A DNA stretch of 64,000 bases from Carex sylvatica (lineage: Eukaryota > Streptophyta > Magnoliopsida > Poales > Cyperaceae), in assembly GCA_964058845.1 (NCBI GenBank), contig CAXKVR010000114.1:1-64000 (forward strand). Direction: 5' to 3'. A model generated the notes under the pieces. It searched no databases, had not been told where the DNA came from, and was given only the letters and a program-made list of their open reading frames with translations. Position numbers and translations under genes: made by a program. Positions 1 to 64,000 of this stretch are shown here, in pieces (position 1 is the stretch's first letter; the number at the start of each line of letters is the position of its first letter).

Positions 1-2498
1 TGTACCAATTCCTGATGGCATTGTTGATCGGCTTAACAAAATAAGAAGTCGATTTGATGAAATAGCAAAGGATCGTGAGGCTCTTCAATTAAGGGAGAGT
101 GATGGAGTGAGGCGTCCAAACAACAAAATTTTACGACCCCCAACGGGTCAGATGGTGGATAAGGAAATATTTTTGGCAGAGATGCCGACATTTCAAAGGT
201 CATCGATTTCTTACTAACTGAAAAAGAAAAGTCATTATCAGTCATTTCAACTGTTGGCAAAGGTGGGCTCGGAAAAACCACCATTGCCCAACTTGTCTAC
301 AAAGATGAGAGGATTTCCCAGTGCTTTGATTTAAATGGGTGGGTATTCGTCTCTGAAGAATTTGATGTTAGGAGACTCATCAGAGGGACCATTGAATCAT
401 TCTCCAAAACAAATTGTGGTTTAAGTGAGTTGAGTCAATTACAAGAAGAGCTTGCAAAAATTGTTGAGGAAAAAACAATACTACTCGTTTTAGATGATGT
501 GTGGAACGAGAATCAAGATCTTTGGGAGTCGTTTCGAGTTCCTTTTAAAGAAGCAAAGATGGTCAGGATTCTCGTGACAACAAGAAATAAAAAGGTTGCA
601 GATATCATGCAAACAACGACCTATTTTAGCCCAACTTACTTGCCTGGATATTCGAGCTGGCAATTGTTTCAGCATTATGCATTTAGTGGTACAAGTGACA
701 CGGTGCCAATAAACTTGGTAGATATGGGAAGGGTGATTACAAGAAGGTGTGGTGGCTTGCCATTGGCTGTGAAGTCAATTTCAAGTCTCCTTAGGCATGA
801 AGCTAATGAAGAGGTTTGGACAGAGATTCTGGAAAGTGATATTTGGGAAATAAAAGAATCAAAAGAAGAGATTTTTCCAGCACTTCAGATAAGTTATGCT
901 CATCTACCTGCCTATCTTAAGCCCTGTTTTTTGCTTTGCTCAATGTACACAAAAGATTACATATTACTAAAAGAGGATTTGATAAAGTTGTGGATTGCTC
1001 ATGGGTACGTCAAGTCCCGGAGCAATAGAAAAATCATCGAAATTGGTGTTGAATATTGGAATGAGTTAAAAGAGAGGTCATTTCTTGATGATTTTGGAAC
1101 TCATTGGTACGAACCAGAATCTTGTAAGTTGCATGATATAATCCATGATCTTGCTCAACTTAATTCTGAGAATGAACACTACTCGGTGGAGATCAATCAG
1201 CCAATTGATATTCAAGAGAGAACTGTTCCACGAGAAGCATACCATTTCTATGTAAGAGATTCCCCAACAAACTATGAAGGGTTTAAGAACTATTTTTTAT
1301 GGATATGTAAATCAAATTCCCCAACAAACAATGAAGGGTTTAAGAACTATTTTTATGAATATCCAAGATTGTGGATACGGATATTGTACAAACTGTACCA
1401 AGTTATCAACATTGTGGATGAAAATTTGTAAAGATTGTTTGGGAGACGTAACCTTGTGTAACCTCACTCAATTTGAAGTGCTCAGGGTATTGATATTGAA
1501 ATGGGATAGTTTGACAAAAATTCCTCACTCCATTTCCCAGTTGAAACATCTTACCTATCTAAGTATTACTTCTAAACTTCTTAAAGTGTTACCATTATCC
1601 ATTGGCCTCCTTTACAACCTACTGGCTTTAGAAGTTGAGTGCAAAACTGTTGAATATCTACCTGAAAATATTGGTGATCTTCCTAACTTACAGTTTCTAT
1701 CTATTCGTGCCAATATTAAAAAGCTACCAAAATCACTATTTTCACTTTCTAACTTACTGGAATTAACTATTGACAGTCTATTATTAGAGAAACGTGGATT
1801 CTTGGATTATAGCAAGAGTTTTTGCATTATGGAATGTTAGAACTATAGGTTGGTTAAAGGATATGAAAGACCTTAAAGGAAAGCTCTCTATTGGAAAATT
1901 GAAGAACATGATTTAGAAGATGCCAAGCGAGCTAACCTGAGAAATAAAAGCAAACTTGAGATTTTAGAGTTATGCTGGGATGATCATATGGATCCTTTTT
2001 ACAGCATGGACTCAAAGCTAGAATTAGATCTCGTACCAGAAGCTTGTGAGGGCGGGATAGTTGGGGAAGATGATATACATTTTTCCTTGTTAGAATGCCT
2101 CCAGCCACATCCTAACCTCAAGAAACTTGGAGTAAAAGGTTATCCTTCTGCCATAGTACCAGGATGGATGAGGGATCCATTGTTATTGAAGTCAATTCAA
2201 GAACTCAAGTTAGAACGTTGTGGCCATATCCAAACTATGCAGCTGGAGCAGCTGCCGTCCCAGCTTAAAAGTTTGGAAATTTCAGGGTGTGACCACCTGG
2301 AGTTGATTACCGGACTAGGGCATCTGGATATGTTGGAATTACTGGAAATTGATGACTGTAAAACCCTGAAATCACTAACAATGGATGGACTGCAGTTGGT
2401 GGAATCTACTGAGCCTTTTAGTGATTCCTCTCATGAAATACTACATATTAATCAACAGAGCATTTCATCACTAGTTCATGTAAGAAATTATCCTTCTG
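1..2498 (+). pseudogene. NLR-A: CNL resistance pseudogene, 5' part (left of Copia insertion)
   Basis: This is a CC-NBS-LRR gene of the RGA type that enters from the left edge. Base 1 lies five bases inside the large exon when aligned with NLR-B; the CC exon is off-window. The P-loop GKGGLGKTT is at 256-282, the Walker B LLVLDDVW near 480-510, GLPLA near 755-770 and the LHD form of the MHD motif near 1129-1137, followed by LRRs. Against NLR-B the reading frame is broken by a 1-bp deletion near 160, a roughly 40-bp partial direct duplication at 1262-1356, a 32-bp deletion near 1808 and a 4-bp deletion near 1908. The open pieces are about 175-1431, 1274-1840 and 1988-2498. A Copia element then splits the LRR region at TSD TTCTG (2494-2498 and 7362-7366). 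The family acts as intracellular pathogen sensors; this copy cannot encode a full receptor. Confidence 0.93.
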
Positions 2499-2722
2499 TA
2501 ATAACATATCACAACAACAGACCAGTCCATGCCAGCTAGACCAGTCAATGCCATGATAACAGAAGCATTAAAGATGTTTAGTTAGAGTAGTTAGGCTGTT
2601 ATAACAAACTGAGTGAAGTTTACTATTCCTCTATAAATAGACATGTATATGTAATTACAAAGACTAATGAAAAGACATTCATTCTGAATCATATCTCTTC
2701 TCTAAAAGCTTTAAGCTTTACA
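2499..2722 (+). repeat. Copia 5' LTR (224 bp)
   Basis: This LTR begins TAATAACATATC and ends GCTTTACA. It matches 7138-7361 base for base by eye. It contains a strong TATA box and is followed directly by the primer binding site. Confidence 0.95.
2631..2640 (+). promoter_or_regulatory. TATA box of the Copia LTR
   Basis: CTATAAATAG lies about 83 bp before the end of the 5' LTR, the usual place for the U3/R promoter of a short Copia LTR. The 3' LTR carries the same box at 7270-7279. Activity is inferred. Confidence 0.7.
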
Positions 2723-2734
2723 TGGTATCAGAGC
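2723..2734 (+). other. Copia primer binding site (tRNA-iMet)
   Basis: TGGTATCAGAGC follows the 5' LTR immediately. This is the classic complement of the plant initiator methionine tRNA 3' end used by Copia elements to prime reverse transcription. Confidence 0.93.
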
Positions 2735-2737
2735 ACC

Positions 2738-5700
2738 ATGTCAAGTGCTACCGATCCCCCAATTTCTTCCATCCCTTCCCACCCTCCTTCTTCCGCTGTT
2801 ACATCATCTTCCTCTCTTTCTCGTGATCCGATTGTGTTGCTCACCTTACCGATTTCCACCAAACTTACTCGCAACAATTTCTTGGTTTGGCAATCTCAAA
2901 TTGTGCCGTTGCTCCATGGTTATCGGCTTCACAAGTACCTTGATTCTGCTTCTCCAGCTGAAAAGCTTGAGCTTGATGGCCAATTGCAGGATAATCCGGT
3001 TTTTGATCACTGGATTCAACAGGATCAGCTGATCCTGGGATGGCTTCGTTCGTCTCTGTCAGAAACGATTCTAGCCGAAGTTGTTTCTTGTACCTCTTCT
3101 TCAGATCTGTGGCGCTCTCTACAACAGTCGTTTTCTGCCACTTCAAGATCGCGTCTTCTTGAGCTTCGACGGACTCTTCAAACCAAAATGAAGGGCGGCT
3201 TGACTTGTTGTGATTACTTCTCTCAGATGCGAGCGATTTCTGACGAACTAGCGTTTATTGGCTCACCAGTTCCTGAAGAAGATCTGGTCTTATACATTCT
3301 CGGAGGCCTCGGGGCTGACTTCAATTCTTTCGTCACCACCATTACAGCTCGTCAGGGTAGTACTTCCTTGCCGGAGTTACAATCACTGCTACTCACTCAT
3401 GAGAAGATGCTTTCTAACCAAGTCAGCAGTGTCCTCTCTTCTTCTTCCTCAACTCCGACCGCCTATTTCACGCAGCCGCGATCGGGTCCTAGGCCTTCTT
3501 ATTCCAAGCAGGGTTATAAACCCGCCTCTAGATCTGGTTACAATCCGCGACCCGTTAACAAACCCTCTTACAATCCCCGCTCTTCTCACTCTTCCTATCA
3601 GGCCCTGCTGCCAACTCCTCATCAAAGGCCCAATTTTGAGCCTTCTCAGCCCTATGTGCAAGGCAGTAGGCCTTATAATCCAGACAGGGCCACTGTGTGC
3701 CAGTTGTGTAATAAGAAGGGCCATAATGCCAAAGCCTGTTGGTACATTGAAGATTTTCTCCCTTCCAAATCGGGCCAGCCCAGTTCTAACCTAGCTGAGG
3801 TTAATCAGTTCTCTGCTCAAGCTTACGTTGCTCAGCCGAGTGCTTCAGGTTCTAGTTCCGATTGGTTTTTGGACTCGGGTGCAACTCACCATGTGACGAA
3901 TGACATCAACAATCTCTCCGCTTACACACCCTATGATGGTAAGGATGTTTTGAAAATTGGTAATGGTTTAGGCATGAGAATTAGTCATATTGGATCTTGT
4001 ACTTTAACCCTCTCCAATTGCACCTTAGTTCTCCTTGATGTGTTATATGTACCGTCCTTTACTAAGAACTTATTGAGCATTTCTAAACTTGTACATGACA
4101 ACCAAATTCTTATTGAATTTTGTGCTAATGTTTGTCTTGTAAAGGAGCGCCTCACTTTGAAGCCGCTTCTTCGAGTTTTGCTCCATGAGGGACTCTACAC
4201 TTTTTCTCTCCCCCTTTCTCCCCATGCTTTTTTCGGTGCACGGGTTTCGGCCGATCTTTGGCATTCAAGACTCGGACACCCCTCTTCCTCTACCACTTTA
4301 AAAATTCTTAATTCTCATGCCTTACCTTGTACTAGCAATAAATTGAACTTATGTCACAATTGTAGTGTGGCTAAGTCTCATCGTTTACCATTTTCATCTA
4401 GTGTTTCTTCTACTAATGCTCCTCTTGAGTTGATATATTCCGATGTATGGGGTCCTTCCCCTCTCATTTCTACTAATGGATTTAGATATTATGTGATTTT
4501 CATCGATGATTACACTCGCTTTACGTGGATTTACTTTCTCAAATCTAAAGATGAGTTGGTGCATGTGTTCTCTCTATTTAAAGCTCAAGTAGAAAATTTG
4601 CTCAATGCCTCAATTAAGATTCTTCGATCGGATGGTGGAACCGAATATAAACCGATTGCGCGGTTATTCCCTTCTCTCCTTCATCAAACCACATGCCCCT
4701 ACACACCTCAACAAAATGGAATGTCCGAACGAAAACATCGTCATATTGTGGAGCTCGCAATTTCAATCATGGTTCAAGCATCCATTCCCGAACGTTTTTG
4801 GGATGACATCTTTTCAAGTGTGGTGTACCTCATTAATCGCCAACCTTCTACGAATAATCTTGAGTCTCCTTGGTTCTCTCTTTTTCATAAAGATCCCGAT
4901 TACCAATTTCTACGGGTTATTGGATGTCTATGCTTTCCATATCTTCGACACTACAATTCTAATAAGCTTCAACCAAGATCTTTGCCTTGCGTGTTTCTTG
5001 GTTATGCTTCCACTAAAAAGGGGTACAAATGTTTACATCTTGAGTCTAATCGGCTTTTTATTTCTAGGCATGTCACTTTTGATGAGCTTATTTTTCCTTT
5101 TCAGAAAGTTTCTAATACAACTGCTGAGTCAGAGGGCTCTGTTCCTTCTCTCTTACCTACATTTCTTGCGCTTCTCCCTTCACCTGTCTCTCTGCTGCCT
5201 ACTTCAACTACTGGAGAGGATCCAGCTTCCTTAGCGCAAGTCTCCCCAGGCCCAGAACAGCCCAATTCGGGTTCCATGCCTTTTTCCTCCTTTAACCCGA
5301 TTGGTTCTTCCATTGTTTCGGGTCCTTCTGTCCAGGCATCGGATCCAGCACCTCCCTTGGTTTACTCCAGACGCCCCAAGCATCTTCCTTCGGGTCCTTC
5401 ACCCTCTGGAGCAGATCCCACCTCAGTTCAAACTGGTCTTGGCGCTTCTCAACAGACCCCAGCTCACTTGCCCTTTTCTCTGCCTTCCAGTCCCAACCTT
5501 ATTCATTCGATGATTACCCGATCTCGTGATCAAACCCGCCGACCTAAACAGTTTCCGGATCATATGGCTTTACTTTCTTCTTCTACTCTTGCCAATGAAC
5601 CAAAGACCTATAATCAAGCCAAATCTCACCCACATTGGGTTGATGCTATGACCAAAGAACATGAGGCTCTTCTTTCTAACCAAACATGGACCCTTGTCCC

Positions 5701-7195
5701 TCCTCCCGAGTTTCATGTTATTGGTTCCAAATGGGTTTTTAAAGAAAAAAGGCGAGCCGATGGCTCCCTTGAACGTTATAAAGCCCGTTTAGTTGCAAAG
5801 GGGTTCCATCAAGAAGAGGGCATTGATTTCTTTGAGACTTTTAGCCCGGTAGTGCGACCTACTTCCATTCGAGTTGTTCTCACTCTTGCTCTTTCTCATC
5901 ATTGGCCGATTAAGCAACTCGACGTTCAAAATGCCTTTTTACACGGTGTTCTTAATGAGACCGTCTTTATGGAACAACCGCCCGGTTTCATTGATCCGTC
6001 TAGGCCGCATCATGTATGTCGTCTTTCCAAGGCGATTTATGGCTTGAAACAATCCCCGAGAGCTTGGTTCAACACATTGAGTACCGCTTTACTCAATCAA
6101 GGCTTTCATGCATCCAATTATGATCCTTCTCTCTTTATTCTCACTTCTCATGCGAACACTCTCATTGTGTTGGTTTATGTCGATGACATAATTGTCACAG
6201 GTAGCCATCAAGATCTTGTTCATGCGTTCATTCGCTCTCTTCAACAATCTTTTGCCATCAAGGATTTGGGCACTCTTCACTATTTCTTGGGTATTGAGGT
6301 TACCTTCTCTTCTTCTGGCCTCCATCTCACTCAAACAAAGTATCTCCGTGATCTTCTCACCCGTGCTAACATGCTTCATGCCAATCCTTGCCCTTCTCCT
6401 ATGGCCTCTAACACCTCTCTCTCTCGACTTGATGGTGATCCCTTCGATGATCCGCACTTATATCGTTCCATTGTGGGAGCCTTACAATATGCAACCCTCA
6501 CCCGACCCGATATTTCTTTCGCGGTGAATAAGGTCTCGCAATTCATGCACTCTCCTACCACGGTACATTGGGCTGCGGTTAAGAGGATTTTGCGCTACCT
6601 CAAGGGCTCTCTTTCACACAGTTTACAGCTGAAACCGGCTTCTTCTCTAGCTCTTCATGCGTATAGTGACGCTGATTGGGCGGGTTCTCCCGATGACCGC
6701 AAGTCTACTTCGGGTTATTGCATATATCTTGGTCCGAATTTGGTTTCTTGGAGCTCAAAAAAACAACCCACGGTGTCTCGTTCAAGTACCGAATCCGAAT
6801 ACCGGAGTCTTGCGGCTACTACTGCCGAATTGGTTTGGCTTCAGTTTTTACTGGCCGAATTGAAGGTGTCTCTCCCACATCCTCCCGTCTTGTGGTGTGA
6901 CAACATTGGTGCTAACTTCTTAGCATCCAACCCTATGTTTCATGCGCGCACCAAACACGTGGAAATTGACTTTCACTTCATCCGGGAACGGGTTGCTAAT
7001 AAAACCCTCCAAATCAGTTTTATTTCTACCCAAGACCAAATCGCCGATGCTCTTACAAAACCTCTTACTACACCTCGCTTTCTCTTCTTGCGATCCAAGC
7101 TGACTGTGAGTCTTTTACCATCAGCTTGCGGGGAGGCTAATAACATATCACAACAACAGACCAGTCCATGCCAGCTAGACCAGTCAATGCCATGA
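2738..7195 (+). CDS. Ty1-copia gag-pol polyprotein (1485 aa, intact)
   Basis: A single open frame starts three bases after the primer binding site and runs 58 bases into the 3' LTR. Residues 1-310 are a UBN2-type gag with a Ser/Pro-rich linker, followed by a CX2CX4HX4C zinc knuckle from residue 321. The aspartic protease motif DSGATHH has its catalytic Asp near 379. The GAG-pre-integrase and HHCC region (LWHSRLGHP ... CHNC) and the DDE integrase core (YSDVWGP, RSDGGTEY, TPQQNGMSERKHR) follow. Reverse transcriptase has the YVDD centre at about 1147-1150, and RNase H has SDADWAG and STESEYRS. Length and order are those of a full Copia polyprotein, with no frameshift or stop. It would form the virus-like particle and copy and integrate the element. 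Confidence 0.97.
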   Translation: MSSATDPPISSIPSHPPSSAVTSSSSLSRDPIVLLTLPISTKLTRNNFLVWQSQIVPLLHGYRLHKYLDSASPAEKLELDGQLQDNPVFDHWIQQDQLILGWLRSSLSETILAEVVSCTSSSDLWRSLQQSFSATSRSRLLELRRTLQTKMKGGLTCCDYFSQMRAISDELAFIGSPVPEEDLVLYILGGLGADFNSFVTTITARQGSTSLPELQSLLLTHEKMLSNQVSSVLSSSSSTPTAYFTQPRSGPRPSYSKQGYKPASRSGYNPRPVNKPSYNPRSSHSSYQALLPTPHQRPNFEPSQPYVQGSRPYNPDRATVCQLCNKKGHNAKACWYIEDFLPSKSGQPSSNLAEVNQFSAQAYVAQPSASGSSSDWFLDSGATHHVTNDINNLSAYTPYDGKDVLKIGNGLGMRISHIGSCTLTLSNCTLVLLDVLYVPSFTKNLLSISKLVHDNQILIEFCANVCLVKERLTLKPLLRVLLHEGLYTFSLPLSPHAFFGARVSADLWHSRLGHPSSSTTLKILNSHALPCTSNKLNLCHNCSVAKSHRLPFSSSVSSTNAPLELIYSDVWGPSPLISTNGFRYYVIFIDDYTRFTWIYFLKSKDELVHVFSLFKAQVENLLNASIKILRSDGGTEYKPIARLFPSLLHQTTCPYTPQQNGMSERKHRHIVELAISIMVQASIPERFWDDIFSSVVYLINRQPSTNNLESPWFSLFHKDPDYQFLRVIGCLCFPYLRHYNSNKLQPRSLPCVFLGYASTKKGYKCLHLESNRLFISRHVTFDELIFPFQKVSNTTAESEGSVPSLLPTFLALLPSPVSLLPTSTTGEDPASLAQVSPGPEQPNSGSMPFSSFNPIGSSIVSGPSVQASDPAPPLVYSRRPKHLPSGPSPSGADPTSVQTGLGASQQTPAHLPFSLPSSPNLIHSMITRSRDQTRRPKQFPDHMALLSSSTLANEPKTYNQAKSHPHWVDAMTKEHEALLSNQTWTLVPPPEFHVIGSKWVFKEKRRADGSLERYKARLVAKGFHQEEGIDFFETFSPVVRPTSIRVVLTLALSHHWPIKQLDVQNAFLHGVLNETVFMEQPPGFIDPSRPHHVCRLSKAIYGLKQSPRAWFNTLSTALLNQGFHASNYDPSLFILTSHANTLIVLVYVDDIIVTGSHQDLVHAFIRSLQQSFAIKDLGTLHYFLGIEVTFSSSGLHLTQTKYLRDLLTRANMLHANPCPSPMASNTSLSRLDGDPFDDPHLYRSIVGALQYATLTRPDISFAVNKVSQFMHSPTTVHWAAVKRILRYLKGSLSHSLQLKPASSLALHAYSDADWAGSPDDRKSTSGYCIYLGPNLVSWSSKKQPTVSRSSTESEYRSLAATTAELVWLQFLLAELKVSLPHPPVLWCDNIGANFLASNPMFHARTKHVEIDFHFIRERVANKTLQISFISTQDQIADALTKPLTTPRFLFLRSKLTVSLLPSACGEANNISQQQTSPCQLDQSMP
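7127..7137 (+). other. Copia polypurine tract
   Basis: TGCGGGGAGGC lies immediately before the 3' LTR and inside the end of the polyprotein frame. It is the expected primer for plus-strand synthesis. Confidence 0.8.
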
Positions 7196-7361
7196 TAACA
7201 GAAGCATTAAAGATGTTTAGTTAGAGTAGTTAGGCTGTTATAACAAACTGAGTGAAGTTTACTATTCCTCTATAAATAGACATGTATATGTAATTACAAA
7301 GACTAATGAAAAGACATTCATTCTGAATCATATCTCTTCTCTAAAAGCTTTAAGCTTTACA
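7138..7361 (+). repeat. Copia 3' LTR (224 bp)
   Basis: This LTR has the same length and sequence as 2499-2722 by eye. It is followed by the TSD copy TTCTG at 7362-7366, after which the NLR-A LRR sequence resumes. Confidence 0.95.
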
Positions 7362-7842
7362 TTCTGCCATAGTACCCTGGTGGATGAGGGATCCATTGTT
7401 ATTGCAGGCAATTCAAACACTCTGGTTACACAATTGTGGCTATATTGAATCCCTTCCATTCGGCAATCTTCACACTCTCAAGTACCTCTCCCTTGCTTTC
7501 TGTTCTAGTTTCCGAACTATGCAGCTGGAGCTGCTGCCCTCCCAGCTAGAAATTTTGCGTATTGCAGATTGTAACCACCTGGAGTTGATTACCGGACTAG
7601 GGCATCTGGATAAGTTGGAAAAACTGAAAATTTATTACTGTGAAACCCTGAAATCAATAACAATGGATGGACTGCAGTTGGTGGAATCTACTGAGGCTTT
7701 TAGTGATTTCTCTCATGAAATACCGGATGGGTCGATTCCATCTGGGCCTTGTGAGGTGCTTGTTGTAGGTTGCGGCTGCCCTGACTACAAAAAATCAATT
7801 CAGGTTCATAATTTTACTATTATTATAATTATTATTATTTAA
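7362..7842 (+). pseudogene. NLR-A: 3' part of the LRR region
   Basis: This is the continuation of the NLR-A exon after the Copia insertion, starting at the second TSD copy. The open stretch from 7384 encodes LRRs matching the last LRR block of NLR-B (MRDPLLLQAIQ ... GLGHLDKLE). It has an in-frame 75-bp deletion near 7722 relative to NLR-B. The frame appears to end in a run of isoleucines, but CAG|GT at 7803/7804 and the following ATT-rich sequence indicate that the last stretch is intron. See the exon cassettes at 7804-8761. Confidence 0.9.
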
Positions 7843-8761
7843 ATATTTAGATTTTGACCACTGAACTTTTTCACTTTTATGAAACCATTAGCCTTGGTAA
7901 GATTCGTTGACCAGTCAAGCTGCTCCTGTTTTGACAAATAAATATTTCATTTTTATGTTACTTGTTTGTTTCTGATACATAAGCTCTTGTTCAATTTTTT
8001 TTTGCAGCATTTTCTTGAATGATGTCTTTCTATTTTGACTTCTTAGTGATTAGATTAAAAAGAAAATCGCAAAATGTAGTTCAAGAGAAAAATCTGAATT
8101 TTGGCTTCTTATTTTTGATTAATTAAGTATGAATTTTGACTTAATTCCTTCAGAAAAATGTACATAATTGATTAGATTTTTCTATTATTCACAGAGAAGT
8201 TTGAGCTTACACGATATTTACGGGGATGAGGGAGTGGATGATGATAGTGACAAGGTTGAGGGGGAGGATGACGATAGTGACTACTATGAATCAAATCAGG
8301 TTCATAATTTTATTATTATTATAATTATAATCATTTGAATATTTAGATTTTGACCACCGAGCTTTTTCACTTTTATGTAACCATTAGCTTTGGTAAGATT
8401 TGTTGATTAATCAAGCTGCTCCTGTTTCGACAAATAAATATTTTATTTTTATATTACTTGTTTGTTTCTGATACATAAGCTATTGTTCAATTTTTTTTGC
8501 AGCGTTTTCTTGAATGATGTCTTCCTATTTTGACTTCTTATTGATTAGATTAAAAAGAAAATCACATAATGTAGTTCAAGAGAAAAATCTGAATTTTGGC
8601 TTCTTATTTTTGATTAATAAGTCTGAATTTTGACTTAATTCCTTCATAAAAATGTACATAATTGATTAGATTTTTCTATTATTCACAGGGAACTTCGAGC
8701 TCACACCATAGTTGGAGATGAGGGGGAGGATGATGATAGTGACGATGATAAATCAAATTAG
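7804..8761 (+). other. Duplicated intron plus acidic mini-exon cassettes at the 3' end of NLR-A
   Basis: A unit starting GTTCATAATTTTA, a good 5' splice site after CAG, recurs at 7804, 8300 and 8762. The first two units each run through an AT-rich intron to an ACAG acceptor and a short exon. The first exon (8195-8299) is 105 bp, phase 0, and encodes a 35-residue acidic peptide rich in Asp/Glu (GEDDDSD). The second (8689-8761) stops after ten phase-0 codons ending HHSWR. NLR-B keeps a reduced set with a similar stop (ETSSSHHSQR). Coding use is inferred from splice signals and phase. Confidence 0.55.
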
Positions 8762-8964
8762 GTTCATAATTTTATTGTTATTATAATTATGATTATTTGA
8801 ATATTTAGATTTTGATCTCCGAACTTTTTCACTTTATGTAACCATTAGTCTTGGTAAGATTTGTTGACTAATCAAGCTGCTCCTATTTCGACAAATAAAT
8901 ATTTTATTTTTATATTACTTAGTCTGTTGCTGCTACATAAGTTGTTCACCATTTTTTTTACCAC

Positions 8965-9135
8965 AGGAGTCCCCTCCAAGACCGTCGATAGAATTTCATT
9001 TACTATCTTTCTTTCACCCCCAGGAGTCCCCTCCAAGACCGTTGATAGAAATGAATTTACCATCTTCCTTTTGCCCATAGGAGTCCCCTCCAAGACCGTC
9101 GATAGAAATGAATTTACTATCCAATTTATTATATG
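8965..9135 (+). repeat. 57-bp tandem repeat, three copies
   Basis: Units begin AGGAGTCCCCTCCAAGACCG at 8965, 9022 and 9079. NLR-B has a single copy near 26187. Each unit opens with a splice-acceptor-like CAG or TAG before GAGTCCC. The period is a multiple of three, so it reads as repeats of one short peptide (ESPPRP...). It may be a multiplied 3' exon of the NLR gene. Confidence 0.85.
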
Positions 9136-9136
9136 A

Positions 9137-10975
9137 TTTGTAATTAATTAGAAGAATTTTCTTTGCTTGTGAGGACACATTTTCATTGTTTCTACATTTT
9201 TTTTTCTATGCTATTCTTCTTTTCTTCAAATATTCTTCTCTTGGGGTATGTTTGGTTGGGTTGAGAATAGGTTATTCGGAATAGCCTATTTCGTATTTGG
9301 ATGGGTTAGAATAGCCAGATATGGAATCCAATTTTTTTGTCATATTAGCATAGGCTATTCCTAAGAATTTTGAGATTTTACTATTATAATAAGACAAACC
9401 ATAACTTTTCTTAATTTGGCTATTCTAGTTATTATTGTTTTGTGATCAAACATTGAAGAATGACTAAGCAAGCCGACGGTGAAATTTCAATTTTGCCAAT
9501 TTTTGGTCGTTATTTGGATATCTGCTATTTTATTATATTTATCTCCAATTTTCAACTTTCTGACAAGGCCTTCTTCTCTTTGTTAGACATAAATTAATTG
9601 ATTAAAGAGCACTTCAATAATCAATTTGAGTCCTTTTCTGGGGGTAAAAATTGGCAATATTTTGTTTTCTAAATCTTGGTAGAGGCTGCCAAGTTATAAT
9701 TAGCAATAATAATTAAGATGAACCTTTTACCAAATTACATTTGATTCCACATAAAAACATTTTACTTCCAAGAAAAGAAAAATGAATTGAAAGCACAAAT
9801 CTTATGTTCTGCAACTGTCAAACTCAACATGAATTAAAAAGAACAACCAGAAATATTACCATGTTCAATAACTAACATCGATTGAGGGACATGGGAGTAT
9901 TACAAAAAAAAAAAAAACAATAACCATTAAAAAAAAAAACTTTCTAACAGGAATCATCAGTATCAAAATCATAACCCACAAACCTGCGACTAAAGTTGAA
10001 ACAAGTACTTCTGTGAAGATACCCACCAGTAAAACCAGACAAACATCCATTTTTTTCAAAATTAAACTGTACTCTAAAGACATACATCTTCATAATTCTT
10101 GTGTTGAAGAGAAATAAAAATAAAAAATCTGATCTTCCTACTATATGAGATAAATTTACTTCATATATGGACAATACATATACATACACAACATAGAAAT
10201 CACTATTAAAATGTCCATAAGCATCAGATTTATCAACATATAACTCAACACAACAAGGTTAATATTTAATATAAAATATTATTCTCATCATCATCACATA
10301 GCCCCTTACCCCCCCACCCCACCCCCAATCCAAAACTCGAGAAGCCCACACATCTCCTAACCACTAGTCCTCAATGAGGTTGAATAAAGCATATATCCCA
10401 TTCATGAAAAATATTTTACCTAGTACAAAGATGCATAGTAAGATCCACCCATTGTACCTAAGCTCCAGTCGCGTATAGGCGTGTCCATTCCTTGGCTGTA
10501 ACATTTAATAATAATGTAGAAGAAAAGATGAATTATTTATTCAGCATTTTTATCATACATTTGTTTCTAACAGAGCATGCTTGACAAATAATAGCATCAG
10601 AGACATGACAACTTCGGTATCCTTTTATTAGCATAGGCAGCAGGTACTAATAAATGCTAATTCAAAACTAAATCCCAATCCAGGAAAGAAAAAAACCATT
10701 GAAATAGGGGAGAGAACGGTGCAATTTCTTGATGGTATCTCGTTATATGGCCTAAATGACAATACCATATAAAGTCACTCTTATGACTTATCTTCAGTTC
10801 TTTTGTTATTTATATTATAAACGTATCGCTTTGAGATTGGGGAAACATGTCATTACCGATTAAACTTGACTGTGAACAGTCCAACACCATACAAAAGGAA
10901 AAAAGAAGCAACTGCAGGAATACTATCTAATACAACTTGGTACAAATTAAATTAAACCACAGCCTAGGGTAAAGA
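9137..10975 (+). other. NLR-A 3' flank, duplicated downstream of NLR-B
   Basis: This AT-rich noncoding sequence has a close copy at about 26235-28060, ending in both at CCTAGGGTAAAGAT. No gene is recognised. A small minus-strand frame (10189 to 9944) is shared with the duplicate but is dominated by homopolymers. A MITE-like segment lies at 9245-9455. Confidence 0.8.
9245..9455. mobile_element. Possible MITE, shared by both NLR 3' flanks
   Basis: The segment opens GGTATGTTTGGTTGGGTTGAG and ends GATCAAACAT, giving only about 8 bp of terminal inverted match. Internal complementary pieces GGAATAGCCTAT and ATAGGCTATTCC support a fold-back. The NLR-B copy is near 26345-26555. No clear target duplication was found. 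Confidence 0.3.
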
Positions 10976-12179
10976 TATTTAAATTAAATTTTGTTCACCC
11001 TTGGATTTGACCAATGAGACCGTTGGTACATGTATCAGCACCCATAGAACCCAAAGAAGCGGCCATACAAACCATTGTGTGATCCCTAGTTTGTATAGAT
11101 ATCACCACACTCTTAAATAATTTCCTATGCATTGTGGGACTAAAGAGCTGCTACAAACCATTTTGAATACTTCTACATTTTACTAATCACATGGCTGTGG
11201 GACCCACCAACACCAATACCCTTTTTCATTTTAAATATTGCAAAGTATTACTAGGATTTAGCTGACGAAGGTGCTCCGATTAAAAAATGTGTGTTCGTTT
11301 ATCTTTATTTAATACGTATTATGTATCAAAATTTATAAAATGAATGTCATATAAACCGTATTGCACATTTAGATTTTTAAAAAATGTCATATCTGTAGAT
11401 TATAAACTATACTCGAATATGTACCTGTGCAGCATAGGTACCAACCAAAGTAAAATATTGATGGTAAAAAACGAAAACTTAAACCATACGGTACCAAGAA
11501 TTACCTGTCTCAACAGCCTCAGTTTCGTTTGCTTTCCAATGTTTAGCAACATTGTCAGAAAGCGGGTCATCCCGGTTTGGAGCACTAAAAAGTGCTGGAA
11601 TACTGAAATAAATAAATAAATAACCAGTTACTTTTATATGTAACCAATTACTTTAATATGATAACATAAATTTCAAAAATTAACTTTTATATGTAACCAA
11701 TTACTTTAATAAATGATTAAATGAATTTTAATTTAAAAGACGTATTATTTGATAAATTTATTTGTATTTTAATTGTACTAGGATAAATATGATATTATCT
11801 ATTTTAGAGGGAAAATAAGTAATTTCAAAGTTTTTAAGAGATACATGAAATTCCACCCTAAGGAAGACCTGTTTAATTAGTTATCTTTTTCTCTGTTTTA
11901 TTATGCAGATTTCCCAAGAAGAAAAGGTTATTAAGAAAAAAAATTAATGGCCCCAATTTTTACTTAGATTACATACCGTATATACACATATCTTTAATCA
12001 CTGTATGTTACAAAGAATAGGAAACCGTTTTAAATTTTCCAATTTTTATTTGCATTATATATCATAAATTATTAAATATATAAATATATTTATGCAGTGT
12101 ATCTTAGACATATATAATTACAAAAGATTAATAAAAAAATTTTACTTGCGTTATATATAATTTGACAGAAAAAACATTC
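10976..12179. other. Unassigned spacer
   Basis: No coding capacity or family is recognised. The region loses similarity to the NLR-B flank at 10976. It contains a short direct repeat (ACTTTTATATGTAACCAATT at about 11630 and 11685). Confidence 0.5.
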
Positions 12180-13010
12180 CAATTATGTCTAACTTTCATT
12201 TCCAACGCTAACATTCAATTTTTTAAAATTATGTTTATAACATTTTAAAATGCTATTCGCAAATTTTAAACCACTATCTGCAAGCATTTAAATCCTAAAT
12301 CTAGATAGTTTCAATTTTTAAGTACTTTTGTTTTGAAGTAAAAAAAAAAATATTATTTCACCCACTTTTTTTTCTCTGATCATTCTCGTCCATTTTTTTT
12401 ACGACCCGTGATGAATTTTGTAAATCTAAAAACATGAATATTTTCTTCTCAATTTTCTTTTTCAAATGAGATCGACGAAAAAAATACTTCTGGGAAATTT
12501 TCAAGTCGTTTTTATTTTCAAGCCATGAAGAAACACTTTAAATTCTGAAGTTTCTAATTCTTAGTCTACAACAATTTAAACCTCTAATGTTTACCATTTG
12601 AACTACTACATTCAAAAGTTTAAACCTCAAATCTAACAAGATAAAAAAAAACTGCAATCAAGCTTTTAAACCAATAGTATTACACGTTTAAAGTAGTACC
12701 CTGAAGTATTTAAAACACTACAATCAAGTTTTTAAATATCATTGTTTTTCAGTAAAATATTACATTTTTTGAGTAGAAAATGTTTGTATTTTTAGATTTA
12801 TAAAATTCATAACGGATCTTCGGAAAAATGAATGAGAATTATCAAAGAGAAAAAAAAGTGGGTGAAAAAAATCTTTTCTTTTGTGATTTGACGACAAAAG
12901 TAGTTTGCAGATAGAGGTTTAAAAATTTGCAAATAACTTTTTAAAATGTTATAAATAGAATTTGAAAAGTTTGATATGAGTACTGAAAATGAAAGTTAGA
13001 CATCAAATAC
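12180..13010. mobile_element. Fold-back (palindromic) element, copy 1
   Basis: The arms at about 12180-12460 and 12760-13010 are reverse complements of each other over roughly 250 bp. They begin TGTCTAACTTTCATT and share a CACCCACTTTTTTTTCTC stretch. A homologous element occurs at 48975-49905, so the insertion predates the spacer duplication. The arms are diverged and no certain TSD was seen. Confidence 0.65.
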
Positions 13011-13376
13011 TTAGAGGACGTGTTTGGATATTTATTTGGGAAGCAATTATTAATTACTAACACATTATTGAAACGTAAATCACTAAATATTAGTTATGAA
13101 CACATTATAAATGTCCATTAAAATCATCAAATATATATTTCTCAAGTTCATTTTATTGAACATCTCAAGACATCAAAATCATCAAAATTGTTGTAATTAT
13201 ATGATATTTATAAACGCAAGAGGCAAGCGATTTAGATTGGATTTAATAATGATATTTGGAATCTATTTTAGTGTTAACGGTGAACAGAATATTATGAACT
13301 ACTTGAGCGATAGTGGCTCCGGATTAACAAAAGAGAAATCCAAGGCAAATATTTTTTATTGCTGGAGACATTTTGT

Positions 13377-13860
13377 CGAAATTTTTATTAATAGAAAATT
13401 AATTAAATAAATATCTATAATGAAGAACGAATCTGAGTTTTTTCAAGATATAGGAAACATGATAGTTTATAACGACCTTTGGATGTTATAGACTATCACG
13501 GCCAGAATGAGTGATATTATTCACCACACTTGTTAATTAACTAAAAAATATAAAATTCCTGGCCGTAATAATGAAGAAAGAACGGCTAGCAAAAACTTAG
13601 ATATTGCCTTGAGTTACCTCAAATTATGATAAAAACGCCTGGACGTGATAATGAAGAACGGCTAGCAATTTTTTTTTAGTTAATTAATAAGTTCGGTAAT
13701 TAATTAATCGCTAATTTTGACCGTGATAGTCTATAACATTCAGAGGATGTTATAAACTATTCACATTTTCTCTACATCTCGAAAAAACTCAGATTCGATC
13801 CCCATTAACGTTCAGAGGATGAATATTTATTTAATTAATTTTCGATTAATAAAAATTTCG
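13377..13860. mobile_element. Mutator-type palindromic MITE (CCGAAATTT family)
   Basis: The terminal inverted repeats are about 140 bp. The left arm starts CGAAATTTTTATTAAT at 13377 and the right arm ends ATTAATAAAAATTTCG. Near-matching flanks ACATTTTGT and ACAATTTTGT fit a 9-bp target duplication. The homologous spacer at about 50270 lacks the element and shows the empty site. It shares termini with 21168-22230 and 34244-34544. Confidence 0.75.
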
Positions 13861-14059
13861 GGACAATTTTGTCCAGGCTCTTTATGAATTGATGTAAGAC
13901 ATGTTATTTACAAGCGTTAATTTTATTTTATTTTAAGTCTAAACTATATATAAAATTTTTATTTGTATATTGTCCTTGTTAATTTAACGCAACGTATGCT
14001 TCACACTTGTAAACGAGAGTAGGAGATAAAATTATTCCGCAATTGTTGCACTCTAAAAG

Positions 14060-14290
14060 AAGTGAGATTCTTCAATTACCCATGTCTCGTCTACCTTTAA
14101 TTTGTAATTTACTGAACCATTGCCATATATTCCGAATGGCCACTATTGTCGCCATCACAAGAGGAGCTGAGCCTGGTAGGGTTCTTCATGCAGAGAGCCC
14201 GGTGCGCTGATCATCTTCTCTCTGATTACACCGCATCTGAGTATATATATTTGTCGTAGCTCGCGGGTCCAATCCCTGCACGATTGTTTG
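14060..14290 (-). pseudogene. DUF620 gene remnant (copy 1)
   Basis: Read on the minus strand this is the decayed counterpart of the clearer DUF620 remnant at 50460-51065. About 14160-14285 keeps part of the QGLDPR exon with deletions. About 14062-14125 keeps the piece encoding YGNGSVNYKLK-like residues and the end near the SHF stop. It is too short and shifted to encode protein. It marks the spacer as a duplicate of the one before NLR-D. Confidence 0.6.
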
Positions 14291-16100
14291 AAACAAGGAA
14301 TTAGTTATAATTAATTGAAGGACTATATATTAATTATAAGGACTTGAATCATAGAGCCGGCCCAGCAATTAAAAATCTGAGAGGAACATGTAGGCTCGGC
14401 CTTATGGGCCGTTGTAGCCCACTAATAATCAATTGATCTGATTATAATGTTACATGCTACATGCAAAATTTAGAATAATTTAGAATAATTTAGTTTCAAT
14501 TTAGATTAAAGAAGTACAAGTTTAATTTAGGGTATTTTAGGATCTGATTATAATGTAATTTATTTTCAATTTACTGTAATTTATGTTTGTTTACTGTAAT
14601 AAGGTATTATTACAAATAAAAATATTTTATTCTGGATTATTTCGACTAATTAATTCTTTTATATTTCTAATTGTGATGTTTGATTTGTTGCAGCCATTAG
14701 TTAGGATAATTACAAGTTAATACGCATCACATTAATTTGATGAAAAATAATGAAAATATAGATGCCGCTCTGAATAGGCTGGGTCTCTGTCAGGTTGCCA
14801 TAATCAACAATCAAAACAAAATGAAAAATGAACGTATTAAAATTATATTACTTGTAAGCATTTTTTTTTACAGCTTGACTTTGCACTAAATAAATTTTAA
14901 AATTTATAAATTTGACATGTAAATGCATGACTCGTTAAGTAAATCGGTTTAAATAGTTTTGATTCGTCATTTAAAGTCATTTTGATAGATTTTGAAGTTA
15001 AGTTCCCCATATAGTTGATGAACTGAACATCCTAGTTCTACTCATAATTATATGTATTTTTATAAACGCAAAGACCAAGTAGTTAGAATGAATTTAATAT
15101 TTTAGTAATATTATTTGGAACTTAAACTTGAGATATTAGCGGTGAAAAAAATGATATATTACATATGAATAAAAAAAAACATTGAGTCAGTAGTCTACGA
15201 ATAAATAAAATAAAATAAACGAAGGCAGATCATTTTGATTGTTGGAGCCAATTTTGTCATGTCACTTTATCAATAGACATGTGTCATGTTATATACAAGC
15301 GTTAATTTTATTTTTCTATATGCAAATTATATATAAATTTTACATTTGTCTATAGTGCGTGCGTGCATGCTTATAATACAATATATGATATATTTTTTGC
15401 ACTCTAAAAAAATATATTTATATTCTTATTAAAAGCAACTTTCTTAAACGGTGGATTCAACAAATTCAATTTCTTTATATACCCGAAAATAAATTATCTT
15501 AGATATATAATAATACAAAAATTATAGCATTTCTTTTGTGACTGATCAACTAATCACCCACTATACTAGTTATGTCTCAGCTGAACAACGATAAGGGGTT
15601 GCTTAAAATATATAAATATAAAGCATCGATAAGGGTGCGCTTCCCACTATCTTCAACTTTTTCCTTTATCAATGTTGTCGCTTTGTAAAAATAAAAATAT
15701 TTAAGTGACAATATCGACAATGGAAAAGTAGAAAACATGCCTACAGCTTCAAATTGCTAATATTATACTCGAATAATTTAATAGATTATGATTCAGATCT
15801 AAAGACTGTTGCTCTCTTATGATTTTCACAACTTACATCTAAAAAACAGAGCATACGTAGAGTCCAAACACACTTCTTATCGAAATTATTATTAATATCC
15901 AAAAAAAAAAATACAAAAATACAAAATCTGCACCCATTTTCAGGTTTTTAAATTTCTTGTGGATAATAAACTCAAAATTCAAAAGTAAAGGCGCTATAAT
16001 AAATATTTTTTTTTAGTAGTGTATTTAGGGGTCTTTTCATAAACAATTTGTCTTTGTTGCATCTTTGAGGCGAAGCACCACAGTTCACCACAAGTCATAC
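14291..16100. other. NLR upstream spacer module
   Basis: This noncoding region is similar to 28257-29385 and 51100-53240. It contains a recurring block (AATTATATGTATTTTTATAAACGC ... ATTTACAAGCGTTAATTTTATT) also present at about 13180-13930. Near 15586-15648 it holds the paired motif CAACGATAAGG and ATCGATAAGGGTGCGCTTCCC, also found upstream of NLR-D and NLR-E. No ORF of note. Confidence 0.7.
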
Positions 16101-16991
16101 TAGAGGTGCTACTTTTACCTGATTACCCAGATTCGATTTGAAACCGAACCGGATCCGATTAATTTGGATAGGGTATGGTTTAAAAAATATAACCAGTTAA
16201 ATTATGGGTATGGTTACAAAATTAATAATTTAATATACGATCCGGATCAGAATCAGAACCGATACTGTAATGGGTAGGATATGGGTTTCATTGAATTATC
16301 TGACCCATAACTGAACCAGACCCGATACCCATATAAATACCCGATAAAATATATATTAATAACTATTAATATATACAAATACAACTTTGCATATTAATTT
16401 TTGCATAACCCATGATGAGTCCAGTATTTTTTTGAATGTGAGAAATAGAATGCAGTTACATATTCGCTATGTTTATATACATATATGGATGCCAAATTTA
16501 TTTCTTCCATAACAGCCGTATTAATTTTTTAAATAAAATTTATTACTATGAATACATCCTTCAATATTTGCCTTGATATCCTCTGCATAATAATGAAAAT
16601 TTATTGCTCTCATTGATATGTCATTTCTATAAATTATAAGTATTTTATTCATAGATTTTTTGAAATATAGAAAAAGAAATCGTTATCCCTAATATTTTAT
16701 TTTTTAAAAATTATATATCTTCTTTAATATTTTTATTTTCAAAGGTTATTTTCTCTCCATCCTCCTGATTTTTTTGTGACATATACCCGCTCTGGATCCG
16801 GAACCGTCCCGTGTTCGAACCGGATCCGATAATGTACAAACAAGTTATGGGTATCTATCTATCCGAAACTGAAAGACTGGACCCGAAATATCTACGGGTA
16901 AATATGTATCCGTATCCATACCCGAACACTTTTAGGGTACGGGTCCAAATATAATAGTATCCGGACCCGATCCGACCCGATAGGACCTCTA
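16101..16991. mobile_element. hAT-like non-autonomous element
   Basis: The ends are TAGAGGTGCTA and, on the other side, TAGGACCTCTA, giving an 8-11 bp terminal inverted repeat typical of plant hAT MITEs. Both subterminal regions are rich in GGGTA, CCGGATCCGA and ACCCGATCC repeats in opposite orientation. The corresponding point of the NLR-D spacer (about 53240) lacks it. No transposase. A clean 8-bp TSD was not seen. Confidence 0.65.
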
Positions 16992-17401
16992 ATTATTACT
17001 AATAAAATATTTTCTTGTGGATTAGTTTGATTAATAAATTTTTTTTTTATTTCTAAATATGGTGTTTAATTTGTTGCAGCCAAATGCGATATTGTTTCAA
17101 GGTAATAACCATTGCACTGTCATGATTAAGTATGTCATAGAGTCCAATGCAAACATTATTTCCTTGTGAAACAATACTAACAAGGAGAAAAAATAATTAC
17201 AATATCACAATATTATAAAACAAGATATAACAGTATATATCTCCGGCACTACCACATGGCCATTGAATCTATAAAGGAGGAAAATAAAGTAAAAGCTTCA
17301 AACTTAAGAGGTAAGGAAACGGTGACGTTATAAGAATTTTAAATATGTAAAATAATGTATAAATATAAACATTCTATGAGCTTAATTAATTATATGACTG
17401 A

Positions 17402-17433
<32 letters not shown>

Positions 17434-17921
17434 CGATTTCCCAAAAACAAAACATCAAAAATAATGTAATATAGACACAATCTTTTGTTTACATAAATTA
17501 TATAAAAATAATATATAATATTAGTTAATTGTGGTGGAATTTTAAGCATGTGGTTGGAATCCTTTGGCTTAATTTGTACGCAGGTCCGAGTGGGGCATAG
17601 CTAATAACTATGTCTAAAACTCATGTTAAATCTATTTGTTTTGTAATTAACAAAATTTCGGGATGGTTTCTTAGAAACAGCACAGACCTATTGACCCCAC
17701 TCAACCGAAAGTAATTAATCCACTATCATAAAAAAATAAAAAAATAAAACATTGAGTATTGTTTTGTCAAGTATTCTGCATGCCATTCCCAAGAGCTCAC
17801 CTTACTTTCCCCTCAGATCGATCGTTTTGTCCTCTGCTTCGCTTTACTCATTTTTCATTCTCACCACTCTGCAGATCTAAGGTTCTTTTCCCTCTTTCCA
17901 CATTGATCGTCAGAGCAAAAT
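16992..17921 (+). other. Original 5' flank and leader of NLR-B
   Basis: The region is similar to 53500-54250 upstream of NLR-D, including CTTTCCCCTCAGATCG and a CTCTTTCCA leader, and ends GCAAAAT at 17921. An (AT)n microsatellite lies near 17407-17433. This is the ancestral promoter side of NLR-B, now separated from the ATG by a 2.54-kb LTR. Confidence 0.65.
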
Positions 17922-20461
17922 TGTGACATTATGAACTCTTTTTAATAACTAAAATATTACATAAGGGCCTATTTGTAACACACATTTTAAAGTTTGGTAA
18001 TATTAAAGAAATGGAGGGGTATATGTGCAAAATTCCAATTATTAAAACAAAAACTCTTTCTTCTCATTTCATTTCCACCGAATGACTTGGATTAAAATTA
18101 CGGGAGGTTAGGTTAGAGCCGAAGCAAAAAGGGCAAGAGAGAGAGAGAGAGAAATTGAGCGCGGAATCTGATCGAACTGACCGGAAAATCGAGATTCGAG
18201 CTGAATTGACGATCCTTGATCGATTAGAAAGCTTCAATTTGGTATATCTTTCTCCCTTTCAATTCTTTTGAAAATCCTAATTTATTCGATTTGTCAGATT
18301 TTTGGTGAAATTCGATCGAATTTGATTTGAAACGTTATAACTCGATAATCGGATTGATTTGCTTGTGGAATTTGGAATTGAATTAGGGTTTTGGGGTTGG
18401 GTCATAATGGAAATGAATTTGTGTGTGAAATTGTCGGAATTAATCGAGTTATAACTTCGTAAAATATTCGATTCTGGTTATTTGGTTAAAACTACCGATT
18501 GAATTTGGAATTTGGATTTGGATTTGGTCGTTATTTTGAAATCCTTGAATTGTGTTGTTTCCTCGATGATTCGAGAGATACCGATACCCTTAAATTTGAT
18601 AACCGTATCAATATATGTTAACCAATCGAAGCCCGATCGAAAAGAATCGAAAACTAAACTGAAAACCTAAATTTTTGTGCACTGTTGCGGGCCGCAACAA
18701 CTTCCCTTGCGGGCCGTAAAAGGATCCAGTACTTAACCAAATTTGGAGTATGTTGAGCAGTGTTGGTTGCGGGCCGTAAGCCATTTATTGCGGGCCGCAA
18801 GTCAAGCAGGTCTTTTGGAGTGCTCTCGGACTTTTTGGGTTTCATTTGGTTGCGGGCCGTAAGGGCCATGATTGCGGGCCGCAAGAGGTAAGGAAAAAAA
18901 TTTGGGTGTTCAGCTGAGAGCTCTGCGGGCCGCAACAAATTGACCTCGGGCCGTAATACAAACTGCAAAATGCCCTATTTGATCATTGTGTCTATTTAAA
19001 CCCTAATTTCCTTGAACTTAAGTATGAACCTATATAAATAAGACCCGAATACCAATCCTAGACCGTGTTTAACGTGAACTAACTCGTGATAACCTATCGG
19101 ATATTAATCAAACGCTTTAATCGAATTTAACGTGTAAAATAGGTGGTAATCGGATGAGGCACCAGATCTCAGGATCGTTCGAGACACCTGAGCTTTAGGC
19201 GAGTGTGCTATTACTCAGGTGCGGGGTTTCTGGACTTGTCTGATAGTTTATATTCAGAAATTAAACTGTGTTTTGATTCAATTCATATGCATTGCATTGC
19301 CCAAATAAAGTGAAACTTGAATTGTTTAATCTGATTGATTTGCATGCTGGTATGGTTATTATTTGTGTTGATCTGAATGATATGAGTTTGGAATTAAAGT
19401 CACCGTGCTTTATATCACCATCGGTTGGTGGATATGGTATTATGGTCATCCACCGTGATGACGTCACTCAGGGAGTGAATCCGGATTTGTCAAGTCTATG
19501 CATGGACTGTGACGCTTAGTGTTCTAAAGCTTTAGATCGTCTGGCCCTCGGCAGTTCCCAGTACCGGTTGGGACGAGGGGTAAGTGACTTTGTATTATGA
19601 TTTTGGTTATGGGTGACTGTGTATCGGAGGCATTACCCAGGGGATATTGCGTTTGGATGGTCAATTGGATTTATATGGATTTCCGGATATGAATTAGAAC
19701 CAGACTTTTAATTAAACAGTTAAGCCTGTAACTACAGATGAGTGTCATGAGAAAAGGTTTTACCTGGTACAGCCGTCTGTAGGTGTCTGTAACCCTACAG
19801 ATGAGTGGGAACGAATTGGGGTCCAGTTTGGTGGAACATCTGTAGTTACTACCAGATATTCTGAAATCGAGTTAACCAAATATTGTGTGCTTGAATTTCA
19901 TCTTGGCAATTCCTAAATTGTGATTTCATTTGGATAAATGTTGTCAGGTTTGTGCATTCATGTTTATATATGATTATAAACTGATCTGAGCTTTATTTGC
20001 GTTTTATGTTTGAATATAATCTGTGATTGCAAGTCCAGGGACGATTTGTGGCAATTTATCGCACTGAGAATTCAATTCTCATCCCCTCTTTTGGGTTAAT
20101 TTTTCAGGTACCGGTTCGGCGGACCAGAGAGAGACACGAGGTCGGTAGGCCTGGTTTTCACCGCTACTGAGTTGTCTGGTATTTTGACATTAGAGATTAT
20201 GTATATAGTTATGTTTTGATTGTACATATATATTCTCTATGTCATCCTGTGATGCGTATCCATCGAGATACGGGTTTGTATGATATTACCTGACTAGCTG
20301 GGATTTGTGGACTTTTTGCTTATTTTATTTGGTTGTTTGCGTTGTTTGTTTATTTGTGTTTTACTTTCTATTATATCGTAATTGCCTTGTAGGCATACGG
20401 GCAACCGTATGTCTACGGCAGGAGGCACCTGTCGCGCCTCGTGGGGCCGCGGGGTGTGACA
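17922..20461. mobile_element. Solo LTR (2540 bp) inserted at the NLR-B start codon
   Basis: The insertion starts TGTGACA and ends GGTGTGACA (TG...CA). It is flanked by a 5-bp duplication AAAAT (17917-17921 and 20462-20466). Its size, termini and lack of any gag or pol match a solo LTR of a Ty3-gypsy type element; the lineage is not assigned. It has a (GA)n tract near 18138 and eight palindromes at 18685-18956. The empty site GCAAAATGGCAGG is seen at NLR-E. It was probably left by unequal LTR recombination. Confidence 0.8.
18685..18956. repeat. Four pairs of TTGCGG-G-CCGCAA dyads
   Basis: Eight odd palindromes of the form TTGCGGGCCGCAA (some with GTAA at one end) have centres at 18691/18713, 18773/18794, 18856/18878 and 18929/18950. 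Within pairs the spacing is 21-22 bp. The core CGGNCCG and the pairing match the dyads in the Athila element. Confidence 0.85.
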
Positions 20462-20464
20462 AAA

Positions 20465-23400
20465 ATGGCAGGGAATTTGATAACCTCTGTGCTCTCTTTA
20501 GCTACCAATTTGCTCCAATCAATTACAGCCTCTGCGCATGCTCCTTCTTCCTCTTCGTCAAATTCTAATAATTCAGAAAAGGAGCGTGCTCGTGCTGCTG
20601 AGAAGGATCTGGAGAGGCTGATGCGAACTCTGGAGTGGTTCAAGGCCACGATGTACGATGCTGAAGAGAGGGAGATCATAGACAGCTCTGTAAAGTTCTG
20701 GCTGAAGCAGCTCAAGAAGGTTGCATATGATGCTGAGGATGTGCTCAGTGAGTACCGATATGAGGTCACACGTGTTCAAGTAGAGGCAAGAAAGGCTTCT
20801 CAGGCTTCTGGTTTCCACAAAAGAAAGGAGATGGAGGTTAGTGTCCTGTGCATATAGAAATCAAAAGATTTTTTTGCCTTTTATCGTTGGAAGGTAGAAT
20901 CTTGGATTTCAATTTAAAATCGAAAAGGGCAACGAAAAAAATTGACATTAATCATTATATCTAAATAAAATTTAATTATTATATATAAGTCAGTGATAAT
21001 TAAGTTATTTAATATTTGTTAACTGAGGTCTAATTCCTATGGAGGTATAATTTTAAATATTTTATTTAAGACAATATAAAAAGATCTAACCACAATGAAC
21101 AATTTTTTTCTCGATTCGAACTAGATATATAATATTAAAAGAAAAAAAATCTACACATTAATAAAGCCGAAATTTCTATTAGTATCCAAAAATTCTATCA
21201 AATTACTGAATCTATCCAATTTTGAGCAGAATTTCAAATAATGCCCTGTCCGGTTAATAAATAACCGAACTGATTGATTTTGTCCGGTTAATAACTAACT
21301 GGACTCAATCTACCCAATTCAAAAAATTTGTCCGGTTATTAAATAACCAGATTGAGTTTTTTTTTATATATTAAAATATTAGAAATATTGAATATTTTTT
21401 TTAAAATAGATGTAATACAATATAATTTGATTTATTAGAAAGACTGCAAAAAATAATCCCGATCAATATTTTTCAGATCGGATTTTTCGCGACTGTAAGA
21501 AAAATTAATATATTTCTTTATGTGTTATTGGAAAAAAATAAATATGCTTTGAATGTGAGTTATTGATCGCGGTTCAAAAATCACTTCTAGATCAAATAGA
21601 AAATATTGTGATCCTTCTAGTACATTTAATTTCTAAAAATTTGTACCTATTTTGAAAATTCTTTTTGAATAACAATCATTAAATAACTTAAAGTTTATAT
21701 TTTTTTCAAAAATAGATACAACTTTTTAAAAATTAAATATACTAGAAGGATGACAATATTTTCTATATTTACCTAGAAGTGACTTTTGAATCCAAGCATT
21801 TTTATTTTTTTTCAATAACACATAAAGAAATATATTAATTTTTTTTACAGCTGCGAAAAATCCGATCTGAAAAATGTTGATGCGAGTTATTTGTTGCAGT
21901 CTTTCTAATAAATTCAATTATATTGTATTCCTTCTATTTTCAAAGAAATATATTCAACATTTATAATATTTCAATATAAAAAATAAAAAAAATAAAAAAA
22001 TTTATGTTTTGTTAAAAAAAAAAAAATCAATCCGGTTATTTAATAACCGGACGAAATTCTTGAATTGGGTAGATTGAGTCCAGTTAGTTATTAACCGGAT
22101 AAAATCAATCAGTCCGGTTATTTATTAACTGAACAGGTTATTATTCGAGGTTCTACTCAAAATTGGATAGATTCAGTAATTTGATAGAATTTAATTTGAT
22201 AAAAATTTTGGGTATTAATAAAAATTTCGGTTAATAAAGAGTTTGAATGTGTTATTTGAGAAACAAAAAATTTAGTGCTGTGTCAATAGTCAAAATTGTT
22301 TTGTAATTATCAGCTCCCATTATTTCACGACATCAATCCGGACCATCCAATTTAATGAGGCAATTATTTTGTAGAATTGTACTATAAAAAATAACACAGA
22401 AATTATTATATGCATGTTAATTTATGCATTTACATTGATAAAAACACTTCGATTAGAATATATACATAACATATATCACACTATTGAACCAACCACTGCT
22501 GCTGCTTTTTTTTAAAATAAAAAAATGAACTTGTGTAAGTTATTTCCGTACATATTCGATTATTGTTGGTTAAAATTCGGAGGTCAATTTGCCAATGGAC
22601 GGTGCAGTAGTTCACATTGTAGGCGCCATGGTCCCCTAATTATCGTTTTCAGCTAACAAATTTTGAAATTTAACATTGTAATTCATTTTTTTTTAACAGT
22701 ACATTGTACCAATTCCTGATGACATTGTTGATCAGCTAAACAAAATAAGAAGTCGATTTGATGAAATAGCAAAGGATCGTGAGGCTCTTCAATTAAGGGA
22801 GAGTGATGGGGTGAGGCGTCCAAACAACAAAATTTTACGACCCCCAACGGGTCACATGGTGGATGAGGCAAACATTTTTGGCAGAGATGCCGACATTTCA
22901 AAGGTCATCGATTTCTTACTAACTGAAAAAGAAAAGTCATTATCAGTCATTTCAATTGTTGGCAAAGGTGGGCTCGGAAAAACCACCATTGCCCAACTTG
23001 TCTACAAAGATGAGAGGGTTTCTCAGTGCTTTGATTTAAATGGGTGGGTATGTGTGTCCGAAGAATTTGATGTTAGAAGACTCATTAAAGCAACCATTGA
23101 ATCATTCTCCAAAACCAATTGTGGTGTGAGTGAGTTGAGCCCATTACAAGAAGTGCTTGCAGGCACTGTGAAGGGAAAAACAATGTTGCTTGTTTTAAAT
23201 GATGTATGGAATGAGAATAAAAGTCTTTGGGAGTTGTTTCGAGTTCCATTTAAAGAAGCAAAGATGGTCAGGATTCTCGTGACAACAAGAAATGAAAAGG
23301 TTGCAGATATCATGCAAACAACGACCTATTTTAGCCCAACTTACTTGCCTGAAGATTCAAGCTGGGAATTGTTTCAGCATTATGCATTTAGTGGTACAAG

Positions 23401-25756
23401 TGACACCATGCCAGTACACTTGGTAGATATGGGAAGGGTGATTACAAGAAGGTGTGGTGGGTTGCCATTGGCTGTGAAGTCAATTTCAAGTCTCCTTAGG
23501 CATGAAGCTAATGAAGAGGTTTGGACAGAGATTCTGGAAAGTGATATTTGGGAAATAAAAGAATCAAAAGAAGAGATTTTTCCAGCACTTGAGATAAGTT
23601 ATGCTCATCTACCTGCCTATCTTAAGCCCTGTTTTTTGCTTTGCTCAATGTACCCAAAAGATTACATATTACTACAAGAGGATTTGATAAAGTTGTGGAT
23701 TGCTCATGGGTACGTCAAGTCCCGGAGCAATAGAAAAATCATGGAAATTGGTGTTGAATATTGGAATGAGTTAAAAGAGAGGTCCTTTCTTGATGATTAT
23801 GAAACTGATTGGTACGAACCAGAATCTTGTAAGTTGCATGATATAATCCATGATCTTGCTCGATTTATTTCTGAGAATGAACAATACTCGGTGGAGATCA
23901 ATCATCCACTTGATATTCAAGAGAGAACTGTTCCACAAGAAGCATACCATTTATATGTAAGAGATTCATTGGGATATGTAAATCAAATTCCCCAACAAAC
24001 TATGAAGGGTTTAAGAACTATTTTTATGAATATCCAAGAATATTGTGGATACGGATATTGTACAAACTGTACAAAGTTCTCAAGATTGTGGATGAAAGTT
24101 TGTAAAGATTGTTTGGGAGACGTAACCTTGTGTAACCTCACTCAATTTGAAGTGCTCAGGGTATTGATAGTGAAATGGGATATTTTGACAAAAATTCCTG
24201 ATCACTCCATTTCTGAGTTGAAACATCTTACCTATCTAAGTATTACTTCTAAATTTCTTAAAGTGTTACCATTATCCATTGGCCTCCTTTACAACCTACT
24301 GGATTTAAAAGTTGAGTGTGAAACCCTTGAAGATCTACCTGAAAATATTGGTGATCTTCCTAACTTACAGTTTCTATCTATTCGTGCCAATATTAAGAAG
24401 CTACCAAAATCACTATGTTCACTTACTAACTTACTGGAATTAACTATTGGATTTTCAATAAACCGGAGATTCTTGGATTATGTCCCTCATGATCTTGTTA
24501 ATTTTCCATCAATAGCAAGAGTTTTTGCATTATGGAATGTTAGAACTATAGGTTGGTTAAAGGATATGAAAGACCTTAAAGGAATGATCTCTATTGGAAA
24601 ATTGAAGAACATTAATGATTTAGAAGATGCCAAGCGAGCTAACCTGAGAAATAAATGCAAACTTGAGATTTTAAAGTTAAGCTGGGATGATCATATGGTT
24701 CCTTTTTGCAGCTTGGACTCAGAGCTGGAATTAGATCTCGTACCAGGAGCTTGTGAGGCTGGGATAGTTGGGGCTGATGATATACATTTTTCCTTGTTAG
24801 AATGCCTCCAGCCTCATCCTAACCTCAAGGAACTTGGAGTAAAAGGTTATCCTTCTGCCATAGTACCAGGATGGATGAGGGATCCATTGTTATTGAAGTC
24901 AATTCAAGAACTCAGGTTAGAAAGTTGTGGCAATATCCGAACTATGCAGCTGGAACAGCTGTCGTCCCAGCTTAAAAGGTTGGCAATTTCAGGGTGTGAC
25001 CACCTGGAGTTGATTACCGGACTAGGGCATCTGGATATGTTGGAAGTACTAGAAATTGATGACTGTAAAACCCTGAAATCACTAACAATGGATGGACTGC
25101 AGTTGGTGGAATATACTGAGCCTTTTAGTGATTCCTCTCATGAAATACCACATATTAATCAACAGAGCATTTCATCAATAGTTCATGTAAGAAATTATCC
25201 TTCTGCCATAGTACCCGGGTGGATGAGGGATCCATTGTTATTGCAGGCAATTCAAAAACTCTGGTTATACAAGTGTGGCTATATTGAATCCCTTCCATTC
25301 GGCAATCTTCACACTCTCAAGGACCTCTCCGTTGCTTCATGTTCTAGTTTCCGAACTATGCAGGTGGAGCTGCTGCCCTCCCAGCTAGAAATTTTGCGTA
25401 TTGCACGTTGTAACCACCTGGAGTTGATTACCGGACTAGGGCATCTGGATAAGTTGGAAACACTGGAAATTTGTTACTGTAAAACCCTGAAATCAATAAC
25501 AATGGATGGACTGCAGTTGGTGGAATCTGCTGAGCCTTTTAGTGATTTCTCTAATGAAATGCCACATATTAATCGGCAGAGCATTTCATCACTCACAAGG
25601 TTGGAAATTAGAGACTGTGGTTCGCTTCATTCTCTGCCAGATGGGTTGATTCCATCTGGGCCTTGTGAGGTGTTTGTTGCAGGTTGCGGCTGCCCTGACT
25701 ACAAAAAATCAATTCAGGTTCATAATTTTACTATTATTATAATTATTATTATTTAA
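20465..25756 (+). CDS. NLR-B: CC-NBS-LRR resistance protein, two exons (1142 aa)
   Basis: Exon 1 is 20465-20836 (124 codons) and encodes an Rx-N type coiled coil with AYDAEDVLSEY, an EDVID variant. The phase-0 intron 20837-22699 ends AACAG. Exon 2 starts TAC ATT GTA CCA at 22700 and is open to 25756. Motifs are P-loop GKGGLGKTT (residues 212-220), Walker B LLVLNDVW with Asn291 for the first Asp, GLPLA (378-382), LHD for MHD (503-505), then LRRs. The LRR end contains a roughly 115-residue block twice in tandem (YPSAIVPGWMRDPLLL). The last residues are a poly-Ile run from an ATT microsatellite; splicing at CAG|GT 25717/25718 to 25911 would end the protein ETSSSHHSQR instead. The protein would be a cytosolic or nuclear pathogen receptor with an ADP/ATP switch. 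The start is the MAGN Met shared by all members. Confidence 0.92.
21168..22230. mobile_element. 1063-bp near-perfect palindromic Mutator-type MITE in NLR-B intron 1
   Basis: The ends are CCGAAATTTCTATTAGTA and the complement of CCGAAATTTTTATTAATA. The exact 9-bp duplication TTAATAAAG (21159-21167 and 22231-22239) is diagnostic of Mutator-type transposition. The arms remain complementary for about 500 bp each with a centre near 21700, including CCGGTTAATAA-rich stretches and TCGGATTTTTCGC. There is no coding capacity. It accounts for over half of the intron. Confidence 0.88.
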
Positions 25757-26266
25757 ATATTTAGATTTTGACCACTGAACTTTTTCAATTTTATGTAGCC
25801 ATTAGCCTTGGTAAGATTAGTTGACCAGTCAAGCTGCTCCTGTTTCGACAAATAAATATTTCATTTTTATATTACTTTTTCAATTTTTTTTTGCAGCGTT
25901 TTGACCACAGGAAACTTCGAGCTCGCACCATAGTCAGAGATGAGGGGGAGAATGACGATAGTGACGACGATAAATCAAATTAGGTTCATAATTTTATTGT
26001 TATTATAGTTATAATTATTTGAATATTTAGATTTTGACCACCGAACTTTTTCACTTTTATGTAACCATTAGCCTTGGTAAGATTTGTTGACTAATCAAGC
26101 TGCTCCTATTTCGAAAAATAAATATTTCATTTTTATATTACTTTTCAGTTGCTGCTACATAAGTTCTTCTCCATTTTTTTTACCACAGGAGTCCCCTCCA
26201 AGATCATCGATAGAAATGAATTTACCATCCAATTTATTACATGAGAAGAATTTTCTTTGCTTGTGA
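25718..26266 (+). other. NLR-B 3' exon cassettes
   Basis: Two GTTCATAATTTTA donor units (25718 and 25983) flank a short exon from 25911 (stop TGA 25941-25943). A downstream acceptor CACAG lies before GAGTCCCCTCC near 26189 with an open frame to TGA at 26264-26266 (ESPPRSS...). The layout matches NLR-A but with an internal deletion in the first intron unit. These are likely alternative C-termini or 3' UTR exons. Confidence 0.5.
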
Positions 26267-28060
26267 GGACTCATTTTCATTGTTTTTGTATTTTTTTTTC
26301 TTTTCTTCAAATATTTTTCTCTTTGGCGTATGTTTGGATGGGTTGGGGTATAGTTGGTTGGGTTGAAAATAGGTTATTCAGAATAGTCTATTTGGCGTTT
26401 GAGTGAATTAGAATAGCCAAATAGAAAATCCAAACTTTTTGTCATATTAGCATAAACTATTCCTAAGAATTTTGAGATTTGACTATTCTAATAAGACAAA
26501 TCATAACTTTTCTTAATTTGACTATTCTAGTTATTATTGTTTTGCAACCAGACATTGAAGAATGACTAAGCAAGCCAACAGTGAAATTTTAAATTGGCCA
26601 ATTTTTGGTCATTATTTGGATATCTGCTATTTTATTATATTCATCTCCAATTTTCAACTTTCTGACAAGGTCTTTTTCTCTTTGTTAGACATAAAATTAA
26701 TTGATTAAAGAGCACTTCGATAATCAATTTGAGTTCAATTTCCCCGGGGGTAAAAAGTGGCAATATTTTTTTTCTAAATCTTGGCAGAGGCTGCCAAGTT
26801 ATAATTAGCAATAATAATTAAGATGAACCTTTTACCAAATTACATTTTATTCCACATAAAAATATTTTACTTCCAAGAAAAGAAAAAGGAATTGAAAACA
26901 CAAATCTTATGTTCTTCAACTGTCAAACTCAACATGAAGCAAAAAGAACAACCAGAAATATTACCATGTTCAATAAATAACAAAAAAAAAACAAAACAAT
27001 AACTATTAAAAAAAAGAACTTCCTAACAAGAATCATCAGTATCAAAATTAACCCACAAACCTGCGACTAAAGTTGAAACAAGTACTTCTGTGAAGATACC
27101 CACCAGTAAAACCAGACAAACATCCATTTTTTTTAAAATTAAACTGTACTCTAAAGACATACATCCGCATAATTCTTGTGTTGAAGAGAAAAAAAAAAAA
27201 ATCTGATTTTCCTATTATATGAGATAAATTTACTTCATATATGGACAATACATATACATACACAACATAGAAATCACTATTAAAACGTCCATAAGCATCA
27301 GATTTGTCAACATATAACTCAACACAACAAGGTTAATATTTAATATAAAATATTATTCTCATCATCATCACAATATCCCCTTACGCCCCACCCCACCCCC
27401 ACCCCCAATCCAAAACTCGAGAAGCCCACACATCTCCTAACCAATAGTCCTCAATGAGGTTGAATAAAGCATATATCCCATTCATGAAAAATATTTTACC
27501 TAGTACAAAGATGCATAGTAAGATCCACCCATTGTACCTAAGCTCCAGTCGCGTATAGGCGTGTCCATTCCTTGGCTGTAACATTTAATAATAATGCAGA
27601 AGAAAAGATGAATTATTTATTGAGCATTTTTATCATACATTTGTTTCTAACAGAGAGCATGCTTGACAAATAATAGCATCAGAGACAATGACAACTTCAG
27701 TATCCTTTTATTAGCATAGGCAGCAGGTACTAATAAATGCTAATTCAAAACTAAATCCCAATCCAGGAAAGAAAAAACCATTGAAATAGGGGAGAGAACG
27801 GTGCAATTTCTTGATGGTATCTCATTATATATATGGCCTAAATGACAATACCATATAAAGTCGCTCTTATGACTTATCTTCAGTTCTTTTGTTATTTATA
27901 TTATAAACGTATCGCTTTGAGATTGGGGAAACATGTCATTACCGATTAAACTTGACTATGAACAGTCCAACACCATACAAAAGGAAAAAATAAGCAACTG
28001 CAGGAATACTATCCAATACAACTTGGTACAAATCAAATTAAACCACAGCCTAGGGTAAAG
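26267..28060. other. NLR-B 3' flank (duplicate of 9137-10975)
   Basis: The region is colinear with the NLR-A flank, with small indels, up to CCTAGGGTAAAGAT at 28060. It holds a second copy of the MITE-like segment near 26345-26555 and a C-rich tract (CCCCACCCCCACCCCC) near 27390. No gene is recognised. Confidence 0.75.
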
Positions 28061-29385
28061 ATTTTAACATATTAGTTTTGACTTTATGCAGCGCACCAAC
28101 CATATGCTGTGCAGTTTTGATGCTATTGTCCGTGCGCTGCATGATGCCAAAACTGCTCTGTTAAAATTTTCAGCCCACAGCCTAGAATCAATTACTGGAA
28201 TACTTTTTGGTACCAAAATATGCTACACAGATTTGCCACCCCACCCTACACATATCTGGCCCAGCAATTAATAATCTGAGAGGAACATGTGGACTCGGCC
28301 TTATGGGCCGTTGTAGCCCAGTAATAATCAATTGATCTGATTATAATGTTACATGCTACATGCAAAATTTAGAATAATTTAGAATAATTTAGTTTCAATT
28401 TAGATTAAAGATGTACAAATTTAATTTAGGGTATTTTAGGATCTGATTATAATGTTATTTATTTTCAATTTACTGTAATTTATGTTTGTTTACTGTAATA
28501 AAGTATTATTACAAATAAAAATATTTTATTTTGGATTATTTCGACTAATTAATTCTTTTATATTTCTAAATGTGATGTTTGATTTGTTGCAGCCATTATT
28601 TAGGATAATTACAAGTTAATACTCATCGCATTAATTATGATGAAAAATAATGGAAATATAGATGCCGCTCTGAATAGGCTGGGTCTCTGTCAGGTTGCCA
28701 TAATCAACAATCAAAATAAAATGAAAAATGAATGTATTAAAATTATATCACTTGTAAACATTTTTTTTTTTTTACCGCTTCACTTTATACTAAATAAATT
28801 TTAAATTTTATAAATTTGACATGTAAATGCAAGACTCGTTAAGTAAATTGATTTCAATAGTTTTGATTCATCATTTAAAGTTATTTTGATAGATTTTGAA
28901 GTTAAGTTCCCCAGATAGTTGATGAACTAAACATCCTAGTTCTACTCATAATTATATGTATTTTTATAAATGCAAAAAGCAAGCAGTTAGAATGAATTTA
29001 ATATTTTAGTAATATTATTTGGAACTTAAACTTGAGATATTAGCGGTGAAAAAAAATGATATATTACATATGAAAAGAAAAAAAAATTATTGAGTCAGTA
29101 GTCTATGAATAAATAAAATAAAATAAACGAAGGCAAATCATTTTGATTGTTGGAGCCAATTTTGTCATGTCACTTTATCAATAGACAAGTGTCATGTTAT
29201 ATACAAGCGTTAATTTTATTTTTTTATATGCAAATTATATATAAATTTTGTATTTGTCTATAGTGTGCGTGCTTATAATACAATATATGATACATTTTTT
29301 GCACTCTAAAAAAATATATTTATATTCGTATTAAAATCAACTTTCTTAAACGGTGGATTCAACAAATTCAATTTCTTTATATACC
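28061..29385. other. Junction segment plus spacer module (copy 2)
   Basis: 28061-28256 is unique and contains complementary pieces TGCAGCGCAC and GTGCGCTGCA. From 28257 (GGCCCAGCAATTAATAATCTG) the sequence matches 14357-15480 and 51118-52620. The DUF620 remnant is absent because this copy begins downstream of it. No coding region was found. Confidence 0.65.
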
Positions 29386-31479
29386 TAAAACCTTAATCAA
29401 ACTCAAATAAATCCCAAATAAAAGACCGAACAAAGGCTGATAAATCCAAATCAAGACACATCAGCTCAAATTATACCCAAAGCCCAATACAAATCAAAGG
29501 AAGACAAAAGAAGTCTGTCCCCTCCTGATAAGGAGAAGGCAGGAAAGACTCACTCTGGGTAAGGAACTTTGACTTTGAACTTCAAATTTATGCAGATGAC
29601 GTTTAATGAGCTCGACTACTCAATCATCTAAGTCCAGGTGAAAACAATTATTATTTTTTTAACTCAATCATCTAAGTCCAGGTGAACTTCAAATTTTTGT
29701 CATTATTATTTTTTTAAATAAATTTATGCCTTTTACAATTAACTCTTTTAAAAAATTCTAACAATTATTATTTTCATGTATTGCATGAACTAATTTGTCC
29801 AGGTGAAAACAATTGCCCAAGTAACGTGTTGTCTGATAGGGCTGAAATAAGTAGTGTTTTTCTCTTTCAGTTAACCTAAAATATTGCCAAAATTTAAGTT
29901 AAAATTGTTTGTTTTAGATAGAATCATATTACTTTAGTCATTTTACTTGATTATGTAGAATTGCAAATTTATGATGCTTTTAGGATTAAAACAAGTATAA
30001 AACAAACCATTATGGACAAACTGATCCCGACCATACAGTTGCCCATTCATCCGCATGGAAGTGGAGGCCGCAAGCACATACAAGTGCATCACAGACATAG
30101 AAGAATGTGCAGCCCAGGAATTCCAAACACGCTTTTTGAATTTACATCTGCAATCACCTCAAAAAAAAAATTACATTTGCAATTTCTTAAAAAGGTTACA
30201 GAGAGTAGGAATAGTTTAATGAAACATAAAATAATTTACATCTATAATTTCTGCCTACGGGTTATGATAAAAAAAAAAAATGTACTTCTGCAATTTCTGA
30301 TAAAAGATCTTCTGTGATGTGAACTCTAGAAAGCAACAAGCTTCCGGGTGAAATGTAGAGAGAAACCGGGTCAAGAAAATAATCATTGCATAGATCTTGT
30401 ACAATACGGTCATAGGAAACCAGAACGGAGAAGAAAGAAATAGATGGGGCCTATGTGCTTTCTGTGCTCCTGCAACAACGTGACACATAAGAGGACTGTT
30501 TGGGCCTTGCTTATAGAGATCATTTGTGGCTGAATTTGTACAACTATTCGCGTTGAAGTTAATATTTAGTTTATTTCTCATCGGCAACACAATGTAAATA
30601 CAGCTTTAGTGGCAAAATACTTCTAATAGAGTATTAATGCATTTCTTCGAAATTATATATATTTAGTTTTTAAGTAGCACATTAGTATTTCTATACTTAA
30701 ATTGTTTTGTGAATTAGACCCTTAAAATAGATGTAATTGTTTTGAATTGAATAGATAAAAATAATACATATTTTTGTGCTATGATATTTGATTATATTAT
30801 ATGAAATAATATATTTTTGATATGTTAATCTCAACTGGACGTTGATAATCACACAAAACAATAATGATGGTCACATTTTTTTTGTATTACCCTGATAAAA
30901 TAGTAAAAGAATCTTGGTTTGCTAGCCAGCAAAATTCATTCCTACTCTTTATTTTACCTACATAATTTTCTACATAGCTATGCTTCATTATTTATAGAGT
31001 ACTTACTACTAATTAATATTTTTTTTAAATATAGACCGCGTTTTATTTTTTTTGTTTGTAGTTCTTCATTTCAAAATTGTTTAATATGAAGCAGACATAC
31101 AACAGGTATATGTCATATATATGTGTGCTTCCCTTTTTTTATTTATAATTTTACCATAAAATATATACAATTTTAAATAGCTAATAATTATTTCAAAAAA
31201 GGTTCCAATAAAAAATATTATAAATGCCACACATGCATTGAATTGGCTTGAATGAACGGCTACGATTGTTTTGCTTGTATCTCTCAACTCAGTTATTACA
31301 CTTTTCATCCATGCTCGCCCAATTAAATGCTCCCAACTACTTTTCATCCATGCTGGTCAAAAATAAAATAATAATAAAAAATAAAGAAGGAAATATAAAT
31401 GATGGCTCTATCTGCTGCTCATTACTCAATTCACAACTACAGAGCATAAGCAGAAGAAGAGTAACTTGTTCTGTGCAAG
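29386..31479 (+). other. Spacer and 5' region of NLR-C
   Basis: 29386-29640 is unrecognised, LTR-like sequence. 30170-30600 is the first of three copies of a roughly 430-bp repeat seen again at 34618-35400 and 57955-58400. 31400-31479 (AACTACAGAGCATAAGCAG) is probably the NLR-C leader. No confident gene. Confidence 0.5.
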
Positions 31480-33107
31480 ATGGCAGGGAATTTGATAAAC
31501 TCTCTGCTCTCTCTAGCCACCAAATTGCTGCCCTCAATTACAGCCTCTGCGCACGCTCCTTCCTCCTCTTCATCAAATTCTAATAGCTCAGAAAGAGGGA
31601 GTGTTCGTGCTGTTGAGGAGGACCTGGAGAGGCTGATGCGAACTCTGGAGCGGATCAAGGCCACGCTGTATGATGCTGAGGAGAGGGAGATTAGAGACCG
31701 CTCCGTCAAGTTGTGTCTCAAGGAGCTCAAGAAGGTCGCTTATGATGCTGAGGATGTGATCAGCGAGTACCAATACGAGGTCACACATCTCCAAATAGCG
31801 GCAAGAAAAGCTTCTCAGGTTTCCAGTTTTCACAAGAGAAAACAGATTGAGGTTAGTGTCTTGTGTATATAAATATTAAAGCAAAAGAAGGATGTTCTTG
31901 GATTTTCTTGAGCAGGATAGGCCTGCATTGGATTAATTAATCAATTATTTTAGTATATGATCCGTTAATTATCATTTTTAGTAAATAAATTATGAAAATG
32001 GTTAACTTAAAAATTTCAGAAAATTTGAATGGTAAAGAAATTAATCAAAATAAACCAAATTGAAATTGTTTTATCAGAATCGTGAGGTCACTGTCCTTGA
32101 GCGTATTCTGCGTCAATCGTGCAAGACTCGCATAACTGCCACCAAAATAATCTGAGGATACTTCTTCTAAGGACAAGATTATATACTGTGCTATGTTTTA
32201 TCCACCAAAGGATGTGACTGATGATAATTTCCGTCAAAATCAAACATATAAATTAGAATCAGATCAATATGAGCAAAAATAAAATTAATTAATGGGATGC
32301 AACAGCAATGGAATTCATTGTGGTCAGAGTAATATAGTGAGAGTGATCCAGCGAATGAGCACAATCAGAAAGGACAAAATATCCGAGAGAGAATGGTAAT
32401 GAAAATGAAAGGGTATAAAAAAAACAGAGGCAATATTGGAGCTTTTATGTAATGAATAGAATTTAATTAGATACAAGATTTTTAGTTAGCTCTCAAATTT
32501 ATAAATATTACAAATGGAAATTTAAGAATATATTGAAGTAAAAAATTTAGAGTTTTCAAATTTAAGTTTCAATAATTAAGCATAAATATGTAATATATTT
32601 ATTTTTGTACAGTGCATTGTTTCAATTCCTGATGGCATGGTAGACCGACTTAACAAAATAAGAAGTCAATTTGATGAAATAGCTAAGGATCGTGAGGCTC
32701 TCCAATTAAGGGAGAGTGATGGGGCGAGACGTCCCAACAAAAAACTTTTACGACTCCCAACAGATCACATGGTGGATGAGGCGAGCATTTTTGGCAGAGC
32801 TGCTGAAATAACGAAGGTGATCAATTTCATACTATCTGAAAAAAATAAGTCATTTTCAGTCATTTCAATTGTTGGCAAAGGTGGCCTCGGAAAAACAACC
32901 ATTGCCCAACTTATCTACAAGGACAAGAGGGTTTCTCAGTGCTTTGATTTAAATGGGTGGGTATGTGCGTCCGAAGAATTTGATGTTAGGAGACTCACCA
33001 TAGCAACCATTGAATCATTCTCCAAAACCAATTGTGGTGTGAGTGAGTTCAATGGGCTGAAAATAAAAACAGAATTTAAAAAACAGAAATTAAAAAACAG
33101 AATTTAA
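31480..33107 (+). pseudogene. NLR-C: truncated CC-NB gene (288 aa if translated)
   Basis: Exon 1 (31480-31851, 124 codons, MAGNLINSLLS) is an intact CC domain with AYDAEDVISEY. The phase-0 intron 31852-32612 is enlarged by unrecognised sequence. Exon 2 from 32613 carries GKGGLGKTT (about 32875-32901) and continues to NCGVSE. At about 33049 NLR similarity stops and AT-rich repeats of a hAT-like element take over, giving a TAA at 33105-33107 after about 20 foreign codons. Walker B, GLPLA, MHD and all LRRs are missing. It is most likely a pseudogene; a CC-NB fragment protein is possible because the frame is open. Confidence 0.85.
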
Positions 33108-33539
33108 AAAACAGAACTTAAAAAACAGAATTTTAAAAATAGAATTTTAAAAACCGAATTTTAAAAACAGAAATTAAAAAACAGAATTTTAAAAACAGAA
33201 TTTTAAAAACAGAATTTAAAAAAACAGAAATTAAAAAACAGAAATTAAAAAAAGAAATTAAAAAAATAGAAATTAAAAAACAGAATAAAAAAGGAGAGAA
33301 AAAATTTGAAAAATTTGAAATTAAAAAAAAAAGGTACGGGTACACGGATATTCGGGTGCAGGCACGGGCACACGGGCTCAGGTAAATCAGTCCGGGTATG
33401 GTTGGATTTTTTTCCGAAAAGACGTACCCTGCCTGTTTATCCGACCTATACCCGAGCTCGAGCACGGGTACCCCAGGTAGCGGGCATGGGCGAACCGGGT
33501 ACGGGCAGCTCCACCCGGGTGTTTGCAAACCACTAGTTG
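33049..33539. mobile_element. hAT-like element fragment truncating NLR-C
   Basis: 33060-33330 is a degenerate array of AAAACAGAATTT units. 33331-33530 is rich in GGGTACGGG and GGGCACGGG repeats. The right end, read in reverse, is CTAGTGGTTTGCAAACACC, similar to CTAGGGGTTTGCTAACGGG at 57376. The left terminus is not recognisable. Assignment rests on end similarity and subterminal repeats only. Confidence 0.5.
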
Positions 33540-34243
33540 ATACATGCAAAAATCTCAATCGTTCATCACGAATCTTGAAACAACCAATTCCCTATTGGTA
33601 CACCCTCTGCAACTAAATAGGGACCGGTTAATATCTACCCCGTAAATTTAACAACTCAAAAGTTTGTGTTATCTCAGAGGATACGCTTCCAGTCAGTTTT
33701 TGGTTGTGTTTCGGATGCCCCTGTTTTCTCTTTTTCTGATTTCCACTTTTCTGATAAGGCCTTGTTTTCTCTTTTCTCTTTCTTGGCAACATAAAAAATA
33801 GTAATACTAGACTGGCTTGGTTTGCATTGTTTAAGTAATGTACTAGAGTAACATAAAAAAGTTTAATACATTGTAACATTTCATGTAGAATACTCTGTAC
33901 TAGTTCACCATGGGTCAGTGTTAGCTCGGCTATTTCAAAATGGACTGGTTTGCCTTTCTTTCCGAAAAAAATTATTAAAAATTAGTTTTGAGGACTAAAG
34001 CCGATATTATTAAAAATATTAATAAATTGATAAAAAGTTGGGACCTGTTTGTTATAGATAAACCCAAGTGACAAATCCTTTGATATTTGAATGGGGTCTT
34101 TCTGTCAATTGAAAACAACATTTTGATTTACAAAACATGCACCAGTAAAAATAACTTAATATTTCAGACTTGAGAGAGAAACATATATTCACTTTAGCTC
34201 ACCAATGAAAATAACTCTTTTTTTTTCCTGTAAGTATATACGC
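33540..34243. other. Unassigned spacer
   Basis: No gene, repeat family or NLR sequence was recognised here. NLR-C coding sequence does not resume after the inserted element. Confidence 0.4.
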
Positions 34244-34544
34244 CCGAATTTTTTTATTAATACCATTTAAAAAAAAAATAAACCAAAACACCATTGAAAT
34301 TGAGGAATTTGAAAAATACCAAGGCTTCGAATTCGATCTTGGGGGGTTGCAGATTGGAATTAGAGGCCCCCAAAAATATAAATATCAGTATATTGCAGTG
34401 AATTTTTTTATTTTTAGGGGTCTCCAATTTAATCTGCGGTCCTCAAAAATGGGTCTGCATATTGAATTGAAGTCCCTGGTTTTTTTTCGAATTCACCATA
34501 ATTTGTGATTTTTTTTTTAACCGTGGTATTAATAAAAATTTCGG
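34244..34544. mobile_element. Mutator-type MITE (CCGAAATTT family)
   Basis: The ends are CCGAATTTTTTTATTAATACC and the complement of CCGAAATTTTTATTAATACC. The 9-bp flanks TATATACGC (34235-34243) and TATATACAC (34545-34553) match at 8 of 9. The element is 301 bp. Its right half recurs at 57725-57868. Confidence 0.75.
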
Positions 34545-34940
34545 TATATACACCAATGAAAATAACTCAAAATTCAACAAATCATATATAACTGCCATAT
34601 AATCTCTTCAGCTAATAATAACCGAATTTACAGAAAGGTTACAGAGAGTAGGAATAGTTGAATGGAACAAAAAATAATTTACATTTGCAATTTCTGCTTA
34701 CGGGCTTATGATAAAAAAAAATAAAAAAAATTACTTCTGCAATTTCTGATAAAATGATCTTATGTGTTATAAACTCTAGAAAGGAACAAGCTTCCGGGTG
34801 AAATGTGGAGAGAAACCGGGTGAAAATATTAATCATTACATAGATGTTGTACGATACGGGCATAGGAAACCGAAAATGTGAAGAAAGAAATAGATAAGGC
34901 CTATGTGCTTTCTTTGCTCCAGCAACAACGTGACACATAA

Positions 34941-35275
34941 GAGTACATTTGGATGTACTGAGAATAGTGAGAATAGCAAGAATAGCGTTGTTCTGATCTA
35001 TTCAAACATACACAATTGTTATTCGGAACAGTGAGAATAGCATTGTTCTCGCTATTCTTGCTATTCCTATAAAAAGTAAGAATAGCAATTGGCGTTCTCT
35101 CAAATGTTAAATTTCTTCATCGCTATTCTAAATATTCAATATAAACAATATTTTTGCTATTCCGAATAGCACCAAATCAACACTATTTTCGCACTTTTTC
35201 AAAAATCACTATTTTCATCTACTATTCTCAAATAGTAGCTATTATAACTATTCTAGAGTGCATTCAAACGTACCC
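34941..35275. mobile_element. Tourist-like MITE (335 bp)
   Basis: The ends are GAGTACATTTGGATG and the complement of GGGTACGTTTGAATG, flanked by TAA on both sides (34938-34940, 35276-35278). The paralogous block at 58261-58275 reads through without it (ACATAAGAGGTCTG), showing the empty site. TAA duplication and TTTGG-type ends fit PIF/Harbinger-derived MITEs. Confidence 0.75.
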
Positions 35276-36300
35276 TAAGAGAGAAGTCTGTTTTGGCCTT
35301 GCTTATAGAGATCAGTTGTGGCTGAATTTCTACAACTATTCGTGTTGAAGTTGATATTTAGTCCTCACCCGCAAGACAATATAAATACATCTTTAGTGGA
35401 AAAAGAAATCCAATAAAGTATTATATATATGTTAAAAGGTATGCACTTTTTCACAAAGCCCTTGAAATTATATATATATTGTATTATTTAAGTAGCAAGA
35501 GGAAGACCCTCAAAACCCGAGAAATAGGGATCTGCTGCCTATTGCTGTCGTAGAGCAGCACCAGCCACCAATGAACTTGCCGTCAAACACAGAACTACAA
35601 GGCACGACTGCTCCTCACAGGAACGGACCGACATTGCATTTTGAAATTTAGTGCAAAGAGATAGGCCTAGTTCACCCTTGTTCCTATCTGATTGTTTATC
35701 ACTATGAAATAAGAAAAAAATTATTGTTGTTCGTCTGACTCAAATTTGAAGCTGCTTGTCAATTGAAAAAATAAAATAAAAATAGGAATCGCTCCTCTTG
35801 ACTCTCTCTCCATGTTGAATCTTCCTCAGTTCCACTCTCATCTTCTCTTCTCCAAGTCGAATCTCGTGGTCTAACCCGATTAGAGCATTTTTTGGTAACT
35901 TCCAAATTTTTTTGTGATTCTTTGATTTATTTGATTTGTTTGAATGTAAATTTATCTTGTCAATTAGTAGAAGTGTAGCTGTGTTGAACAATAATCCCTT
36001 CCCTTTCAGATTTTATATCTTGAAAAATAAATGAACACACTACTCCCAAAAATCCCTTTCCTCCCAGATTTTATATCATTGAAAAATAGTATTACACAAA
36101 TTTAGATTTCACAGCCATTCATCTCTCCTATTTATCAACTTCAGAGAGATATTTTCGGACAGTAAATCAAATCAATTATCAATGCTAGATATAGAATTCT
36201 AATTCAAAATTTAGAAGAAAATTCAACACCAGTTATTTATTACACAACAAAAAATAAACCCAACCCAACTAAGTAAAGAAATCACAGAGATATCACTTCC

Positions 36301-36337
36301 CTCATGAGTCATGACCGCCTCATTCATGACTCATGAG
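36301..36337. repeat. 14-bp inverted repeat of ATGAGTCAT motifs
   Basis: CTCATGAGTCATGA (36301-36314) and its exact complement TCATGACTCATGAG (36324-36337) are separated by 9 bases. Each arm holds TGAGTCA, the GCN4-like core bound by bZIP factors. The duplicate at 59219-59255 keeps it with one mismatch. Regulatory use is inferred. Confidence 0.6.
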
Positions 36338-36779
36338 CTGGTCTTCTTTGACGATTCCTTCATTACTCAGGATCTAATCCATCATAAGTCATGAGCAATC
36401 CCATGACCTATCTCGACAGTTCTCGAAGCTTCAACGGCAATGAAGGGCGAGCGCTGTTGCCGAAACCCTAGGTCGCCATTGTCACAGAAGAAGGGGAGAG
36501 CCGATCGGGGAACTCCAGGTGGTCACCGCTGGGAGGGTTTCGCCGCTAACTTGTGAAGTCGCAATTTTTGAGAGTGTGAAGTCGCCCTGGGAGGGAGGAG
36601 TCGGGACTCGGGAGGAAGAAAATGAAGGGTTCAAATTTTACTGGATCCTCCATTTCATTTTTCAGCTATAATTCTAAGATCTTATTAGATGAATTTGCAC
36701 GAATTTGGAAGGCAATCTAATGGATGAAAATGCAAAGCACAAAGGGCTGTTTGCTTTGCAAAGTAGAGTAGTCTTACTC

Positions 36780-36804
36780 TATATATATATATATATATAT
36801 ATAT
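36780..36804. repeat. (TA)n microsatellite
   Basis: A simple TA repeat of about 12 units sits in otherwise unassigned spacer (36650-37081) directly left of the Athila element. Confidence 0.9.
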
Positions 36805-37081
36805 TTGAAAACATGCATGATAGATAAAAACAAGTGATTAATTGACAAACTTTTGAAAAAGTTCTAAAATAATTTTTAATGATGAACTCCATGTTTGTCA
36901 TCACAAAATAGCCGCATTCCTAGTGTCCCCTTTCTCTAGGACACTAAAATGTGTATTATTATAAACAAAATATAATTAATAATGTAATTGCAACTTAAAA
37001 TAAGTTAGAATGAAAAACTCAAATTGTAATATTTTCTTACGGATAGTCTCTAACCTCCAGGTGCCAACCCAAGTGCGCCCC

Positions 37082-38549
37082 TGATATCTCCATATTATAT
37101 CTAATTTATGGCCCTAATTTACAATGAAACCTGTGCTTTAAAGCCTATGAATGTGGACTTTTTACTTATATTTCGATGAAATGTGGTACTGCTATGCTTT
37201 GTTTGGTATTTTGCAGGAAAAAGGGCGAAAAACTGGTTCTGACAACTTTTCATACGGCCCGTACGATATTCTGTACAGGCCGTACAAGAACTGCCCAACC
37301 ACACAGAAGGATCCACAACAGAGGCACAAAGTCTCCAAGTCAAAGCCCAGGCGTACGGGCCGTACGGGATCCTGTACGGGCCGTACAACGCTGATTCGGA
37401 AAATCCAGCTGGAATCTGAATTGAGCACGATTTGAGGAGCCGAAAAGGAAACCCCTGGAGGCGTGATCTGGGGCATTAAAGGAGATATTCCACAGCAGGA
37501 AAGGGAATTAATAGCAAATCAATCAATAACTTTCCATCATTCAATTCAATCATTGCTTTTTGCTAGGTTTTGGACAAGAGGAAAAGAGGAGGAGAAGGGA
37601 AGAACGCAAGTTTTGAACGGATCTTCAGATTTTCCACTGTTTTATCATGAACTCTTTTAATTCTTGTTATTTGTGTTATCTTATGAACATGAGTAGCTAA
37701 TTTACTTAGTTTCTAGGGGTAAGATGTAGTTTCTAGTTTAGCTTTGCTTGTATGCTACTTGGATTTTGTGTTGAACGCTTTGCTTTTACTTTGTTATGTA
37801 GTATTTTTATTGCTCTATTTGTGCTTGCTTGAATCTGATTAGTCATCCCGTTAGATGAATGCGCACATCTAAGTGTTAGGAGCCAAGTCTATGAAATTCA
37901 TTCCAACCGAATAAAGTATATGAAGTAGGGTTAAACCAAGGAGTACCCGAAAGGCGAAACTTTCCTTGAGGCGAAAGTCCTTGGACACTTTTAGTAAACT
38001 AACAAGTAACTTAGATAAATTAGGCCAAAATGCGAAAGTTGAGGTTTAACGCATCTAAGAGGGAAGTATTTGAGTCCGGTAATCGGGTATTAAGCCAAAA
38101 TGCGAAAGTTGAGGTTAGGTATCTAGATCTGGTCAAAAGAAACCCTAAACACAGTATCAACACAGAAAACAGTAGCTGCAGCATTAACTTGAGGTTCCAT
38201 ACGGACCGTACGGGAATCTGTACGGGCCGTATGCCTTGAGGCTAAACAGAAATGAAATCTGAACCCTGGAAACGCCTTTTTATCAATTGAAAACAACTTA
38301 AATTATCTTTTATTGTCTTTTAATCAGTAGAATTGTTAGAACCAAAACCAAACCAAATTTCTCTCACTTCTAGAGTGTTAAGTGATTTTAGGATAAGTCT
38401 AGTGATTTTATTCCGTCCCTGTGGATCGATACCTGAGCATACTCAACGACAGGATAGTACACTTGCTATCTGAATTGACAGAGTATAACAAAGGTTTAAA
38501 AAGTATAGCTTGCTATACTGAGACTTTTTGGCATATTCTCGTGCGATCA
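37082..38549 (+). repeat. Athila 5' LTR (1468 bp)
   Basis: The LTR begins TGATATCTCC and ends GCGATCA. It contains three dyad pairs (centres 37258/37279, 37359/37380, 38205/38226). Small frames inside it repeat exactly in the 3' LTR. Confidence 0.95.
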
Positions 38550-38555
38550 AGTTTT

Positions 38556-38573
38556 TGGCGCCGTTGCCGGGGA
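38556..38573 (+). other. Athila primer binding site (tRNA-Asp)
   Basis: TGGCGCCGTTGCCGGGGA starts six bases after the 5' LTR. It is complementary to the 3' end of plant tRNA-Asp, the primer of Athila-type elements. Confidence 0.9.
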
Positions 38574-38833
38574 CGGCAACTAAAATTCTATACTTTTTCT
38601 TATTTTTGCTTGATTCTAGATTTTAATTTTAATTTTTCGTATTTCATCTTTGCAGGAACATACTGGAAGAGTCACTGCCCAAGAACCACTACCATCTCAG
38701 AAGCAAGGGGCGAACTTCCAACACATTCGTTCCAGCACCACCACATCTGTCACCTCTCCGTACGGCCCGTACAAGATTCATACAGGCCGTACAAACCAAC
38801 AACAGAGGCCAGACAGATCCAGAACAAAGTAAA

Positions 38834-40072
38834 ATGAACAACCTCGGTGCTGAACGAGATCCACTCAACCTCGGTGCTGAACAAGATCCACTCAACGATG
38901 GAACTGGACAAGGTCCAACCAACGAGGATCAATACTCTGATGACGAAGGAGCAAACTACGCGCCAAGGACGTTGCGAGAGTTCAATGTCCCGCGAGCTGG
39001 AGATGTTAGAGGAGCAATCCGATTGCCAAGGATTGTCGGCAACCAACCCAACTTCAATCCGGGAGTTGTCAACATCGTGCAGCAAAACACATTCCATGGC
39101 ATGGATCATGAGGATCCGCATGCCCATGTTCAGACCTTCCTTGAATGCTGTGCCACCATTAAAATTAATGGCGCAACAGCTGATTATATTAGACTTGCTT
39201 TATTTCCTTTCACTCTTAGGGATAAAGCCAAGAAATGGTTAGGGTCATTACCAAGGGATTCAATAACCACTTGGAGGGAATTGTCCAAACTGTTTTTGAC
39301 CAGATTTTTCCCCCATAAAAGAACTGCCAAGGTTAGGACCCAACTGACCAGTTTTAGACAAAGGTCTGATGAACCACTGAATGAGGCCTGGGAAAGATTT
39401 AGGGAATTGCAATACTCTTGCCCACATCATGGTATTCCCGAATGGTTACTCATTCAATCTTTTTATGCTGGTTTAACTGATACCACTCGTACTTCTGTAG
39501 ATGCAGTTGCAGGTGGAGCTCTCATGGATCGAGATGCTACTGAGGCAATAACCTTAATCGACAATATGGCGACTAACCAACAGTGGTCCGGCCGAGAGGG
39601 TAATCGAACGACTGGAGGAGGCCGACTTGAGGTCGATCAGATCACCGCTCTCACCGCCAAGTTGGACGCCATGCAGAAAGCTTTTGACAAGATGAGTGTC
39701 AAAGCACTTGGTAATCAGCAACCACAGTCTTGTGTTATGTGTGGAGATGAAGGGCACGAGTATGAGAATTGCCCGCTTGCGCAAAGGGATGAAGGGCCCG
39801 AGCAAGTTAACTCTCTCAACAGTGAACCATCCTACTTTCCAAAACCTCCTTTCAGCCGAACCTATTCCAAGGACCCGATTGAACAACAGAATTGGAGGTG
39901 GAAGCAAAACAATCCCACACAATTCAACAACAACCCTTCTGGCAGCAACAACAACAACAACCGCAACTTCTACAACAATGCTGCATTCAATAACTCAAAC
40001 AACCGACCACCATATTCTGGACCATCTAAGCCCTATGTTGCCCCTGCAGTAGAAAACTTCATGCATGAATAA
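38834..40072 (+). CDS. Athila gag (412 aa)
   Basis: This is a retrotransposon gag (capsid) protein. The capsid region spans about residues 75-240 (FHGMDHEDPHAHV, KAKKWLGSLP, FFPHKRTAKVR). A CX2CX4HX4C zinc knuckle starts at about residue 300 (CVMCGDEGHEYENC), followed by an Asn-rich tail. The ATG follows an in-frame stop. The frame ends in TAA at 40070-40072, and the next frame reopens six bases later in the same phase. In most Athila elements gag and pol share one frame, so this stop could be a CAA-to-TAA mutation or a site of regulated readthrough. Packages the element RNA. Confidence 0.92.
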   Translation: MNNLGAERDPLNLGAEQDPLNDGTGQGPTNEDQYSDDEGANYAPRTLREFNVPRAGDVRGAIRLPRIVGNQPNFNPGVVNIVQQNTFHGMDHEDPHAHVQTFLECCATIKINGATADYIRLALFPFTLRDKAKKWLGSLPRDSITTWRELSKLFLTRFFPHKRTAKVRTQLTSFRQRSDEPLNEAWERFRELQYSCPHHGIPEWLLIQSFYAGLTDTTRTSVDAVAGGALMDRDATEAITLIDNMATNQQWSGREGNRTTGGGRLEVDQITALTAKLDAMQKAFDKMSVKALGNQQPQSCVMCGDEGHEYENCPLAQRDEGPEQVNSLNSEPSYFPKPPFSRTYSKDPIEQQNWRWKQNNPTQFNNNPSGSNNNNNRNFYNNAAFNNSNNRPPYSGPSKPYVAPAVENFMHE

Positions 40073-40078
40073 GGGAAG

Positions 40079-42640
40079 ATGAATCAAATGCTTTTCGAAC
40101 AGATGCAAACGATCAGTGCTCAATTGGCAAGTTTGGCCCAAAACAAACCTCAAAGTGGGAGCCAAACTGCACCACCACAACCTGGGATGCTACCAAGCCA
40201 ACCAAAGATTAACCCTAGGGGAGAGGCCAAAGCAGTAACATTGCGAAGTGGGACACAGTACCAAGGACCAGCCATACCTATCGAGCCAGAAGCCGATCAT
40301 ACGGTCCGTACGAATCCCATACGGCCCGTACCAACACCCCCTGCGATTTCTGAACAGTCAAAGCCTGATCCGATTGAGGTTGTGACTGAGACAACAGACC
40401 ATACGGTCCGTACAAATCCCGTACGGCCCGTACAGAATGAATCTGACAAACAGAAAAAGAAGGTGACCGAGAAACCACCGCCCTACCGGCCACCAGTACC
40501 ATTTCCACAGAGACTAGCCGAAACCCGACTCAACGAACAGTTCTCAAACTTTCTTGGAGTTCTCAAGCAATTGCACATTACCATTCCATTCACCGAGGCT
40601 TTGACCCAAATGCCAACCTATGCTAAGTTTCTCAAAGATATCCTATCCAATAAACGAAGCTTGGGGGGGCATGAGACGGTGAAATTGACTGAGCAGTGCA
40701 GTGCCATCCTGAGAAATGAACTTCCACCGAAATTGGGAGATCCGGGTAAATTTTCCATTCCATGTACAATTGGCAAAGCAACCATCCGACAAGCTTTATG
40801 TGATTTGGGGGCTAGTGTGAGTCTCATGCCGCGAACTATCTTCGAACGAATGGGTGTAGGCGAGCTTAGACCTACACGGATGACTTTACAACTTGCGGAT
40901 TCTTCGGTGAGACTACCACTTGGCATAGTGGAGGATGTACCGGTTCGAGTCGGTAAGTTCTATGTGCCCGGTGATTTTGTTGTGATGGAAATGGAGGAAG
41001 ACAAGGAGGTCCCTATCATTCTAGGACGGCCGTTTCTGAGAACAGCAGGAGCGCTGATTGATGTGAAGAATGGGACTTTAACCTTGAACATTGGAGATGA
41101 GAAAGTTCACTTCCAAATCGACCGAGCAATGAAGTATCCCGCTCAACCCGAATCGTGTTATATGGTCGATGTGATTGATGAATTAGTTGAAGAGAAGTTA
41201 ATGGAGCAAATCAACAACTCTCTAAGGTATCATTCTGATTTTTTATCTGATTTGCAGGCTGAAACAGGCGATCTTGAAACAATTTGCGCAGCAGACATGA
41301 CATCTGTCTGTCTGGAAGATTTTTCGTACGGGTCGTACACAGATCATACGGACCGTACACCAGACGAATTTCAAACAGAGAAGCTGGAGATTGAGAAGGA
41401 ACCAAAAGGCCAGTCTGAAGCTGAGGCATACGGTCCGCACGAAATCCATACGGCCCGTACAACAAGCCAGACAGCACAGACCACTCCCGAATTAAAACCT
41501 CTCCCAGCCACTCTCAGGTACGAATTCCTTGACTCAGAAAAGACATGTCCTGTTATTGTGAATGCAGGATTGACCCCTGACCAAACCGCCAAGCTCATGG
41601 AGAAGTTGAGAACCCACAAAGGCGCGATTGGGTATTCTATCAAGGACTTGAAGGGGATCGATCCAACCACTTGCACACACAGGATCTTGCTAGAAGACGA
41701 CCACAAGCCTTCAGTTGAACACCAAAGACGGCTCAACCCGAATTTAAAAGAGGTAGTAAAGAAAGAAATTTTAAAACTTTATGAAGCAGGTATCATCTAC
41801 CCGATTTCTGACAGCAAATGGGTGAGTCCCGTCCATGTGGTTCCCAAGAAAGGAGGAGCAACAGTGGTGAAAAATGAGAAAGATGAGATGATTCAAACGC
41901 GCGTTGCAACCGGTTGGAGGATGTGCATAGATTATCGGAAGCTCAACGCGGCTACACGCAAAGATCACTTTCCCTTGCCATTTGTTGATCAACTCCTTGA
42001 GAGGCTTGCTAACCACTCATATTTTTGTTATCTTGATGGTTATTCAGGTTTCTTTCAGATTCCCATTCACCCGCAGGATCAAGAGAAGACCACATTCACA
42101 TGCCCATACGGTACCTACGCATACCGTAGGATGCCTTTCGGTCTTTGCAATGCACCTGCGACTTTTCAAAGAGCCATGATGGCTATTTTTTCTGATTTTA
42201 TTGAGAAAGAAGTTGAAATTTTTATGGATGATTTTTCTGTATACGGTACCTCTTTTGATGCTTGTTTGGCTAACTTGTGTAAAATTTTGCAGAGATGTGA
42301 AGAAGTCAATTTAGTCCTCAATTGGGAAAAATGTCATTTCATGGTCCAAGAAGGGATTGTCTTGGGGCATGTTATCACCTCTAGAGGAATCGAGGTTGAT
42401 AAAGCAAAAATTGAGATAATCGAGAAACTCAAAATCCCAACAAATGTCAAGGGGGTTCGAAGTTTTCTTGGACATGCCGGTTTTTATCGCCGTTTCATAA
42501 AGGACTTCTCAAAAATTGCGAAACCTTTGACCAATTTACTTATCAAAGATTCTGATTTTATTTTCACTGATGATTGTGTCAAGTCCTTTTGCAGTTTAAA
42601 GGAAGCTCTTACAACCGCCAGATTGGTCACTACCATTTGA
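40079..42640 (+). CDS. Athila protease and reverse transcriptase (853 aa)
   Basis: This is in the same phase as gag. The early part has [10 protein letters not shown], an Athila signature near the gag-protease junction. The retropepsin-like protease has [13 protein letters not shown] and [10 protein letters not shown] has [51 protein letters not shown] and the catalytic FMDD. Inter-domain linkers hold dyad pairs at 40300-40433 (before protease) and 41327-41460 (between protease and RT). The frame stops at 42640 because of a small indel near 42605-42617; the following RNase H is one frame over. A GAAGCTTGGGGGGG tract at 40656 resembles a second polypurine tract. Confidence 0.93.
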
Positions 42641-42641
42641 G

Positions 42642-44492
42642 TTGATGTGCGATGCAAGCGACTATGCAGTCGGAGCAGTTCTGGGGCAACGGAAAGACAA
42701 AAAGCCGTGTGTTATTTACTATGCTAGCAAGGTGCTAGATCCTGCCCAAATGAACTACACCACAACCGAAAAGGAGCTCCTCGCCATCGTATTTGCTCTC
42801 GATAAATTCAGATCATATTTGGTGGGCTCGAAGATAGTGGTCTACACAGATCATGCCGCACTAAGGTACCTTTTAAGTAAAAAAGATGCAAAACCAAGAC
42901 TGATTAGATGGATTCTTCTTTTGCAGGAGTTCGATCTTGAGATAAGAGATACGAAAGGAGTCGAGAACTCTGTGGCGGACCATCTGTCACGTCTTCATTG
43001 GGAAGAAGATACCACAACTAAGCTCCCAATCAATGACTCATTCCCCGATGAACAACTCCTTGCAATCAGTTCTGATCTGGACGACATCCATACGGGCCGT
43101 ACAGAAGTTCATACGGCCTGTACAATCCAACATACGGACCGTGCACAAATTCATACGGACCGTACAAGTACCAACCAGTCCAAACAGCAAACTCCCTGGT
43201 ATGCCGACATCGCAAATTACCTAGTCTCTGGAGTTTTGCCAGCCACAATGTCCCAACAACAGAAGAAGAAACTAAGGTCGGATTCCAAGTACTACTTTTG
43301 GGACGAGCCCTACCTCTTCAAGGTTGGAGTTGATGGCGTATTCCGACGCTGTGTTCCATTCGAGGAAACAGATTCTATTCTTGCACATTGCCACTCGTCC
43401 GCTTATGGAGGACACTCTTCATTCTCTAAGACCACTGCCAAGGTATTACAATCTGGTTTCTTTTGGCCTTCTCTTTTTAAAGATGCAAGATCTTTTGTTA
43501 TAGCTTGTGATAGGTGCCAAAGAACTGGAAACATGACAAGACGAAGTGAGATGCCTCTCAACTTTATTCTTGAGGTCGAGATTTTTGATGTTTGGGGCAT
43601 CGATTTCATGGGTCCATTCCCATCTTCTCGAGGGAATGAGTATATTTTGGTGGCAGTCGACTATGTATCAAAGTGGGTTGAGGCCATGGCGTGCCGCAAA
43701 GCTGACTCAAATTCGGTAAGAAAGTTTTTCAATGAGATCATTTTCCCTCGTTTTGGGGTGCCTCGAGCTGTCATCAGTGACGGAGGCAAGCACTTCATCA
43801 ATCGACAATTCAAAAATCTCCTGAGCCGACATGGGGTGACTCACAAGGTATCAACTTCTTATCACCCTCAAACTAATGGCCAAGCTGAGATTTCTAACAG
43901 GGAAATCAAGTCGATTTTAGAGAAAACAGTCGCAAGGACAAGGAAGGATTGGGCTTTCAAGCTGCATGATGCACTTTGGGCCTATCGCACTGCCTTCAAG
44001 ACACCGATTGGCATGAGCCCTTACAAGCTGGTGTATGGAAAGCCGTGTCACCTTCCCGTTGAAATTGAGCACAAGGCGTTTTGGGCCACAAGAGCGATCA
44101 ACATGGACCTCCTCGCAGCTGGAGAAAAGCGTATCCTCGACTTGCATGAGTTGGAGGAAATGAGGTTGCATGCGTATGAGAATGCGAGGTTTTACAAGGA
44201 AAAGACGAAGCGATTGCACGACCAACGCATTTCGCCTCGCCAGTTCAAAGAGGGAGATCTTGTACTTTTATTTAATGCTAGATTGAGAATTTTTCCAGGT
44301 AAACTCAAATCGAGATGGTCCGGCCCATTTCAGGTAGAGAAAGTGTACCCTTTCGGAGCGATTGACATCTGGAGCAAAGAAAGTGGAACCTTCAAAGTAA
44401 ATGGTCAGCGTCTCAAGCACTACGTTGCTGACCACTTGATGAATCAGCGGTGTGTTCAGTTTCTTTCTGACCCTGCTCCGATGGAAGCTTAA
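42642..44492 (+). CDS. Athila RNase H and integrase (pol 3' part)
   Basis: Homology begins at about 42611 (PDWSLPFEL) in this frame; the first ATG at 42642 is only the first Met after the frameshift. RNase H has [28 protein letters not shown] and VYTDHAAL. A linker with four dyads exactly 21 bp apart (43091-43164) encodes HTxRT heptads. Integrase has the HHCC zinc region ([10 protein letters not shown] ... CDRCQ), DDE residues in [17 protein letters not shown] and the [12 protein letters not shown] segment. A C-terminal domain ends near DPAPMEA. It would be made only by frameshifting or supplied in trans in this copy. Confidence 0.93.
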
Positions 44493-45102
44493 GTTGTGAG
44501 GTGGTCTAGCTAAAGACCTAAAACGAGCGCTTCTTGGGAGGCAACCCAAGCATTTTTAAAAAAAAATATTATTTTGTTTACTCATTTCTCTTATTATGAC
44601 TTTAGTTTCTGAATACTTAGTTTTATATTAGTTTAATTTGAATTTTTCATTTTGTAGTTGTGTTTAAATTTTGATCAGACAGGAGCAACAATCAATTCAG
44701 GGGATTGGTACGGCCCGTACTAAAAACCATACGGGCCGTATGGAAACCATTCGGCGCAGAATCTCAAAGGGCGCGACCTTCTCCCTTCGCACTCCTTCGG
44801 CTTAATTCGCGTCCCTTCGAATAGACCCTCTCCCCTTTTATACCAGTGCCCCACTGCTCCACCCTCGCGATTTCCTCCAGGCCGCACCACAAATACCTCG
44901 CCGCCGACACCCTTTTCTAATAAGACACCGACCCGTGCAAATTTTCAACAGCCGCCTCCGACCAAACCCTACCGGCCGCCTCTTTTCCCTCTGTGCACAC
45001 ACCACCCTACGGCCCGTACAAACTCCCTATCCGGCCCGTAGCGCCACACCATCCGACCCGCCCAAACCCTCGTACGGGCCGTATCACTTTTCACTGACAG
45101 CT
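44493..45102 (+). other. Athila region between pol and the third ORF
   Basis: The region opens with GCGCTTCTTGGGAGGCAACCC at 44528, a stretch conserved after pol in Athila-type elements. It then has an AT-rich part and dyads at 44714/44735, 45013/45035 and 45078. It probably carries the leader or acceptor for expression of the third ORF. The frame is open from 44935 but lacks an ATG before 45103. Confidence 0.75.
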
Positions 45103-46437
45103 ATGTCTGGTGAGCGCCGTCAAAAGCGTCGCCAAGACCACCCACCCACACCACCCCGTCATCCATCCCCAGAGCCCTATGACTCCGGCCCTGAGCGGAC
45201 TTCATCTGGCGAGTACACCGATCGGGCCGACCGCTTCGCGGCAAGGTATTTCGAAATGCCTACTCGTCGGATGTACAAGAATTTCCTCTCTTTACAAAAG
45301 AAGGTCTTCGAGAACACTGCCACAGTCCACCTCGACACACTCCATAGTTTTGGAGTGGAGGATGATTTCATTCTTCTTACCGCTGGGATTGGGATTACCA
45401 TGGATTTCTTGAAAATCAACCACCCCGCCTACGAGATGGATACCAAAGAATTCCTCTCCTCTCTCGAGCTCAAGATGGACGACCAGGATGTCCTCTTTAT
45501 CAAATTCCGGCTCTGCAATCAAACCCATCGCGTCCATCTCTCTTCTCTACGCGAGTGGTTCGGTTTCTGTCGCGAGCCCACTACTGACACTCTGAGTTTC
45601 CGCGAGGGGTGGGATCGCGATACTTTCTGGGGCATGATCACCGGCTGCCCTCGCTCAACCAATGCCTCCTACCGCGCCCGCTACATCCCTCACCCTGTTC
45701 TTCGTATCATCCAGCGCGCCCTTGCTTCTACCATCTTCGCGCGCGGTGAGACTCAGAACCGCGCCAACTCCATCGACCTCATGCTCATGGACAACATGCT
45801 CCGTGCCGACACTGAGTATCCCGATTTGGCCCTTCTCATGGTCCAACACTGGCTTGGGCAGCAGGCCAACACCAAACCGGGTGGCAAGATAAAAATTGGA
45901 GCATACGTAGAGGTCATCAAGCGACAACTTGGTTTGGGGGCGTATCCCGGCCGCGGCGAATGTCCAGGCCCCACTCGTATGGACCCCGAGAGCTTCCGCC
46001 AGGCCCTCTTCATTAACATCTCCCGCGGCCCCGCCGGTCATTCTGACTACTACGACTGGCGCTTCGTCGACGGCACTTCACGCCGCCTTCCATTTGGACC
46101 GTCCGTCTCCGTGATGGATCCCTCCACCTGGTTGGTCTCTGCGACTCCGCCTCCTACCTCTGACATTCCCAGTACCTCCTCCCAGCCACCCACATCTGAG
46201 TACTACCGCCCTTGCCCACCTGACCCCTCTCTTCGGGATCTCTACTCTCTCATGACTGACATCCGAGCCACTCAGCTGCAGCAGGACCGCGACATCACAG
46301 CCATCCAGCAGCAGACCGCTACTCACACCACTCGCCTGGATGAGATTAGTGGGTACATGGCTGACTATGCCGAGCGCCTGGGTGACATCGAGGACCAGTT
46401 TCGCGACTGGCGCTTCGACCCCTCTTCTGACTACTGA
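45103..46437 (+). CDS. Athila third ORF (env-position protein, 444 aa)
   Basis: This is the ORF downstream of pol in the place of env and resembles the ATHILA ORF-1 family of plant retrotransposons. ATG 45103 (MSGERRQKRRQDHP) is chosen as the first Met; the longer open frame upstream has no ATG. Its first residues are basic and Pro-rich. The core has RMYKNFLSLQKKVFENTATVH, FGVEDDFILLTAGIG and LREWFGF. The C-terminus has a coiled-coil-like stretch (LQQDRDITAIQQQTATHTTRLDEI). I see no signal peptide or clear membrane segment, so a true envelope function is doubtful. The reading frame is intact and noticeably more GC-rich than its surroundings. Confidence 0.85.
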   Translation: MSGERRQKRRQDHPPTPPRHPSPEPYDSGPERTSSGEYTDRADRFAARYFEMPTRRMYKNFLSLQKKVFENTATVHLDTLHSFGVEDDFILLTAGIGITMDFLKINHPAYEMDTKEFLSSLELKMDDQDVLFIKFRLCNQTHRVHLSSLREWFGFCREPTTDTLSFREGWDRDTFWGMITGCPRSTNASYRARYIPHPVLRIIQRALASTIFARGETQNRANSIDLMLMDNMLRADTEYPDLALLMVQHWLGQQANTKPGGKIKIGAYVEVIKRQLGLGAYPGRGECPGPTRMDPESFRQALFINISRGPAGHSDYYDWRFVDGTSRRLPFGPSVSVMDPSTWLVSATPPPTSDIPSTSSQPPTSEYYRPCPPDPSLRDLYSLMTDIRATQLQQDRDITAIQQQTATHTTRLDEISGYMADYAERLGDIEDQFRDWRFDPSSDY

Positions 46438-47397
46438 TCAGGTTTCTTTCTCCCTACCCTAGCTTATTTATTTTTCCCATTACATATCCTGAAGCATTGA
46501 GGACAATGCTCGGACTAAGCTTGGGGGGGTGATTAGTTATTTTCTTTATTTTGCATTTAGTTTGTCTTAGTTTGTTTTTATGTTTGCATGTTTTGAGGAT
46601 TAAATCTGTGTGAATTGCGTGAATTAGGGTTCAATTTGAAAAATTTTGGTTGTGAAATGGTTGAATTAGGGAAATTGGAAATAACCACACGTTTGGTTGA
46701 AAGAACTGTATACGATAGTCTGTTTTGAGACTTTGTAGAATTGAATTGAATTGTGTCAAGAAAGCATTTGAAATTGGATTATGCCTTGTAAAAATAGAAA
46801 AATGGGATTTCAAAGCAATAGAAAGATTTGGACATCCATTGGTATGAATGAATATTATTGGATGTGTGTATTCATGATGTATACAAAGGGAAAAGATGGA
46901 GAATATAAGAGTACTGGCAATAAGCCATATTGGGCGCCTTTGAGCTCGTCTCCCATACGGGCCGTACCCAAATCATACGGACCGTACATCTAAAAAAATG
47001 GTGCCTTTACATACATCAACACACGAAGTCCATGACTTTCTGACCTAAGCTTGTTCCAAGCTTGGGGGAATTCAAAGGAAAACGAATCACCACAAATGAG
47101 GGCATAAATTTGGTAAAAGAATGAACTATTGATGCGTTTGATTGCTTAGTTCTTACAAATAACAATTCATTCTTGAAGTTAGGGTTTGATCAATTGAATT
47201 GTGGGGTGAATTAAAGTTGACCAAAGGAAACCAAGTTACTATCCAAAATGACTCTAATGGATTTCTAACGAACGCAAGATCATGCACATTTTTCCTCTTA
47301 GTAGATTAACTTGCATTTAGGTAAGTCCAACAACCTAAACCACACCTAAGTTAGAATTTTTGCTTGAGGACAAGCAAAGTTCAAGCTTGGGGGAATT
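46438..47397 (+). other. Athila 3' untranslated region with repeated polypurine tracts
   Basis: AAGCTTGGGGG-type tracts occur at 46517-46530, 47058-47069 and 47383-47397, the last directly before the 3' LTR. GAGGACAA precedes the first and last. A dyad pair lies at 46961/46981. No coding region. Confidence 0.75.
47383..47397 (+). other. Athila polypurine tract
   Basis: AAGCTTGGGGGAATT abuts the 3' LTR start (TGATATC at 47398), the position required for plus-strand priming. Confidence 0.88.
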
Positions 47398-48865
47398 TGA
47401 TATCTCCATATTATATCTAATTTATGGCCCTAATTTACAATGAAACCTGTGCTTTAAAGCCTATGAATGTGGACTTTTTACTTATATTTCGATGAAATGT
47501 GGTACTGCTATGCTTTGTTTGGTATTTTGCAGGAAAAAGGGCGAAAAACTGGTTCTGACAACTTTTCATACGGCCCGTACGATATTCTGTACAGGCCGTA
47601 CAAGAACTGCCCAACCACACAGAAGGATCCACAACAGAGGCACAAAGTCTCCAAGTCAAAGCCCAGGCGTACGGGCCGTACGGGATCCTGTACGGGCCGT
47701 ACAACGCTGATTCGGAAAATCCAGCTGGAATCTGAATTGAGCACGATTTGAGGAGCCGAAAAGGAAACCCCTGGAGGCGTGATCTGGGGCATTAAAGGAG
47801 ATATTCCACAGCAGGAAAGGGAATTAATAGCAAATCAATCAATAACTTTCCATCATTCAATTCAATCATTGCTTTTTGCTAGGTTTTGGACAAGAGGAAA
47901 AGAGGAGGAGAAGGGAAGAACGCAAGTTTTGAACGGATCTTCAGATTTTCCACTGTTTTATCATGAACTCTTTTAATTCTTGTTATTTGTGTTATCTTAT
48001 GAACATGAGTAGCTAATTTACTTAGTTTCTAGGGGTAAGATGTAGTTTCTAGTTTAGCTTTGCTTGTATGCTACTTGGATTTTGTGTTGAACGCTTTGCT
48101 TTTACTTTGTTATGTAGTATTTTTATTGCTCTATTTGTGCTTGCTTGAATCTGATTAGTCATCCCGTTAGATGAATGCGCACATCTAAGTGTTAGGAGCC
48201 AAGTCTATGAAATTCATTCCAACCGAATAAAGTATATGAAGTAGGGTTAAACCAAGGAGTACCCGAAAGGCGAAACTTTCCTTGAGGCGAAAGTCCTTGG
48301 ACACTTTTAGTAAACTAACAAGTAACTTAGATAAATTAGGCCAAAATGCGAAAGTTGAGGTTTAACGCATCTAAGAGGGAAGTATTTGAGTCCGGTAATC
48401 GGGTATTAAGCCAAAATGCGAAAGTTGAGGTTAGGTATCTAGATCTGGTCAAAAGAAACCCTAAACACAGTATCAACACAGAAAACAGTAGCTGCAGCAT
48501 TAACTTGAGGTTCCATACGGACCGTACGGGAATCTGTACGGGCCGTATGCCTTGAGGCTAAACAGAAATGAAATCTGAACCCTGGAAACGCCTTTTTATC
48601 AATTGAAAACAACTTAAATTATCTTTTATTGTCTTTTAATCAGTAGAATTGTTAGAACCAAAACCAAACCAAATTTCTCTCACTTCTAGAGTGTTAAGTG
48701 ATTTTAGGATAAGTCTAGTGATTTTATTCCGTCCCTGTGGATCGATACCTGAGCATACTCAACGACAGGATAGTACACTTGCTATCTGAATTGACAGAGT
48801 ATAACAAAGGTTTAAAAAGTATAGCTTGCTATACTGAGACTTTTTGGCATATTCTCGTGCGATCA
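47398..48865 (+). repeat. Athila 3' LTR (1468 bp)
   Basis: This is a copy of 37082-38549 at +10316 with no difference seen by eye. It ends GCGATCA and is followed by the TSD GCCCC. Confidence 0.95.
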
Positions 48866-48974
48866 GCCCCCAACTAGTTTAACTTGTGTTATATATGATT
48901 TACTCTTAAATCACTAAATATTAAGGAAAATGTTCTTAGCCCCCCAACCCAAGCGCACCCTCAACTAGTTTAAC

Positions 48975-49905
48975 TGAAAACCTTCCAATTTTGTCTAACT
49001 TCTATTTTCAGCGCTAATATTAATGTTTCCAAAACTATATTTATAATCTTTTAAAATGTTATTTGCAAATTTTTAAACCTTTATCTGCAAGCATTTAAAA
49101 CCTAAATCTAGATAGTAATTTTTAAGTACTTTTGTTTTCAAGCTAAAATAAGAAAATACTTCTTTCACCCACTCTTTTTTTCTTTTCTCTGATCATTCTT
49201 ATTTATTTTCCGACGATCCATGATAAATTTTATAAATCTAAAAATATAAAAATTTTCTAGTCGATTTTCTCTTTCAAATGAGATCCACGAAAAAAAATAC
49301 TATTTAGTTATTTTCTAGTCATTGTTTTAATTTTCAAGCCATGAAGAAACACTTTAAATTCTGAAGTTTCTAATCCTTAGTCTATCAAATGTAACAAGCT
49401 AAAACAACACTGAAATCAAGATTTTAAACCTCTAATGTCTATCATTTAAACTATTACGTTCAAAAGTTTAAATCTCAAATCTAACAAGATAAAACAACAC
49501 TACAATCAATATTTTAAACCTATAGTATCACACGTTTAAAGTAGTACACTCAAGTATTTAAAACATTGCAAACAAGTTTATAAATTTCATTGTTTTTTCG
49601 TAAAATATTACATTTGTTGAGTAGAAAATATTCATATTTTAGATTCGCAAAATTAGTCACGGATCTTCGAAAAAATGAACGAGAATGATCAAAGAGAAAA
49701 AAAATAGTGGGTGAAAAAAATATTTACTTTTGTGGTTTGAAGACAAAAGTAGTTACGAGTTAAAAGAACCCAGATTTCGTATTTAACTGCTTCCAAATAG
49801 TGGTTTAAAAGTTTTCAAGTAGTATTTTAAAATATTATAAACAGAATTTTATAAGTTTGAATTTGAGTACTGAAAATAAAAGTAAGACATCAACTACTTA
49901 GAGGA
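48975..49905. mobile_element. Fold-back (palindromic) element, copy 2
   Basis: This is the diverged counterpart of 12180-13010 in the spacer before NLR-D. The arms at about 48975-49270 and 49640-49900 are complementary (TGTCTAACTT..., CACCCACT...). Internal indels differ from copy 1. Confidence 0.6.
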
Positions 49906-50459
49906 CGCACTTGGAGATTTATTTGGAAAGCAAGTATTAAGCTCTAAATATTAACTACAAACACATTATGCAAGCATAAATCACTAAATATTAATTATGA
50001 ACACATTATATATGTCCATGAATAATCATGCATATTTCTCAAGTTCATTTTATTGAGCATCTCAAGAGACATCAAAATCATCAAAATTGTTGTAATTATA
50101 TGATATTTATAAACGCAAGAGGCAAGCGCTTTAGATTGGATTTAATAATGTATTGGAATTTCAATTTGAGTGTTAACGGTGAAAATAATATTATGAACTA
50201 TTAAGCGATAGTGGCTCCCGATTAATAAAAAAGAAATCCAAGGCAAATATTTTTAATTGCTGGAGGCAATTTTGTCCAGGCTCTTTATGAATTGATGTAA
50301 GTCATGTTATTTACAAGCTTTAATTTTATTTTATTTTAAGTCTAAACTATATATAAAACTTAAATTTGTATATTGTCCTTGTTTAACGCAATGTATGCTT
50401 CACACTTGTAAACAAGAGTAGGAGATCAAATTATTCTGCAATTGTTGCACTCTAAAAGA
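49906..50459. other. Spacer module (NLR-D side)
   Basis: This matches 13010-14060 but lacks the Mutator-type MITE found there (empty site near 50272, GGCAATTTTGTCCAGG). It contains the recurring block around GCGCTTTAGATTGGATTT and CATGTTATTTACAAGC. No ORF. Confidence 0.65.
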
Positions 50460-51065
50460 AGTGAGATTCTTCAATTACCCATGTCTCGTCTACCTTTAAT
50501 TTGTAATTTACTGAACCATTGCCATACCGTAGCATCGTACCAGTTGTGTCTCCAGTATGTGCAATATTTATCCCATTTATATTCCTGAAAAAAAAAATAT
50601 ACTGCTGGTTAATCACCATAACCTTAGATTCACATAGTTTTAATAAAAATATGATCAATGAAGTCGTTTCTTCAGTGTATGTGTCAGTTTTAATAAAGAA
50701 ATATGATCAATGACTCTAACAAGTAGCACGTGTGTGTGTGTTTGTGTCAGTTTGGGTACACCACTATTGCCGAATATGTGTGTGTCAGTGTGCGTACCTA
50801 AAATCACTAATAATAGACTCCAAATGGGTACACCACTATTGTTGCCATCACGAGAGGAGCCGAGCCTGGTAGGGTTCTTCATGCAGAGAAACTTGGAGTA
50901 CTTGAGCTGTTAGAGGAGCCCGGTGTGCTGGCTGAAGCAGCCCCAGATGGTGTGATGTATTCCTCCTTGCTGATCATCTTCTCTCTGATGCACACCGCAT
51001 CAGAAAATATATTGGCCATAGCTCGCGGGTCCAATCCCTGCACGACCGCTTGAAACAAGGAGTTA
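50460..51065 (-). pseudogene. DUF620 family gene fragment (copy 2)
   Basis: Two exon-like pieces lie in the right order on the minus strand. 51060-50900 encodes QAVVQGLDPRAMANIFSD and AVCIREKMISKEEY, the QGLDP...ANLF...AVCIGEK signature of plant DUF620 proteins. 50605-50475, after a TTTTTTTTCAG acceptor, encodes INGINIAHTG, LRYGNGS and DETWVIEE, matching the later NIAH...FRYG...EETWTIEE part. The intervening domain and both ends of the gene are missing. GT-rich microsatellite sequence (50733-50800) lies between. It is a pseudogene; a decayed copy is at 14060-14290. Confidence 0.75.
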
Positions 51066-51411
51066 GTTATAATTAATTGAAGGACTCTTAATCACAAGGA
51101 CTTAATTCATAGAGCCGGCCCAGTAAATAATAATCTGAGAGGAACAGGTGGGCTCTTCCATGCTACAATAGTGGTGGAAAACTAAGCGGTGGAAAACTAA
51201 GCACGTTGATTACATGCTACAATATGCCAATTTAGAGTAATTTAGAATAATTTAGTTTGAATTTAGATTGAAGTAGTACAAATTTAATGTAGGGTATTTT
51301 AGGATTTGATTATAATGTAGTTTAGTTTTAATTTACTATAATTTATGTTTGTTTACTGTAATCAGGTATTATAATATTTTATTCTGGATTATTTTGACTA
51401 ATTAATTAATT

Positions 51412-51813
51412 AGTGAGTCTATGATACTATGCATATCACGGGTTGATCCGTAATACGATTCAATATTTTCGTTTTCAAAATCATAACCGACAATCCGAAC
51501 CGTTCAACACATTCTCCATATAAATATGTACTTGTAGACCAAATTTTATATTTTTTAAAATTTTTTTACTACTTTTTAAGATAGGTAGAAAATCACTTGA
51601 TCTGAAAATTCTGGACTATCCAAAAATAATGATTTTCTACGTATCTTAAAAAATAATAAAAAAATTCTAAAAAATATAAAATTTGATCTGCAAGTACATA
51701 TTTATATGGAGAATATGTTAAACGGTTCGGATCGTTCGTTATGATTTTGAAAATGAAAATATTGAATCGTATTACAGACCAAATCGTAATATGCATAGTA
51801 CCATAGGCTCACT
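51412..51813. mobile_element. 402-bp palindromic MITE
   Basis: The ends AGTGAGTCTATGATACTATG and CATAGTACCATAGGCTCACT are inverted. Complementarity runs through most of the element (about 180 bp per arm) with an asymmetric centre near 51600. The equivalent spacer position near 14650 lacks it. Flanks are TTAATTAA-like, so the TSD is ambiguous. Confidence 0.75.
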
Positions 51814-53243
51814 CTTAATTAATTTATATTTCTAAATGTGATGTTTGATTTGTTGTATTCATTATTCATGATGATTACAAGTTAATACGCATCGCACTGT
51901 CATAAAGTATAATGGAAAGGTAGATGCCGCTCTGAATAAGCTGGGTCTCTACCAGGTTGCCATAATTATTCAACGATCAAAATAAAATGAAAATTGAACG
52001 TATTAAAATTATATTACTTATAAATATATTTTTTTACCGCTTGATTTTTGTAATAAATAAATTTATAAATTTATAAATTTGACATGTAAAGATATGACTC
52101 GTGACATCGATAGGTTTTAATAGTTTGAATTCGACATTTGAAATCATTTTGATAGATTTTAAGGTTGTGCTCACTAAGTCTTTGGTGAGCTTAAGAACAT
52201 CCTAGATCTACTCACAATTATATGTATATTTATAAAAGCAAAAATCAAGCAGTTCAGAACAAATTTAATATACTAGTAATATTATTTGGAACTTAAACTT
52301 TAGTTATTAGCTAGCGGTGAAAAAAAAAACATTTTGTCAGTAGTCTACGAATGAGAAAAAAGAAAAAACAAAACGAAGGAAGATCATTTTGATTGCTGAA
52401 GGCAATTTTATCATGTCTCTTTATCAACAGACGTATGTCATGTTATTTACAAGCATTAATTTTATTATGTATATGCAAATTATATATAAATTTTACATTT
52501 GTATATAGTTCGTGCGTGCTTAAGACAAAGTATGTTACATTTTTTGCACTCTAAAAAAAATTATTTAGCTTCGTATTAAAAGCAATTTTTTTTTAACTGT
52601 GGATTTAACAAATTTAATTTCTTCATATACCAAAATAAATTATTTTAGATATATAATAATACAAAAATTCAGCGTTTCTCTTGTGATGGGTCAACCAATC
52701 ACCCACTATACTAGTTATGTCTCAGCAAAACAACGATAAAGGAGAGCTTAAAGTATATAAATATAAAGCAACGATAAGGGTGCGCTTCCCACTGTCTTCA
52801 ACTTTTTCCTTTATGGATGTTGTCGCTGAGTAAAAATAAAAATATGTAAGCCACAATTTCGACAATGGAGAAGTTGAAAACATGCGTACAGATTCAAATT
52901 GCTAATATTATACTCAGATTATTTGATAGATTATGATTCAGATATAAAGAATGTTGCTCTCTTTACTCACTTCTCATGATTTTCACAACTCATATCTAAA
53001 GAACAGAGCAAATGTAGAGTCCACACACTTGTTACCGAAATTATTATTAATATCCAAAAAATTAAAAATCTGCACCCATTTCCAGGATTTTTTCTTGTGG
53101 ATAATAAATTAATAATTCAAAAGTAAAGAGACGATAATAAATGTGTCTTTTGTAGTAGTGAATTTAGGATTCTTTTCATGAATGATCCGTCTTTGTTGCA
53201 TCTTGAGGGAGAGCACTACAGATCATCACAAATCTCATATCAA
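51814..53243. other. Spacer module upstream of NLR-D
   Basis: This is similar to 14660-16100. It holds the paired motif CAACGATAAAGGAGAGCTTA and CAACGATAAGGGTGCGCTTC near 52731-52790. Nothing coding. Confidence 0.65.
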
Positions 53244-53253
53244 GTATTATTAC

Positions 53254-53466
53254 AACAACAACAAATTAAGACTTTAGTTCCAAATGAGTTGGAGTAGGCT
53301 AGAAATAAAACTCAAATCGGAGCGGAGTTCGTGAGGATTTCAATTTTATAGAAAAAAAAAACTGTATTTTACGTTGGCTTGTCAGGTCTATCACAGCTCT
53401 CCTTTTTTCCTGACATGGCACAAGCTATGTACAAATTAACTACATCGGCCGCATGAGTTCAATCAG
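53254..53466. mobile_element. Short retroposon-like insertion (213 bp)
   Basis: The insertion is flanked by a 10-bp direct repeat GTATTATTAC (53244-53253, 53467-53476). It contains AACAACAACAA followed by AGTTCCAAATGAGTTGGAG. Read on the minus strand it would end in a GTT-rich tail, as some SINEs do. No tRNA promoter boxes were identified, so the class is uncertain. Confidence 0.45.
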
Positions 53467-53476
53467 GTATTATTAC

Positions 53477-54274
53477 TAATAAAATATTTTTCTGGTGGAT
53501 TATTTTGATTAATTAAATGTTTTAATTTCTAAACATGGTGTTTAATTTATTGCAGCCAAATGCGATATTGTTAATTTCAAGTTAATACGCATTCCACTGT
53601 CATGAAGTATGTCATAAAATACAAAAACATTATTTCCTTGTGAAACAATGCTATAAGGAGAAAAAATAAATGAAAATAATTGAAACAAGATATAGCAGTA
53701 TATATCTCCGGCACTACCACATGGCCACGGAATATATAAAGGAGGAAAATAAAGAAAAAGCTTCAAACTTAAGATGTAAGGAAACGGTGACGTTATAAAG
53801 TAATGTAATATAGACGCAATCTTTTATTTACATAAATTATATAAAAATAATATAGAATATTAGATGAATTGTGGTGGAATTTTAAGTAAAGGATATGCAC
53901 CATGCGGTTCGAATCCTTTGGGTTTGCACGCAGGTCCGAGTGGCCTGCAGCTATTAGCTATGTCTTGGTAAAATATATTTTTTCTAAAGCTCATGTTAAA
54001 TCTATTTATTTTGTAATTAAAAAAAGCTTGGGGTGGTTTCTTAGAAACAGCAAAGACATATTGATCCCACTGCACCGAAAGTAATTAATCCACTATCATA
54101 AAAATAAAATAAAAAACATTGACTATTGTCAAGTATTGTGCGTGCCACTTCCAAGAGCTCACCTTACTTTCCCCTCAGATCGTTCTTTCCTCTGTTGCTC
54201 TTTACTAATTTCTCATTCTCACCACTCAGATCTAAGGTTCTTTTCCTTCTTTCCATAGAGATCGACACAGTGAA
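53477..54274 (+). other. 5' flank of NLR-D
   Basis: This is colinear with 17030-17910 before NLR-B, including ACTTTCCCCTCAGATCG near 54166 and the CCTTCTTTCCATAGAGATC leader. It probably contains the NLR-D promoter. No other gene. Confidence 0.6.
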
Positions 54275-55314
54275 ATGGCAGGGTATTTCATAACCCCTCT
54301 GCTCTCTCTAGCCATCAATTTGCTCCCCTCAATTATAGCCTCTGCACAAGCTCCTTCTTCATCTTCATCAAATTCAAATAATTCAGAAAAGGAGCGTGCT
54401 CGTGTTGCGGAGGAGGATTTGGAGAGGCTAATGCGAACTCTGGAGCGAATCAAGGCTACGCTATATGATGCTGAAGAAAGGGATATCAGAGACTGCTCTG
54501 TCAAGCTGTGGCTCAAGGAGCTAAAGAAGGTCGCTTATGATGCCGAGGATGTGCTTGGTGAGTTCCAGGTCACACGTGACCAAATACAGGCAAGAAAGGA
54601 TTCTGAGGCTTCCAGTTCTCACAAGGGACAGCAGATAGAGGTTAGTACCTTGTGCATAAATAAAAATTAAAAGGATCTTACCTGTGACAGTGTAACTAAA
54701 TGCAATTTTTTTTTTCTTTTAGCTGGATTGGTATCCACTGTAGTGGTCACTTGTTTTATAATACGCTTTTTAAATCTAACATCAGAGTGTCAATTGATCT
54801 CTTGAATATCATTTTTAATTATAAAATTACAAAGTTTGACATAGTTATCTAATAAATTTCTTTTCGAACAGTACATATATTGTTCCAATCTAATGAACTT
54901 GTACGTGTAACTTATTTCCGTACACATTTGATTATTTATTAAAAAGTCGGAGGTCAATTTGCAAAAGGATGGAGCAGTCACTCACATTGTAGGCGCCTTG
55001 ATCCCTTAATTATCATTTTCAGTTAACAAATTATGAAATTTAGCATTCTAATTCATTTTTTTTAATAGTGCATTGTACCAATTTCTGATGGCATTGTTGA
55101 TCGGCTTAACAAAATAAGAAGTCGATTTGATGAAATTGCAAAGGACCGTGACGCTCTTCAATTAAGGGAGAGTGACATTGGATTTTATAATGAGATTGAA
55201 AAATTGAAGAAACAAAACTCTCAAATTGTTGTATTAGCGGAGAAGATAATATTCTTTCTTGTTATAAATGTTGTTGTGATAATTAGTATTTTGATTGTAA
55301 TTATGTGCAAGTAG
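54275..55314 (+). CDS. NLR-D: CC domain fused to a coiled-coil/transmembrane tail (203 aa)
   Basis: Exon 1 is 54275-54640 (122 codons) and encodes the CC domain (MAGYFITPLLS, AYDAEDVLGEF). The phase-0 intron 54641-55068 has a GT donor and ends ATAG. Exon 2 from 55069 continues as NLR (CIVPISDG, RSRFDEIAKDRDALQLRESD) up to about 55182. It then switches, in frame, to an unrelated tail: a charged coiled coil (NEIEKLKKQNSQ) and about 20 hydrophobic residues (FFLVINVVVIISILIVIM) ending CK and TAG at 55312-55314. P-loop and LRR are absent. The tail resembles the coiled-coil plus membrane anchor of plant GRF-type zinc-finger proteins, a resemblance only. It may be a decoy or partner-type CC protein or a pseudogene; all frames are open and splice sites intact. 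Confidence 0.65.
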
Positions 55315-55501
55315 TGTAGAAGTGTATTTAGGAAGATAATGGTAATGGTTAGAGAGCCGCTGGTACAAGCTTCTATTTTGGTTATTTTGTGGTTATATGG
55401 TAATGTAGTACTGTGGTTAAATGGTTAAATTCAGAAATGGTTAAAATGGTTTAATTCAGAAATGTTGAGATAATTTTGAATTTATAATGCCTTGTTATAT
55501 T
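55315..55501 (+). other. 3' flank of the NLR-D fusion
   Basis: This sequence is not NLR-derived. It contains repeated GGTTAAATTCAGAAATGG and GGTTTAATTCAGAAATG pieces and ends TAT before the CACTA terminus. It likely belongs to the same foreign segment as the tail. Confidence 0.4.
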
Positions 55502-57170
55502 CACTAGTGGAAAAACTGAAATTAGAATCGGTTATTTACGCACATTAGGATCGGAATTTAACCGATCCTGATCAGGGCGATACTAATACGAAACTAATCT
55601 GGATCGGTTCAACAACCGATTCTAAAAGTTTCAATTAGGGTCGGTTATTTAATATAACCGATCCAGATCATAACTATTAGGATCGGGTGTATGAAACAAC
55701 CAATCCTAATATTCAATAATCTGGATCGGTTATATTAAATAACCGATCATAATATGAGTTAATTTGGATCGGTTGTTTAAAATAACCAATCCAGATTAAT
55801 GAATATTAGGATCGGTTGTTTCATACAACTGATCCTACTTGTTATTTTTTTGTTTTTTTTAATACAGATCAGGAAATAACTATTAGGATTGGTTGTGTCA
55901 TAGAACCGATCGTAATAGTGTTAATTAGGATCGGGTATTAGATACAACCGATCGTAATAGTTATTTTGACCTTTTTTTTAAAAACAAATTGGTATTTAGA
56001 TCAGTTTTTCAAAATAACCAATCCTGATATTTTATTGAATCTAAAAAATATATTAAATGGCCAGCTTCCATATATATTTTGTTGGCCAACATGCTAAATT
56101 ATCACACATCCTAAATTGTATATCATACACATACACATCATAAATTAAATATCACATACACATCCTAAATTAAATATCATACACATCCTAAATAATTACA
56201 AAAAAAATCATGTTCATCCTAAATTATTACAAAATAAATCATGTTCATGCAAAGTTCACACATCCTAAATTGTTGTACTTCTTCTCGCCTTTATCTCATT
56301 TAGAAAAATTTGAATCCACATTAGGCGAAAGTCGCCCAAGCGTTGTACAGTATGTTTAGCGGGAATATCCTGTATTTTTTAAAATTTAGAAGAGAATGCA
56401 CAGTTAATTGTGTCTTTTATTATATTTGAAGCAACAATGCTTACTTTTGAAAAATATATAAAATGCATATATACCTTTAATGTTGGAAAAACATCAAGGA
56501 ATTCCTTTATTTTGTATTGCATGAACAACATGACATAATATGCATATTCTCAGTCGGTTGGTTGTTGTGGGCACTACATAACAAGTTTGAAAAAATTAAA
56601 ATGTATGTTAATGAGCATACAAATGGTTTATATGTCTAGATATTCACAAATTTTTGTATCTAGGCCCCTATAATCATATCTCAATGGAAACTATTGTCTT
56701 GCAATCGTTATGAATCTTTAAAGAAGTAACCATTTCCTTGCAGAAGACATTGTTGAAATATGAACACATTGAACAATTAGTGCTAACAAGAGATTTTAAA
56801 ATGATAAAATAATAAAAAAACCATTATTATTCTAAACAAACGTAAAATTTAGGAAGGCACTTACTCCTCGACCGCAGCAGTGATCATTAGCATTCTTTTA
56901 TGCTTCTTATCAGAATCGAACACATACAATGCACTTTCTCTTGGTATAAGAACGACCAATACTCAATTATTTCTGCATGTTAGGTTTGTAGCATGTCATA
57001 TTTTATAATTTCAATAAATTGAAATTTTTTTAATAAAATTAGAATATATATATAACACCAATATCTGATTATATGGTATGAATATCAATCTCTTATTCCG
57101 ATTTTCTTTGAGTGCTTTCTCTATGTATTGAAAAACACTTTCTGGTAATTATTCAACAGGTCGGCACATG
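55502..57170. mobile_element. One end of a CACTA (En/Spm) element
   Basis: The terminus is CACTAGTGGAAAAACTGAA at 55502. About 500 bp of subterminal repeats follow, built from GGATCGGTT and AACCGATCC in both orientations. Then comes GGCCAGCTTCCATATATATT and TACACATCCTAAATT repeats near 56060-56280. The opposite terminus and transposase are not in the window; the right limit is approximate. Probably a truncated or deletion-derived copy. Confidence 0.72.
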
Positions 57171-57375
57171 TTCTGCTGCTAGCGCACAATTAAACGAAAA
57201 AAGAAACTTTCAAATGGGTTGTTGCCACTAGCGCACTGCGCAGAGTAACCAAAAAGGAAATTTGCCTACAACATACCCAATTTCACCCTTATCCCTATCT
57301 GACTCATTGCATAGATCTTGTATGATACGGACATAGAAAACCAAAAAGGAGAAGAAAGAAATAGATGAGGCCTAG

Positions 57376-57720
57376 GGGTTTGCTAACGGGTACGGGCCGA
57401 GCGGGTAGGGTATACCCGGGGTCGGGTACGGGTATCACGGGTATACGGGTACCACGGGCCGGGTATCACGGGTATTTTTTTTTCAAAACCCGTACCCTGC
57501 CCGTCTTATACCCTTACCCGTGGTACCCTTGACGGGCAGAGCGGTCCGGGTAGGGTACCCAGTCCGGTTTTTTTTTTTTCTCTGTTTTTCTCTCTATTTT
57601 TTTTTTCTTTTTTCTGTTTTCTTTTTTGGCGGAAAATTCGAAATTTCAAAAAAAATTGAATTTTTAACGGGTCGGGTACAGATACGGGGCGGGTACGGGT
57701 CGGGTACGGATCGGGTACGG
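57376..57720. mobile_element. hAT-like element fragment with GGGTACGGG repeats
   Basis: The left end is CTAGGGGTTTGCTAACGGG. The interior has dense GGGTACGGG and GGGTATCACGGG repeats, then the opposite strand ACCCGTACCC, a T-rich core with TTTTTTTGGCGGAAAATTCG, and a second GGGTACGGG block. It is related to 33049-33539. It sits inside the duplicated block and replaces the left half of a Mutator-type MITE. Confidence 0.55.
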
Positions 57721-57724
57721 GTAC

Positions 57725-57868
57725 TGCAGTGAAGTTTTTTATTTTAAGGGGTCTCCAATTCAATCTGCGGTCCTCCAAAAATGGGTCCGCATATTGAATT
57801 GGAGGTTCTGGTATTTTTCGAATTCACCATAATTTGTGGATTTTTTTTTAACAGTGGTATTAATAAAA
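57725..57868. mobile_element. Right half of a CCGAAATTT-family MITE
   Basis: This matches 34400-34544 (GGGGTCTCCAATT ... GTATTAATAAAAATTTCG) followed by the same TATATACACC flank. The left half is missing where the hAT-like element lies. Confidence 0.7.
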
Positions 57869-57954
57869 ATTTCGATATATACACCAATGAAAATAACTCA
57901 AAATTCAACAAATCATATATAACTGCCATATAATCTCTTCAACTAATAATAACT

Positions 57955-59340
57955 GAATTTACAGAAAGGTTACAGAGAGTAGGAATAGTTGAATGGAACA
58001 AAAAATAATTTACATTTGTAATTTTTGCTTACTGGCTTATGATAAAAAAAAGAAAAATTACTTCTGCAATTTCTGATAAATGATCTTATGTGATATAAAC
58101 TCTAGAAAGGAACAAGCTTCCGGGTGAAATGTGGAGAGAAACCGGGTGAAAAAATTAATCATTACATAGATGTTGTACGATACGGTCATAGGAAACCAAA
58201 AAGGTGAAGAAAGAAATAGATGAGGCCTATGTGCTTTCTTTGCTCCAGCAACAACGTGACACATAAGAGGTCTGTTTTGGCCTTGCTTATAGAGATCAGT
58301 TGTGGCTGAATTTCTACAACTATTCGTGTTGAAGTTGATATTTAGTCCTCACCCGCAACACAATATAAATACATCTTTAGTAGAAAAAGAAATCCAATAA
58401 AATATTATATATATGTTAAAAGGTATGTACTTTTTCACAAAGCCCTTGAAATTATATATATTGTATTATTTAAGTAGCAAGAGGAAGACCCTCAAAACCC
58501 AAGAAATAGGGATCTGCCGCCTATCGCTGTCGTAGAGCAGCACCAGCCGCCAATGAACTTGCCGTCAAACACAGAAGCACAAGGCACGATTGCTCCTCAC
58601 AGGAATGGACCGACATTGAATTTTGAAATTTAGTGCAAAAAGATAGGCCTAGTTCACCCTTTGTTCCTATCTGATTGTTTGTTACTATGAAATAAAAAAA
58701 AAATTATTGTTGTTCGTCTGACTCAAATTTGAAGCCACTTGTCAATTGAAAAAAAAATAAAAAATAGGAATCGCTCCTCTCGGTTCTCTCTCCATGTTGA
58801 ATCTTCTTCAGTCCCACTCTCATCTTCTCTTCTCCAAGTCGAATCTCGTGGTCTAACCCGATTAGAGCATTTTTTGGTAACTTCCAATTTTATTTGTGCT
58901 TGTTTGATTTGTTTGAATGTAAATTTATCTTGTCAATTAGTAGAAGTGTAGCTGTGTTGAACAATAATTCCTTCCCTTCCAGATTTTATATCTTGAAAAA
59001 TAAATCAACACATCACTCCCAGAAATCCCTTCCCTCCCAGAAATCCCTTCCTATTTATCAACTTCAGAGAGATATTTTCAGTAAATCAAATCAATTATCA
59101 ATGCTAGATGTAGAATTCTAATTCTAACTTTAGAAGAAAATTCAACACCAGCTATTTATTACAAAACAAAAAATAAACCCAAGCCAACTAAGTAAAAAAT
59201 CGCAGAGACACCACCTCCCTCATGAGTCATGACTGCCTCATTCATGACTCATGAACTGGCCTTCTTTGACGATTCTTTCGTGACTCAGGATCTAATCCTT
59301 CATGAGTCATGAGTAACGCCATGACCTGTCTCAACAGTTT
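57955..59340. repeat. Duplicated block shared with 34618-36440
   Basis: This is colinear with 34618-36420 minus the Tourist-like MITE. It includes the inverted ATGAGTCAT motif at 59219-59255 and the CT-rich leader-like stretch near 58800. No gene is assigned. Confidence 0.7.
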
Positions 59341-60859
59341 TCTCTTTAGATTTATTTTTTCCTTCTTTGATATATAACTTGCCTTCTATTCCTCAACTTT
59401 CCTTCCTTGCATTGATAGTGAATATGTTATCTTGTGCCAGCTTGTCCATTCAATAGTATTTTTATATAATACTCAATTACCTAATGAGTTTGAACCAAAT
59501 AAGCTATTTGAATCCGAGTTTTGCACCTTAACAAAAATCTCCTTGGCTCCTCGATAGGAAGAGATCGACTTCGGTCTAAGCTGCAAGTCAATAGCCGAGG
59601 AAGACTAACAAGACATTGATCCTCCACCACGAATATTGAAGTAAATGATGTCGTCTGATCCTAGCGCGAGGAGAAGTTCAAACTGCACGGATCTTGGCAC
59701 AAGCAATTCAAATTCCAAGTGCTGGATCGGCCCAACGTCACTGACTCTAAAGAGGCCCACTTCTCAGCAACCCAATAACAGATAAATGAAGGTGATATGT
59801 CACCTGCGCGAAATTTGAAATGAGTTGGACCTAACATCTCGGCCAGCACGCAATTTGGCGTAGCAGATACCATTTTGTGCCGACAACACTGGCATTTTAA
59901 TCTCCAAGCAGTGCAAATGATTTTAAATGATGAATCTAAACCATTGAAATGAATCTACTTGACGAGTTATGCGTTTACATGTCAAACCTATCATTTTGGT
60001 CCTGCCTCTTTATCATTGGACGTATGTCATGCTGTTTACAAGCATTAATTTTATTATAATATGTCATGCTGTTTACAAGCATTAATTTTATTTTTATTAT
60101 ATGCAAATTATATATAAATATTGCATATATCAATATTGTGTACGTGCTTAATACAAAGTTCAACTCAAGGTCCTGGATGTTGTCCTTGCCCATGACATGT
60201 AATTTTTGTCATTGAGTAAATTATTTGTTAGTTTCGAAAAGTTAGTTGCTTCTTATTGAGCCATTCTTCTTTTCCTGAAATTTGTTGTGGTTTTTCAGTA
60301 GTCTAGTGGCAAATTATTTTGGAAGCGCTATGTACAATTAGATCATATTGGTATATGATTATATATTTTCCTAGTAGTCCCGAAATAAAATGAAGGAAAA
60401 GAAAAATAAAGTATGTATATTTGATATTTTCCTAATGGCAAATCATTTTGATTGCAGGAGGCAATATTGTCCGGATTAATTCTTTATCAATTGGCATATA
60501 TATGTCATGTTATCTAGAAGCGCTAATTTTATCTTTTAAGTATAAATTATTTTGAATTTTAAATATTTAAAGTATATGTATATTTGATACTTGCAATCGA
60601 TATGCCGTGCAATCTGTTGATAGACGAGTTCGAGAGAATTAATTATTTCTGAAATTATTTGCAATTGAAATAAAAATTATATAATTAGCTTCGTACTAAA
60701 AGCAACATTTTTACGGTTGATTCATGGCTGGTTTTCCAATTCAATTTCCTTTTGTCTACAAACAATGAATCAATTTAGAAACAAAATAATATAAATAATA
60801 CAGTTTCTCGGGCCATGGGACAAGTTAACCAACCACCCACTAGGCTAGTTTAATTGAAT
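59341..60859. other. Spacer between repeats and NLR-E
   Basis: 59480-59880 is more GC-balanced but has no recognised product. 60000-60130 holds a 50-bp direct repeat (ATGTCATGCTGTTTACAAGCATTAATTTTATT). The blocks at 60000 and 60440-60540 are copies of the NLR spacer module (GGCAATATTGTCCGG, CATGTTATCTAGAAGCGC). Nothing coding is supported. Confidence 0.5.
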
Positions 60860-61057
60860 TGGAGCGCTTATTTATTTTATTTTTATTAGGATAAGGTGGC
60901 AACGATAAAGGAGAGCTTATTATTATAATTTTATTTGGCGTAAGATGGCAACGACAAATGAGCACTTTATTTTAGTTTAATTTTTTTAGAATAAGCTAGC
61001 AACGATTAGGGAGGGCTCAGTAAAAAAATATTAAGGGACGATAAGGGAGCGCTTCCC
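60860..61057 (+). promoter_or_regulatory. CAACGATAAGG repeats upstream of NLR-E
   Basis: Four variants of CAACGATAARGGAGMGCTTA lie at about 60900, 60949, 61000 and 61037, after a GGAGCGCTTA half site at 60861. The last reads GACGATAAGGGAGCGCTTCC and ends about 270 bp before the NLR-E ATG. Pairs of the same motif occur upstream of NLR-B (about 15586-15648) and NLR-D (about 52731-52790). GATAAG is the core of plant I-box/GATA sites. Function is inferred. Confidence 0.5.
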
Positions 61058-61329
61058 ACTGTGTTATTCTACAGACCTACCTCTGTAGGTACATGCATGT
61101 TTGTGATCCACTAAATACGGTGAAGACAAGCATGCATGCATCTTGTTGGGCACGTACGTCGCGTAGGTACACGGTACACCTTCAAATTGGTAATATTATA
61201 TACTTGGAAAGGTTGATAGATTTTGATTAGTATTGATATTCTTACCAACTCAGATCTGAAGACTCAACTGCACTTTACTGGTTTCTCATTTTCACATCTC
61301 AGATCTAAAGAACAGAGCATACTTGCAAA

Positions 61330-64000
61330 ATGGCAGGGAATTTGATAACCTCTGTGCTCTCTCTAGCCACCAAATTGCTCCCCTCAATTACAGCCTCTGC
61401 CCAGGCTCCTTCCTCTTCATCAAATTCTAATAACTCAGAAAAGGAGCGTGCTCGTGCTGCTGAGGAGGATATGGAGAGCTTGATGCGAACTCTCACTTGG
61501 ATCAAGGCCACACTATATGATGCTGAGGAGAGGGAGATTAGTGACCGCTCTGTCAAGCTCTGGCTCAAGGAGCTCAAGAAGGTTGCTTATGATGCTGAGG
61601 ATGTGTTCAGCGAGTACCGATATGAGGTCACACGTGTTGAAGTAGAGGCAAAAAAGGCTTCTCAAGCATCCGGTTCTCACAAGAGAAAGCAGATGCAAGT
61701 GAGTGTCTTGTGCATATATAAAATGAAAGGATCTTGCTTGCGCTAGTGTTTTTGTTTTGTCATTGTGTGGTACTGAAAACAAATGAAGGATGCTTGAATT
61801 TCCTTTCTCCCTTTATATTTAAAGCTGGATTGGAATTCACTAGAGTGGCCACTTGTTTTATTACCAGCTTTTCAAATCTAACATCAGAGTGGTAACTTGA
61901 TCCCTTACTTTTATCAATTTTAGTTAACACATTAAAAAATTTGTCATACTTATGTAAGGCATTTCTTTTTGACAGTACATTGTTCCAATTCCTGATGTCA
62001 TGAAAGATCGGCTCAACAAATTAAGAAGTCGATTTGACGAAATTGCGAAAAATCGTGAGGATCTCCAATTAAGGGAGACTGACGGGGTGAGGCATCCCAA
62101 CAACAAAATTATACGACCCCAAACAGGACACATGGTGGATGAGGTGAGTATTTTTGGTAGAGATGCTGAAATATCGGAGATCATCAATTTCTTACTATCT
62201 GAAAAAGATAAGTCTTTTTCGATCATTTCAATTGTTGGCAAAGGTGGCCTCGGAAAAACCACCATTGCTCAACTTGTTTACAAAAATATGAGAGATTATC
62301 GGCTCTTTGATTTATTTGGGTGGGTATATGTCTCGGAAGAATTTGATGCCATTAGACTCACCAAAGCAACCATTGAATCAATCTCCTCTAAAATCGATTT
62401 GAGTGAGTTGAGCCCATTACAATATGAGCTTGCAGAAACTGTGAAGGGAAAAACAATATTGCTTGTTTTAGATGATGTGTGGAACGAGAATCAAAGTCTT
62501 TGGGAGTTGTTCCGGGTTCCTTTTAAGGTAGCAAAGGTAGTCAGAATTCTCGTGACAACAAGAAATAAAAAAGTTGCAGAGGTCATGCAAACAACAACCA
62601 GTTTTAGTCCTACTAACTTGCCTGAAGATTCATGCTGGCAGTTGTTTCAGCATTATGCATTTAGTGGTACAAATTACACCGGGCAAACACTCTTCTTGAA
62701 GAGAGAAATGGGAAGGGAGATAATGAGAAAGTGTGGTGGGTTGCCATTGGCTGTGAAGTCGATTGCAGGCCTCCTTAGGTATGAAACAAATGAAGATGGT
62801 TGGAGAGAAATTCTAGAAAGTGTTCTTTGGGAATCAAATATCTCGAATGATATATTTCCAGCACTTCAAATCAGCTTTGCCCATTTACCTGCTCACCTTA
62901 AGCCATGTTTTTTGTTTTGCTCAATGTACCCTAAAGATTACATATTACAAAAGATGAATTTGATAGATTTATGGATCTCTCATGGCTACATCAAGTACAG
63001 GGGCAAAAGAAGAATCACAGAAATTGGTGTTGAATATTATGAGGAGTTAAAAGAGAGGTCGTTTCTTGATAATTTTTCAGGCCAATCTTCAGAATGTTGT
63101 AAGCTGCACGATATAATTCATGACCTTGCTCGAATTAATTCTGAGAATGAGCATTATTCGGTGGAGTTAAATCAACCACTTGATACTCAAGAGAGAAATG
63201 TTCTGCTACAAGCACACCATCTATATGTAGGCGGTTTTGTGGGATATGCAAACCAAATTCTCCAACAAAATCTGAAGGGTTTAAGAACTCTTTCTACGGA
63301 TCTGAGAGAATGCGGCAAAGATTTGGAGCACGAGTTTTGTATAAACAATACAGAGGTAATGGACCTAAATTTGAAATTGTCTGAATATTATGAACAATGT
63401 TCGAGGGACATTGCCATATCTGACCTCACTGAATTTGAAGCACTCAGGGTATTGGATTTGAAAGGGTATAATTTGATAAACATACCTCCCTCTATTTCTA
63501 AGTTTAAACATCTTGTTTATCTCGGTGTTACTTCTTTGCGTCTTACAATGTTTCCACAATCCATTGGCCTTCTTTACAACCTGCAGACATTCATTATTGA
63601 TTGTTATTCTCTTACACATCTACCTGAAAGTATTGGTGATCTTGCTAACTTAGAGTTTCTAAATATTCACTCAAGCAAAGTTAAGAAGCTACCTGAATCA
63701 CTTTGTTCACTCAGTAACTTACAGAGATTAGTTGTTAAAGGTGGCAATTTAGAGGAAGTCCCTTTAGGTCTCAAAAATCTCTGCAACCTTCATGTATTAA
63801 CAGTTATTTCTAGCCGTATTCAAGCATTGCCTAATACAATAAGTTGTCTCAATAATTTAGAGGAGCTCAACTTTTTGCCTCCTGGAGGTTCAGTCAAAGA
63901 CACCCGCAAGCTGAATTATGTCCCTCATGGTGTTGTTAATTTTCCAGCAATAAAAGCATTGAATGCAAGGTTAAGAGTTAGAACTATTGCATGGTTAAAA
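61330..64000 (+). CDS. NLR-E: CC-NBS-LRR resistance protein (runs off the right edge)
   Basis: Exon 1 is 61330-61698 (123 codons, MAGNLITSVLS) with a GTGAGT donor. The phase-0 intron is 61699-61975 (GACAG acceptor). Exon 2 is open from 61976 to the window end, 675 codons with no stop found. CC domain: AYDAEDVFSEY. NB-ARC: GKGGLGKTT (residues 211-219), canonical LLVLDDVW (about 285-292), GLPLA (378-382) and LHD for MHD (500-502). LRRs begin near residue 570 (LRVLDLKGYN, LPESIGDLANLEFL). All key switch residues are present except the Met of MHD, which is Leu in the whole cluster. The leader ends TTGCAAAATGG. It is the most likely functional member of the cluster. Confidence 0.93.

Follow-up and report, generated by a model that had tools for sequence, protein, structure and literature searches.

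Palindromes paired two helical turns apart in an Athila retrotransposon of Carex sylvatica as putative protein docking sites

Within a 64-kb stretch of Carex sylvatica DNA (the window), an Athila retrotransposon carries odd palindromes of the type TACGGNCCGTA in large excess, arranged in pairs with centres 20-22 bp apart (Table 1). These palindromes may be double-stranded DNA docking sites for a dimeric, more likely host-encoded protein, kept because they help the element, a reading to which we give about an even chance. A preliminary description of this DNA had placed the sites in one element at 37251..48550; it is indeed one element, with slightly wider bounds (37082-48865). Its two LTRs, each of 1,468 bp, are 100% identical, and Gag, protease, reverse transcriptase (RT), RNase H and integrase lie between them in gypsy order. 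Downstream of integrase, the ATHILA ORF matches PF03078 with 62.4 bits against a cut-off of 20.2, and 15/15 members of its alignment match too; the start supported by homologues lies at an internal ATG close to 45103. The element is a member of the Athila lineage of Ty3/gypsy. Directly 3' of the 5' LTR is TGGCGCCGTTGCCGGGGA, which we take to be the Athila tRNA-Asp primer binding site. An integrase search placed Rhynchospora breviuscula nearest among named relatives (68%), and a search with the ATHILA ORF named a single species, Carex rostrata.

Table 1. Coordinates in the window of the Athila element, its open reading frames and the paired palindromes.
Feature	Position	Strand	Details
Second paired cluster	18685..18956	.	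eight TTGCGGNCCGCAA-type sites; LTR of non-Athila Ty3/gypsy family
Athila element	37082-48865		5-bp GCCCC target duplication
5' LTR	37082..38549	+	1,468 bp
LTR pair	37253..37284	.	centres 37258/37279, 21 bp
LTR pair	37354..37385	.	centres 37359/37380, 21 bp
LTR pair	38200..38231	.	centres 38205/38226, 21 bp
5' leader pair, directly ahead of gag	38761..38791	.	centres 38766/38786, 20 bp
Gag ORF	38834..40072	+	412 aa, PF03732
Protease + RT ORF	40079..42640	+	853 aa
Pair in linker ahead of protease	40300..40330	.	centres 40305/40325, 20 bp; peptides HTVRT / IRPVP
Second pair in linker ahead of protease	40402..40432	.	centres 40407/40427, 20 bp
Protease-RT linker pair	41327..41357	.	centres 41332/41352, 20 bp
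Protease-RT linker pair	41429..41459	.	centres 41434/41454, 20 bp
RNase H + integrase ORF	42642..44492	+	616 aa
Run of four, RNase H-integrase linker	43091..43164	.	centres 43096/43117/43138/43159, 21 bp each
Pair 3' of integrase ORF	44709..44740	.	centres 44714/44735, 21 bp
ATHILA ORF	44935..46437	+	PF03078; listed from GTG
Pair + site 45078	45008..45083	.	centres 45013/45035, 22 bp
Pair ahead of 3' LTR	46956..46986	.	centres 46961/46981, 20 bp
3' LTR	47398..48865	+	GCCCC target duplication directly after
Three LTR pairs repeated in 3' LTR			centres 47574/47595, 47675/47696, 48521/48542

The element holds 25 exact TACGGNCCGTA sites and 33 at ≤1 mismatch, in agreement with the earlier estimate of about 33, and all ten coordinates named at that time are site centres at ≤1 mismatch. 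Six of the 33 fall in the 3' LTR and so duplicate those of the 5' LTR, which leaves 27 independent sites, made up of eleven pairs, a single run of four and an additional site at 45078. The pairing at 20-22 bp and the run of four were likewise borne out, with 14 of the 26 neighbour distances of independent sites falling in that range (6 at 20, 7 at 21 and 1 at 22 bp). When 27 sites were placed at random, 0.33 distances of 19-23 bp were expected and no more than 4 arose in any of 20,000 trials; Markov shuffling of the element sequence produced 0.03 sites at ≤1 mismatch. Exact CGGNCCG occurs 41 times in the window, 29 times in the Athila element, eight in the second cluster and four elsewhere. 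That the sites cross LTR, UTR and coding sequence, as had been described, points to constraint at the nucleic-acid level: gag-pol frames hold 12 of the 27 independent sites and all three reading phases are used. Listed ORF frames hold 15 of the 27, including three (45013, 45035 and 45078) directly upstream of the first ATG of the ATHILA ORF to which homologues align. The second pair ahead of protease starts 102 bp beyond the first.

The spacing excess sought in other family members was present both genome-wide and across 30 copies. Among exact TACGGNCCGTA pairs with an 8-12 bp spacer, which are copies and not independent events, 400 of 401 were spaced at 20 or 21 bp (127 and 273, respectively); 27 further pairs had a 13-43 bp spacer, every one at 42 bp, and none had a spacer of 0-7 bp. 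The reversed control motif gave no pair in any of the three spacer searches (0-7, 8-12 and 13-43 bp). Longer gaps between sites fell near whole 10.5-bp turns in an automated phase test of 38 gaps, for which motifs and mismatch limits were chosen by the analyst (best period 10.5 bp, R=0.48, p=0.001; 0.0085 over the whole scanned range). This test replaced a hand-compiled one (46 gaps, R=0.52, best period 10.0-10.1 bp) because some homologous gaps had been counted twice in the latter; after collapsing, 40 gaps gave R=0.46 and p=0.0016. Both the 20-22 bp pairs and the longer gaps near whole turns fit a same-face geometry, in support of the side-by-side binding proposed in the preliminary description. 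At 2-3 mismatches, loci L035, L036 and L038 also show some 4-17 bp spacings. A chance origin of the paired sites was ruled out by the random placement, the shuffles and the genome-wide reversed control.

Comparison of the 30 copies shows conserved arms alongside drifting central bases and spacers, with a major-allele frequency of 0.956 in the arms versus 0.817 at the centre; none of 140 shifted masks reached the arm value. At fourfold-degenerate positions, the arms scored 0.979 (n=16) versus 0.930 (n=441). Identity of the arms to the window copy (0.926) is below that of the RT core (0.957) and the integrase core (0.960); these two cores carry protein constraint. Functionless local tandem duplication, or the spread of a module of ~35 bp, could leave such sites as a mutational by-product, and Tandem Repeats Finder reported two short arrays at sites (43089-43167 and 44709-44755), while a 103-bp repeat in L035 and a 116-bp repeat in L038 both carry sites. 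This origin is nevertheless very improbable, given that the spacers vary between pairs with the arms constant, that silent positions are conserved and that corresponding linkers hold different palindromes with the register unchanged. Both findings that had been named in advance as refuting, a lack of the spacing excess in other family members and absence of the motif from relatives with an origin solely by local tandem duplication, were examined, and neither refuted the pattern.

CpG is present in every site type, and a methylation signal had been suggested earlier. CpG loss of all kinds is rarer in sites (20/704) than elsewhere (321/4266; p=7e-7), but losses private to single copies are not significantly so (9/704 versus 76/4266; p=0.43), and the difference resides in losses common to several copies. 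The private losses therefore lend no support to local protection from methylation. The sites could also be handles for host silencing, bound by a repressor or by CG/CCG methylation machinery without benefit to the element, and sunflower Athila clades do differ in methylation patterns (PMC12844716). Since the deficit lies in shared losses, transposing lineages appear to have kept the sites, whereas a silencing handle should be lost, and we regard this possibility as improbable.

Other Athila subfamilies carry other palindromes, again 20-22 bp apart, at homologous linkers and in the same register. The CGG-CCG core is present in TACGGNCCGTA, CACGGNCCGTG and TTGCGGNCCGCAA and missing from ATGCGANTCGCAT, CCGCANTGCGG and GTGCGNNCGCAC; no exact ATGCGANTCGCAT pairs occurred at spacers of 0-30 bp, the second sites of that subfamily being imperfect. 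The five exact palindromes of L036 match the highest count seen in 100 shuffles without exceeding it, a single weak pair is present in C64/L037, and short linkers between RNase H and integrase make up 166 of 185. CGGNCCG was absent from the contaminant contigs L054, L055 and the short L056 (57-59% identity), the three scanned among 18 loci in genome contigs. The paired pattern had no match in viral contigs, for which one protein search found no relatives and another found two distant ones (31-32% identity). As some Athila relatives are without sites, Athila in general can do without them.

The second paired cluster of the window, absent from the preliminary description, has within-pair spacings of 22/21/22/21 bp. 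Its LTR family and a sister family share 38% identity with the window RT and hence are not Athila; both are putatively Tekay/Del-like. Pairs of TTGCGGNCCGCAA, 43 of 46 at 22 bp and three at 21 bp, are found in two groups related to Athila as well as in two non-Athila families, and BLAST alignment between the Athila and non-Athila stretches bearing them is limited to the paired module of ~35 bp. The occurrence of one palindrome in both Athila and non-Athila families suggests that they use a common factor, for which a host protein is the simplest candidate, rather than the element-encoded anti-silencing factor envisaged previously.

Such a factor, like the VANC proteins of VANDAL transposons, would be a protein of the element, from the ATHILA ORF or another gene, that binds the family's own palindrome, keeps the element active and co-evolves with the letters. 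Subfamilies do have their own palindromes, and sites lie directly upstream of the ATHILA ORF in P0230 also, where the frame ahead of the aligned ATG reads YGPHKLSYGPY. The window ATHILA protein begins with a basic stretch, its model ends in a predicted 62-residue helix that could dimerise, and a nuclear signal is predicted for a sunflower Athila ORF of the same type (PMC11728184). Weighing the other way, the TTGCGG palindrome also serves non-Athila families, private CpG decay shows no significant reduction in sites, and the model, itself of low confidence (mean pLDDT only 66.9), gave no informative fold match, with a best Foldseek E of 0.12 and the VIA rows all on its long helix. VANC motifs, as described in PMC5735166, are short motifs repeated across the element whose letters differ in related families; they are bound by an element protein as same-orientation, mainly non-coding tandem repeats, and those listed appear non-palindromic in the analyst's reading. 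The Athila sites, in contrast, are palindromic and within coding sequence too. An element-encoded regulator is judged unlikely.

With just one base at its centre, an isolated palindrome is unable to fold into a hairpin. Neighbouring sites could, and a stem-loop serving packaging, dimerisation or small-RNA production, of the kind suggested for Sirevirus palindromes, is rather unlikely but has evidence in its favour: eight paired stretches folded as RNA gave z of -1.65 to -6.39, five of them unmatched by any of 200 shuffles and the remaining three matched by 2, 5 and 10. Covariation across copies was looked for and not found. Arm changes are uncompensated, Watson-Crick pairing being restored between sites in 2 of 176 variant cells and within a site in none, with 48 of the 176 G-U either way; the central bases are Watson-Crick in 55 of 169 pair-copies, G-U in 28 and unpaired in 86 (11 of 180 pair-copies, gapped or lost, were dropped). 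Nor does a hairpin loop need 9-11 nt, and the phased gaps of 30-117 bp would be left unexplained. For the Sireviruses of maize, small RNAs have been mapped to clusters of palindromes (PMC10760457), which lie in a regulatory region of the LTR as CACCGGACNNNGTCCGGTG (Bousios et al., 2016, cited in PMC10760457). There the palindromes are associated with RNA secondary structure and with small RNAs, whereas the longer gaps in Athila show helical phase.

The closest precedent of the Athila palindromes is the repeated motif (RM) of the Ty1/copia Sireviruses (Bousios et al., 2010; PMC2829016). It too comprises many CpG-rich palindromes per element, with a CGG-CCG core in 12 of 13 listed motifs and letters that vary between elements, and the earlier expectation that the pattern would be new must be qualified to that extent. 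RM was called Sirevirus-specific because classic retrotransposons were without it; the sites described here belong to Athila and non-Athila Ty3/gypsy elements. RM copies occupy the LTR and, for the most part, the region ahead of the env-like ORF, with no copy-to-copy spacing given in the text consulted, whereas the Athila sites have a single free central base, are paired 20-22 bp apart and extend into gag-pol in three reading frames. A literature search from which subscription papers were mostly absent returned no report of paired palindromes in Athila or Tekay. What is new here is the presence in Ty3/gypsy elements, the two-turn lattice, the sites within coding linkers and a layout that persists while its letters change.

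With the docking-site reading, the putative protein would bind each odd palindrome as a dimer, leaving the central base free, and would sit cooperatively with a second site two helical turns off on the same face. The reader may be one protein or a paralogue family with different letter preferences, and the sites would be kept for their benefit to the element, most likely activation of transcription or holding the whole element open. Against this stand the quite different letters of the subfamilies, which one host protein leaves unexplained, the capacity of paired sites to fold as RNA hairpins, the lower conservation of the arms than of the RT and integrase cores, and the Athila relatives without sites. 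The portions of the literature consulted on LOB-domain proteins as candidate readers held nothing usable.

More tentatively, plant Ty3/gypsy elements may possess a general cis-code of two-CpG dyads, usually with one free central base, set on a two-turn lattice over the whole element, coding sequence included, and read by a dimeric nuclear protein family; lineages would switch letters while keeping the lattice, and unrelated families would converge on letters and share one reader. The peptide signatures HTxRT, DATRI and NSDRI at 7-residue steps make the trait scorable from protein databases alone, and the paired site offers a short, repeated bait, already sorted by specificity, with which a putative reader protein could be fished out. 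If the sites bind protein, they would link the regulation of Ty3/gypsy and Ty1/copia elements, demonstrate that a polyprotein gene can cede linker space to DNA-level sites, and provide a direct handle on how large plant retrotransposon families stay active.

The Athila element of the window (see the table) contains gag, protease-RT and RNase H-integrase regions followed by the ATHILA ORF, the PF03078 reading frame downstream of integrase. Its two LTRs, each of 1,468 bp, are identical, which suggests a recent insertion, and its target duplication is GCCCC. The pol frame of this copy is broken where RT meets RNase H; elsewhere in the genome, several copies have one long frame of about 1,949 codons. 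The palindrome TACGGNCCGTA, two arms about a single central base, has 25 exact copies in the element, or 33 when one mismatch is allowed; shuffled sequence gave 0.03 sites. Leaving out the 3' LTR, the 27 sites comprise eleven pairs, one group of four in a row and a single additional site, with 14 of 26 neighbour distances at 20-22 bp, where random placement predicts 0.33 at 19-23 bp. Sites occur in the LTR, in the leader, after integrase, before the 3' LTR and immediately upstream of the aligned ATG of the ATHILA ORF, as well as in the linker preceding protease, the protease-RT linker and the RNase H-integrase linker. The 12 gag-pol sites occupy all three phases, such that one palindrome is translated as HTxRT, (I/V)RPV or YGxY/H.

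Coordinates of features within the window
Feature	Position	Basis or content
Athila element	37082-48865	LTRs, target duplication and gene content
Break in pol frame	42640	
Pairs repeating at 101 bp	37253-37385	LTR
Pairs repeating at 102 bp	40300-40432	linker
Pairs repeating at 102 bp	41327-41459	linker
Second paired cluster, TTGCGGNCCGCAA	18685-18956	LTR of a non-Athila Ty3/gypsy family
Repeated gene copies	1-1431, 22677-25756, 61953-63293	81-94% identical; look like NBS-LRR resistance genes (translation judged by eye)

Across the plant assembly containing the window (64 Mb, 950 contigs), 1,166 exact sites were counted, compared with 23 for the reversed pattern. No exact pair had a spacer of 0-7 bp, 127 had 9 bp (20-bp step) and 273 had 10 bp (21-bp step); spacers of 8, 11 and 12 bp combined contributed one (401 in total minus 400). 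Another 27 pairs with spacers of 13-43 bp all showed a 42-bp step, and a decayed site was recognisable midway in nearly all of them. The reversed-pattern control returned 0 in each pair search. Because these are mostly one family's repeats, the numbers show conservation and not independent origin.

Conservation was measured over a 4.8-kb piece in 30 copies (that of the window and 29 others) holding 13 sites; some sites, for example 43117, 45013, 45035 and 45078, are regularly imperfect from copy to copy. Mean major-allele frequency was 0.956 in arms versus 0.817 at centres, and none of 140 shifted masks matched the arm value. Identity to the window copy was 0.926 in arms, 0.740 at the centre, 0.806 in the adjacent 10 bp and 0.878 in flanks 20-60 bp away, with the protein-constrained RT and integrase cores at 0.957 and 0.960. 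Fourfold-degenerate positions gave 0.979 inside arms (n=16) versus 0.930 for the others (n=441), a mean matched by 2.2% of random draws and by 0.5% when the test was restricted to the 69 such positions of the same linkers. CpG mutates rapidly where plant DNA is methylated, yet TG/CA cells at CpG were rarer in sites (20/704) than elsewhere (321/4,266; p=7e-7). Losses private to one copy did not differ significantly (9/704 and 76/4,266, respectively; p=0.43) and so give no sign that dead copies are protected; the sites were therefore retained in lineages that continued transposing.

For 14 more divergent Athila copies, sequence pieces were retrieved, ten of them 2.1 kb long and the other four larger. 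Homologous linkers were mapped by tblastn in the four larger pieces and inferred in the ten smaller ones from their position relative to the integrase match. The palindromes recovered were CACGG/TACGG-N-CCGTG (L035, L072-L074), ATGCGA-N-TCGCAT (L075, L076), TTGCGG-N-CCGCAA (L078, L079), CCGCA-N-TGCGG (L036, L081) and GTGCG-NN-CGCAC (L038, L080); in L077 an exact TACGG site is accompanied 20 bp away by a weak partner, and L037 has a single weak pair, spaced 21 bp. In these pairs the second site is often imperfect. One copy, L076 (G000:C938), is perhaps a recombinant between subfamilies: its protease-RT linker carries TACGGNCCGTA (TACGG) pairs and its RNase H-integrase linker ATGCGANTCGCAT. Against the maximum of 100 shuffles, arm-5 palindromes stood out in the window element (20 v 4), L038 (10 v 3) and L035 (4 v 2), were borderline in L036 (5 v 5), and were not outstanding in L037, L054 or L055. 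The last two are mutually similar, plant-like Athila contigs in Solirubrobacter and Geminicoccus assemblies, apparently contamination of the two bacterial genome assemblies.

In other species, the RNase H-integrase linker was obtained from 185 of 228 fetched proteins; most of these linkers were short, 147 of the 185 having 25-34 residues. In the 19 long linkers (48 residues or more), identity was 0.152 at a lag of 7 residues and 0.05-0.11 at the remaining lags between 2 and 15. A stricter test (4/5 residues), which also picks up unrelated repeats elsewhere in other proteins, found 7-apart repeats in this linker only in P0001, P0003, P0012 and P0076. The P0012 peptides (Rhynchospora breviuscula), NSDRIPYNSDRI, NSDRIPSNSDRI and AIRSEFQAIRSEL, would represent two frames, both compatible at the peptide level with AATTCGGNCCGAATT at 21-bp steps. 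DATRI/M peptides, spotted by eye in P0173 (Carex rostrata) and P0004, are compatible with ATGCGANTCGCAT, which was seen directly as DNA in L076.

Profiled from exact sites, the four Athila families each had their best-matching offset at 20 or 21 bp, in L038 by a small margin over 17 bp; for the second window cluster it was 22 bp. In an automated scan all neighbours closer than 25 bp were 20-22 bp apart; a looser scan also gave some spacings of 4-17 bp in L035, L036 and L038. Gaps of 25-125 bp (n=38; one value per family and length) peaked at a period of 10.5 bp (R=0.48; p=0.001 for periods 9.9-10.8, 0.0085 for 7-14), which favours a protein on one face of the DNA over RNA stems formed by the paired sites. 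Such stems are predicted by folding and keep some ground, but only 2 of 176 arm changes were compensated.

The second cluster extends the arrangement beyond Athila. Its LTR matches 24 pieces in the assembly, and the internal region, taken from another copy, belongs to Ty3/gypsy but is only 38% identical to the Athila RT. Over 12 loci of this family, including the window's, two of which overlap so that some distances are counted twice, 48 of 93 neighbour distances were 21 or 22 bp. Exact TTGCGGNCCGCAA pairs numbered 46 genome-wide (43 at 22 bp, three at 21 bp); of the 15 assigned to families, seven lie in the second-cluster family, two in another non-Athila family (L084, L087), one in the Athila copy L078 and five in an Athila-related derivative (L085, L086). 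This derivative, at G000:C93:283000-288000 (L083, L085) and on C818 (L086), lacks most of RT and integrase, its gag-protease being joined almost directly to the integrase tail (coding part L083); TTGCGGNCCGCAA-type pairs are present in both L083 and L085. In the BLAST comparisons of Athila with non-Athila stretches, only pieces of 23-39 bp align, and these coincide with the paired module; one additional piece, of 41 bp, is common to the two non-Athila LTRs. The simplest explanation for the same palindrome in elements that are otherwise dissimilar would be a single reader protein common to them.

No earlier report of this pattern was found in the literature searched. The closest precedent is the repeated motif of the Ty1/copia Sireviruses (PMC2829016), from which the present sites differ in element class, in their lattice, in lying within coding sequence and in the turnover of letters while the layout stays fixed. 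Given that the letters change between subfamilies and that the ATHILA protein begins with a basic stretch and is predicted to have a long terminal helix, a reader encoded by the element itself is kept as an alternative. The favoured interpretation of these sequences is that the sites may serve as paired docking for a dimeric protein, one that would probably be host-encoded and that the element would need.
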